Positions 1 to 64,000 of a stretch of DNA of 64,000 bases are shown here, one piece after another. A model generated the notes under the pieces. It made no database searches. It was not told the origin of the DNA and saw only the letters and a list, made by a program, of their open reading frames with translations. Position numbers and translations under genes: made by a program. Every line of letters begins with the position of its first letter. Within the stretch, counting starts at the first letter, position 1. This stretch comes from Picocystis sp. L7 (taxonomy: Eukaryota > Chlorophyta > Picocystophyceae > Picocystales > Picocystaceae). The stretch is taken from contig QXJR01000006.1 in assembly GCA_020975725.1 (NCBI GenBank), positions 682,001-746,000 on the forward strand, read 5' to 3'.

Positions 1-731
1 GTGGTGGTGAGAGAGGGAAGGCTTCCATCCTCCTTCGAGGACATGGTGGAGAGAAGGGGGGGGGAGAAGGGAAGTACCACTCACCACACTCCTGAAAAAG
101 TGGCCCACCCCTGTTCCCCCACAATGCGACCACAAGTTTGACAACGAACGTTGCGACGCAATAGCTTCGGTAAAATGAGCTTGGAGCTTGATGTGAATCG
201 TTGGATACTAAGTAATTGCTACATAAGGCCGGGGCCTCCTCCATTGAACAAGGCTCAACAGAGTCCGTATGGGACCCTAGCTTACGGGTTGCGATCCATA
301 GGGACTACGTACCGAGCAAGCGCTATGATGCCCGTCCGAAATACAAAAGGCGGTACCGTTCCGGAAATCGGAACCAATCTCTTGAGAATCGTATTAAAGG
401 AAAGTCCCCCATATGAGAGCGGGTACTCCTGTGAGGGGCATCGGAGACCTTGATCAAGGTAGAACGATTTTAGCGAAGCGACCCCGGCCCAATCCAAAAT
501 CGTAAGGGATAGGATTGGGAGGCTCAACGGTGCTAATACAAGTGATAGCTCATATTCGCCCCGAGGCGAACACAATGGATGGTCAGATTTTACTTCATGG
601 GGGCACATAGGGGTCGTAGCCACCCCGTTGCCCCAATTCCAACACCTTATGAGAGGCGGTGACAAAGAGGTAGACCCATCGTCCCTCTTTGCATTGTGAT
701 AGAATTCTTGCCTTGACGCCTTCTCAAGTGC
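1..731. other. Unassigned left flank
   Basis: No gene, RNA or repeat that I recognise lies here. Short open frames exist in several frames (for example around 151-453 on the plus strand), but none has recognisable domains or stays open long enough to argue for coding. A run of ten G lies near position 55-64. Confidence 0.4.
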
Positions 732-1310
732 GTGCCTACACTAACCACAAGCTTGTTGCGGCTTCCCGGCACCGCCAAAGATCGTGCAAAACAACAACAG
801 TCGTCCCACATGGCAAACGCTCCAAAAAAAGCCTTTGCATGCGGTTCCCAACTTTTTTCCCGGTACTTTGGCCTCGTCGTAACCCACAAGGTGTGGAAAT
901 CGGCAGTGTCTTAGCAGAAGTTGTGCAATACCGTGTTTGCACATTCAAAAGTGCAGCATAGCATCTTTGTAGATCTCACTTTGGCAGACGAAGAAAATGA
1001 CCTACAACATCTACATGGTGACTTTATTTGGGGCAAGGTTACTCTTAACACTCTTCACCATCCTAGTGTGGTGGTTGTGCCGTTTTGCTCCAACAACACT
1101 CTCACTAAGGTTGTGGTTGTTCACAAACCTCCTCCTCAAGTAACGTTCCAATTCATCCCTTATAAGTAACTTGAACCTTTTGCATTGGTGGACCAACCAA
1201 CAATGGATGGAAAGGACAAGCTCGTGGTGTATTATGCTCCCATTCTCAAGCCTTGCGTAGGAGATGAGGTTGACGAGAAGAAAATAAGCGATACAAAGGA
1301 GTGCTTATAA
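732..1310 (+). pseudogene. Coding-like remnant of unknown family
   Basis: One plus-strand frame reads as plausible protein over about 190 codons and is broken by a TAG at 912-914 and a TAA at 1167-1169. It ends at a TAA near 1310. The middle part is rich in Val, Leu, Asp and Glu (it contains FVDLTLADEEND and VVYYAPILKP). I recognise no domain. It could be a decayed host or transposon gene lying just outside the palindrome that begins at 1384, or simply a chance open frame. Amino-acid texture is the only support. Confidence 0.2.
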
Positions 1311-1719
1311 CCTTCCTTGCAATTTCCACAAACGTGGCAAATGCTTCAAGCAAAGTGAATCCAACCATTAGAGAAATTTATTCATTGACCTTATTTGGAA
1401 CTAGCGTACAATCGGGCATCCTGTATCATATGCTACATTTACCCCGGTCGAAGGAATTCGTTTCACAGGCCGAAAACCAGCACATGGTCCCCCGGGGAGT
1501 CCTCATCGTGTGGTATCGACTTGAGCATGAGTAATAGGGAAAATCGATATCAAGCCTTGAGTCTTGAATCGTCACGTCTACACCGTTCCCACCATGCCTT
1601 CCCAAGGTGGTGTACAAGTAACATTCTATATCTTACCTCTACTACCGCACATACCATCGCCCGTGGAGGATTCGCCCTTCACGCTTTGTGTCTCTTCGCG
1701 TCGAAATTGCACCGGGGGA

Positions 1720-2649
1720 ATGGCCATGAAGGACGGAAGTGATCCTCTCGAGGAGTTGGACATCAATGTCGAAACTCCATGTACAGTGGCCATCCCGACG
1801 ACGAAGAAGACACGAAACACATGGACGGAGAAGCATCGATTGGCTCTGCTTGCCGAGTGTTGTTCTAATGAGTGCAACTCGATTGGCAAGCCGGATAACA
1901 AGTCTATCAATGCCGCATGGGCACTTCTCATCTACGGATTCCGATCGCTCCTTAAGCAAGTGTACGATGGAATGTCCCTCTCAAAAGATTCGGTGAGGCG
2001 CCAGTTGCAAACGATCCTCGAGAAGCACCAACCACGGATCAAGGAGGCCCGCAAAGCCAGTGGTCGTGTGGGGAGCAATGTGGAGATCGACGAAGAAGAT
2101 TTGGCCTAGTATCTCCTCGACTCGAAGCAAGAGGCGCTCCGTTTGAAGTCGACCACGAGGGAAGGAGAAGCAACAAGGAAAGCGAGACTAGACACAAAAG
2201 GACGTGTGCTTGTGCACTACCAAATGCACACCTATGTGACGAAGAAGCCCCACTCGAGGTCGTCGACTTCGAGTGGGAGTCCTTCTTCACGTTCTTCAGG
2301 GTCAACTGCGGATGATGAGCACAAGGCGCTATTGCGCTACATGATGAAGTAAGCGATGGGGGAGAAGGTGCACGAACGAGCGGAGCGAAAATAGATGCCC
2401 AAGTACGATCTCCATGTACGCGATCCGGAAAATGGGCCACATCCTCGTGCGGAGGATGTATTTGTGGAGCCGGCGATCGGAGACCATCGTGTCAGACTTT
2501 CTCGCGAAGTTGAAACGAAATTGGGCCCGCTTCGCATTTGGCAATGTAGAACAAGCCTAGTAGTGAAGATGCCGGTGATGCTTCTTTGTCGTCGATGGAA
2601 AGCATGGACATTTCCTTCTTTCCTTTCCCTCGTGTCCCGCGGTCGCTAG
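1720..2649 (+). pseudogene. Myb/SANT-like gene, left palindrome arm (broken)
   Basis: The open frame starts at 1564, but similarity to the other two Myb-like genes in the window begins near 1735 (SDPLEELDIN), so the Met at 1720 is the likely start. A trihelix-type Myb/SANT core follows, with conserved Trp and Phe (RNTWTEKHRLALL, then INAAWALL), a helical basic region, and a C-terminal stretch matching the other paralogues (KYDLHV, then a His-Arg motif). In-frame stops lie at TAG 2107-2109, TAA 2350-2352 and TAG 2392-2394. Past about 2550 the acidic tail seems to continue in another frame. The first TAG aligns with a Gln in the paralogue at 60.2 kb. In Harbinger elements such a protein is a separate DNA-binding partner of the transposase; here no transposase gene lies beside it. 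Confidence 0.65.
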
Positions 2650-2666
2650 CACGGAAACTATTGGAC

Positions 2667-3313
2667 TATTGTGGTTCTTGTTACTTGCACAACGATTTGC
2701 CGTGCAGCAAGCTTGGACAATGGCACTTTTCGTGAGGCGGAGCAAGGTGGCTGGCGTGGTCGCGTGGAGAACCCGAGCACGCTTGAGAGCTGGAGTCAGG
2801 ACGGTTCTGGATCGATTACAAAGTCCCGTGAGAGGTCCTAGAGAGGTCTCGCACAGGGGGATGGTCTCGCCAGGCCTTATCCGCCCAAGATGGCCAAGGG
2901 CCAAGATCTCCTGGCGGCTCCTGTGCTCCATCGGATGGTGGAGCACAGGCGACCTGGTCGATGCATCCGGCTGGGGCGCTCCAGGCCGTTCGATCCCTCG
3001 ATCGGATCGAGCCAATAGATTCGATCCCCCGGTTTCGAGCACCGGATCGTGTGGAGGGCAGCCGACCTGGGGGTCGAAACCTCCACCTGGTCGGGGCACC
3101 GATCGGTGCTGAACCGAGGATCCCGTGAGGGGGAACCTCGCCCCGGTCCGTCTGGTACAGGTGGGGGGATCCCTACTGTAAGGGAATACCCCAACCCCAA
3201 CCATCCATTCAAGCATGCAAATCCGAGTCCCCTGCCCTTGTCTGGGCGGCTGAGGACACTAAGGGGAGAAAGAGGCTCCTCGATGGGGGGCCTGGGACGA
3301 TGAGTCCCTTACA
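2667..3313 (-). repeat. Solo LTR of the gypsy element, left arm
   Basis: A 647-bp LTR in minus orientation, starting TGTAAGG at 3313. It is flanked by GGAC at 2663-2666 and at 3314-3317, which is the reverse complement of the GTCC duplication flanking the complete element in the other arm. It therefore sits at exactly the mirrored insertion site. Near its 5' end it matches the 5' LTR of the complete element, and nearer its 3' end it mostly matches the 3' LTR. Confidence 0.9.
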
Positions 3314-3603
3314 GGACCGAGTTCATCTTTTTGCCACATGGCGAAAGCCTTCTAGATCTAGGTACGTAGGATGGAAGCTTCGACGCCATGATATCGCCCA
3401 AGTTGGTGTGCAATGGATTATGTTTCAAGGGAAAGGTTCCAGCACTTGCCCATCTGTTCAGCTCGTTGCTGTTTCTACATGCATAGGAGGTGGAAAATAG
3501 GTGGGAGTGAAGAGGACAACAAATGGAACATTTCAATTACAAATACAAAGAATTGCAAAGTGCCCTTCCCCGGGCTAAGAAATTGAGCTTGTCATTCTCG
3601 TAC

Positions 3604-3698
3604 CTTTGTAGCTTGGCATTGCAAGATGCTTCTTCCTCTTGGTGGATATTTTTTGCTACTATCGGATCGATGCTTCTTGCATTACTTGTACCACACAA
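3604..3698. other. Palindrome spacer
   Basis: These 95 bp separate the two arms. They are not part of the large palindrome, though the motif GATGCTTCTT occurs twice inside. No gene is present. Confidence 0.8.
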
Positions 3699-3988
3699 GT
3701 ACGAGAATGACAAGCACAATTTCTTTGCCCAGGGAAGGGCACTTTGCAATTCTTTGTATTTGTAATTGAAATGTTCCATTTGTTGTCCTCTTCACTCCCA
3801 CCTATTTTCCACCTCCTATGCATGTAGAAACAGCAACGAGCTGAACAGATGGGCAAGTGCTGGAACCTTTCCCTTGAAACATAATCCATTGCACACCAAC
3901 TTGGGCGATATCATGGCGTCGAAGCTTCCATCCTACGTACCTAGATCTAGAAGGCTTTCGCCATGTGGCAAAAAGATGAACTCGGTCC

Positions 3989-4635
3989 TGTAAGGGACTC
4001 ATCGTCCCAGGCCCCCCATCGAGGAGCCTCTTTCTCCCCTTAGTGTCCTCAGCCGCCCAGACAAGGGCAGGGGACTCGGATTTGCATGCTTGAATGGATG
4101 GTTGGGGTTGGGGTATTCCCTTACAGTAGGGATCCCCCCACCTGTACCAGACGGACCGGGGCGAGGTTCCCCCTCACGGGATCCTCGGTTCAGCACCGAT
4201 CGGTGCCCCGACCAGGTGGAGGTTTCGACCCCCAGGTCGGCTGCCCTCCACACGATCCGGTGCTCGAAACCGGGGGATCGAATCTATTGGCTCGATCCGA
4301 TCGAGGGATCGAACGGCCTGGAGCGCCCCAGCCGGATGCATCGACCAGGTCGCCTGTGCTCCACCATCCGATGGAGCACAGGAGCCGCCAGGAGATCTTG
4401 GCCCTTGGCCATCTTGGGCGGATAAGGCCTGGCGAGACCATCCCCCTGTGCGAGACCTCTCTAGGACCTCTCACGGGACTTTGTAATCGAACCAGAACCG
4501 TCCTGACTCCAGCTCTCAAGCGTGCTTAGGTTCTCCACGCGACCACTCCAGCCACCTTGCTCCGCCTCACGAAAAGTGCCATTGTCCAAGCTTACTGCAC
4601 GGCAAATCGTTGTGCAAGTAACAAGAACCACAACA
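3989..4635 (+). repeat. gypsy-1 5' LTR
   Basis: 647 bp, TGTAAGG...ACAACA, preceded by the duplication GTCC at 3985-3988. Differs from the 3' LTR at about nine positions. Confidence 0.92.
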
Positions 4636-4649
4636 GAGTGTACGAGTTC

Positions 4650-5700
4650 CGTCGATCGTGATGCCCGAAGCAACCGTGGACGACACCACCTCAGTGGAAG
4701 TCCTCCTGGAACGGATAAAAGAGTTGGAAGAGGAGTTGGCCAATGCTCAGCCATCTCCTGAAGACCACAATCCAAAGCATGTCCCCGCTGAATTCAGCGA
4801 CATGTTCGAAGCATTACGCAAATCAGGAGCTGTCAAGGGCATCGACTTGCCCACGCCCACGATCTTTACTGGTGAAGAACTCAAGAAAGACCCCTATGCC
4901 TTGCATAGGTGGTACAAGGAAGTGTCTTGCTGGGTAAAAGCAAGAGTTGGCAAGGAAATACCACAAGCTGCCATGGCGTTGCAAACGTTGGCGGTACGGC
5001 AAGATTGGCCATGGAGAACAGGGAGTCATCTCATCCCGGACAGTTGAAATCAATCGATGCGATCTTCCAGGCCCTCTTGGACATCTTCCAAAGATGTGAT
5101 CCAGGCCCAAGGGCATACGATGAGTTCTTACGAACTCGTATGCGATCTGAAGAAACGGCCGTTGATTTCCTCAACAGGTTGTTGTCCCTTTCTGTGGTCA
5201 TCAACAGCAGCAAGGACCCAACAGTTCATCGTATTACCGACGAAGAACTAGCTGCCCGCTTCCGTGCAGGCTGCCAGGATGGATGATGCAGCAGCTTCGC
5301 GAAAAGCATCAGTTGCAGGTCAGCCTCCATCAAGTTCCAGATGTGAGTGCATGGGGACTGGCAGGAACCGCAATGGAGATTGAACAAAACAGATCCCATG
5401 ACCAGGTGACCACAAGGAAATTCAAGAAAAAGTATGTCCCCGGACGTACAAATGCCGTTCTGGAGAGCAGGGTCCAACATCACCAGCCCAACAGGCAGCA
5501 ACGCTCATCGAAGCGATTTCAAGACCTGGAGGAACAAGACAAGGATGCCATCAGGGCTCTCCAGGAAGAACTCAAGCCTTATGAACTGAAGGCCACACTG
5601 CCTTCCGAGATTCTCAAGCGATGCCGCGAGTTGTCGGTCTGCGAATCATGCCACCGATATGGACACAACAGCAAAGGGTGCAAAGCCCGCGATGTGTTTA
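4650..5700 (+). mobile_element. gypsy-1 gag region
   Basis: Starts soon after the 5' LTR. It includes a coiled-coil-prone Glu/Leu-rich start, a capsid-like middle (PYALHRWYKEVSCWVKAR) and a CCHC zinc knuckle (CESCHRYGHNSKGC) near 5.64-5.69 kb that would bind the element's RNA. Part of a broken fossil element. Confidence 0.7.
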
Positions 5701-5731
5701 GTCCAAAAAACTAGGCAAACTCCGGCGGTCA

Positions 5732-7930
5732 ATGGGGCTTGACCGCATGGAGCCGGGAGCGTCAGCGAACGCTCCCCCAAGTATGGATCTGCCCCCTTTG
5801 AAAGATCCAGAAACCAAGCAAACAGATTGGCAGGCTTTGCAGGAGCACGCTGTCCGTAATCGCCGACCAGGGCAGGTGCTGCCACTGCATGCCATCAACA
5901 ACCTTACACCAAGAAAAGAGTTTCTCACCTCGCAGTGTTCGTTTGCCCACAGACGATCTCCGGTGAACAGCCAAGCCTACCTGGATACTCTATCCAGTTT
6001 CTCCTTTGTGACGCCCCAGCTCTTACGAAGGATTCAACAGTCCGATACCACGGGCAGAACCTGGAGGACAACCCAAGAATTTGTGGAATTTGGAGTTGCT
6101 GTGGGTAGCAACATCCACAAAGCACCCATCGTCAACCAACAGATCAAGATCGACAGTTTCTGTGTGTGGCACGACTTCGGAGTGGCCCCTATACAAGAAC
6201 TCGAATGTATACTGGGCAGTGACTTTTCGAATGCTTATCTCCAGGTGCTCAATTGGCAGCAAAGAAAAATGGTCCTGTTGGACTCAGCAGGAAAGCGCCA
6301 CACCGTTCACGGGGACGGCAAGTTCATCCAGGCACGACGACTCGACTTAGTCGTCCCTGCCGCTGAAGTTCGAAAAGCCGTTCGCACACCAGGATGCCTT
6401 TACCTGATCGTACAACCGCAAGACGCTCGATGGGAGCTTGAAGCTGAAGAACAGGAGCTCCAGTTGGAAAAAAGCCAACTCAGCTCACAAGTAACACTCA
6501 CAAAACAGGAACAGCAGCGATTGCAGGATTTGCTGGACTCATATGCAGACTGCTTCCAGCCCCGGAAGGAACCACCCACTGAACGGGTCCCGGGCGAGAA
6601 CTTCAGCATCCCACTACAACCAGGAACATCACCCGAGTTCACCCAATATTACAGGCTATCGCCATCGGAGCGCGAGGAGTTACGCAAATTGCTTGCAGAA
6701 TATGTGGATGCAGGAAAGATGGATATTTGTGCTGGCTCAGCGTGGGGGGCGCCCGTGATCCTCGTTCCGAAGAAGGACGGTGGATGGCGCGTCGTCTTTG
6801 ACTATCGTAAACTGAACAACGTTGCGATCAAAGACAGATATCCCCTACCGCGCATCGACGATTTCTTGCAAGGTCTCGGTGGATCCCAGTTCTTTTCAGC
6901 AATGGATGCATTGGATGGGTTTCACCAGCTGCCCATGAACCCAGCAGACACTGACAAGACTGCAGTACAGACCCCTTTTGGTAGCTACACCTGGAGGGTG
7001 ATGCCAATGGGAATTGCAAATGCACCTGCAGCTTTCCAAAGGATGATGAATAGAATCTTCGGTCACCTGACCTTTGCCAAGGTCTATGTGGACGATATTC
7101 TGATTCACTCCAGTAGCAAGGAAGCCCACTTCCAGCATCTGGAGGAGTTGTTGCAGGTGTGCAGGACTGCAGACATCCGCTTGAAGCGGTCAAAATGTCA
7201 TTTTTTCTGTACCACTCTGGACTGGGTAGGTTTCCGCATCGAAAACCAGGAGCTGCGATGTTCACCCCAAAAGCTCAACAAGACACAGCATTTCCCCAAG
7301 CCAAGGACACAGAAAGAAAATATGGCCTTTCTTGGCCTTTGCCAGTTCTATCTCAGATTTGTGCCACACTTTTCAGACATTGCAGCCCCACTTACAGAAT
7401 TGAACAAGAAAAAATACGCTCACGATTTCCAACGCTATTGGATGGAACAGCATGATCAAGCCTTCCAGCAACTCGTAAAGCATCTCACCACTGCCCCAGC
7501 ACTGGTGCTGTTCAATGAGGATCGCCCCATTCGGGTAGAGACAGATGCGTCGAGCATTGGAATGGGGCCTGTGCTCAGCAAGAAATCGCCCCAGGCGAAT
7601 GGCGACCAATCGAATACTGGAGTCGCAAGTTCAATGCAGCCCAGCGTAACTATCACGCTGCGGAACGCGAGACTTGCGCTATCGTCTACGCACTGGCGCA
7701 TTGGAGACATCTGCTATTTGGGTGCCCATTTACTGTCATCACCGAGAACACAGCATCCAAATACTTGACCACCAAAAGTGTCCAACAGTTATCGCCACGC
7801 GATGCCCGCTGGATCGAAAAGTTAGAGTACTATGCTCCGTTCAGCGTAGAGTATCGCCCTGGAAAAGAAAATGTGGGAGCCGACTATTTCTCCCGTCATC
7901 CGGTGAACGATGCAGCAGTACCGTTACGAA
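5732..7930 (+). mobile_element. gypsy-1 protease, reverse transcriptase and RNase H region
   Basis: A possible aspartic-protease stretch lies near 5.97 kb, without the usual DTG core (LDTLSS is seen). RT spans roughly 6.65-7.27 kb, with the DYRKLN motif, the polymerase motif YVDDILIHS near 7.09 kb and the usual PFGSYTWRVMPMGIANAP block. RNase H follows from about 7.53 kb (VETDASS) to the YRPGKENVGAD motif near 7.86 kb. The DNA methyltransferase starts only about 70 bp after that motif. Confidence 0.85.
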
Positions 7931-7938
7931 CAATGACG

Positions 7939-8820
7939 TTCCTGGACCTCTGTGCAGGAATGGGCACGACACTTCGCGCCCTCGAACTAGCCATACCTGA
8001 AGATGCAGCACTCACTATAAATTACATTGCAGTGGAACAAGATCCAGATTGTAGAGCAGTAATCCAAAGGGTCTTCAACTCAGTACACTTGACCCGTCCT
8101 GGATTCTTCATACGGGAAGATATATTCAGATACGGAAACGACGTGCGCACCCTTGCGCATCGCCGGAAACTTCCCGCGGTGGACTTGCTGATTGCAGGAG
8201 TACCTTGCCAGCCATTCTCACGTGCCAACACTTCAACCACAGACCCGCCATTGGGCCTGCGTGACGCACGAGAGTTATTCACAGCCATCAGGGACATACG
8301 AACCCGTATACCAACAGAACACTCCTACATCGTAGAGTGTACTCCGTTCGCAGCCCACCTGCAGAATGATCTGGAGCGCATCAGCGAGTGGTTGGGAGAA
8401 CCCCGGGAACACAACATGGATGAATACTCCGCGCAGCAGCGAACAAGACTTTGCTGGACGAATCTTCCACCGCCGAAACCCGATCATGACTTGCTGTCCA
8501 CAATACCGCTTACGTGGCAGGACTGCCTGGAAGACGGATCGACGCCCCCGCTCGATTCACGGGGCCTGCCCCGCTTAAAATGCCCAACACTCATGGCTTC
8601 CGCCAACAGTCACAGTGACCGTTCGCGTACCACCTGGGTAGTGGGACAAGACAATCTTCTGCGCGAACTTTCCATCCAGGAGCGCGAAAAACTGGTAGGC
8701 ATGCAGCCTGAAGATACTGCAGGGCACAAAATCACACCTGCAGCAAGACGACGAATGTGCGGCAATGCGTTCCCCGTCGGCTGGCTCGCTGTCCTTATTG
8801 TAGACATGCACAAGCTGTGG
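7939..8820 (+). CDS. C5 cytosine DNA methyltransferase domain inside gypsy-1 pol
   Basis: This domain would transfer methyl groups from S-adenosylmethionine to cytosine C5. Visible motifs in order: motif I FLDLCAGMGTT at 7939 (cofactor binding), motif IV GVPCQPFSR near 8.2 kb with the catalytic Pro-Cys, motif VI with Glu kept but in the form VECTPF instead of ENV near 8.33 kb, motif VIII QQRTRLCW near 8.44 kb, and motif X GNAFPV near 8.77 kb. The target-recognition region lies between VIII and X. The domain is continuous and sits between RNase H and the integrase finger, in the same orientation as pol. Methyltransferases captured by retrotransposons are reported from charophytes and dinoflagellates, where CG methylation activity was shown. 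Activity here is inference. Confidence 0.88.
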
Positions 8821-8929
8821 AATCGTACACTGCTAGGTACCCGTAGTGCAGATAATACAACTTGTGGTTCTGTGAACGCAATACGGACGCAGCGCAGCTC
8901 GTCCAACGACAATGGGTCAGCAGCACACA

Positions 8930-10758
8930 TCACCAACGTACCGCTGCTATCGCGTATTCGCACAACAATCTTGCATGACAAAGACTATCAAAACAAACTG
9001 AAGCATCCACCTGCAGGTTACATCTGCAGAGATGGCCTCTTATTCCGTGACAACGCAACATCACCACTGGGACACTATGCAGGACCAGCAATTCTCCAAG
9101 CCCCCTTGGACAACGCTCTCCGCCAAGACATGCTCCACCTGGCGCACGATCGCGCCCACTTTGGCGCCCATCGTACATATGAAGCTGCCCGCCGACACTT
9201 TTATTGGCCCGGCATGAAGGCCCACATCAAGCAGTTTGTGGCACGGTGTCCCACATGCTAGAGGATGAAGCCTACAAACACCAGCCGTGCGCGCCCGCAG
9301 CTGCCAGAAATGAGGTATTATCCACATCCTTTCCATACAGTAGGGCTTGATGTGGTAGAAGGCCTGCCACTCACCCCTGATCATCACAATGCAGTGATCA
9401 CGGTAGTGGATCGGCTTACGAAGTTCGCTGTTTACGTTCCCATGCATACATCATGGTCAGCCACTCGTCAAGCTCGTGCCTTGCTAGACAATGTGGTGTA
9501 CAAGTACCACCCACCCACCATCATACATACCGATAATGGTCCAGCCTATCGGAAGCGGTTCGCTGCTTATTGCACAGCTTTGGGGTCTAGCCACAAGACA
9601 GGCATCCCTTATCATTCACAGTCTCAAGGTCCGGTCGAACGCCAACATCGCACGCTGTTGCAGACACTGCGAACAATGACCGATAAACCAGAGAGTTGGG
9701 ATCAGTATTTGCAGGCCGCAGCGCACGCATACAACGACAGCGTGCACTCGCTTTTGGAACGCAGCCCCTTTGAAATGCTATATGGCTGCCCTTCCCGCCT
9801 ACCGTGGCACCTGCAGTTGGTGACCACTGGTACTGAAACAAGAAATCGGCTTACTTCCCCAAACAAAATGATCACTGGATTGCTTACAGCACAGAGAAAA
9901 GTATACAGTGCCATTCAAGACTTACTGGTGGACCGCGCCAAACAACAGGCTGCCTCCACCCAACATCTTCCTGCTCGTACGTTCAAGCCTGGCGATTGGG
10001 TAAAGTTACAATACGGACTGAAGGACACGCAGGATCGCCCGAAGCTCGAACCTTACTGGGAAGGACCGTACTGCATCGATAAAGCACTTGGCAATGATGC
10101 ATACAGTTTAGTGCTGCCCCCTGGCACACGCTTTCAGAACCGCTTTCACGTGGACCGCCTGCTACCATGGATTGATTCAGATCTGTCCCTCTTTCCATTG
10201 GACCATCCTATACAACCCTTGGACAGTATTCCCACCTCAGTGCAGGAGACAACGATGGATCGATGGCCAATTGCACGGTACTTGGTGCGAGACTTTTCAC
10301 AGTTTCCTGCAAAGGCAATACGTTACTGGGTTCGCGGACACGATCAGCAGACTTACTGGATTGAAGAAGATGCAACAATCCTGGATGAAATATTGGACTT
10401 GGAAGAAACTAATGGATGCTTGCCAGAGTGCGGCATCACCAAACGCAATCGTCATGCAGTGGAACAACACAAGCAGGGTGCATACCTGCTTACACCGAAT
10501 CCAGTACTGCAAAACACCTGGACTTGGACATCCATCCCTTACAGCACCCGTCAACGACAGCAGTGGCAGCCACCTACCAAACTTCCTGGATCAGTGGTTA
10601 TGGACGCTTTTGAAGTGGATCAAGGCGTGCAACATTATCAAGGCATCGTTCAATCGGATGGACATACCGTACTTTGGACAAACGGTTACAAGACTCGCCA
10701 CACAACAACACAGGTCAGAAGCATGCTTTACAACCCCGTTGCGGTGGCATACAGCTAG
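8930..10758 (+). mobile_element. gypsy-1 integrase with chromodomain-like and Tudor-like tail
   Basis: The N-terminal HHCC finger includes HFGAHRTYEAARRHFYWPGM and ends CPTC near 9.26 kb. The catalytic core runs from GLDVVEGLPLT (about 9.35 kb) through IIHTDNGPAY to the Glu in GPVERQHR (about 9.64 kb). The GDWVKL block near 10.0 kb is the usual C-terminal integrase motif. Next come a chromodomain-like stretch (RYWVRGHDQQTYWIEE, about 10.32 kb) and a weaker Tudor-like stretch (HYQGIVQSDG, about 10.64 kb). Such tails can steer insertion to particular chromatin. Confidence 0.82.
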
Positions 10759-10792
10759 TGTTTTCTTGCTGCTACGCAAGGAACCGGGAGAC

Positions 10793-11439
10793 TGTAAGGG
10801 ACTCATCGTCCCAGGCCCCCCATCGAGGAGCCTCTTTCTCCCCTTACTGTCCTCAGCCGCCCAGACAAGGGCAGGGGACTCGGATTTGCATGCTTGAATG
10901 GATGGTTGGGGTTGGGGTATTCCCTTACAGTAGGGATCCCCCCACCTGTACCAGACGGACCGGGGCGAGGTCCCCCCTCACGGGATCCTCGGTTCAGCAC
11001 CGATCGGTGCCCCGACCAGGTGGAGGTTTCGACCCCCAGGTCGGCTGCCCTCCACACGATCCGGTGCTCGAAACCGGGGGATCGAATCTATTGGCTCGAT
11101 CCGATCGAGGGATCGAACGGCCAGGAGCGCCCCAGCCGGATGCATCGACCAGGTCGCCTGTGCTCCACCATCCGATGGAGCACAGGAGCCGCCAGGAGAT
11201 CTTGGCCCTTGGCCATCTTGGGCGGATAAGGCCTGGCGAGACCATCCCCCTGTGCGAGACCTCTCTAGGACCTCTCACGGGACTTTGTAATCGATCCAGA
11301 ACCGTCCTGACTCCAGCTCTCAAGCGTGCTCGGGTTCTCCACGCGACCACGCCAGCCACCTTGCTCCGCCTCACGAAAAGTGCCATTGTCCAAGCGTGCT
11401 GCACGGCAAATCGTTGTGCAAGTAACAAGAACCACAACA
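10793..11439 (+). repeat. gypsy-1 3' LTR
   Basis: 647 bp, preceded by a short purine-rich tract (GGAACCGGGAGAC) and followed by the duplication GTCC at 11440-11443. Confidence 0.92.
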
Positions 11440-11456
11440 GTCCAATAGTTTCCGTG

Positions 11457-12542
11457 CTAGCGACCGCGGGACACGAGGGAAAGGAAAGAAGGAAATGTCC
11501 ATGCTTTCCATCGACGACAAAGAAGCATCACCGGCATCTTCACTACTAGGCTTGTTCTACATTGCCAAATGCGAAGCGGGCCCAATTTCGTTTCAACTTC
11601 GCGAGAAAGTCTGACACGATGGTCTCCGATCGCCGGCTCCACAAATACATCCTCCGCACGAGGATGTGGCCCATTTTCCGGATCGCGTACATGGAGATCG
11701 TACTTGGGCATCTATTTTCGCTCCGCTCGTTCGTGCACCTTCTCCCCCATCGCTTACTTCATCATGTAGCGCAATAGCGCCTTGTGCTCATCATCCGCAG
11801 TTGACCCTGAAGAACGTGAAGAAGGACTCCCACTCGAAGTCGACGACCTCGAGTGGGGCTTCTTCGTCACATAGGTGTGCATTTGGTAGTGCACAAGCAC
11901 ACGTCCTTTTGTGTCTAGTCTCGCTTTCCTTGTTGCTTCTCCTTCCCTCGTGGTCGACTTCAAACGGAGCGCCTCTTGCTTCGAGTCGAGGAGATACTAG
12001 GCCAAATCTTCTTCGTCGATCTCCACATTGCTCCCCACACGACCACTGGCTTTGCGGGCCTCCTTGATCCGTGGTTGGTGCTTCTCGAGGATCGTTTGCA
12101 ACTGGCGCCTCACCGAATCTTTTGAGAGGGACATTCCATCGTACACTTGCTTAAGGAGCGATCGGAATCCGTAGATGAGAAGTGCCCATGCGGTATTGAT
12201 AGACTTGTTATCCGGCTTGCCAATCGAGTTGCACTCATTAGAACAACACTCGGCAAGCAGAGCCAATCGATGCTTCTCCGTCCATGTGTTTCGTGTCTTC
12301 TTCGTCGTCGGGATGGCCACTGTACATGGAGTTTCGACATTGATGTCCAACTCCTCGAGAGGATCACTTCCGTCCTTCATGGCCATTCCCCCGGTGCAAT
12401 TTCGACGCGAAGAGACACAAAGCGTGAAGGGCGAATCCTCCACGGGCGATGGTATGTGCGGTAGTAGAGGTAAGATATAGAATGTTACTTGTACACCACC
12501 TTGGGAAGGCATGGTGGGAACGGTGTAGACGTGACGATTCAA
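11457..12542 (-). pseudogene. Myb/SANT-like gene, right palindrome arm (broken)
   Basis: Mirror copy of the gene at 1720-2649, with the same in-frame stops (one TAA and two TAG) and only a few substitutions (for example INTAWALL where the left arm has INAAWALL). Both copies point toward the palindrome centre. In the intact-looking two-gene Harbinger layout further right, the Myb-like gene faces a transposase gene. Here it faces a second copy of itself, so the palindrome resembles an inverted duplication of the Myb half of such a transposon. Confidence 0.65.
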
Positions 12543-12722
12543 GACTCAAGGCTTGATATCGATTTTCCCTATTACTCATGCTCAAGTCGATACCACACGC
12601 TGAGGACTCCCCGGGGGACCATGTGCTGGTTTTCGGCCTGTGAAACGAATTCCTTCGACCGGGGTAAATGTAGCATATGACACAGGATGCCCGATTGTAC
12701 GCTAGTTCCAACTAAGGTCAAT

Positions 12723-12837
12723 AAGTGAATTCCCCTATAACTTTCTGATAGTTTTGGAAGGGACGCTTCTTCCTACCTAAATTACTCTATTTCATGTATC
12801 AGAGTCTCAATTTATATCATACAAGCCAAAATGTGTA
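12723..12837. other. Gap between palindrome and piggyBac-like element
   Basis: A short AT-rich stretch with no feature I can name. Confidence 0.5.
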
Positions 12838-12849
12838 AATCCCCAGCTC

Positions 12850-12871
12850 ATTGTCCTATATATAGGACAAT
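12850..12871. repeat. Left terminal 22-bp palindrome
   Basis: Half ATTGTCCTATA followed by its reverse complement, perfect over 22 bp, just inside the left end of the piggyBac-like element. Possibly a transposase binding site that can form a cruciform. Confidence 0.8.
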
Positions 12872-13470
12872 CGGGGACAATGACGTTTGGCGCGCGTTCG
12901 CCACCATAACCATGCGCGTTTCTTTTGCGCGTTCTAGGACGTGTAGAGAACTCTTTGGAGCTTCTAAGTCCACGCGCATGAGCGGAGAGATGCCCTGTGT
13001 CGTCGTCCAGCCCCCCGTACGTCCGGCCCTTCGTCGACCCATAGGACAATAGCGCCCAACTTTGCGCGGTCCGTGTGCACGCATCGCGCAATTCCACGTC
13101 GCGTGGCACGGCTCATTTGAAAGCTTAGGAGGTCAACGTTTGGATCTATTACTCTGTGGAGCTACGCCGCCGACCTCGCATCAAACGGGCCGGTGCAGGT
13201 GTGTGCACGTCCGCCCCCGACACCCTCCGGCGTCGCCTAGAGGGGACTCCCGCCATGTGCAGTGCAGCGCAATCACGGCCCGTGTATGGCCCACAGAGGT
13301 AGGCAACGATGCCTTTGCTTGGCTTGTGACATGCCTGGCATGCTGCCGAGGCTTTCCTACCGCACATGACGCCGCGTCGCCGCGTCACCTTCCTCACTTG
13401 CGTGTCTTCGCCACTCGTCCTCATCACTTCCTCAAGTGCCACCAGACGGTGTCCACTTCCTCCACCCAAA

Positions 13471-15487
13471 TTACCCATCGAAGCGATCAACGGACGCAGA
13501 CGGAGAGCTTGCTGCCTCTCCGTCTCCAACTCTGCCATTATCCACGGATTCTCCAGGAGCTCCTTTGCGAGGAGCATCCGGCACTGCTTCTGTCGCACCT
13601 GCCCCTGTTCCGTTTGCACGCATGAGCAGGAAGGTGTTCACCTCCGCCAATCCAATCAGCTCACTCAACTCGCGAATTCGATAGGCGTGCGTTTTCCACA
13701 CGTCGTGGAACGCAACGCTACCTGTTCGCAACCGGTTGTGCTGGTCCACAATGCTGTACTTGGATCTGTACATCTGCTTTGTCTCATCTAGTGGGATTTG
13801 CTTTGCCAGCAGATAAGTGGTGTCCGTTGGATGCTTGATCATATACTTCACGGTGCCTGCTGCCTGTGTTGTGAAGCAGGAAGACACCAAGCAGAGTGGT
13901 ACACCAGCAGGCCCACGATGGGCAGTTGCCTTGATCAAGGTGCGGGTCCTGCGCACAGAGACTTCTGGAATGCAAATAGTCAGTCGAGGTTGGTTGGGCT
14001 CACTCGAAAGGAAACGTTGAAGTGCACCCTTGGGGTAACCCCTGTGTGCTCTTTTCACATTCAACACGGAGTACACACCGCGCTCCAGCAACGCACATCA
14101 TGTCTTGACTAACCCAAACCAGCAGTCACCAAGGCAGACACGCCCACTGCCAAAGAACGGCTTCATCAGCCGGAGGGTAGTTGCCGTTGTGGTGCCAAAT
14201 TCTGCAAAGAATTCTTTCTCCTTCATCAAGCCTGCATTCTCCACAGGTTCCATACGAAAGCAAACACCAGTCAGCCCATCACATACAGTTTTCAGCTCCG
14301 TGCCCTGCGGGTCAGGTTTCCTGCGCAGAAACATCCTAGAGGGCATGTACCGGCCCATCCATTTCAACATGGATTCATCCACAACCACCAGCTAGCTTGG
14401 AGTGTAATGCTGGGATGCATGCGCATTCCATGCGTCCCAGAACCTGCGCAGTTCCCAATGAAGATCATCTCGCAGTGTATGCAGGGTGCCTCTGGGTCCC
14501 TTGCAAGCTCCAGCTCGGTCAGGTCTGTCCACTCTCGCTCCTCGCTCCGCTGTGTATTTTGGCACACTGTCTGCCAAAAATTCCAGGATGCGGTCAAAGT
14601 CCCTCCTGTAGAGGAACTTGTTGAGGTTGAATTGGACCGCCAGTGGGTCCTTTTCCACATCAATCACCTGCCAGAAGGACTTTCTGCTCTGTCCAGGGTG
14701 CAACAACATGTACACAAAGCACCCTCAACAACATACCAGGTGTACACGCTCAGTCGTAAGACAAGAAAGTGTCACCTGGTCTGTTGTACTTGCTTCGACC
14801 ACGGCTGGTGATCTCGGTAGTCCAATGAGGCAACAGTTCGTACGGGAAGAAGCGTAGGAAATACTGCAGTGCTTTTGTCTCAGAAAAAGGCTCTGGTATG
14901 TAGGACAAAGGCGAGGCATAGCCTTGCTGCCTGTCTTTGACGCCATTGGCTGCACGTGAGTCGACGGTCACATGTGCCTCCACCTCCCACACCACTCCAA
15001 AAGCATTCGTAGCAACTTCATTGGCGTCCACGCCATCTCCAAGCGGGTCCAAGCCTCCCTCGTGGAGCGTTGCGCACTCCTGGACGTCGAGGAAGGCCTC
15101 CTCCGGTGGCACCTACGTGGGTGGAGGTACCAAGTCGTCGTCCCCACCGGCATCCATTCCGGTGGGTCTTTCTTCCTCCGTGGCCGCGCGCTGCGGTTCT
15201 TCTTCCGGTGGTTGCTCGACAACCCTGTAACGGTTCACCATTTCCTCGGTGACCGGCCATTCCTCCGCTGAGGTGCCCGCCGTGTGGCAGCGAACGATGG
15301 CCTCCTGCTCTCCTGTACGTAAACGTACGAGGCGGAGCACCACGCCGTCATACCACGTGTCGCTCCACGCCTCCCCATGCGCTTCACGGGCCCATTCAAA
15401 GCCAAACTCTGTTGTTGGAATGCGAACGCGCGCTCCGGTGAGCGGATTCGGCGGCCGTTGCTGGCGTTGCTTCCGTCGCGGAGCCAT
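13471..15487 (-). pseudogene. piggyBac-family transposase (DDE_Tnp_1_7), broken
   Basis: The reading frame starts at the Met at 15487 with a basic N-terminus (MAPRRKQRQQRPPN). An acidic linker follows, then a piggyBac-type region (YFLRFFPYELLPHWTTEI near 14.83 kb). The catalytic block VVVDESMLKWMGRYMP near 14.38 kb carries the first Asp, GDCWFGLVKT near 14.12 kb the second, and CALLERGVYSVLNVKR GYPK matches the following family motif. In-frame stops are TAG 15113-15115, TGA 14725-14727, TAG 14392-14394 and TGA 14098-14100, with one frameshift near 14.75-14.79 kb. The C-terminal Cys-rich finger of classical piggyBac is not evident. The element cannot move on its own. Confidence 0.75.
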
Positions 15488-15662
15488 GCGCAATCACGTA
15501 CGAAACTCCGTAGGGCTTCGTTCGTGGTTCGACCGCGCAGAAACCGATACTGAACTTGCTCATCGGAATTCCGTCCCATGATTGGAACATGTCTTGGGTA
15601 TCCAGGCATCAATTCTCCCATCTAAATTGGGTAATTTGCAGAAAAACGTTCCTATTGGGAAG

Positions 15663-15713
15663 ATTGTCCTATATATAGGACAATAACACCCTCATTGTCC
15701 TATATATAGGACA
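15663..15713. repeat. Right terminal palindromes of the piggyBac-like element
   Basis: One full copy of the 22-bp palindrome (15663-15684) and a second copy lacking the last two bases (15694-15713), spaced nine bases apart. They lie just inside the right end. Confidence 0.8.
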
Positions 15714-15723
15714 CATGGGGATT

Positions 15724-18700
15724 CGTACAAAAAATGCCGCGTAAGTAGCATAAGGTTTCATTAGGGCTTCATATCGCAACCAATTTCTTGCCGTAGATGC
15801 AAAGTGCTATTTGGAGAAGAATGCCCTAGAGGTGATCGAAGTGTTGCGCCGCCGGCCGTGGCGTATTCCTGAGTGCAAATACATGACTAGTGGGATCGCC
15901 ATGGGTTAACGAGTACCTTGGAAATTACTTTTTACTGGCCAACACGTACTAGTATGGAAGTTCATTGAATCGCAATAGTTTGCCTTTAGAAATGATGACC
16001 AAAATCGAACATTCAAAACAAGAGATCTTACAATTCATATTACTAAGGGAGATACAGGCGTGTCTTTCATTGCAAGATGGGATCCTTTAAGGAGCCACTA
16101 ATCGAGCATCACACATGTACAACGAAGTTGTGATTCAAGGCATGTGTCAACCTAATATGGAGTTCCTACTTCCCTAGACAGGGAATAGCAATGGGTTGGA
16201 CATACAGTGATTTGGCTCACCTCCACGATTGCATGTGCGTCAGCATTTGACCATACGGACTTGTTGCTCGGCTCCACATGCCTAATCACAACTTTGTTTC
16301 GTACGAATTATTGATGTGGGATCGGTCTCTACTTCAAGATAGACATTTTGAAATAATCCGAAATTGCCAATGTTCCTATTTATGCACTGCTCTCGAGTAG
16401 TCTTGTCTAATGTGCCTTTTGCATGGTTGATGTTAACAAAACCGAATGCCATTGGATGAATTGTGCGAGCAACCTACGGCAAAAAATGCCATCGAAAGTC
16501 TTCGGTAGAATTCAAAAAAGATCATTCCGTGGATTCGAGCCGTCTTCGGGTGCAAGCTCGTGTACATTCCATCTACGACGGTAGTAATGCTATTCAGACT
16601 TCAATGATCCTATTGCAAGACTCATTTCCCCTACCTTGAATGGGGCCTCCAATCCGTTTGCCTAACCAAGCGTGGCGGGTTCGGACGATGGAGGGTGCGA
16701 TGGCTTCGAGGTTCGAAGGTTGCTCAACGTGAATACCAGAGAGTGTCATACATGCATCAACCCACTCAATGCATGTAGTGGGTGGTGTGTCATCAAAGTA
16801 AAGTCACGGGCATAGTTTCATGCGTGGAGGACGAAGGATGAATTCGCATGGGCCGTTATTCTCGAGGATGATGTTACTATAGCACGACTTAGAACAAGTA
16901 CTTCAAAGCCGCATGGGTAGTTTATGGCACATACACCTACTAAGCAAGCTTTTCTTAGTTACACTAAACCTTCCTTCGTTTGAAACCATTTCAAAAGTAC
17001 GCAACGGGGAACAAATACCAACCATTTGTGTGTCGTGTAGTGGGATCCAAATGATTGTCTCCAAAACCAATGTTCGAGAATTGGGCCAGGAGTGAGAATT
17101 CATTTGTATGACATCCACCAACTCCGGATCTTCTTGTCTATGATTGGGGGGTAGGGTGACAAGAACCTCATGTGGACATTGCATATCATTTATTTCCGTC
17201 TAATGCACACACTGTACTATACGCACTAATCTATCTCACGAGATGTCTCTAGCTGTACATACCGGAGCTAAAGGTCAGCATTTCCGCTACAATACATGTC
17301 CGTACTTTGAGGTGGCGTATAAGGTCCCACTAATTTTGTCGAACTTCCTTTTCATCTATGATTGGAATGCCAAGTTTGTTACACGTATATGTTATTTTGC
17401 GAAGAAAGTGAGAGATTCGGCATCCCTTCCCGCTAGAAGGATGAAGTGATCTTGTACACGAATTGTGTCGGCAATATTTATCAAATAACGGAGCCTACGG
17501 ACGACATTCAAGTTAAATCTGGGTTCATGCTTGTATTGTCATTGACAAGTTTTTGGTGCTAAAGAAGGACATATCATAAGTCACTTTGAGTATTTGTCCC
17601 AAATGCGACCAAGCTACTATCATGGTTTATTCGTTGCTATTGTTTAGTAGTGCGATGCTATCTGTTGGATATCCCCCAAGTGGGATCTTGTACTCCACGA
17701 TATGAGTCCTTAAATTGATGAATCAAGATATACAAACTATCCAAGGGCACATAGCCCACATTCTCTTGGTAATGAGTATATTATGGCTGCTAGCCATCCT
17801 CGATATTTTTGGAACAATGTGTAGGTTGAGAGCCTTAGTGTGTTCCGGTGCAAGACAATGATTTTGACAATTCAGCAATTTGTGATTTGACCGCTGGAGT
17901 TCTACTTTGCTATTGCAACTTTCCCAATATCAAGATCTTTTCCTCTTTCCTAAAAGAGCCGGGAAATTTGGAATTATAGGAAGATCAAACTTCGCCTAAT
18001 ACTAGGACAGTTAGTGGATTGTTTGGCGTTTTTTTTCGAAAGTATGCTACCTCTATGCGAAGGCAATCCCCTTAAAAGTCAACTCCGTAGCCACCAAATT
18101 TTTTTACATCCCAAGCACTTCAGCTAGACACTCTAACGATGAAGCCTCTCCAAGCAAGTTCACAAAGGTCCGAAGATTTGCTAGGTTACCAAATTGAGCA
18201 GAAAATATCACGGAGTAGAGAGGGTACTCAACTAAACATACAGCTAGCCCAAGCACACCACATGAAGCACTTGGGAGTTGATTATGAATCAATGTCTAAA
18301 TTGCATGCGACATCAATGCCTATCCATGTGTAAAAACCTCGAGTCTACTTTCAACCACACACTGTGTCCCCCTATATCGACCATCTTGAAACGTTGCCAA
18401 AAAACTGCCATCATGGCGTCGTAGGATGTTGTCTTATATGTACCTACACTACCCAATGCACTATCTTCGATAGGCCGGATTCTGTACTCTGCCAAGTGTT
18501 CAACTCGTCACATCTCATTCGCACACACGGGCTATGGTGCATTTAGGAAATACAAAGTTCCCCTTTCGTGCCGAGTCCGATATGGAAAATGACGTAAGTA
18601 GGAACGTTCGTATTTAACTCTGAGAAATTCGCTACTCTCAAACTCTTCATTCTATGTTTTGATACCTTCTTTTGACGCGTATTGAAAGAGGCATTGGAGG

Positions 18701-19806
18701 ATGTGATGAATATTTCAGAAATGGAAGCGGGCACTCCATAGAATAGGGGCTGGTTCGAGTTGGATGGCCATTGAATGATTTTGTTCCTTCTACAATGTTA
18801 GTTGTAGTTCGCTTATGTACCGCATAGGTAGGACAGCGTCGAAGGTGTGTGGAGGGGACTAGGAGTCCGTGTACGATGGTCATGCAACGAACTATTTATG
18901 AAGGCTATGGCAAGCGCTACAAATGGTGCTCTCAAGTGAGCTTCACGTTGTCACCTGTCATGGATAGTTCACTAGCCTTACACGTTGCTTGTGTCCTTCA
19001 ATCTAGCTCGGTGTATTGCAGTGCAAGCTTGCGGTGGAACGTCTTTGTCAAACTTTCTGTCTCAAACCTTTCCTTCACTGCTCCTACTTTACAGGTCCCC
19101 GATTATTATGTGGTTCCTTATACCAAGCTTAAACCCTCTTGTAGCAAGGGACATGCAGCGGGAGAAGCAAAGTAGAGCCCCCCTCGTCTGTATAAGCGTT
19201 TGACCTGTTTTTTACAGTGGCCCTGCAGGTCAAAATGTTCGTCCTGCCTGTTAATCCAAAGCATCAGAAACGTGTTAGGGCAGAGAATCTATCAAGAGCA
19301 CAAGACACTTGATCAATGAATTTAGATTCCTCTTCAAGATATATACCAAGCATGTTTATGCACACTTGATCAGTGCATTTTCTTTCCTCTCAATTGGATT
19401 CCACTCGCTACTCGAGAAACCTGGCTTCCGACACAGACATCTGTGGCATTCCTTGCAGTCTAATACAGCTGTATGAACAATATATAGAATCAGTACACTT
19501 GGCGTAGATGGGAATGGCTTCTTTATCCAAGGCAGACGAGGACATCCTTATTCTTAGTCTCGACCTCAACTGCTTACACACACATTACAGAGGATACTTG
19601 ACCAAGCATGTACTCATAGCTTAGGATAATCAATTCGATGTCCTTTGCCCTGCAATTGAAACTGCTCTCATGTTTCATCTACCTGGCAACATTGTGGCTT
19701 GGATTAGTTCCCGCATGGATGAGAAATTGGGCTTTAGTAGTGAATGCAGTGGTCTTTTGAACACTCAGACCACGGGACAATGTGCAATTCGGATCTTCAA
19801 CTCCAT
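15724..19806. other. Unassigned 4.1-kb region
   Basis: AT-richer than its surroundings, with only short scattered open frames. One stretch (about 15755-15909, plus strand) has coding-like texture (FLAVDAKCYLEKNALEVIEVLRRR) for about 50 codons and then stops. Frames at 16903-17184 (minus), 17243-17449 (plus) and 18849-19175 (plus) show no domain I know. I see no tRNA, rRNA or terminal repeats. This may be old decayed transposon or ordinary intergenic sequence. Confidence 0.4.
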
Positions 19807-20562
19807 TTATTGATGCCATTCGTCAATTACTTGAAGGGCATAGTCCTGAATCAGACTCAAGTTCAATTCGTGTACCGATGTTCCCATCACCTCCATGCAA
19901 TGTTTCGAAATCTTCCGAAAAATTAATTTTTCTAATTTCATTGGATGGACAACGTTCTTGTGATAAGCCTCTTCTAATACGTTCTTATTCTCAAAGTAGT
20001 GCCCTGGTGAGAGCGGGCTTCTTTTGAAGCCATAAGCCCATGCCCGCTCGCAAAAAAGAGGAAGCATAAATGTGCCCCAGAATCCCGTTGACCAAGCTCC
20101 AGGCGTCGGGCATTTCCTGCAGATATGTGGTGGCAGTGTTGACCTCGGACTTTCTGATAATCTCACCAGAAGCAATTTTCTGTTTGGATACGAGCGAAAC
20201 GAGAGCTCGGAGGGAATGCGGTCGCCTCGCAAGACAACCACCCTTTCCTGTGTGATATTCACATCCAATTGAAGTTTTCTTCCGTTCAATTTCTGGAAGT
20301 GCCGTGTTCCCCGCAGGCCAGTCACGTCCTTCCACGCACCAAAAATACGAATATCCGTCCGTTTTCCAACATCAGCTTCAAAGTTCCTAGTAAAAGCGTA
20401 GTTAAACCTGAACACAAGGCTATGCGAATCAATCTCTTGACCTAAACCACTGCGAAGGAGTGTGCCTGAGTTGCCGACGTATGAACACGTGGAAGCTTTC
20501 TCCGATGGAATTGCCGCAGCCTGAAGGACATACAAGAATAGGATGCGTACCCTACAGGACAT
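19807..20562 (-). CDS. Sialyltransferase-like glycosyltransferase, family GT29
   Basis: Single-exon gene of 251 residues from the ATG at 20562. The frame is open slightly further upstream to a TAG but has no earlier ATG. All four sialylmotifs are visible (numbers count from the open-frame start at 20628): L, CSYVGNSGTLLRSGLGQEIDSH from Cys48; S, CPTPGAWSTGFWG from Cys173; motif III, HYFENKN at 210-216; VS, His228 with Glu233. Cys48 and Cys173 would form the conserved disulfide. A short hydrophobic stretch (VRILFLYVLQAAAI) could be a signal anchor for the Golgi, but the usual membrane segment plus stem is very short. GT29 enzymes move sialic acid or related keto sugars from CMP donors onto glycans. 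Algal and plant members have uncertain donors. It ends in TAA. A copia element begins about 130 bp upstream. Confidence 0.8.
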   Translation of the reverse strand: MSCRVRILFLYVLQAAAIPSEKASTCSYVGNSGTLLRSGLGQEIDSHSLVFRFNYAFTRNFEADVGKRTDIRIFGAWKDVTGLRGTRHFQKLNGRKLQLDVNITQERVVVLRGDRIPSELSFRSYPNRKLLLVRLSESPRSTLPPHICRKCPTPGAWSTGFWGTFMLPLFCERAWAYGFKRSPLSPGHYFENKNVLEEAYHKNVVHPMKLEKLIFRKISKHCMEVMGTSVHELNLSLIQDYALQVIDEWHQ

Positions 20563-20695
20563 AGTCGCGCCAGTAGAACGGCTTCGAAATGCGGTGACAA
20601 CCTCAAAACGTCGTACTGTGAATTTCAAAACCTAGTGTCCCCATCCATTTCCACAACTCCGGGACGCTCGCCCCCCGGGCCCGGAGGGAGAGTAT

Positions 20696-21000
20696 TGAGA
20701 GACCTGGGTCCAGGGATCCCTCTGTGGGAGTTTCTTCTCTATTGGGAGAAGAAACTCTATCGTGCAGGCAGGCAGGGACGACGGTCCCGAACGGACCGGC
20801 TGGTGCCGGACTCTCGATAGGTCGCACGAATGCGACCTCGGATACTTAACATGCGTGAGTTAATAGATCGATTACACGCTCAAAAGCCGCCACCAAGCAC
20901 CCCCGCCATCAACACGCTCGTCCATTGGATCCATCGGCGGAACTCTGTCGGTTCAGACCGACCCACCAGCCGAAGGGAATCCTCACTCCATTGAGGATCA
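20696..21000 (+). repeat. copia-1 5' LTR
   Basis: 305 bp, TGAGAGACC...GGATCA. Confidence 0.88.
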
Positions 21001-21064
21001 TCTGTTTTTTAGGTTAAGAGCCTCGTAAGCTTCCCTTCCAAGATAAGACGAAGAATCAAAGGTC

Positions 21065-24000
21065 ATGGCTGCCCAATCCGCCATTGAAAACCTCGATAGG
21101 GACGGGGTACCGGAACTCAACCCCACAAATTGGCCATCATGGTCATTCAAGATGGTGAATTGCCTTGAGATCTTGGATCTCTGGGAATATGTGGAGGAGG
21201 AACCACACATGCTGGTGGATGAAGGTGGGAATCTCACCACCGAGAGCCAAGAATTGGCGAAAATGGTCCGAAAAGCCCGGTCCCGGATCCTCAGGAGTGT
21301 GTCAAGCCGGTACCAAGGTGTCCTCAAGCATTGCACAACAGCAAAGCAAGTGTGGGACAAGTTGGAGAGCTTCTACAAGGATCGGTCACAATCCCGATTG
21401 ACCCACCTTAAGAGAGCCTTCAACAATGTCATGATGGAGCAAGGAGAGGATGTAGACAACTACATCAACTGTGTCGCCAATCTCGTTGACGAGCTCAACG
21501 AGAACGGTGCGGAGATCAGCGAGGCCACAACGTGCACCGCCATCGTTGCGAGTCTCCCACCCTCCTACAAACACCTCATGCATATATTGGACAATCAAAC
21601 GTGTACGTTTACGATCGAGTCCGTTCGAAACTCAATTCTCAGGTTCGATGCAACGGAAAGCCTTGGCAAGGGTCTCTCAGCAGTGACTTTGAGTGACCAA
21701 AGGCCAAAGTCCAAGAAATTCTACAGTTTTTGCAAAAAATATGGACATGTTGTCAAAAATTGTTGGACAGCAAGGTCCATCAAGAAAAGGGAGCTACAAG
21801 AGGCCACCGCTGATCAACAGATCACCTGCAACGGTGACGGGGCGGTTGACGACACCGACGGTGAACATGCCCTCTCCTTCATGGCCATCGCCGTGCGCAC
21901 TCCGACCATGCAATCCAGGTTCCCTCATGTGCTAGGCAAACCATTGATCCAGCAATCATCTCGCGCTTTCACAGCCTCCACAGCCCAATTGGACACGTGG
22001 ATCATCGATTCAGGAGCCTCCTTTCACATGACAGGTGACCCTGATATCTTGGAGCCAAGCTCCATTGAACACAAGTGCATCCCCGTTACTTGTGCGGAAG
22101 GCGGTGAATTGACAAGTCAATTGAGAGGAAATGCTCAGATTCATGCATCAAATGGCACTCAAGTGCGCCTCACGAATGTCTATTACATTCCTCGATTCAA
22201 GCACAATTTGTTTTCAGTGAATGCAGCAACTTCGAATGGGGCCCAGGTCGTTTTCACCCAGGGTGCCCGTAGGATCGTGAGTGCTTCATGGGCGATCGAA
22301 GGCCCCCCTGACCCCCGACCGAGTGCACGCCCTGGTGGTCACTGCCCGAAGGTGGCACGAACGCCTTGGACACCCCAGCGAACCTCGAATGAAGCTCCTT
22401 GGACTGCCCCACAAGTTGGACGGGGCATGCGAAGCTTGTATCCAGGCCAAACAGATTGCTCGCCCCTACCACCCCAGTGAATACAACCTTGAACCATTGG
22501 ACCTGGTGTACATGGATTTGGTGGGGGCCATGCCTGAGACCATGGCTGAACAACAATATTATTTGTCCATGTATGACCAGTCGACAAAGACTAGTCAAGT
22601 GTTCCTGCTGCCCAACAAAAATCACACTGCAAGAGCAGTGATGGAGGGCATCAGTACGTTCGAGAAGATTGCAAAGGCAGGATGGAAAGTGAAAGCGATT
22701 CGATCAGACTTGGGTACAGAATTTATTACAAAAGAATTGCAAATGTACTTGCAGGATAGAGGAATAGTCCATGAGACCACTGCTGGGTCCACACCGCAGC
22801 AGAATGCAGCCGAGCGACTGCACCGCACGTTGAACGACAACGCTAGGGCCATGCTCATTCATGCCAAACTCCCTGAAAAATTCTGGGGTGAAGCATTGCG
22901 TTGTGCCAACTACTTGCGAAACAGAACGCTGGTCTCTTTGTCAGCCAACGGGAAGACTCCCTTGGAACTACTTACCGGTGCACCTACTCCCACCAGCCAC
23001 CTACGAGTATTTGGGTGCGAGGCATGGGTGCTCATCCCTGAGGCAAAACGATCGAGCAAATTTGGAGCCAGGTCAATACCAGGCATATTCATCGGTTATC
23101 AAAACAATTCAACTTACCGTGTCCTGGTGGATGACAAAGTTGTCACGAGCAGGAATGTTTCCTTCGTTGAAAACAAACTTCCGGTCAGCAAGCACACATC
23201 TGATTCGCAGCCCGAAGTTGTCGCAGATTTGCTAGCCGAACCACCGCAATTCTCCATGGAATCTGAAGGGTCTCACCATGAAAGTGAAGACGACCATCTG
23301 ATCTCAAGGAGGGCAGTTCAGCCAAGCTCTGCAGGCGTGCCGCTGTCACAACGAAAATCAGACTGGCCTGCCATCGAGAATTCTGCAACTACCACACCTG
23401 CAGCCCACCGAAAACCAGCATCACCTGACAGCAGACACCAGTCCATGATGTCAAGAGATGAGGGAGCAACTCATGCTGCTCAAGTGACTCCCTCACCTCT
23501 TCCGGACATGGTGTATTTCCCTGTGGCTCCAACAAATTCAGCAGCAAGTCCAGCAAATCCAGGAGCAAATCCAACATCAAATCCAGCACGTCCAACAGCA
23601 AGTCCAGCAGCAAATTTAGCTCCAGCAACAGAAGCACCAGCAAATCCAGCTCCAGCAAATCCAGCCATGGTAGAGGGAGAGGCACCAACAGCCATCTCCC
23701 ATCCATACAACGTGCGTTCACGCGGAAATTAAGCCTTGGAAGCGGCAGCAACGCGTCAGTGGGAGATCAGCAACGATTTCTCAGGCTACGCTCGCGCCAT
23801 GGCTCGCCCAGACGCCGACCTATGGCAGGAGGCCATCACCAACGAACTCACCTCGTTGGCCAAGAACGGCACTTGGCGTCTCGTTCCACTTCCTCCTGGT
23901 CGCACCCCCTTGACCACCACGTGGGTGTTCAAGGTGAAGACCGACGGCGACGGTCAGGTGGAGCGCTACAAAGCCCGCCTGTGCGTGCGTGGCTTCGAGC

Positions 24001-25406
24001 AGCGTGCAGGAGTGGATTTGCGCGAGGTGTTTGCCCCTACCTCGGGCAAAGTGGCTCAAAGGGCCTTTCTCACCTATGCAACCTTGGTTAACTACGAGGT
24101 TCAGCAAGTCGATATTAAGACTGCTTTCCTCAACGCTGAACTGAATGAAGACATCTATTTGCAGATTCCAGAAGGATTGAAGGGGAGCATGAAGACAACA
24201 GGTGAAGAGGAACACGTATTGAAGCTGGAGAAATCCCTTTATGGGCTGAAGCAAGCTCCCAGAATGTGGCACCAGCACTTAACTCAGGCACTTAAGTCTG
24301 AACTTGGGTTTGTGTGCAATCCTGTGGATGAAACCATCCTGAAATGCACACATCAAGACACTGGAAACGAATGCCTCATTCTGATCTATGTGGATGACCC
24401 GCTGATTGCAGCAGAAGATCTCAATACAACACAGATGGTGATTGAGTCCATTTGCAGAAAATACGATGCCCGGGACCTCGGACCGGCATCGTTCTTTTGT
24501 GGAATGGTCATCCAGAGAAACAGAGAAAAGAAGTTAATATACCTCTCTGAACAAGAAAAGGTAAAAAATTTGATCCATCAGTTTAACATGGACAGCTCCA
24601 GGACAAGGAAGACTCCCCTGGACTTTACCTTGACAAAAGGGGAAGAGGAGGAATCATGCCAGACTAAACCCTACCAGGTTTTAGTGGGCACTCTGATGTA
24701 TCTGTCCACTACTACACGCCTAGACCTGTGCCAAGCAGCCTCACAGCTCTCCAGGTTCATGACTGACCCCAAAAACAGCCACTGGGAAGCAGCCAAGAAT
24801 GTACTGAAGTACTTAAAGGAGACAGTTAACTATGGACTGTGCCTGGGGAACAGGATCGATGTCTTGCATAAAGAACTCGATTAAGATATCGATATGTTTA
24901 CACTTACTGGCTACTGTGATGCAGATTATGCCACAGACAAAGTGACCAGGAAATCGAGAACAGGATATGTATTCCTGCTCGGTGGGAGCCTTATTTCATG
25001 GCAAAGCAAACTCCAAGCAACTGTGTCAACCTCCACTGCAGAGGCTGAATATCAAGCGGCATCGAGTGCCGTCAAGGAGGGACTTTGGCTCAAGAACCTG
25101 CTGACTGACTTAACTTCTGGTGCAGTTAAGCAACAGATCAAAATGTTTTGTGACAACCAAGCCTGTATCAAGATTGCACAGAGCTCAGGGTCCATGGTCA
25201 GAACCAAGCACATTGATGTGGCACACTACTTTGTCCGGGAGCGAGTGCTCTTTGGGGAAGTGAACTTCCAGTATTGTGACACATCCAAAATGCTTGCTGA
25301 TTTTCTGACGAAACCCAGTAAAGTCCAGCCTTTCTGGAAATGCATCACAGGAATCGGAGTCATGAACTCTCCAGGTTGGTGCACCTCTGTGCAGCCCACA
25401 GAATGA
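21065..25406 (+). mobile_element. copia-1 gag-pol region
   Basis: The gag part opens at 21065 and carries a UBN2/copia-type domain (NPTNWPSWSFKMVNCLEI; later VWDKLESFYKDRS) and a degenerate zinc knuckle near 21.73 kb. The protease core WIIDSGASFHMTGD is near 22.0 kb. Integrase has its HHCC finger at about 22.34-22.45 kb and its DDE core to about 22.83 kb (MDLVGAMPET, RSDLGTEF, TPQQNAAERLHRT). RT begins near 23.85 kb with its YVDD motif near 24.39 kb, and RNase H ([10 protein letters not shown]) runs from about 24.9 kb. A Pro/Ala/Asn-rich low-complexity linker near 23.52-23.69 kb separates integrase from RT. Confidence 0.88.
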
Positions 25407-25422
25407 CCCTGAGTGGGAGTAT

Positions 25423-25727
25423 TGAGAGACCTGGGTCCAGGGATCCCTCTGTGGGAGTTTCTTCTCTATTGGGAGAAGAAACTCTATCGTGCAGGCAGGC
25501 AGGGACGACGGTCCCGAACGGACCGGCTGGTGCCGGACTCTCGATAGGTCGCACGAATGCGACCTCGGATACTTAACATGCGTGAGTTAATAGATCGATT
25601 ACACGCTCAAAAGCCGCCACCAAGCACCCCCGCCATCAACACGCTCGTCCATTGGATCCATCGGCGGAACTCTGTCGGTTCAGACCGACCCACCAGCCGA
25701 AGGGAATCCTCACTCCATTGAGGATCA
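25423..25727 (+). repeat. copia-1 3' LTR
   Basis: 305 bp, same as the 5' LTR by eye. Confidence 0.88.
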
Positions 25728-26310
25728 TCTGGTTCTTAGAGAGGTATCGATCCAAGGGACCGAACGGGGGTTCGTCTCGATCCAAGGGCCCGAAAAATCA
25801 CGGGAAGATTCAGAGGGATTGGGAGCGTCCCGGGGGTAAGTCGGGTCCACCTCGTCTAAAACGCGAACGCCCCGTCGGATAACCATCGGTGAAGGTGGGG
25901 GCTCAAAGGGTGGATTTGAGCTTTGCTTTTAACCTCGCCGGGACGGCTGCTCCGGGACGCCCGGGACGCTGGAATTTGGATTCCACTAAATTCCAACACG
26001 AACCCCATACGGTTCCTACACTGCGGGACGGGAGCGTCCCGGGAAAAATCGGTCGAGATATCGATCCACCTCCTCCAGGGACCCGAGCTATCGATCGAAC
26101 CACCCCGAAAAACCCAAGGAGATACTGAGGGGTTCGGGGGGCGTCCCGGGCCCTATTGAGGGACCGGTCGTCTGAAAGACCATCGTCCCGTCCCTCGGGG
26201 GTGGGATGAAAGTTAAGCAAAGCGGTCGAATTTCAGGTGGAAAAACCGCGCGTCCGGGACGCCCCTCCGGGACGCCCGGGACGCCGAATCAATTTTCATT
26301 TTGATTCACT
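25728..26310. repeat. GC-rich diverged tandem repeat with GGGACGC motifs
   Basis: Two diverged units of about 300 bp (roughly 25735-26050 and 26055-26310) share the order: a CCCGAAAAA...GCGTCCCGGG block, an ACCATCG...GTGGG block, CCGGGACGCCCGGGACGC, then AT-rich sequence around ATTTTGATTC or GGATTCC. A piece of the same motif (CCGGGACGCTCGCC) lies left of copia-1 near 20660, so copia-1 probably landed in this repeat. No gene is evident. Confidence 0.6.
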
Positions 26311-27513
26311 CTCAAACGTCATACGAATCCATTTTGATTCCACGTAGGACGGAACCCGAACTTGAAACCGAAATGATTCCCCAATCGACCGCGAGGTTGA
26401 CCGGGGCTCACGGTCTACTTCTTTCCAATGAAGCCACCTTTTTGACCCCGGACTGTACAAGAACAGGGCCGAGGACACGATCGACGTCGCCTCCGACTTC
26501 GACACAAGAGGTGACGAAACCAGCAAGGAGAAGGGAGCGCCGTCCACGGAACGGACGCCACACAGACTCGAACCAGATGGAGAGATGGACGTTGATAGGG
26601 ATAGGAATAGAAAAATCGCGTGCGGGCATGGAAGAAGAAATGGGTAAGGCACTCCCAATAGGAACGCATCTTGCCATCCAATCCACGTACGAAGTGCACG
26701 TGTAGAGTGACTCGTACAGCCAAGCAATGGAAATCTGCAGGTGCACCTACAACACCCAGCACTTTGGAGTGCTCGATCTTGCAGGTGAAGCAAGTGGGAC
26801 AAATTGTGGAGCCGAACTAGGTTAGGCATGTATTGATGCAATCTGTAACTTGTGCCACTAAGCGATCTATTTACGATCCATGAATCCATCTCAACAACAA
26901 CCAGCTCTCATGCATCACGCATACTTTAAACGAGTTGAAGGATGGTACTCACGAAAGAAGAAATGTCACGGGGGTGGTCATTGAAGGTTGTTCGGTGCCC
27001 GATGGAGGAGGCAAGGACTGCCCACCTGCACCAGTCAACACCAGAGGATTCACATCCTTGTACCATTTGTGGGAGCAACTCGTAGGTGCAAGCCCTTCCT
27101 CCCCTCATTGTTCTTTCATGGAAGCGGAGGCACGTGGGGTAGAATGGAGGAGAGATTCTCCACCCTCGTCACATAGGAGAAAGTTTTGGTTTAAGCTGAA
27201 GCGTCTACATGCTTGGGTCAAAGGGGCTGTGGGCAAAGGGTGCTTCGCCACTGCCAAGGATGCCCTCCATTGCTTGGAGGGATGGAGAAAAAAGGAGAAC
27301 ATTGGTCTAGGCACGCTCCTCATGATGGTGGAGACCCAAAAAGTGCCGTCCCCGGCCGCTCTTGCGACACGAGGGGTGCCCACCGTTGTGTAAGCAGCCG
27401 TTCCCATCCCCCCCACCACAGAATATTCTCCCTCCCCGGTGTTCCTCCCTCGAACCCGGGCCCCGTCCCTCCGGGACACAGGAATCCCACGGATTCTCTT
27501 TCTTTTTTCAATG
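26311..27513. other. Unassigned region before the Harbinger-like element
   Basis: Contains one moderately long plus-strand open frame, 26935-27393 (152 codons), with a Lys/Trp-rich middle (RRKFWFKLKRLHAWVKGAVGKG). It shows no domain I can name. Overlapping open frames on both strands at 26.3-26.9 kb look like chance in GC-rich DNA. Confidence 0.35.
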
Positions 27514-27682
27514 GAGGTATTTGGATTTGCCAAAGTATTTTTTTCGCTTCGGATTTCGCCCCGATTTTTGACCGTTGGCTCTCCCGAACCGAAAAAAATA
27601 TTTCTTTTCCGGAAAACTACCCCTATTAGCGAACTATTTTTGGGGCTCCTCTGCGCATTCTGTTCGAAGAGGGGTGGTAGGG

Positions 27683-28103
27683 TGTGGTGCTGCCCACTAT
27701 GTTAACTCAGGAATGAGAGTAAAATAGGCTTCACGCAAGTTTGGGCAGTAGGCCTACTTGGATCTTGGAAGTTCTTGGCTCTTGGAGATGAACGGACTTG
27801 TTGGAGCTTGCATGGAAGAGGGTGAATGCTCGAGTGCTGTGGCGATCCGGACTTGGAACTAGCGAAGGCGACGGAGTGATGCGCGGCTAGTCAAGTCAAA
27901 AGGGATCTGATCTATTACAACACAGCGTGTGCCATATATAGGGGCTGTCGGAAGTCAAATCGTTGACCGATTGACTACGGGGCGACCCTGTCCATAAGGG
28001 ACCTGGTAGGGACCCTGCGATTCTTCTCGGTCTGTAGGGTCTTCACCGAGACAAAGCGTGTTTATATCAAGGTTAATATTGTGACGAGGCACGGGGCGTC
28101 ACA
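27683..28103 (-). repeat. gypsy-2 LTR (3' end of the element)
   Basis: 421 bp, preceded on the window's plus strand by the duplication TAGGG. Confidence 0.92.
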
Positions 28104-28114
28104 GTCCCCCCTCC

Positions 28115-29730
28115 TTAGATACCAAGCGTCCTCGTTTGGAAGAGTCTCTGGGTGTCTTGGAGTAAACTGACTAATTCTTGAGGTGAGAGGTATTCTACAT
28201 CTCCTGGTTCATATCTGATCTTGTACCCTTCCTCAGTAAAGTCGATAACTTTACCCTTGTACCATCGCTCTTGATCCATCTCGTCTACGAAACGTTTGCA
28301 GACTATTCGGTACAATAGATTCTCTTGAGGATCCAACAGTTGTGGTTGGCTCGGCTTTACAGATCGGTGACGGCCAGTTAATGTGAATGTCTTCATTGGA
28401 TGTTCCGTAGTCCAAGTGTCGTGGATCACCGGAAAGTACTGATGGTAGGTCTTGTACTTGTGATGTGAGACTTGTTCACGACGTTCACGTCGTTGTTGTG
28501 AAATTGCACCTTGAGTAATGTTGAGTTCTGGTATTGGTCCATGCTGATATTCCCAGTCTGAAATAGCTTGAACGCCACCTGGTGCTTCTTGTTGAGCGAG
28601 AAACGATTCGCGATTTGTTCCTTCCAGACCTTTCCAGCGAACCCAGTATCGTGGTGGGATTGTATTCCAGTCACGCAGGACGTACTGGTCAACAACATGA
28701 TTCTGTGTATCAGGGGACAAAAGTGTATCATCATGATCTGCGGATGCTTCTTGCGTACCTGAAAATGGTTCAATATGTTCTACATTGATCCATGGACTAA
28801 TGCACGAACCTGCTGGCAAATCTAGTTTTATAGCACCTGTTGGTTGTATCTCCAGAATTGTAAATGGTCCACAGAATGGTGTTGCATATTTTGCAAGTCG
28901 ACCGAGTCTTTGTAACTTTACCAACTGTCCAATAGAAAACTGCAATAATTTTTCACGTCGAGACTGATTAGCATATTTTTCTATTCTTGAATACTGTTCG
29001 TCCATGTTTTCAAATACTTCATGATATACATCTGCTAAGTTCTGCTGATGTTGTTCACTACGCGTACTCACAGTTTGCCACGCGGTGACAAGTGTTGGTA
29101 AGCGTGGTGATCTGCTCAAATGTAAATAAAATGGCGAGTACTTGGTTGAGGCTGTAACGGCATTGTTGTGCGCAAACGGAATCATCGGTAGTAAACTGTC
29201 CCAATCAGTTGGATGTTTCATCATCGTACGTAAAGCTGCTTTTAAACTCTGATTCTGACGTTCCGTTTGTCCGTCGGAGTGTGGATGGTATGGTGTACTG
29301 CGATGCAGTTTTGTATCCAGCATCGATCCAAAGTTGTTCCAAATTTCTCCAACAAAGCGTGAATCATGGTCTGTAAATATCTTTTCTGGAGCACCATAAT
29401 GTCAAACAACATGCCTTAGAAATAGTTGAACCTTCATGGAGGCAGTTGCTGCTTTCACTGTGGGTATGTAAATTGTCATCTTGGTGAACTTGTCGACTAT
29501 CACAAACACTGCATCATATCCTGTAGTTGTAAGAGGCAGGTCTGTAGTCAAGTCACAATACACATCTGTGAACGGTCCAGTGGGGGAGGGCATTCGCTGG
29601 AGTAAATGCGATTTACGTTTGTACGATGGTTTCGCAAGCTGGCATGCTTTGCAGTTTTCCACGTACTGTACAATATCCTTTGACATACCTGGCCATATGT
29701 ATTGTCTCTTCATCAGTTCCAGCATCCTTG
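28115..29730 (-). mobile_element. gypsy-2 integrase, chromodomain-like and Tudor-like tail
   Basis: The finger region lies near 29.7-29.63 kb (RQYIWPGM, then CKACQLAKP) and the core near 29.57-29.25 kb (DVYCDLTTDLP; later HSDGQTERQNQ). A chromodomain-like stretch (RYWVRWKGLEGTNRESF) lies near 28.65-28.6 kb. A clear Tudor-like stretch (WYKGKVIDFTEEGYKIRYEP) lies near 28.26-28.2 kb, close to the C-terminus. Chromodomains in chromoviruses guide insertion to marked histones. A Tudor-like partner domain is less usual. Confidence 0.82.
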
Positions 29731-30019
29731 TCTGTCAAGGGTGTCCTGCAGTGGGTAAGTCATGATTGATTTGCATGAGGTACTTCCTAAGGTCAGCATC
29801 ATTTGGTACTGCGATGCGACCTTCAACTGTTAGCAAACCTGAAGAGTCATCATAGTTTTCATCCTCGGCTACTGCTTGAAGTAGGCGTTGATGCAATTCG
29901 TCTGACACAACATAGCTGTCGATTGTATGTACTAGCTGGACACTGTTACATACATCGTCGGCCCGAGTACTCGGTTGGGTTGTATCAATGTGAAACTGAA
30001 TTGTGGTAGGCCCACTCTG

Positions 30020-30910
30020 AAATACCCACTTTGGTATAAAGTGTTTAAGAAGGAGCTGCAAGAACGGTACGGGCACTGCGTTGCCGAGAAAACGCTGCTT
30101 CTGTTGTTCATCACCCATTAGCAGACTGGCTGATGGTATGCCAATCAATTTTGCTTTCTCATCCAGTGTCATCGGACGTAACTTCATGGCCTGGTGGATG
30201 TCATGCACCCACATAGATTTCTTTCTGTCACCATAAGTGTTTGCAGATGCCATCAATGTTGCAGACTTTCGACGAGGCAGACCGTTCGTGTCCAGTTGTG
30301 GTACTGCATTCGATAAACAATCGATCCACAAGGGCGCGGATTTGGCACAAGTTCTATTAATCTGTTCACTGTCAAGCTTGATGTTGGCCCATAGCCAGCG
30401 TATGCGTTTCTGCGCAGTATATCGCTCCAGGTGATGTACCTGAGGTTTACAGCGTAACATTGTATTGATGACCTGTAAATCTTCCTTTCAGTGATCTGCG
30501 AACGGTACGCACTCAATAGCAAAGGCCTGTGGTTGCAATAACTGAATAAGTTTTGCTCGCTGCGTAAAACACTGACGCTCATCCTTTAATTCTTTTGCAG
30601 AGCTCTTTGTTGCCCGTGAAAAAGGTTGACATGGTACCCCTCCAAATAGGAAATGTATGCATGGTAATTCCTACTGTTGCAACTCAGTAATTGTTGATCC
30701 AAAGCAGTTGATATTGTCTACTGATCCCAAAAATGTATGGGGCCGCAATTTCTGTATATGAGCGAACGCAAACTTAAGCGAGTTTGCCGCTGCTAAGTCC
30801 TTTTCCACAACGTAATACGAAACTTGTACGTAGTCGGGTAATTCTGCAACAAGGGCAAGTAGCAAAGTTCCTGTACCACCTGCACATAACTCTAGTACAT
30901 TGAGTGTGGG
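30020..30910 (-). mobile_element. C5 cytosine DNA methyltransferase domain inside gypsy-2 pol (broken)
   Basis: Motif I LELCAGGTGT near 30.90 kb, motif IV GGVPCQPFSRAT near 30.63 kb with the catalytic Pro-Cys, motif VI as IECVPF near 30.53 kb, motif VIII TAQKRIRWLW near 30.42 kb and motif X LGNAVPV near 30.09 kb. It has the same position (after RNase H, before integrase) and the same motif VI variant as gypsy-1, so the two probably descend from one capture. The region shares the element's breaks. Confidence 0.82.
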
Positions 30911-33112
30911 GTATGTGCTCCACCTGGAAATGGCATCGGCAACAACGTTCTTTGGTCCAGGTTCATACTGTGGAGTGTAATCAAATTGCGACAGTACGTC
31001 AATCCAACCTTGTTCCACTCTAGTAAGTTGTTCAGCCTTCTTTGTTTTCAAGTATTGAATCGCGATATGATCGGTGAACAATTCGAAGTGCTGACCCTGC
31101 AAGTAGAATTTCCATTTTCGCAAGCACGAAATCACAGCAAGTGTTTCTTTGCCAGTAGTTGAATATCGCCGTTGGGCTGGATTCATTACTTGGGAATGAA
31201 AAACCACAGGATGCCATGTTTTCCCATGCAGCTGTGACAAACATCCTCCAATAGAATGATTACTGGCATCAGTATGTACTCTGATGGGCTTTTCTGGATC
31301 AAATATACGTACGATGGGTGGTTCTCCATTCAGAAAGATATCTTTCAGCCTTACAAAGGCTTGCTGCTGCTCACTGTCCCAACACCATTGTTCTTCTTTC
31401 TTTGTGAGTTTGATAATAGGTGCAGCAATGCGAGCGAACTACGGAATAAGTTGCCGATAAAATCCTACAAGCCCTAGAAACGATCGGGCCTGACTGATAG
31501 ATTGTGGTGGCTGTGCAATGCGTATCGCTTCCAATAAGTGTTGAGCAGGTGTAAGTGTCCCATTTTGAATAGTACAACCCAAAAATTCCACTTCTGTTTG
31601 ACAGTAATATGCTTCACTGCTTTTCAACCGTATGTGATGTTGCTGACATAACTCAAAGAAACGCCGGATGCTGCGTACGTGCGATGCATAGTCAGCAGTA
31701 TGTACTAAGGAGTCATCCAAGTATACTTTCAAAGTAGACCACTGATGCACCAACTCTGCAATTGCATGGTTGACAAACCTTTGAAAAGTGGCTGGTGCAT
31801 TGCATAGTCCCATCGGCATCACTACCCACTCATAGTGTCCAAAAGGTGTTGTTACCGCTGTCTTAGCAATATCTTCTTCTCGAGTTCTCATATGGTAGTA
31901 CCCATCCTGTAAGTCAAATGTTGAATACATTCTGCTACCATACAATGTGTCAAATAATTGCTGACTGCGAGGGATGGCGTGACGATCCTTGACAGTGATC
32001 GCATTGAGTGCCCGAAAGTCAAATACGATGCGCCATTGTCCAGGTGTCTTCTTAGGAATGAGCATCATTGGTGCTGCGAACGGCGATTTACTCGATCGCA
32101 GAAATCCTGCATTCAGGAATTTAGACAGCAGTTGTGTAGCTTCACTTTGCATTTTTACAGGTATGGGGTAATAATTGCGATGCGGAATTGCCGATCCAGG
32201 TTGTAACTCAATACGATGATCGAAGTCTAGACGTACGGGGGGCAGGTCATCCTGTTCCCATTCCTTGAAGAGCAAACTGTACTCTTGCTTTACCTCTTCA
32301 ATTTGCTGTATCGCACGATCGCGATCGTCAACGCTACAGCCTGGATAGTCATGCACGGTGTCAACGGGAAACTTGGTCTCGTTGGTGACGGGTGGCGCAG
32401 CCTCTGGAATCAACTGTCCTTGAACGAACATGGGCACCAGGTTTTCGTGTTTGCAATCTTTCAGTTGGACTTTGATTTCTTCAATGTTATGGATGATGTT
32501 ACAAGCAGGATGCTGCTGCTTGGCACCATATTCTCCATGAATTCCAATTTTTGTTCTCTTGACGAGACCTGTTGCGAAGTTACGATATGTGTCCAGAACA
32601 ATGCGATGCTGTTGCATCCACAATTTACCCAGCAGGAGGTCATACGTTGGCGCGGCCGGTAATACGGAACAGCAAACTAAAGTCCTGATTCCATTTCCCA
32701 AATTGATATTCAGTCGCACAGCATACGTTGTGCGTTCCTTCGGCGAATCGGCGATGCGATAACGCACGGTCTAATTGACAACAGGACAGGGGCCAAATAA
32801 TTGCTCGTACCGACATAGCCACTTTCTGCTGATGAAGTTATGTGAAGCTCCTGTATCCCAAAGAACATGGAGTTCCAGGGATCCTTTCTTATCAGGGGGT
32901 AGAGCCAGACCGGTGGTCGTAAAGTAGCGGCAATATTCCAAGGTATCAACGCCATTCGTATCCCCAGTGGACTCCACAGGGACAGTTGGCGTGACTCGCT
33001 GATGCTCCACATGGAACGATTGTAGGATAGGAATTTGCTGCTCACTATTGATCGAAGAACCCATGACATAAGTGGAATCTGGATTGTTTTGCTCTGCCTG
33101 TCCACCACTCAA
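30911..33112 (-). mobile_element. gypsy-2 protease, reverse transcriptase and RNase H region
   Basis: The protease active site VLWDTGASHNFIS lies near 32.86 kb. RT runs from about 32.2 to 31.55 kb, with WRIVFDFRALNAI, the FGHYEWVVMPMGLCNAP block and YLDDSLVHT. RNase H includes FTDHIAIQYLKT near 31.07 kb and ends with YEPGPKNVVADAISRW, directly before the methyltransferase. Confidence 0.85.
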
Positions 33113-34017
33113 TGAGACATAGCTTGATCGTTTTCCGGCCTAGCATCATCATCACAGCAGAGGTGTTCCATAAGTTGGTCTGAGATGTCCATATCCATAT
33201 AATAGCAACCTTCTGGCTCTGTTACGGACAGCGGTTCTTCAGATTCCTCAGTATTGTATTCGCCATTCTCTATGAAATGCGACTGATGAGGCAACTGAGT
33301 GTCCTGGGAGGGTTCTTTATCTCCTGCCATGACCTTACGGAGTGGACAGTCTCGGGCGATGTGATCGCTGGAAATACAGACCACAGCCTTTTTAATTATG
33401 CAGAGACACAAGTGGAGTTCCCTTGCTTGCTTAATCTGATCAGGAGTGAGTATTCTATGCAAGAAGCGTTGACGGAACGCGAGTTACCGCTTCGTACAGT
33501 CTTCCAACTCCTGGTCTTGCATGGTTGCATGAACCGCTTGCGTTCTCGGCAGGCTGTCCTATGGGTATGACAGCTGTTTGTCGCGGCTAGCAGCTCCTCT
33601 TTGCTTGCTTTGCTGCTCTTGCTGCCATATTGCTTGTGCGGCTTGTACGATCCGTGCAAATTGTATCTCAGTGAGGATCGAGAGAGTGGTACGATCCAAT
33701 TCCAATGCTTTTCCCATGAAGGTTGTATGTAATTGTTGCGATATGTATCGCTGCAGCCCTGTTATGAACTAGAGTTGCTGTCTATCATCTTGGAGTCGAG
33801 CACCAGCACCTTCTCCAAAGTGTTTGAGGACTGCTTGATAGCCTTCGAGACGGGTCGCAAATTCTTGTGGAGACTCATCCGAGCGCTACCACACTCGTTG
33901 AATGTCTACCAATGTTTTGGTTATTGGTTCTTCTGCGAGATGGAATTTTGCGAGACGCTGAAAAAAGTCTCGGAAGCTTTGAAATTGCGTTGATTTAAAC
34001 TGCTCCTGGTTGTTAGC

Positions 34018-34599
34018 CTACTCATAATATTTGCCGGCTAGTCCTTCGGTAAGAATGGTGGCTAGGATCTCCATCTCCTCCCAATTTTGTTTCATTCCAA
34101 AGGCCTTCCACTGCCCTTTGAGGGTGACAATTTGCAAAGCAGTAGCTTCTTGGCCACTTTCCAGGTTGAACTTCTTAGGCTGTTCTGGTTTGTATTTCCC
34201 AACTTTGGAAGCAATTTGTTGCAATCCCCTAGAAGCTCTTGAGGAATTCTGCCCGGGTTCAGTTGGACGGCCAGTAAGGTTGGACCTGGTTGCAGTTGGG
34301 GACTGAATCCCAACTGGAGCCTGTTCTGTCCCTAACTGAGTTGGGACTGGGTTCGACCCTGCTGTGGAGTGTTCGAATTGTCGAAGGAACTGGTCCAATG
34401 TTGATCGAAGTGCAGAAGTATGATGTTCTTGAGTTTCGAAGTGCACCTGGAACCTTTCCAAACGATCTTGAATACTTGCGGTGATTTGGTTCACCGTTTC
34501 TCGCAAATTCTGAATGTCATGCAAGGAGGCCAAGCCTTGGGCCTCGCTAGTTTCCCCTTCTTCGCCGGTGCGAGCTGTTGGCTTGATCTTAGGAGCCAT
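34018..34599 (-). mobile_element. gypsy-2 gag region
   Basis: The N-terminal gag part begins MAPKIKPTARTGEEGET just inside the 5' LTR. A helical stretch (LHDIQNLRETVNQITASIQDRLERF) suggests a coiled coil. A capsid-like part continues toward 33.7 kb, with a degenerate finger near 33.35 kb. Confidence 0.65.
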
Positions 34600-34636
34600 G
34601 TTGGTACTTGATCCAAGCTCAAATTCAGTTTCTAAT

Positions 34637-35057
34637 TGTGGTGCTGCCCACTATGTTAACTCAGGAATGAGAGTAAAATAGGCTTCACGCAAGTTTGGGC
34701 AGTAGGCCTACTTGGATCTTGGAAGTTCTTGGCTCTTGGAGATGAACGGACTTGTTGGAGCTTGCATGGAAGAGGGTGAATGCTCGAGTGCTGTGGCGAT
34801 CCGGACTTGGAACTAGCGAAGGCGACGGAGTGATGCGCGGCTAGTCAAGTCAAAAGGGATCTGATCTATTACAACACAGCGTGTGCCATATATAGGGGCT
34901 GTCGGAAGTCAAATCGTTGACCGATTGACTACGGGGCGACCCTGTCCATAAGGGACCTGGTAGGGACCCTGCGATTCTTCTCGGTCTGTAGGGTCTTCAC
35001 CGAGACAAAGCGTGTTTATATCAAGGTTAATATTGTGACGAGGCACGGGGCGTCACA
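34637..35057 (-). repeat. gypsy-2 LTR (5' end of the element)
   Basis: 421 bp, same as the other LTR by eye, followed on the window's plus strand by TAGGG. Confidence 0.92.
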
Positions 35058-35209
35058 TAGGGTGAAGTGCTTGTATAACGCAATCCGTCGTCCTTTACAC
35101 GTGCTATGAGGAAAATATTCCGCTCGAGAGGGTTGGACACACCGGATCCCTTTCCTCCGCGGCATGGAGCCACTAAAAGAGCGCGGGAAGGAGGGGAAGG
35201 AGCGGCGTC

Positions 35210-36387
35210 ATGCCGCAGTGGAAAGGCAGGATCCGGGAAATCATGGAGATGGAGCGCTTTCGAGTGCGCATCGTCGACCTCCGTGTCGTCATGGTGGTGG
35301 TCGCGGACGGGGATCCGTACCTCCTCGTGGCGTTCACGGCCATTCTGGTCGTGCTCGCGAGCGAATGCAAGGAGCGCCTGCGGACGCTCCATGAATGGTG
35401 AAGTCCGAGAGCTCCACCAGCGAGTCCTGGACGAAGTGGAGCGTCGTTCACGGATGACGAGCAGCGAGGGAGCTTTCGGTTTGGGAGGGACGCAATCGCG
35501 GAACTCCTAGGCCTCCTTGGGTTCCCAACCGTGCTGCGATCGGCGAGCGGGAGGCGGTTTGGAGGCGAGGAAGCCTTTCTGCTTTTGCTGCGGCGTTAAG
35601 GTGGGCGCGAGCGGGGATTGGAACTAGCGCAGGTATTCGGTCGATCGCCACCTGCCATTTCAGAAATGTATAACGTGGCGTTGGACCAGTTTTTTTTGCA
35701 CGTTGCGTCTGCAATGCGATTGGAGATTTGGGAGGAGCACTTGCCTGCGTTCGCACGTGTGCTGCGCGAGCGTGGTTGTCCCGAAGGACATTGTTTTGGA
35801 TTTATTGATGGAACGATGTTCACGATTTGCAGGCCCACTGCGGGACAGGAAGCCATGTACAATGGCCGGAAGCGACAACACAAGGTAAAATACCAATGTG
35901 TTGTCCTTCCAACTTTTCTGATTGGTGACTGGTTTGGGCCCGCAGCAGGACGTGCGCACGACTCGCAGGTGCTAGCATACTCGAATTTGGTGGCGCGGCT
36001 GCAAGGGATGCGAGGTCGGCTGGACGTCGAACTCTGCATGTACGGGGATCCGGCGTACCCGTACACGACGTGCTTCTACGTGCGCCCAAAGGGAGGATGA
36101 CGAATGCGATGGAGGCGTACGCAACGCAAATGTCCCACAACCGGGAAAGCGTCGAATGGGTTATTGGGGAAATGGGCGAGCTATGGCCGTTTGTGACGGA
36201 CGTTCGCAGAAAGACGACTGGATCGCATGCGACGAGTAAAGAGGATTGTGTTGCTGCGTTGCTGACAAACTACCATACTTGTAGGTACGGTGGTGTGGCC
36301 ATTAGGTACTTCGATACCTTGCCGCCCTCCATGAGTGAGTACCGTGCCATGTACCATCTCCACTTGGACAATCAGAACATGCAATGA
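35210..36387 (+). pseudogene. Harbinger-2 DDE transposase (DDE_Tnp_4 type), broken
   Basis: The start at the ATG at 35210 (MPQWKGRIREIM) aligns with the N-terminus of the Harbinger-3 transposase. Catalytic positions are visible: Asp in GFIDGTMFTICRP near 35.8 kb, Asp in YGDPAYP near 36.05 kb, Glu in ESVEWVIGEM near 36.15 kb. Breaks: TGA at 35399-35401 where the paralogue has Trp, TAA at 35597-35599 where it has Leu, and one frameshift near 36.06 kb. It ends with TGA at 36385-36387. The upstream region was split from its left terminal repeat by gypsy-2. Confidence 0.8.
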
Positions 36388-36395
36388 CACGGCAC

Positions 36396-36482
36396 TTGGA
36401 GCAGCAGCAGCAGCAGCAGCGGTGGATGGATGGACTTGCTGGAGCAGCAGCAGCAGCAGCAGCAATGGCAAGAGTGGATGGA
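36396..36482 (+). repeat. CAG microsatellite with GGATGGATGG between the two Harbinger-2 genes
   Basis: Two runs of about six CAG units, each followed by a GGATGG-type motif, starting within about 20 bases of the transposase stop. The 20.4-kb satellite in Harbinger-3 begins at the matching place. Confidence 0.8.
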
Positions 36483-36531
36483 TTGTGTTGTAGGGGCAAC
36501 GCCTCTGTTGAGGAATATAACCGGGACCATA

Positions 36532-36560
36532 AGCCTCGTTCACGCACGGTGAACGAGGCT
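36532..36560. terminator. Perfect 12-bp hairpin between convergent genes
   Basis: AGCCTCGTTCAC, loop GCACG, then the exact reverse complement. It lies between the transposase stop and the Myb-like gene end. It could shape RNA 3' ends of the convergent genes or be a binding site. The role is inferred from position only. Confidence 0.4.
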
Positions 36561-36736
36561 ATTGTTATTGAATAGTCAACTCTCGTATTCACGTTTTAAT
36601 ATTTCTTATCGTCTTTTTCGTTTGCTCGAATGACCGTGACGCAATTGCCTGACTTCGTGAACACGAGAGTGTTGGGACGATTATTGCGAACTCGTGCAAG
36701 GAAGGCACAATAGTACAAGTTCATTACACGTTCGTT

Positions 36737-37600
36737 TCAATTGTCGACGTCTGCAACTATTTCATCGCTAACGGACGAAGCCTCTGGAGCGTCCTTCAAC
36801 TTGGAGGTGTTCACATTTCGTATCTTCATGCGATGGGCCGCCACGGCTGCTTCCACAAAAGCGTCCTCGGATCCTGGGTGTTCGCCTAGCGTGGGATGGT
36901 TGGCGTGCAGTTGCACCTTCGTCAACCACTCCATCCTCGCGCTTCGTTCGATGAACGATTCCATTGCGACTGCAGCGAAGTCCTCCGCGGCTTCGAGCTT
37001 CACGGCGAATTCCGTGCCACTCCTTCGCAGTCCGCTCCATCCTCCACTACTCCCGCTTCCTCCAGATCGCCGCGGTTTTTTCGCATGCCTCTCCATCGAT
37101 CGCTTTAGCGCATCCTTCGCATAGCCATCCAGCCGCGCCAGCTTCGAAGCCTTCCCTTTCTTCTCGGTCGCGCGCTAGGTGTCCACGTGTTCCTGGAGGT
37201 CCAGCAAGTGTTGTGTACCGGCCTCTAGGTCAGTGTGCATTCGAGCCCCTCCGAGACCGGTGGCAGCGAGGGCCTCGCGATTCAGCTCCTTCTGCCTGCG
37301 CATGAGGTCCTTCACCTGCCTCCGCACAGCCGGTATCGAGAGGCCGAATCCATCGAAAAGGCCATCGCCACGAATGCTTAATGCTCGAATGAGGCTCGTC
37401 CATGCCGCATTCACCTCCTTGTGGGTACGCTTGCCAATCGGGCAGCACTCATCCAAGTAGATCTGATTGACGAGCGCCATTTTGTGCGCCTCCTTCCAAA
37501 CATTCCGGTTCTTCTTCTACGACGCAGCGACGAGCTCCTCATTGGCGTCCGCATTGATGTCGATTTCCGCCAAAGGCTGGCTCGCTGCCACGGCGTCCGT
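36737..37600 (-). pseudogene. Harbinger-2 Myb/SANT-like gene, broken
   Basis: Aligned to its paralogues it begins near 37600 (TDAVAASQPLAEIDIN), where Harbinger-3 has its ATG and this copy has ACG. The Myb/SANT core follows (RNVWKEAHKMALVNQIYLDE, then VNAAWTSLIRAL). Next come a helical basic segment (VRRQVKDLMRRQKELNREALAATG), a Lys/Arg-rich nuclear-targeting stretch (ERHAKKPRRSGG) and an acidic C-terminus ending TGA. In-frame TAGs lie at 37517-37519 and 37175-37177. The second aligns with Gln in the Harbinger-3 protein. It is convergent with the transposase. Confidence 0.68.
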
Positions 37601-37947
37601 CTTGCGCTCGGTTCAAACGTCGTCGACCCGCTCAAGCAATCCTGCTTCCTCCTCGAGCCATGGCTTGGAGCATAATTGGATGTGCAAGTATAATTGCTCC
37701 ATTTCGATAGGATGCCATGTGTGTATGGAAACGAACAGTCCGACCATTCGCGCCAAAACCAGACCATCCTTACTTTCCTTGTTAATTGCCCGAATCCTTG
37801 CAGTCGTCGCAGAGGAAGGGGTCCCCCATCATCGCACTCTTTTCCGGGGAGAAAATCCGAATACCTATTTGGGGCCGAAAATATTTTTTTCGGTAATGGA
37901 GTCCAAAACCAAAGTGAAAAAAATATTTTGGCAAATCCGAATACCTC

Positions 37948-37994
37948 TAATCTTTCTTTTTCTCTGGTTTGTGGTAAGTTTCCAAGATGAAGTA
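37948..37994. other. 47-bp gap between the two Harbinger-like elements
   Basis: T-rich on its left side, no feature. Harbinger-2 and Harbinger-3 therefore lie head to tail, almost touching. Confidence 0.6.
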
Positions 37995-38346
37995 GAGGCA
38001 TTCGGCAAGCCCCCCAAAAAAAACTTCCGGTTTTGCATTACGTAATTTTTTGACCGTTGACCCGGGTTTCCCGACCGGAAAATAAAATCCGGTCCGTTTT
38101 CGCCGCAAATAGTGGTTCTATTTTGGGGGATCCTCTGCGGGTCCGCGAAAAAGGAACGAAACGAGGAGGACACTCCATCGGTCATTATGGAGCGATTTGG
38201 ACACATGCTGTGAGGAAAATAATCCCTTCGTGGCCTCGGCCGTGATGGGACCCCTTCCTCGGCGGTAGCAAAGCTTGGACAAGAACGCGGGAAGGAGGGA
38301 GGAGAGAAGCACCCTGCCGCAGCGCAAAGGCAGGATCCTCGAGATC

Positions 38347-39516
38347 ATGCAGCTGAGGCGAATGCGGGTGGAGATCGCGAGGATGCGCGCCTTGTCCGTC
38401 GTCGTGACGCGTCAGTCGCCTAGCCTTGGTCTCGCGTTCGCAGCTGCGTTCGACGCCATCGCGACGGAGTGTGACGCGTTACTGCGAGAAATGATGGGCT
38501 GGTGGAGTCCGCAATGCTCTCTTGCTTCGACGGCGCGCACAGTGGACTCCTTTACGGACGACGAATTGCGGTCGTGGTTCCGGTTCGATCGAGAGGCGAT
38601 TTCCGAGCTGCGAGGGTTGCTGGAGGTCCCAGAGGTGCTGCGGTCGCGGTGCAGAAGGCGGTTTGGCGGTGAGGAGGCGTTCCTCCTCCTCCTTCGTCGG
38701 TTGGCTGGGCGTGAGCGCAACATGGAGCTCGCGCAGATTTTCGGTAGGCCTCCGCCGGCAATATCGGAGATGTACAACGTGATGCTAGACCACGTGTACG
38801 AACACGCGCGACGTGCGATGCGATTGGAAATGTGGGAGGCCCAGCTCCCGTTGTTTGCGGATGACTTGGCGCGCTGCGGGTGCCTCGAAGCTCACTGTGT
38901 GGGCTTCATCGACGGCACCATGTTCACCATCTGCCGCCCAGTGGTGGGACAGGAGAGCATGTACAATGGATGGAAGCAGTCGCACAAGGTCAAGTACCAG
39001 TGCGTTGTCCTTCCAAACTTCATGATCGGCGATTGGTTTGGACCATCTGCAGGTTGTACGAACCATCCGCAAATGCTGGTTGATTCTGAGCTTGTGCCTC
39101 GATTGCGTGCTATTTGCGAACGACTTGGACAACGGGTGTGCTTGTACGGAGATGCAGCCTATCCAGCGAGCGAGGTCCTCCTCCGTGCACCGAAACGATC
39201 GAACAGGACACCTGCCATGGCAGAGTACGCTACCGCCATGTCCCAGTACAGGGAGTGTGTTGAATGGGTCTTTGGAAAGATCGGCAATTTGTGGCCGTTC
39301 GTAACGGATGTCACAAGGAAGATGACAGGCTCCCGTGCAACTAGTAAGGAAGATTGGGTAGCAGCTTTACTAACTAACTTTCATACGTGTCGTTACGGCG
39401 GTGTTGCGAACAGTTACTTCAACACAACACCTCCTACTATGCAGGAGTACAGAAATATGTACTCGGTGGGGGGTGCACAATTACAAGGTACGAATGCGGT
39501 TGAAGCTGACCATTGA
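38347..39516 (+). CDS. Harbinger-3 DDE transposase, open reading frame intact
   Basis: 389 residues from the first ATG. The frame is open from 38275 without an ATG, and the position of the Harbinger-2 start reads CTG here, so the native N-terminus may be about 10 residues longer or lost. An N-terminal helical region with FTDDELRSWFRFDREAISEL (the usual helix-turn-helix-like block) is followed by the DDE nuclease: Asp in GFIDGTMFTICRP, Asp in YGDAAYPASEVLLRAP, Glu in RECVEWVFGKIGNLWP. The signature TNFHTCRYGG follows. It would cut and join the element's ends together with the Myb-like partner. It ends TGA at 39514-39516, directly before the satellite. No break is seen, so it may still be active. 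Confidence 0.85.
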   Translation: MQLRRMRVEIARMRALSVVVTRQSPSLGLAFAAAFDAIATECDALLREMMGWWSPQCSLASTARTVDSFTDDELRSWFRFDREAISELRGLLEVPEVLRSRCRRRFGGEEAFLLLLRRLAGRERNMELAQIFGRPPPAISEMYNVMLDHVYEHARRAMRLEMWEAQLPLFADDLARCGCLEAHCVGFIDGTMFTICRPVVGQESMYNGWKQSHKVKYQCVVLPNFMIGDWFGPSAGCTNHPQMLVDSELVPRLRAICERLGQRVCLYGDAAYPASEVLLRAPKRSNRTPAMAEYATAMSQYRECVEWVFGKIGNLWPFVTDVTRKMTGSRATSKEDWVAALLTNFHTCRYGGVANSYFNTTPPTMQEYRNMYSVGGAQLQGTNAVEADH

Positions 39517-42500
39517 CCATCCAGCAGTGCAGTAACCAGCAGCACCCATCCAGTAGCGGCAATCTAGCAGCAGCAATCCAGCAGCGGCAATCCAGCAGCA
39601 ACCATCAGCAGCAACCATCCAGCAGCAACCATCCAGCAGCATCCATCAGCAGCATCCATCCAGCAGTGCAGTAACCAGCAGCAACGGCAATCCAACATCA
39701 ACTATCAGCAGCATTCATGCAGCAGCAATCATCCAGCAGCATCCATCAGCAGCACCCATGCAGCAGCGGCAATCCAGCAGCATCCATCCAGCAGTGCAGT
39801 AACCAGCAGCAACGGCAATCCAACATCAACCATCAGCAGCACCCATGCAGCAGCATCCATCTAGCAGCGGCAATCCAGCAGCAACCATCAGCAGCATCCA
39901 TCCAGCAGTGCAGTAATTAGCAGCAACGGCAATCCAACATCAACCATCAGCAGCATCCATCCAGCAGCGGCAATCCAGCAGCATCCATCCAGCAGTGCAG
40001 TAACCAGCAGCAACGGCAATCCAACATCAACTATCAGCAGCACCCATGCAGCAGCAATCATCCAGCAGCATCCAGCAGCAGCATCCATCCAGCAACGGCA
40101 ATCCAGCATCAACCATCAGCAGCATCCATCCAGCAGCGGCAATCCAGCAGTGCAGTAACCAGCAGCAACGGCAATCCAACATCAACCATCAGCAGCATCC
40201 ATCCAGCAGCAGCATCCAGCAGCAGCATCCATCCAGCAGTGCAGTAACCAGCAGCAACGGCAATCCAACATCAACCATCAGCAGCATCCATAAAGCAGCG
40301 GCAATCCAGCAGCATCCATCCAGCAGTGCAGTAACCAGCAGCAACGGCAATCCAACATCAACTATCAGCAGCATCCATGCAGCAGCAATCATCCAGCAGC
40401 ATCCAGCAGCAGCATCCATCCAGCAACGGCAATCCAGCATCAACCATCAGCAGCATCCATGCAGCAGCAATCATCCAGCAGCATCCATCCAGCAGTGCAG
40501 TAACCAGCAGCAACGGCAATCCAACATCAACCATCAGCAGCAGCCATGCAGCAGCAATCATCCAGCAGCATCCATCCAGCAGTGCAGTAACCAGCAGCAA
40601 CGGCAATCCAACATCAACCATCAGCAGCATCCATCCAGCAGCGGCAATCCAGCAGCAGCAATCCAGCAGTGCAGTAATCAGCAGCAACGGCAATCCAACA
40701 TCAACCATCAGCAGCACCCATGCAGCAGCAATCATCCAGCAGCATCCATCCAGCAGTGCAGTAACCAGCAGCAACGGCAATCCAACATCAACTATCAGCA
40801 GCACCCATGCAGCAGCAATCATCCAGCAGCATCCAGCAGCAGCATCCATCCAGCAACGGCAATCCAGCATCAACCATCAGCAGCATCCATCCAGCAGCGG
40901 CAATCCAGCAGCAGCAATCCAGCAGTGCAGTAACCAGCAGCAACGGCAATCCAACATCAACCATCAGCAGCACCCATGCAGCAGCAATCATCCAGCAGCA
41001 TCCATCCAGCAGTGCAGTAACCAGCAGCAACGGCAATCCAACATCAACCATCAGCAGCACCCATGCAGCAGCAATCATCCAGCAGCATCCATCCAGCAGT
41101 GCAGTAACCAGCATCAACCATCAGCAGCATCCATCCAGCAGCGGCAATCCAGCAGCAACCATCCAGCAGCATCCATCCAGCAGTGCAGTAATTAGCAGCA
41201 ACGGCAATCCAACATCAACCATCAGCAGCATCCATCCAGCAGCGGCAATCCAGCAGCATCCATCCAGCAGTGCAGTAACCAGCAGCAACGGCAATCCAAC
41301 ATCAACTATCAGCAGCATCCATGCAGCAGCAATCATCCAGCAGCATCCAGCAGCAGCATCCATCCAGCAACGGCAATCCAGCATCAACCATCAGCAGCAT
41401 CCATGCAGCAGCAATCATCCAGCAGCATCCATCCAGCAGTGCAGTAACCAGCAGCAACGGCAATCCAACATCAACCATCAGCAGCACCCATGCAGCAGCA
41501 ATCATCCAGCAGCATCCAGCAGCAGCATCCATCCAGCAACGGCAATCCAGCATCAACCATCAGCAGCATCCATCCAGCAGCGGCAATCCAGCAGCAGCAA
41601 TCCAGCAGTGCAGTAACCAGCAGCAACGGCAATCCAACATCAACCATCAGCAGCACCCATGCAGCAGCAATCATCCAGCAGCATCCATCCAGCAGTGCAG
41701 TAACCAGCAGCAACGGCAATCCAACATCAACTATCAGCAGCACCCATGCAGCAGCAATCATCCAGCAGCATCCAGCAGCAGCATCCATCCAGCAACGGCA
41801 ATCCAGCATCAACCATCAGCAGCATCCATCCAGCAGCGGCAATCCAGCAGCAGCAATCCAGCAGTGCAGTAACCAGCAGCAACGGCAATCCAACATCAAC
41901 CATCAGCAGCACCCATGCAGCAGCAATCATCCAGCAGCATCCATCCAGCAGTGCAGTAACCAGCAGCAACGGCAATCCAACATCAACCATCAGCAGCACC
42001 CATGCAGCAGCAATCATCCAGCAGCATCCATCCAGCAGTGCAGTAACCAGCATCAACCATCAGCAGCATCCATCCAGCAGCGGCAATCCAGCAGCAACCA
42101 TCCAGCAGCATCCATCCAGCAGTGCAGTAATTAGCAGCAACGGCAATCCAACATCAACCATCAGCAGCATCCATCCAGCAGCGGCAATCCAGCAGCATCC
42201 ATCCAGCAGTGCAGTAACCAGCAGCAACGGCAATCCAACATCAACCATCAGCAGCACCCATGCAGCAGCGGCAATCCCGCAGCATCCATCCAGCAGTGCA
42301 GTAACCAGCAGCAACCATCAGCAGCATCCATCCAGCAGCGGCAATCCCGCAGCATCCATCCAGCAGTGCAGTAACCAGGAGCAACGGCAATCCAACATCA
42401 ACCATCAGCAGCACCCATGCAGCAGCAATCATCCAGCAGCATCCATCCAGCAACGGCAATCCAGCATCAACCTTCAGCAGCATCCTTCCAGCAGCGGCAA

Positions 42501-45500
42501 TCCAGCAGCATCCAGCAGCAGCATCCATCCAGCAACGGCAATCCAGCATCAACCATCAGCAGCATCCATCTAGCAGCGGCAATCCAGCAGCATCCATCAG
42601 CAGCATCCATCCAGCAGTGCAGTAACCAGCAGCAACGGCAATCCAACATCAACCATCAGCAGCATCCATCCAGCAGTGCAGTAACCAGCATCAACCATCA
42701 GCAGCATCCATCCAGCAGCATCCATCTAGCAGCGGCAATCCAGCATCAACCATCAGCAGCAACCATCCAGCAGCATCCATCAGCAGCATCCATCCAGCAG
42801 TGCAGTAACCAGCAGCAACGGCAATCCAACATCAACCATCAGCAGCATCCATCCAGCAGCGGCAATCCCGCAGCATCCATCCAGCAGTGCAGTAACCAGG
42901 AGCAACGGCAATCCAACATCAACCATCAGCAGCACCCATGCAGCAGCAATCATCCAGCAGCATCCATCCAGCAACGGCAATCCAGCATCAACCTTCAGCA
43001 GCATCCTTCCAGCAGCGGCAATCCAGCAGCATCCAGCAGCAGCATCCATCCAGCAACGGCAATCCAGCATCAACCATCAGCAGCATCCATCTAGCAGCGG
43101 CAATCCAGCAGCATCCATCAGCAGCATCCATCCAGCAGTGCAGTAACCAGCAGCAACGGCAATCCAACATCAACCATCAGCAGCATCCATCCAGCAGTGC
43201 AGTAACCAGCATCAACCATCAGCAGCATCCATCCAGCAGCATCCATCTAGCAGCGGCAATCCAGCATCAACCATCAGCAGCAACCATCCAGCAGCATCCA
43301 TCAGCAGCATCCATCCAGCAGTGCAGTAACCAGCAGCAACGGCAATCCAACATCAACCATCAGCAGCATCCATCCAGCAACGGCAATCCAGCATCAACCT
43401 TCAGCAGCATCCTTCCAGCAGCGGCAATCCAGCAGCATCCAGCAGCAGCATCCATCCAGCAACGGCAATCCAGCATCAACCATCAGCAGCATCCATCTAG
43501 CAGCGGCAATCCAGCAGCATCCATCAGCAGCATCCATCCAGCAGTGCAGTAACCAGCAGCAACGGCAATCCAACATCAACCATCAGCAGCATCCATCCAG
43601 CAGTGCAGTAACCAGCATCAACCATCAGCAGCATCCATCCAGCAGCATCCATCTAGCAGCGGCAATCCAGCATCAACCATCAGCAGCAACCATCCAGCAG
43701 CATCCATCAGCAGCATCCATCCAGCAGTGCAGTAACCAGCAGCAACGGCAATCCAACATCAACTATCAGCAGCATCCATGCAGCAGCAATCATCCAGCAG
43801 CATCCAGCAGCAGCATCCATCCAGCAACGGCAATCCAGCATCAACCATCAGCAGCATCCATGCAGCAGCAATCATCCAGCAGCATCCATCCAGCAGTGCA
43901 GTAACCAGCAGCAACGGCAATCCAACATCAACCATCAGCAGCAGCCATGCAGCAGCAATCATCCAGCAGCATCCATCCAGCAGTGCAGTAACCAGCAGCA
44001 ACGGCAATCCAACATCAACCATCAGCAGCATCCATCCAGCAGCGGCAATCCAGCAGTGCAGTAACCAGCAGCAACGGCAATCCAACATCAACCATCAGCA
44101 GCATCCATCCAGCAGTGCAGTAACCAGCATCAACCATCAGCAGCATCCATCCAGCAGCATCCATCTAGCAGCGGCAATCCAGCATCAACCATCAGCAGCA
44201 ACCATCCAGCAGCATCCATCCAGCAGTGCAGTAACCAGCAGCAACGGCAATCCAACATCAACCATCAGCAGCATCCATCCAGCAGCGGCAATCCAGCAGC
44301 ATCCATCCAGCAGTGCAGTAACCAGCAGCAACGGCAATCCAACATCAACCATCAGCAGCATCCATCCAGCAGCAGCATCCAGCAGCAGCATCCATCCAGC
44401 AGTGCAGTAACCAGCAGCAACGGCAATCCAACATCAACCATCAGCAGCATCCATAAAGCAGCGGCAATCCAGCAGCATCCATCCAGCAGTGCAGTAACCA
44501 GCAGCAACGGCAATCCAACATCAACCATCAGCAGCACCCATGCAGCAGCGGCAATCCAGCAGCATCCATCCAGCAGTGCAGTAACCAGCAGCAACGGCAA
44601 TCCAACATCAACCATCAGCAGCACCCATGCAGCAGCATCCATCTAGCAGCGGCAATCCAGCAGCAACCATCAGCAGCATCCATCCAGCAGTGCAGTAATT
44701 AGCAGCAACGGCAATCCAACATCAACCATCAGCAGCATCCATCCAGCAGCGGCAATCCAGCAGCATCCATCCAGCAGTGCAGTAACCAGCAGCAACGGCA
44801 ATCCAACATCAACTATCAGCAGCACCCATGCAGCAGCAATCATCCAGCAGCATCCAGCAGCAGCATCCATCCAGCAACGGCAATCCAGCATCAACCATCA
44901 GCAGCATCCATGCAGCAGCATCCATCTAGCAGCGGCAATCCAGCAGCAACCATCAGCAGCATCCATCCAGCAGCGGCAATCCAGCAGCATCCATCCAGCA
45001 GTGCAGTAACCAGCAGCAACGGCAATCCAACATCAACTATCAGCAGCACCCATGCAGCAGCAATCATCCAGCAGCATCCAGCAGCAGCATCCATCCAGCA
45101 ACGGCAATCCAGCATCAACCATCAGCAGCATCCATGCAGCAGCAATCATCCAGCAGCATCCATCCAGCAGTGCAGTAACCAGCAGCAACGGCAATCCAAC
45201 ATCAACCATCAGCAGCAGCCATGCAGCAGCAATCATCCAGCAGCATCCATCCAGCAGTGCAGTAACCAGCAGCAACGGCAATCCAACATCAACCATCAGC
45301 AGCATCCATCCAGCAGCGGCAATCCAGCAGTGCAGTAACCAGCAGCAACGGCAATCCAACATCAACCATCAGCAGCATCCATCCAGCAGTGCAGTAACCA
45401 GCATCAACCATCAGCAGCATCCATCCAGCAGCATCCATCTAGCAGCGGCAATCCAGCATCAACCATCAGCAGCAACCATCCAGCAGCATCCATCCAGCAG

Positions 45501-48500
45501 TGCAGTAACCAGCAGCAACGGCAATCCAACATCAACCATCAGCAGCATCCATCCAGCAGCGGCAATCCAGCAGCATCCATCCAGCAGTGCAGTAACCAGC
45601 AGCAACGGCAATCCAACATCAACCATCAGCAGCATCCATCCAGCAGCAGCATCCAGCAGCAGCATCCATCCAGCAGTGCAGTAACCAGCAGCAACGGCAA
45701 TCCAACATCAACCATCAGCAGCATCCATAAAGCAGCGGCAATCCAGCAGCATCCATCCAGCAGTGCAGTAACCAGCAGCAACGGCAATCCAACATCAACC
45801 ATCAGCAGCATCCATCCAGCAGCAGCATCCAGCAGCAGCATCCATCCAGCAGTGCAGTAACCAGCAGCAACGGCAATCCAACATCAACCATCAGCAGCAT
45901 CCATAAAGCAGCGGCAATCCAGCAGCATCCATCCAGCAGTGCAGTAACCAGCAGCAACGGCAATCCAACATCAACCATCAGCAGCACCCATGCAGCAGCG
46001 GCAATCCAGCAGCATCCATCCAGCAGTGCAGTAACCAGCAGCAACGGCAATCCAACATCAACCATCAGCAGCACCCATGCAGCAGCATCCATCTAGCAGC
46101 GGCAATCCAGCAGCAACCATCAGCAGCATCCATCCAGCAGTGCAGTAATTAGCAGCAACGGCAATCCAACATCAACCATCAGCAGCATCCATCCAGCAGC
46201 GGCAATCCAGCAGCATCCATCCAGCAGTGCAGTAACCAGCAGCAACGGCAATCCAACATCAACCATCAGCAGCATCCATCCAGCAGCGGTAATCCAGCAG
46301 CATCCATCCAGCAGTGCAGTAACCAGCAGCAACGGCAATCCAACATCAACCATCAGCAGCATCCATCCAGCAGCAGCATCCAGCAGCAGCATCCATCCAG
46401 CAGTGCAGTAACCAGCAGCAACGGCAATCCAACATCAACCATCAGCAGCATCCATAAAGCAGCGGCAATCCAGCAGCATCCATCCAGCAGTGCAGTAACC
46501 AGCAGCAACGGCAATCCAACATCAACCATCAGCAGCACCCATGCAGCAGCATCCATCTAGCAGCGGCAATCCAGCAGCAACCATCAGCAGCATCCATCCA
46601 GCAGTGCAGTAATTAGCAGCAACGGCAATCCAACATCAACCATCAGCAGCATCCATCCAGCAGCGGCAATCCAGCAGCATCCATCCAGCAGTGCAGTAAC
46701 CAGCAGCAACGGCAATCCAACATCAACTATCAGCAGCACCCATGCAGCAGCAATCATCCAGCAGCATCCAGCAGCAGCATCCATCCAGCAACGGCAATCC
46801 AGCATCAACCATCAGCAGCATCCATCCAGCAGCGGCAATCCAGCAGTGCAGTAACCAGCAGCAACGGCAATCCAACATCAACCATCAGCAGCATCCATCC
46901 AGCAGCAGCATCCAGCAGCAGCATCCATCCAGCAGTGCAGTAACCAGCAGCAACGGCAATCCAACATCAACCATCAGCAGCATCCATAAAGCAGCGGCAA
47001 TCCAGCAGCATCCATCCAGCAGTGCAGTAACCAGCAGCAACGGCAATCCAACATCAACTATCAGCAGCATCCATGCAGCAGCAATCATCCAGCAGCATCC
47101 AGCAGCAGCATCCATCCAGCAACGGCAATCCAGCATCAACCATCAGCAGCATCCATGCAGCAGCAATCATCCAGCAGCATCCATCCAGCAGTGCAGTAAC
47201 CAGCAGCAACGGCAATCCAACATAAACCATCAGCAGCAGCCATGCAGCAGCAATCATCCAGCAGCATCCATCCAGCAGTGCAGTAACCAGCAGCAACGGC
47301 AATCCAACATCAACCATCAGCAGCATCCATCCAGCAGCGGCAATCCAGCAGTGCAGTAACCAGCAGCAACGGCAATCCAACATCAACCATCAGCAGCATC
47401 CATCCAGCAGTGCAGTAACCAGCATCAACCATCAGCAGCATCCATCCAGCAGCATCCATCTAGCAGCGGCAATCCAGCATCAACCATCAGCAGCAACCAT
47501 CCAGCAGCATCCATCCAGCAGTGCAGTAACCAGCAGCAACGGCAATCCAACATCAACCATCAGCAGCATCCATCCAGCAGCGGCAATCCAGCAGCATCCA
47601 TCCAGCAGTGCAGTAACCAGCAGCAACGGCAATCCAACATCAACCATCAGCAGCATCCATCCAGCAGCAGCATCCAGCAGCAGCATCCATCCAGCAGTGC
47701 AGTAACCAGCAGCAACGGCAATCCAACATCAACCATCAGCAGCATCCATAAAGCAGCGGCAATCCAGCAGCATCCATCCAGCAGTGCAGTAACCAGCAGC
47801 AACGGCAATCCAACATCAACCATCAGCAGCACCCATGCAGCAGCGGCAATCCAGCAGCATCCATCCAGCAGTGCAGTAACCAGCAGCAACGGCAATCCAA
47901 CATCAACCATCAGCAGCACCCATGCAGCAGCATCCATCTAGCAGCGGCAATCCAGCAGCAACCATCAGCAGCATCCATCCAGCAGTGCAGTAATTAGCAG
48001 CAACGGCAATCCAACATCAACCATCAGCAGCATCCATCCAGCAGCGGCAATCCAGCAGCATCCATCCAGCAGTGCAGTAACCAGCAGCAACGGCAATCCA
48101 ACATCAACTATCAGCAGCACCCATGCAGCAGCAATCATCCAGCAGCATCCAGCAGCAGCATCCATCCAGCACCGGCAATCCAGCATCAACCATCAGCAGC
48201 ATCCATCCAGCAGCGGCAATCCAGCAGTGCAGTAACCAGCAGCAACGGCAATCCAACATCAACCATCAGCAGCATCCATAAAGCAGCGGCAATCCAGCAG
48301 CATCCATCCAGCAGTGCAGTAACCAGCAGCAACGGCAATCCAACATCAACTATCAGCAGCATCCATGCAGCAGCAATCATCCAGCAGCATCCAGCAGCAG
48401 CATCCATCCAGCAACGGCAATCCAGCATCAACCATCAGCAGCATCCATGCAGCAGCAATCATCCAGCAGCATCCATCCAGCAGTGCAGTAACCAGCAGCA

Positions 48501-51500
48501 ACGGCAATCCAACATCAACCATCAGCAGCAGCCATGCAGCAGCAATCATCCAGCAGCATCCATCCAGCAGTGCAGTAACCAGCAGCAACGGCAATCCAAC
48601 ATCAACCATCAGCAGCATCCATCCAGCAGCGGCAATCCAGCAGTGCAGTAACCAGCAGCAACGGCAATCCAACATCAACCATCAGCAGCATCCATCCAGC
48701 AGTGCAGTAACCAGCATCAACCATCAGCAGCATCCATCCAGCAGCATCCATCTAGCAGCGGCAATCCAGCATCAACCATCAGCAGCAACCATCCAGCAGC
48801 ATCCATCCAGCAGTGCAGTAACCAGCAGCAACGGCAATCCAACATCAACCATCAGCAGCATCCATCCAGCAGCGGCAATCCAGCAGCATCCATCCAGCAG
48901 TGCAGTAACCAGCAGCAACGGCAATCCAACATCAACCATCAGCAGCATCCATCCAGCAGCAGCATCCAGCAGCAGCATCCATCCAGCAGTGCAGTAACCA
49001 GCAGCAACGGCAATCCAACATCAACCATCAGCAGCATCCATCAGCAGCACCCATGCAGCAGCATCCATCTAGCAGCGGCAATCCAGCAGCAACCATCAGC
49101 AGCATCCATCCAGCAGTGCAGTAATTAGCAGCAACGGCAATCCAACATCAACCATCAGCAGCATCCATCCAGCAGCGGCAATCCAGCAGCATCCATCCAG
49201 CAGTGCAGTAACCAGCAGCAACGGCAATCCAACATCAACTATCAGCAGCACCCATGCAGCAGCAATCATCCAGCAGCATCCAGCAGCAGCATCCATCCAG
49301 CAACGGCAATCCAGCATCAACCATCAGCAGCATCCATCCAGCAGCGGCAATCCAGCAGTGCAGTAACCAGCAGCAACGGCAATCCAACATCAACCATCAG
49401 CAGCATCCATCCAGCAGCAGCATCCAGCAGCAGCATCCATCCAGCAGTGCAGTAACCAGCAGCAACGGCAATCCAACATCAACCATCAGCAGCATCCATA
49501 AAGCAGCGGCAATCCAGCAGCATCCATCCAGCAGTGCAGTAACCAGCAGCAACGGCAATCCAACATCAACTATCAGCAGCACCCATGCAGCAGCAATCAT
49601 CCAGCAGCATCCAGCAGCAGCATCCATCCAGCAACGGCAATCCAGCATCAACCATCAGCAGCATCCATCCAGCAGCGGCAATCCAGCAGCAGCAATCCAG
49701 CAGTGCAGTAACCAGCAGCAACGGCAATCCAACATCAACCATCAGCAGCACCCATGCAGCAGCAATCATCCAGCAGCATCCATCCAGCAGTGCAGTAACC
49801 AGCAGCAACGGCAATCCAACATCAACCATCAGCAGCACCCATGCAGCAGCAATCATCCAGCAGCATCCATCCAGCAGTGCAGTAACCAGCATCAACCATC
49901 AGCAGCATCCATCCAGCAGCGGCAATCCAGCAGCAACCATCCAGCAGCATCCATCCAGCAGTGCAGTAATTAGCAGCAACGGCAATCCAACATCAACCAT
50001 CAGCAGCATCCATCCAGCAGCGGCAATCCAGCAGCATCCATCCAGCAGTGCAGTAACCAGCAGCAACGGCAATCCAACATCAACTATCAGCAGCATCCAT
50101 GCAGCAGCAATCATCCAGCAGCATCCAGCAGCAGCATCCATCCAGCAACGGCAATCCAGCATCAACCATCAGCAGCATCCATGCAGCAGCAATCATCCAG
50201 CAGCATCCATCCAGCAGTGCAGTAACCAGCAGCAACGGCAATCCAACATCAACCATCAGCAGCAGCCATGCAGCAGCAATCATCCAGCAGCATCCATCCA
50301 GCAGTGCAGTAACCAGCAGCAACGGCAATCCAACATCAACCATCAGCAGCATCCATCCAGCAGCGGCAATCCAGCAGTGCAGTAACCAGCAGCAACGGCA
50401 ATCCAACATCAACCATCAGCAGCATCCATCCAGCAGTGCAGTAACCAGCATCAACCATCAGCAGCATCCATCCAGCAGCATCCATCTAGCAGCGGCAATC
50501 CAGCATCAACCATCAGCAGCAACCATCCAGCAGCATCCATCCAGCAGTGCAGTAACCAGCAGCAACGGCAATCCAACATCAACCATCAGCAGCATCCATC
50601 CAGCAGCGGCAATCCAGCAGCATCCATCCAGCAGTGCAGTAACCAGCAGCAACGGCAATCCAACATCAACTATCAGCAGCATCCATGCAGCAGCAATCAT
50701 CCAGCAGCATCCAGCAGCAGCATCCATCCAGCAACGGCAATCCAACATCAACTATCAGCAGCATCCATGCAGCAGCAATCATCCAGCAGCATCCATCCAG
50801 CAACGGCAATCCAGCATCAACTATCAGCAGCATCCATGCAGCAGCAATCATCCAGCAGCATCCAGCAGCAGCATCCATCCAGCAACGGCAATCCAGCATC
50901 AACCATCAGCAGCACCCATCCAGCAGCGGCAATCCCGCAGCATCCATCCAGCAGTGCAGTAACCAGCAGCAACGGCAATCCAACATCAACCATCAGCAGC
51001 ACCCATGCAGCAGCAATCATCCAGCAGCATCCAGCAGCAGCATCCATCCAGCAACGGCAATCCAGCATCAACCATCAGCAGCATCCATCCAGCAGCGGCA
51101 ATCCCGCAGCATCCATCCAGCAGTGCAGTAACCAGCAGCAACGGCAATCCAACATCAACCATCAGCAGCACCCATGCAGCAGCAATCATCCAGCAGCATC
51201 CAGCAGCAGCATCCATCCAGCAACGGCAATCCAGCATCAACCATCAGCAGCATCCATCCAGCAGCATCCATCCAGCAGCGGCAATCCAGCACCGGCAATC
51301 CAGCAGCAACCATCAGTAGCATCCATCCAGCAGCGGCAATCCAGCAGCATCCATCCAGCAGTGCAGTAACCAGCAGCAACGGCAATCCAACATCAACCAT
51401 CAGCAGCATCCATAAAGCAGCGGCAATCCCGCAGCATCCATCCAGCAGTGCAGCAACCAGCAGCAACGGCAATCCAACATCAACCATGAGCAGCACCCAT

Positions 51501-54500
51501 GCAGCAGCAATCATCCAGCAGCATCCAGCAGCAGCATCCATCCAGCAACGGCAATCCAGCATCAACCATCAGCAGCATCCATGCAGCAGCAATCATCCAG
51601 CAGCATCCATCCAGCAGTGCAGTAACCAGCAGCAACGGCAATCCAACATCAACCATCAGCAGCACCCATGCAGCAGCAATCATCCAGCAGCATCCAGCAG
51701 CAGCATCCATCCAGCAACGGCAATCCAGCATCAACCATCAGCAGCATCCATCCAGCAGCATCCATTCAGCAGCGGCAATCCAGCAGCAACCATCAGCAGC
51801 AACCATCCAGCAGCATCCATCAGCAGCATCCATCCAGCAGTGCAGTAACCAGCAGCAACGGCAATCCAACATCAACCATCAGCAGCACCCATGCAGCAGC
51901 AATCATCCAGCAGCATCCAGCAGCAGCATCCATCCAGCAACGGCAATCCAGCATCAACCATCAGCAGCATCCATGCAGCAGCAATCATCCAGCAGCATCC
52001 ATCCAGCAGTGCAGTAACCAGCAGCAACGGCAATCCAACATCAACCATCAGCAGCACCCATGCAGCAGCAATCATCCAGCAGCATCCAGCAGCAGCATCC
52101 ATCCAGCAACGGCAATCCAGCATCAACCATCAGCAGCATCCATCCAGCAGCATCCATTCAGCAGCGGCAATCCAGCAGCAACCATCAGCAGCAACCATCC
52201 AGCAGCATCCATCAGCAGCATCCATCCAGCAGTGCAGTAACCAGCAGCAACGGCAATCCAACATCAACCATCAGCAGCACCCATGCAGCAGCAATCATCC
52301 AGCAGCATCCAGCAGCAGCATCCATCCAGCAACGGCAATCCAGCATCAACCATCAGCAGCATCCATGCAGCAGCAATCATCCAGCAGCATCCATCCAGCA
52401 GTGCAGTAACCAGCAGCAACGGCAATCCAACATCAACCATCAGCAGCACCCATGCAGCAGCAATCATCCAGCAGCATCCAGCAGCAGCATCCATCCAGCA
52501 ACGGCAATCCAGCATCAACCATCAGCAGCACCCATCCAGCAGCATCCATCCAGCAGCGGCAATCCAGCACCGGCAATCCAGCAGCAACCATCAGCAGCAT
52601 CCATCCAGCAGCGGCAATCCAGCAGCATCCATCCAGCAGTGCAGTAACAAGCAGCAACGGCAATCCAACATCAACCATCAGCAGCATCCATGCAGCAGCA
52701 ATCATCCAGCAGCATCCAGCAGCAGCATCCATCCAGCAACGGCAATCCAGCATCAACCATCAGCAGCATCCATGCAGCAGCAATCATCCAGCAGCATCCA
52801 GCAGCAGCATCCATCCAGCAACGGCAATCCAGCATCAACCATCAGCAGCATCCATCCAGCAGCATCCATTCAGCAGCGGCAATCCAGCAGCAACCATCAG
52901 CAGCAACCATCCAGCAGCAACCATCCAGCAGCATCCATCCAGCAGTGCAGTAACCAGCAGCAACGGCAATCCAACATCAACCATCAGCAGCACCCATGCA
53001 GCAGCAATCATCCAGCAGCATCCAGCAGCAGCATCCATCCAGCAACGGCAATCCAGCATCAACCATCAGCAGCATCCATGCAGCAGCAATCATCCAGCAG
53101 CATCCATCCAGCAGTGCAGTAACCAGCAGCAACGGCAATCCAACATCAACCATCAGCAGCACCCATGCAGCAGCAATCATCCAGCAGCATCCAGCAGCAG
53201 CATCCATCCAGCAACGGCAATCCAGCATCAACCATCAGCAGCATCCATCCAGCAGCATCCATTCAGCAGCGGCAATCCAGCAGCAACCATCAGCAGCAAC
53301 CATCCAGCAGCATCCATCAGCAGCATCCATCCAGCAGTGCAGTAACCAGCAGCAACGGCAATCCAACATCAACCATCAGCAGCATCCATCCAGCAGTGCA
53401 GTAACCAGCATCAACCATCAGCAGCATCCATCCAGCAGCATCCATCTAGCAGCGGCAATCCAGCATCAACCATCAGCAGCAACCATCCAGCAGCATCCAT
53501 CCAGCAGTGCAGTAACCAGCAGCAACGGCAATCCAACATCAACCATCAGCAGCATCCATCCAGCAGCGGCAATCCAGCAGCATCCATCCAGCAGTGCAGT
53601 AACCAGCAGCAACGGCAATCCAACATCAACTATCAGCAGCATCCATGCAGCAGCAATCATCCAGCAGCATCCAGCAGCAGCATCCATCCAGCAACGGCAA
53701 TCCAACATCAACTATCAGCAGCATCCATGCAGCAGCAATCATCCAGCAGCATCCATCCAGCAACGGCAATCCAGCATCAACTATCAGCAGCATCCATGCA
53801 GCAGCAATCATCCAGCAGCATCCAGCAGCAGCATCCATCCAGCAACGGCAATCCAGCATCAACCATCAGCAGCACCCATCCAGCAGCGGCAATCCCGCAG
53901 CATCCATCCAGCAGTGCAGTAACCAGCAGCAACGGCAATCCAACATCAACCATCAGCAGCACCCATGCAGCAGCAATCATCCAGCAGCATCCAGCAGCAG
54001 CATCCATCCAGCAACGGCAATCCAGCATCAACCATCAGCAGCACCCATCCAGCAGCATCCATCCAGCAGCGGCAATCCAGCACCGGCAATCCAGCAGCAA
54101 CCATCAGCAGCATCCATCCAGCAGCGGCAATCCAGCAGCATCCATCCAGCAGTGCAGTAACAAGCAGCAACGGCAATCCAACATCAACCATCAGCAGCAT
54201 CCATAAAGCAGCGGCAATCCCGCAGCATCCATCTAGCAGTGCAGTAACCAGCAGCAACGGCAATCCAACATCAACCATCAGCAGCACCCATGCAGCAGCA
54301 ATCATCCAGCAGCATCCATCCAGCAGTGCAGTAACCAGCAGCAACGGCAATCCAACATCAACCATCAGCAGCACCCATCCAGCAGCGGCAATCCCGCAGC
54401 ATCCATCCAGCAGTGCAGTAACCAGCAGCAACGGCAATCCAACATAAACCATCAGCAGCACCCATGCAGCAGCAATCATCCAGCAGCATCCAGCAGCAGC

Positions 54501-57500
54501 ATCCATCCAGCAACGGCAATCCAGCATCAACCATCAGCAGCATCCATCCAGCAGCATCCATCCAGCAGCGGCAATCCAGCACCGGCAATCCAGCAGCAAC
54601 CATCAGCAGCATCCATCCAGCAGCGGCAATCCAGCAGCATCCATCCAGCAGTGCAGTAACCAGCAGCAAAGGCAATCCAACATCAACCATCAGCAGCATC
54701 CATAAAGCAGCGGCAATCCCGCAGCATCCATCCAGCAGTGCAGCAACCAGCAGCAACGGCAATCCAACATCAACCATCAGCAGCACCCATGCAGCAGCAA
54801 TCATCCAGCAGCATCCAGCAGCAGCATCCATCCAGCAACGGCAATCCAGCATCAACCATCAGCAGCATCCATGCAGCAGCAATCATCCAGCAGCATCCAT
54901 CCAGCAGTGCAGTAACCAGCAGCAACGGCAATCCAACATCAACCATCAGCAGCACCCATGCAGCAGCAATCATCCAGCAGCATCCAGCAGCAGCATCCAT
55001 CCAGCAACGGCAATCCAGCATCAACCATCAGCAGCATCCATCCAGCAGCATCCATTCAGCAGCGGCAATCCAGCAGCAACCATCAGCAGCAACCATCCAG
55101 CAGCATCCATCAGCAGCATCCATCCAGCAGTGCAGTAACCAGCAGCAACGGCAATCCAACATCAACCATCAGCAGCACCCATGCAGCAGCAATCATCCAG
55201 CAGCATCCATCCAGCAGTGCAGTAACCAGCAGCAATGGCAATCCAACATCAACTATCAGCAGCATTCATGCAGCAGCAATCATCCAGCAGCATCCAGCAG
55301 CAGCATCCATCCAGCAACGGCAATCCAGCATCAACCTTCAGCAGCATCCTTCCAGCAGCGGCAATCCAGCAGCAGCAATCCAGCACCGGCAATCCAGCAT
55401 CAACCATCAGCAGCATCCATCCAGCAGCATCCATCTAGCAGCGGCAATCCAGCAGCAACCATCAGCAGCACCCATGCAGCAGCAATCATCCAGCAGCATC
55501 CAGCAGCAGCATCCATCCAGCAACGGCAATCCAGCATCAACCATCAGCAGCATCCATGCAGCAGCAATCATCCAGCAGCATCCATCCAGCAGTGCAGTAA
55601 CCAGCAGCAACGGCAATCCAACATCAACCATCAGCAGCACCCATGCAGCAGCAATCATCCAGCAGCATCCAGCAGCAGCATCCATCCAGCAACGGCAATC
55701 CAGCATCAACCATCAGCAGCATCCATCCAGCAGCATCCATTCAGCAGCGGCAATCCAGCAGCAACCATCAGCAGCAACCATCCAGCAGCATCCATCAGCA
55801 GCATCCATCCAGCAGTGCAGTAACCAGCAGCAACGGCAATCCAACATCAACCATCAGCAGCACCCATGCAGCAGCAATCATCCAGCAGCATCCAGCAGCA
55901 GCATCCATCCAGCAACGGCAATCCAGCATCAACCATCAGCAGCATCCATGCAGCAGCAATCATCCAGCAGCATCCATCCAGCAGTGCAGTAACCAGCAGC
56001 AACGGCAATCCAACATCAACCATCAGCAGCACCCATGCAGCAGCAATCATCCAGCAGCATCCAGCAGCAGCATCCATCCAGCAACGGCAATCCAGCATCA
56101 ACCATCAGCAGCACCCATCCAGCAGCATCCATCCAGCAGCGGCAATCCAGCACCGGCAATCCAGCATCAACCATCAGCAGCATCCATAAAGCAGCGGCAA
56201 TCCAGCAGCATCCATCCAGCAGTGCAGTAACAAGCAGCAACGGCAATCCAACATCAACCATCAGCAGCATCCATGCAGCAGCAATCATCCAGCAGCATCC
56301 AGCAGCAGCATCCATCCAGCAACGGCAATCCAGCATCAACCATCAGCAGCATCCATGCAGCAGCAATCATCCAGCAGCATCCATCCAGCAGTGCAGTAAC
56401 CAGCAGCAACGGCAATCCAACATCAACCATCAGCAGCACCCATGCAGCAGCAATCATCCAGCAGCATCCAGCAGCAGCATCCATCCAGCAACGGCAATCC
56501 AGCATCAACCATCAGCAGCATCCATCCAGCAGCATCCATTCAGCAGCGGCAATCCAGCAGCAACCATCAGCAGCAACCATCCAGCAGCATCCATCAGCAG
56601 CATCCATCCAGCAGTGCAGTAACCAGCAGCAACGGCAATCCAACATCAACCATCAGCAGCACCCATGCAGCAGCAATCATCCAGCAGCATCCATCCAGCA
56701 GTGCAGTAACCAGCAGCAATGGCAATCCAACATCAACTATCAGCAGCATTCATGCAGCAGCAATCATCCAGCAGCATCCAGCAGCAGCATCCATCCAGCA
56801 ACGGCAATCCAGCATCAACCTTCAGCAGCATCCTTCCAGCAGCGGCAATCCAGCAGCAGCAATCCAGCACCGGCAATCCAGCATCAACCATCAGCAGCAT
56901 CCATCCAGCAGCATCCATCTAGCAGCGGCAATCCAGCAGCAACCATCAGCAGCACCCATGCAGCAGCAATCATCCAGCAGCATCCAGCAGCAGCATCCAT
57001 CCAGCAACGGCAATCCAGCATCAACCATCAGCAGCATCCATGCAGCAGCAATCATCCAGCAGCATCCATCCAGCAGTGCAGTAACCAGCAGCAACGGCAA
57101 TCCAACATCAACCATCAGCAGCACCCATGCAGCAGCAATCATCCAGCAGCATCCAGCAGCAGCATCCATCCAGCAACGGCAATCCAGCATCAACCATCAG
57201 CAGCATCCATCCAGCAGCATCCATTCAGCAGCGGCAATCCAACATCAACCATCAGCAGCACCCATGCAGCAGCAATCATCCAGCAGCATCCATCCAGCAG
57301 TGCAGTAACCAGCAGCAACGGCAATCCAACATCAACCATCAGCAGCACCCATCCAGCAGCGGCAATCCCGCAGCATCCATCCAGCAGTGCAGTAACCAGC
57401 AGCAACGGCAATCCAACATCAACCATCAGCAGCACCCATGCAGCAGCAATCATCCAGCAGCATCCAGCAGCAGCATCCATCCAGCAACGGCAATCCAGCA

Positions 57501-59910
57501 TCAACCATCAGCAGCATCCATCCAGCAGCATCCATCCAGCAGCGGCAATCCAGCACCGGCAATCCAGCAGCAACCATCAGTAGCATCCATCCAGCAGCGG
57601 CAATCCAGCAGCATCCATCCAGCAGTGCAGTAACCAGCAGCAACGGCAATCCAACATCAACCATCAGCAGCATCCATAAAGCAGCGGCAATCCCGCAGCA
57701 TCCATCCAGCAGTGCAGCAACCAGCAGCAACGGCAATCCAACATCAACCATGAGCAGCACCCATGCAGCAGCAATCATCCAGCAGCATCCAGCAGCAGCA
57801 TCCATCCAGCAACGGCAATCCAGCATCAACCATCAGCAGCATCCATGCAGCAGCAATCATCCAGCAGCATCCATCCAGCAGTGCAGTAACCAGCAGCAAC
57901 GGCAATCCAACATCAACCATCAGCAGCACCCATGCAGCAGCAATCATCCAGCAGCATCCAGCAGCAGCATCCATCCAGCAACGGCAATCCAGCATCAACC
58001 ATCAGCAGCATCCATCCAGCAGCATCCATTCAGCAGCGGCAATCCAGCAGCAACCATCAGCAGCATCCATGCAGCAGCAATCATCCAGCAGCATCCATCC
58101 AGCAACGGCAATCCAGCATCAACTATCAGCAGCATCCATGCAGCAGCAATCATCCAGCAGCATCCAGCAGCAGCATCCATCCAGCAACGGCAATCCAGCA
58201 TCAACCATCAGCAGCACCCATCCAGCAGCGGCAATCCCGCAGCATCCATCCAGCAGTGCAGTAACCAGCAGCAACGGCAATCCAACATCAACCATCAGCA
58301 GCACCCATGCAGCAGCAATCATCCAGCAGCATCCAGCAGCAGCATCCATCCAGCAACGGCAATCCAGCATCAACCATCAGCAGCACCCATCCAGCAGCAT
58401 CCATCCAGCAGCGGCAATCCAGCACCGGCAATCCAGCAGCAACCATCAGCAGCATCCATCCAGCAGCGGCAATCCAGCAGCATCCATCCAGCAGTGCAGT
58501 AACAAGCAGCAACGGCAATCCAACATCAACCATCAGCAGCATCCATAAAGCAGCGGCAATCCCGCAGCATCCATCTAGCAGTGCAGTAACCAGCAGCAAC
58601 GGCAATCCAACATCAACCATCAGCAGCACCCATGCAGCAGCAATCATCCAGCAGCATCCATCCAGCAGTGCAGTAACCAGCAGCAACGGCAATCCAACAT
58701 CAACCATCAGCAGCACCCATCCAGCAGCGGCAATCCCGCAGCATCCATCCAGCAGTGCAGTAACCAGCAGCAACGGCAATCCAACATAAACCATCAGCAG
58801 CACCCATGCAGCAGCAATCATCCAGCAGCATCCAGCAGCAGCATCCATCCAGCAACGGCAATCCAGCATCAACCATCAGCAGCATCCATCCAGCAGCATC
58901 CATCCAGCAGCGGCAATCCAGCACCGGCAATCCAGCAGCAACCATCAGCAGCATCCATCCAGCAGCGGCAATCCAGCAGCATCCATCCAGCAGTGCAGTA
59001 ACCAGCAGCAACGGCAATCCAACATCAACCATCAGCAGCATCCATAAAGCAGCGGCAATCCCGCAGCATCCATCCAGCAGTGCAGCAACCAGCAGCAACG
59101 GCAATCCAACATCAACCATCAGCAGCACCCATGCAGCAGCAATCATCCAGCAGCATCCAGCAGCAGCATCCATCCAGCAACGGCAATCCAGCATCAACCA
59201 TCAGCAGCATCCATGCAGCAGCAATCATCCAGCAGCATCCATCCAGCAGTGCAGTAACCAGCAGCAACGGCAATCCAACATCAACCATCAGCAGCACCCA
59301 TGCAGCAGCAATCATCCAGCAGCATCCAGCAGCAGCATCCATCCAGCAACGGCAATCCAGCATCAACCATCAGCAGCATCCATTCAGCAGCGGCAATCCA
59401 GCAGCAACCATCAGCAGCAACCATCCAGCAGCATCCATCAGCAGCATCCATCCAGCAGTGCAGTAACCAGCAGCAACGGCAATCCAACATCAACCATCAG
59501 CAGCACCCATGCAGCAGCAATCATCCAGCAGCATCCATCCAGCAGTGCAGTAACCAGCAGCAATGGCAATCCAACATCAACTATCAGCAGCATTCATGCA
59601 GCAGCAATCATCCAGCAGCATCCAGCAGCAGCATCCATCCAGCAACGGCAATCCAGCATCAACCTTCAGCAGCATCCTTCCAGCAGCGGCAATCCAGCAG
59701 CAGCAATCCAGCACCGGCAATCCAGCATCAACCATCAGCAGCATCCATCCAGCAGCATCCATCTAGCAGCGGCAATCCAGCAGCAACCATCAGCAGCAAC
59801 CATCCAGCAGCAACCATCCAGCAGCATCCATCAGCAGCATCCATCCAGAAGTGCAGTAACCAGCAGCAACCATCCAGCAGCATCCATCCAACATCAACCA
59901 TCTAGCAACG
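39517..59910. repeat. 20.4-kb CAG-rich satellite array
   Basis: Built from roughly 14-bp pieces of the type CAGCAGCATCCATC arranged in a unit of about 87 bp. For example, CATCCATCCAGCAGTGCAG starts at 40482, 40569 and 40743, and at 44213 and 44300. There is room for about 230 units. Higher-order blocks recur at offsets such as 392, 521, 1274, 1484, 2960 and 4342 bp, some apparently identical. The top strand is rich in C and A and poor in T. Long open frames in several frames on both strands (Gln/Ser/His/Pro-rich on plus, Leu/Cys/Ala-rich on minus) are by-products of the repeat. Confidence 0.95.
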
Positions 59911-60189
59911 ACAATATGAAGAAGAAGCAGGTGCCAAATGTTCATGTATGGCACCTGACTCCGCTCGTAAACCAACAACCTGCCTTGTAATAATTTTGTA
60001 CTGTTGCTGCCAAAAAGAATGTACGCGCGTCTTCCCAATGTAAATACGACGAACACAAACGATTTCAAGCACCTGCACGAAAACTTCCGACGCGAATGAG
60101 GTAGATTCTTGCGTAGAGAACAAACAATAGGGAAATTTGGCAAAGAATGATAAAGAAAAGAAAGGAAACAGGAATTTACACAAGGCAAG
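59911..60189. other. Non-repeat 3' flank of the Harbinger-3 Myb-like gene
   Basis: Unique sequence between the array and the Myb-like gene end. It would hold that gene's 3' untranslated region on the minus strand. I see no other feature. Confidence 0.5.
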
Positions 60190-61059
60190 TTAGACGTCAC
60201 ATACGTTTGCTATGTCGACGTTGTTGAGGTCATCCTCTTCTGATGTCGGATTGTCCTCCACCGACGAACGGTGCAGCTTCGCGCGATGCGCTGCCACTGC
60301 TTTCGCAATCCAAGCTTCCTTTGGTCCAGGATCGGGCGCCACGTGCGGATGCAATTTGTAGAATTTGTCCGCCTTCATCCACGCCATCTCCGCTTGCGTC
60401 TCAACGTGCTCCTCCATAGCGAGCATGAGTAGGTTGTTGGTATCGCGCATACTCGCTTCCAGTTGCGCGATACTGGAGCGACCTCCGCCGCTGCCATGGC
60501 TCTGGCGATCGGACGAGGCGCGCCTTGCCCGTTTTCCGTGTGTTTCCATGGACTTCCTCAGGGCTTGCTTCGCATCCTCGTCCAGTCGCGCCAGCTTCGT
60601 GTTCCGCTGCTCCTTCGCAATCGCCCGTTGCTGCTTCAAACCGTCGCGCAAGTCCAACAGGCGCTGGACTCCTTGTTCGAGGTCGGTGTGCACTGCACAC
60701 CCCCCTCGACCGGTCGCAGCCTAGGCCTCTGCATTTCGCTTGTCGTGCTTCTCCATCAAAGCAGCCAATTGGCGCTGGACAGTCCTCTGACACAGGGTGA
60801 AGTTGTCGAACAGGCCGTCTGGATGCCTTCGCAAGCCATCCAGCAAGTTCGACCAGGCCGCGTTGATCGCTCCATGGGAGCCCTTGCCAATCGGACAGCA
60901 TTCGTCCATATACATCTGATTGACGAGCGCAATCTGTTGCGCTTCGTTCCACGTGTTCCGCTTCGCCTTCAATCCTTCATGCGCGACGTTTGGCGTCTCC
61001 GTGATTTCGACATTGTCGTCACGCACAGCCAATGGGTGGTGCGCCTGGATACTGCCCAT
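60190..61059 (-). pseudogene. Harbinger-3 Myb/SANT-like gene (one in-frame stop)
   Basis: 289 codons from the ATG at 61059 to a TAA, interrupted only by TAG at 60721-60723, where the Harbinger-2 copy has Leu. Order: acidic start (DDNVEITETPNVAHEG), Myb/SANT core (RNTWNEAQQIALVNQMYMDE, then INAAWSNLLDGL), helical segment (VQRQLAALMEKHDKRNAE), a second helical stretch (TDLEQGVQRLLDLRDGLKQQRA), a Lys/Arg-rich nuclear-targeting stretch (HGKRARRASS), and an acidic tail with the shared AVAAHRAKL motif. Probable role: binding terminal or subterminal repeats and bringing the transposase to the nucleus. With a single stop, this copy is the best kept of the three, and read-through cannot be excluded. 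Confidence 0.68.
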
Positions 61060-61189
61060 TGCGCACTCAATTCAAACGCCATTGCTCGACGAAAAAGTCC
61101 TGCTTCCTCGTCGATGGATGCAAATTACAGAATTTTGCAGAATTGTTGGAACTCTTCGCCCTCCATCGGATCATCGTCCAGGTCAGAAA

Positions 61190-63415
61190 CCAACAAGGTG
61201 TCGACCAAATAGCTCGAAAAACCCAGATCTTTTGAGAGTAGACGACTCAAACACGTACAATGAAAACGTCAGTCAACACACTGATCGTTCAACCCCTTTG
61301 TCCACGACTTCGGAAACCCTCGTTGGTCGTTCTCGTGTTCGCTGCCTCCAGTTGCAAGGCTCTCGTTGAAGTGGGAACACGACACCTGCAACAAGCTCAC
61401 GTCAATGTCACTCTAAATGTATTACACGATGTCAGCCCCCTTAAATACCCCGCGTCCCCCCTGTTCTAGAAGGACCAGGCTGGCAGGTGCGTGACACAGG
61501 TTGCTGTCGTCGCGCCACGCACAGGCTGGCTGGATCGGCTGGCAAATCCCCCGACCGAGCCAGAGAATATTCTCCAAACGAATGAACAGTATGGTTGCCC
61601 CATATCACACAAAGTTGACACTCCCGCTCAACCATGGTGTTCATATTTCGATCTTTTGCACATGCAATGCACTGATTAATTTTTCAAACCTTCCTGGAGC
61701 CAATACCTTGGTAAGGTAATCTGCAAGCATGTCCTCAGACCTACAATAGGCAAACTTAACTTCACCTCTCATCCATCGTTCACGAGCAAAATGATGATGC
61801 ACATCAATGTGCTTTGTCCTTGTCACCGAATTCAAATCTTGCAACATTCTTAAGCACGCTTGATTGTCATTGAAGATCTGAATACCATTCCATTTCTTAT
61901 GCAGAAGGCTCCCCATGAAGTTTCTTAACCATAGAGCTTCTTTCACACAAGCGCTTACTGCCATATATTGTGCTTCAGCTGTACTACAAGCCACTGTCTT
62001 TTGCAATTTACTGTACCAGGTGATGAGACTTCCGTTTAAGAGAAACAGATACCCCGTTCTTGACCTTCTTGTGTCTTTGTCGGTAGCGTAGTCAGAGTCA
62101 CAAAAACCAATCAACTCAAACTCTTCATCGCTTTCTTCATTGAGTTGTCCAAGACAAAGGCCATAGTCCCTCGTCTTCTTTAGATACCTTAACACTGCTT
62201 TTGCAGCATTCCAATGTGTCTCACCAGGCTTACTCATATACCTTGATAATGTTGCCGCGGCATGGGCAATATCCGGCCTCACTGTTGTAGAAATGTACAA
62301 GAGTTGTCCAACTAGTTGTTGATATTGTGTCACAACTATTTCATCGTCCTTGCACTTCATCTCTGAAAGAGGTACGCCCAGCGGCACTCTCGCTTCTTTT
62401 GCTTGTTCCATTCCATAAGTATGAAGCAACTGGTCAATTTTCTGACTCTCTGATAAGTAGAGAACTCTCTTTTCTCTACGACGTGTGATGACCATGCCAC
62501 AAAACAAACTAGCCAGTCCTAGATGCCTTGCATTGAACTTACCACTGAGCTCCTTGATCAGTTCCTTCAACAATTGTTGATCACTCGTGGCAAGAATGAT
62601 GTCATCAACATAGACACAAATGTAGCATACCGAGTTGTTTCTCTTGCATGTGAGTACTGACTCATCGACCGATATACACTCACATCCAATGTCTTCGGTG
62701 AGAACCCCAGTAAGTAACTTTTTCCACATTCTTGGAGCTTGCTTAAGCCCATAAAGACTCTTCTTGAGTCTCAACACCTTTCCGGGTGTTTCAACAACTC
62801 CTTCCGGTACTGCCATATATCTCCTCCTCAATGCTTGCATTCAAGAAGGCAGTCTTCACGTTAAGCTGTTCTATTTCCAAATCCTGCACAGCAGCCACTG
62901 TAAGGATCACCCTCATTGCGGACTTGCTAACCACGGGTGAAAAAACTTCTGAGTAATCCACACCCTTCCTTTGTTGGAAACCTTTGATGACTAGCCGAGC
63001 CTTGTACCTATCCACATTACCATTGCCGTCACGTTTCACTTTGAACACCCATTTACTTTGTAGTGCTTTGCGACCATTGGGTAAAGAAGATAGCGCCCAT
63101 GTCTCATTTTCGCACAATGAGCGTAGCTCCTCCTCAATTGCAAGTTTCCAGAGTTTTGCATCAGGTCTTTCCATAGCTTCTGTATATCCAGAAAATTCAT
63201 CAGGTAGATCTTCGATAGCTATCCCAACCTTCAGACCCATAGCCATTCTTTTGTAGTCTATTGTTTCCCTTTCTCTTAGGTTGTATGTTTGATTCATCTC
63301 AACTCCCGCTGACTCAACAACATGTGTACTGTCAAGTTCCACCATCTGATTCTTCTGGTTGTCTCCGAGTTGTGATTCCATAGCTTGACTTGTTGCGCCC
63401 AGCCCTCTCGAGACA
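61190..63415 (-). mobile_element. Ty1/copia retrotransposon, 5'-truncated (copia-2)
   Basis: Read on minus: RT (LPNGRKALQSKWVFKVKRDG near 63.05 kb; YVDDIILATS near 62.6 kb), RNase H (GFCDSDYATDKDTRRSRTGY near 62.1 kb) and the KHIDVHHHFARERW block near 61.8 kb. A purine-rich tract (GAGCGGGAG) and what looks like the start of a 3' LTR (TGTCAAC near 61622) follow. A TATA-like GTATTTAAG lies near 61.44 kb in that LTR. The LTR's far end (about 61.2 kb) is uncertain without a partner. Gag, protease and integrase are missing; the sequence changes abruptly near 63415. It is a different family from copia-1 and a fossil. The remaining part has about one break. Confidence 0.82.
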
Positions 63416-63417
63416 CC

Positions 63418-63865
63418 TGTCTTGCCGAGGTTGTCCTTCGACGATGAGGAATATGCACTCAATCGTGAGGCTTTTGAGAGGTTCTCAATTATATTCGGGC
63501 CATTCACTTGGGACTTGTTTGCCTCGCCAAACAATGCCCAATGTCCGGCCTTCTTTACACGGGAGACCAATGCTCTCACCCAAGAATGGGCTAGTCTTGG
63601 CAACCTATGGGCACACCCACCCTGTTGCCTCATTGACTCCGTGATAGGCAAGCTGGAGGCCGAACCTAGAGCCCTTGTGACCATGATCACTCCGCATTGG
63701 CCAAAGGCTCCCTGGTTCCCTCGCTTGCAGCATCTCGCTACCTACCAGGAGGTACTAGGGAGGCATGAGGGAATATTCTCGGATGCCCAAGGAAGGCCCT
63801 TGCCTTCCCCTCACTGGGACGTCCTCCTTAGCCATGTCCCTAGGCGGATGCAGGGCCAGGACTAA
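63418..63865 (+). mobile_element. DIRS-like retroelement fragment (RNase H end)
   Basis: About 148 codons with the pattern typical of the RNase H end in tyrosine-recombinase retrotransposons: WDLFASPNNAQCPAFFTRE, then LWAHPPCC, then a TPHWPKAPWFPRL block. Neither the RT upstream nor the recombinase downstream is present in the window. The fragment abuts copia-2 head to head at about 63415. The family call rests on motif memory; a related gypsy-like element is possible. Confidence 0.5.
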
Positions 63866-64000
63866 CCCGAATAGGGACCGGTTTGTCCCCCTTTCTAATA
63901 AGGGCTCTGTGGCCGATGAACCGGATAAATACGTGGCTTAGCCACGGGCGGATTCCCCAATGGAGTTAAGATGTAATATTAATTGCGGCGGAGGGGAACG
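63866..64000. other. Unassigned right edge
   Basis: No recognisable feature in the last 135 bp. Confidence 0.4.

Follow-up and report, generated by a model that had tools for sequence, protein, structure and literature searches.

The window analysed here, a stretch of 64,000 nucleotides (C4:682001-746000), belongs to a genome of 20.5 Mb in 30 contigs. The host is regarded as a Picocystis-like green alga, because the HSP90 of this genome is identical across 704 residues to a Picocystis sp. ML protein. The RuBisCO large subunit, tried as another species marker, gave no match. A EukProt set labelled Pavlova lutheri (a haptophyte) contains proteins (P0010, P0120, and P0227) that are 96-100% identical to proteins of the green-algal genome, with P0010 matching at 100% over 362 residues and P0120 at 100% over 87% of HSP90; probably, the label is wrong or the set is contaminated. 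Within the window lies a Harbinger-like DNA transposon, whose transposase gene and second gene converge on a tandem array (Table 1). The earlier note had described a satellite of 20.4 kb directly behind the transposase stop codon and had placed the element at 37995..61110. The array does begin with the first base after this codon (39516), and the left side of the element is as proposed; the right side was incomplete, as the right terminal inverted repeat (TIR) ends at C4:749117. This TIR lies beyond the window because a copia LTR retrotransposon inserted at 61199 split the Harbinger-like element. The copia (C4:743199-748905) is located between gene 2 and the right end, with the target site duplication CAAGG and its last base set by the TG...CA rule, and its insertion is considered recent because its LTRs are identical over 423 of 423 aligned bases. 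The whole element, copia and array included, comprises 29,123 bp; without both of them it measures about 3,020 bp, against 3,019 bp in C11 once the spacer of that copy is subtracted.

Table 1. Parts of the Harbinger-like element and adjoining features (window positions, unless preceded by C4)
Feature	Position	Strand	Remarks
Left TIR (GAGGCATTCGGCAAG...)	37995..38031	+	TA precedes; 37/37 against the inverted right TIR of C11
Transposase ORF (DDE_Tnp_4)	38275..39516	+	first ATG at 38347
Minisatellite array	39517..59907	+	20,391 bp in the assembly; TRF periods 14/41/87/169
Array left edge	39517..39742	+	outside every exact repeat of at least 100 bp
Array right edge	59799..59907	+	outside every exact repeat of at least 100 bp
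Hairpin (CAGGTGCCA...TGGCACCTG) abutting the array	59926..59960	+	z -3.7
Gene 2	60193..61059	-	289 codons; 95% identical to P0227; one in-frame TAG
Copia LTR retrotransposon within the Harbinger-like element	61199..64000	-	runs on to C4:748905
Right TIR of the window copy	C4:749081-749117		outside the window; TA after the end
CAG-rich spacer of the neighbouring Harbinger-2	36388..36500	+	short; TRF score <50

Two gypsy-like elements are also present in the window (7765-9261 and 29735-31240) and contain, between the polymerase and integrase parts, a segment which we take to be C5 cytosine methyltransferase-like (GVPCQPFSRAN; NVLELCAGGTGTLLL). In the list of open reading frames, near-identical ORFs of opposite orientation (1564-3216 and 10994-12542) flank a gypsy-like element and constitute an inverted repeat on the kilobase scale.

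The window transposase matches PF13359 with an E-value of 4.5e-13 (49.6 bits, cut-off 24.8), and its frame is open over 415 codons; the MPQR start, whose ATG is present in C11, C7, and several homologues, has CTG in its place. At position 240, the window protein has His where 22 of 22 other aligned proteins have Asp. Catalytic death caused by this change was considered, and the idea is weakened by the DDE triad, which, as judged by spacing, would consist of D189, D269, and E306 and is intact in the window protein. Asp240 is, according to the alignment, a near-invariant residue and not a proven catalytic one. The search for relatives of the transposase among solved structures gave chance-level matches only. 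Gene 2 is open over 293 codons in C11, C18, and C3_1119k and is broken in C7 and C3_288k. For the C11 protein and for P0227, no Pfam family scored above its own cut-off, and the best Pfam match among eight relatives was NTE_Ploop (6e-4, one member). The model of the gene 2 protein consists of three N-terminal helices followed by long helices (mean pLDDT 59.6) and found no match among solved structures. A Myb domain was not given by the Pfam search, the model, or the structure comparison. Open transposase frames of 400 aa are present in C11 and C7. The window copy is probably not autonomous, because both its transposase and its gene 2 contain damaging-looking changes, and it may still be moved in trans.

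PIF/Harbinger elements have TIRs, encode a DDE_Tnp_4 transposase and a second protein with a Myb/SANT-like domain, and generate a 3-bp target site duplication, TWA. The family of the window element (H3) resembles them in its DDE_Tnp_4-type transposase, its TIRs, and the presence of a second gene; it differs in the second protein, in which no Myb domain was recognised, and in the flanking duplications. The TIRs of about 37 bp were found at both ends of the window copy, C11, C18, C7, and C3_1119k, and also of two insertion-split copies (C3_36k and C3_288k), if the pieces of the latter are rightly paired. In six of these seven copies two flanking bases match, namely TA in the window copy, C18, C7, C3_1119k, and the split C3_36k, and GA in the split C3_288k; the flanks of C11 are TA/TT. 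Because most copies show this 2-bp duplication and not the 3-bp TWA, the element is filed as Harbinger-like only. The C7 copy (L023) stands between direct repeats of about 40 bp of flanking DNA, which far exceed the 2-bp duplication found elsewhere.

The transposase region has 47 matches in the genome, and eight copies form the H3 family. It had been suggested that other copies should be sought and the spacer between their genes measured; seven others were found, and their spacers, made of the same minisatellite, range from 115 to 2,393 bp. Counted from the stop codon of the transposase up to where the conserved gene-2 side begins, the lengths are 115 bp (C7), 128 bp (C3_1119k), 148 bp (C27), 196 bp (C3_36k), 327 bp (C3_288k), 776 bp (C11), 2,393 bp (C18), and 20,391 bp (window). 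All these spacers consist of CCATCCAGCAGCA-type repeats, the minisatellite being present in eight of eight copies. At least part of both genes is kept in six of the seven other copies; beyond the spacer of each lies all or much of gene 2, convergent with the transposase. This bears out the earlier note, in which both genes were assigned to a single element. In the seventh copy (C27), 93 bp of the gene-2 side is left beside the spacer. Insertions split two of the copies, C3_288k within the transposase and C3_36k within gene 2. Within the C18 minisatellite, a non-repeat piece of about 351 bp was noticed (L022 spacer, about 1910-2261; reverse strand, locus 3399-5791). Variants of the hairpin that abuts the array occur in all seven other copies. 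Distances from the window copy, each based on a number of sites that differs between copies, are 0.017 for C11, 0.027 for C18, 0.036 for C3_36k, 0.043 for C7, 0.063 for C27, 0.075 for C3_1119k, and 0.083 for C3_288k. The closest copy, C11 (45 of 2,724 sites differ), has a spacer of only 776 bp, and the two closest, C11 and C18, have the longest spacers after that of the window copy. No significant correlation between spacer length and distance was found, either for all copies (Spearman -0.67, p 0.07, n=8) or without the window copy (Spearman -0.5, p 0.25).

The repetition of the window array is far beyond chance. TRF rows with periods of 14, 41, 87, and 169 cover nearly the whole of it, 94.8% lies within exact repeats of at least 200 bp, and the members of the longest exact repeat pair (971 bp) are 1,484 bp apart. 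A frequent anchor recurs every 87 bp in 55 of 151 spacings, the number of distinct 30-mers is 1,733, and no inverted 20-mers were found within the array. On the + strand, CAGCA occurs 2154 times and TGCTG 0 times. Pairs of exact 200-bp repeats that span a cut near 50.5 kb reach 0.11 of the expected number, the lowest value among the cuts scanned, and pairs of 100-bp repeats reach 0.38 there; because so few pairs span this cut, two domains of the array are considered to have grown largely on their own. Block duplications fill the array between unique edges: no exact repeat of at least 100 bp extends into its first 226 or its last 109 bases. The left edge is, from its first base, in register with the left edges of C18, C3_288k, C3_36k, and C3_1119k and out of register with C11 and C7, and the right edge is, to its last base, in register only with C3_36k and out of register with the others, in an alignment driven partly by composition, as these edges are themselves made of repeats. 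A coding extension of the transposase was considered and rejected: read-through ends after 16 codons in the window copy and after 16-174 codons in five other copies. Stops in the three sense frames of the array number 64, 79, and 69.

As in satellites, the array is long, homogenised, non-coding, and tandem. The other mark of a satellite, occurrence of one repeat at multiple loci or throughout a chromosomal domain, was not found, since the expanded unit is confined to one locus. A 50-mer of this unit has, with up to three mismatches, 141 places in the genome, and 141 of 141 are inside the window array. A 22-mer core has 105 genome matches with at most one mismatch, and all of the approximately 100 listed fall in H3 spacers. 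The seeding of the satellite elsewhere by this transposon, a question raised by the earlier note, was therefore not seen, and the genome search with the 50-mer and up to three mismatches revealed the expanded unit at no other locus.

Repeats at this place are found in many Harbinger-like families. At 33 of 35 sites, which include related copies, an array with a TRF score of at least 50 follows the 3' end of the transposase; about 15 families are represented, grouped by eye because mostly the 3' ends alone were read. From the 23 places fetched, two (L055 and L057) were dropped, the transposase end being cut away by other DNA. Ten of the 23 were chosen before their 3' ends were seen, each as the open-frame representative of what appeared to be a further family, and in 10 of 10 a tandem array follows the stop, starting about 60-330 bp behind it; in several of these families the array sits behind an apparent intron. 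The two sites lacking an array of this score are the Harbinger-2 of the window and a degenerate relative of it on C23. The gap of about 350 bp between the Harbinger-2 genes, given in the earlier note, is thus only part of the picture, as this spacer holds short CAG runs (TRF <50), and an array with a score of at least 50 was found in the spacer of six of the seven other Harbinger-2-type copies read, the units of this type being GCAGCAGCGGTGGATGGATGG. At the same site, the repeat sequence differs from family to family, and most of these arrays are far shorter than that of the window copy. The sister family (77%, four copies) has a different repeat, the array of the H4 family has a 205-bp period, and the H5 family has units of about 40 bp, with two units in one copy and at least 1.19 kb in another. 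Other long arrays may exist among the families, several running past the fetched piece. Gene 2 is convergent beyond the array in H3, the sister family, H2, H4, H5, and H6, and a hairpin follows the repeats in both the H3 and the H2 copy of the window. On the transposase-sense strand, CAGCA outnumbers TGCTG at 34 of 35 sites, F8 being opposite. When F9 and F10 are treated as one group, the bias holds in 14 of 15; the sign test gives 0.001 but is not independent, because the families are related by descent.

Two further observations concern single copies of these families. Two H4 copies of opposite orientation (L053, C4:951k, and L054, C4:473k) look the same throughout the fetched 3' region and its minisatellite when compared by eye, as would result from recent transposition or segmental duplication. 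Near the transposase 3' end, the C23 copy (C23:269600; L066, reverse strand, 1-240) contains a GT...AG stretch, an apparent intron, and a C1 copy of the same family (C1:830780; L065, 1-140) is precisely without it; apparently, an intron was gained, or precisely lost, between the copies.

Tandem arrays outside Harbinger-like elements were used for comparison. The 188,414 bp fetched (the window and 15 loci) contain 26 merged TRF arrays, of which 16 belong to or adjoin Harbinger spacers and the other 10 do not. The density of CAGCA plus TGCTG is 2.3-10.7 per 100 bp in the 16 spacer arrays and exceeds 2 per 100 bp in three of the other ten (a copia ORF at window 23528, L028, and L029), with at least one CAGCA or TGCTG in seven of the ten; on these counts, tandem CAG arrays elsewhere are fewer, yet present. 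Three HSP90 loci (13.6 kb) contain one TRF stretch, with no CAG in its printed units. A genome scan by motif only (three CAGCAGCA, spacing 8-34 bp) gave 774 forward and 279 reverse matches, compared with 2 and 0 in the reversed control. Among the matches listed, which cover C1 to C3 and then C4 as far as C4:721.7 kb (in total about 4.0 Mb), there are six clusters, and six of six lie directly downstream of a Harbinger transposase, on the transposase strand. A search for viral relatives in IMG/VR yielded 44 pattern matches, none of which was confirmed.

It is already known that repeats inside transposons can become satellites, with examples in Ogre 3'UTRs, Tetris, Helentrons, and Vaccinium Harbingers. 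Passages on Tat/Ogre LTR retrotransposons describe hypervariable tandem repeats in the 3'UTR, some of them grown to long satellites (PMC7004042); it has been proposed that they arose when copies packaged together underwent illegitimate recombination or abnormal strand transfer (PMC7004042, citing Macas 2009). The likeness to Ogre lies in a fixed site downstream of coding sequence, at which repeat sequence and unit length vary between elements; over the 35 sites, position was likewise fixed, and repeat sequence and length varied between families. However, Ogre is a retrotransposon, whereas the element described here, a DNA transposon of the cut-and-paste type, has two convergent genes and does not undergo co-packaging. 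In Vaccinium, as excerpts of the report state, three to five tandem units related to VaccSat7 are present in the non-autonomous HARB-N1_VCo and HARB-N7_VMa, the satellite is derived from the transposon, and the Harbingers have 3-bp duplications, TAA/TTA (PMC7290377). These are also Harbinger-type elements with tandem units, but they are non-autonomous, their repeats stem from the terminal part and lie near the 3' terminus, and two families share one repeat, whereas here the elements carry transposase genes, the repeats occupy the space between the genes, and they differ among about 15 families. For the foldback transposon Tetris of Drosophila virilis, it is stated in parts of the paper that internal tandem repeats seeded kb-long satellite-like arrays, and unequal crossing over was suggested (PMC4079207); Tetris is likewise a DNA transposon with internal arrays, but it is non-autonomous and has one repeat, located within its TIRs. 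Central satellite-like arrays are described for Helitron/Helentron elements (PMC12628747; PMC7492417), which resemble the present case in the central array of a DNA element; however, Helentrons are rolling-circle elements and spread their repeats, while the expanded unit has not spread here. Harbinger is absent from the main text of two reviews (PMC12628747; PMC9659126), and in the passages of another study Harbinger elements are merely counted (PMC4524691). The main text of the Picocystis sp. ML genome note gives 0.11% as masked by RepeatMasker and does not mention Harbinger spacer repeats (PMC6346183). Among the papers listed from the open-access literature, as judged by titles, abstract starts, and passages, none was seen to report that Harbinger families with a transposase retain a repeat site between their two genes. 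What is new is one repeat site kept over many such families while its sequence turns over.

It is quite likely that a short, inherited minisatellite between the convergent genes of one element expanded in place to 20.4 kb. The birth of a satellite in a transposon, claimed by the earlier note, stands as growth inside the element and is not supported as an origin de novo at this locus, as the minisatellite is present in each of the eight copies and other families have repeats of their own. According to the proposed mechanism, one Harbinger-like DNA transposon would have inherited the short minisatellite, and repeated duplication of blocks, from hundreds of bases to about 1 kb or more, would have expanded the array in place; unequal sister-chromatid exchange or break-induced copying may have driven this duplication. 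The seed minisatellite would be a standing part of the element clade, either kept or regenerated. The site between the genes may tolerate repeats and its CAG-rich DNA may be prone to expansion, perhaps with a contribution of excision-gap repair. Growth in place is most likely because the expanded unit was found nowhere else in the genome, and we infer that it followed the insertion at the window locus. The array structure appears to fit iterated block duplication by unequal exchange, and not single-unit slippage alone.

Why repeats occupy this site at all could be explained in two ways. The first is mutation, in which CAG-rich DNA beside a hairpin, free of coding constraint, would expand and perhaps be recopied in excision-gap repair; the second is selection for a spacer, a terminator, or a binding module. 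The strand bias and the constant position speak for selection, the loss of motif identity and the copies of only 115-148 bp for mutation. Under selection, the minisatellite would be a working part, either the 3'UTR, terminator, or insulator of the transposase or an array bound by a protein of the element; nothing but its position and a sense-strand CAGCA core would be conserved, and the giant array would be its runaway form. The presence of an array at 33 of 35 sites, the transposase-sense CAGCA bias (34 of 35 sites; 14 of 15 groups), the hairpin behind the repeats in the H3 and H2 copies of the window, and the location of all six CAG-array clusters listed over 4 Mb, each downstream of a Harbinger transposase on the same strand, are consistent with such a part. 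However, the units vary by family, the orientation in F8 is opposite, some copies keep only 115-148 bp, and the sign test draws on related families; this explanation appears rather doubtful.

The length of the array could also be misassembled. A false expansion of a short array would account for the fact that one of eight H3 copies is so long while the other spacers are at most 2.4 kb, and the length is known from the assembled sequence alone; however, 1,733 distinct 30-mers and two domains do not resemble plain reiteration, and the edges join unique sequence on both sides, which makes an artefact improbable. It could be assumed, too, that the expansion predates the insertion and that a transposon of 23 kb was moved by a transposase acting in trans. 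Both TIRs with TA flanks and the open frames of C11 and C7 would allow it, but the unit occurs at no second place and the seven other copies are short, which leaves this order of events little probability. That two different elements surround a pre-existing satellite is ruled out for practical purposes by the six other copies in which a repeat spacer separates the two genes, each present at least in part, and a right TIR just after the transposase (39516 in the window), named by the earlier note as the sign of such a pair, was seen in none of the seven other copies read.

Expansion in place of an inherited minisatellite bears on the question of how satellite arrays begin, an open one since intermediates seldom survive. 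In a single 20-Mb genome, the copies of one transposon family form a size series from 115 bp to 20.4 kb, and in approximately 14 further groups of related elements the corresponding site is occupied by a minisatellite particular to the group. Satellite DNA thus seems to arise again and again at one set position within Harbinger-like elements. Tentatively, it may even be proposed from these comparisons that the Harbinger-like clade keeps a fast-renewed minisatellite as a working part between its genes, free in sequence and constant in place and in its sense CAGCA core, from which satellites would be born repeatedly, the 20-kb array being a runaway in an immobile copy. As Ogre-style co-packaging is unusable by a DNA transposon, the causes should be sought in the site itself, in recombination, CAG-rich DNA, gap repair, or selection, and these site-intrinsic causes are separable in a culturable alga.
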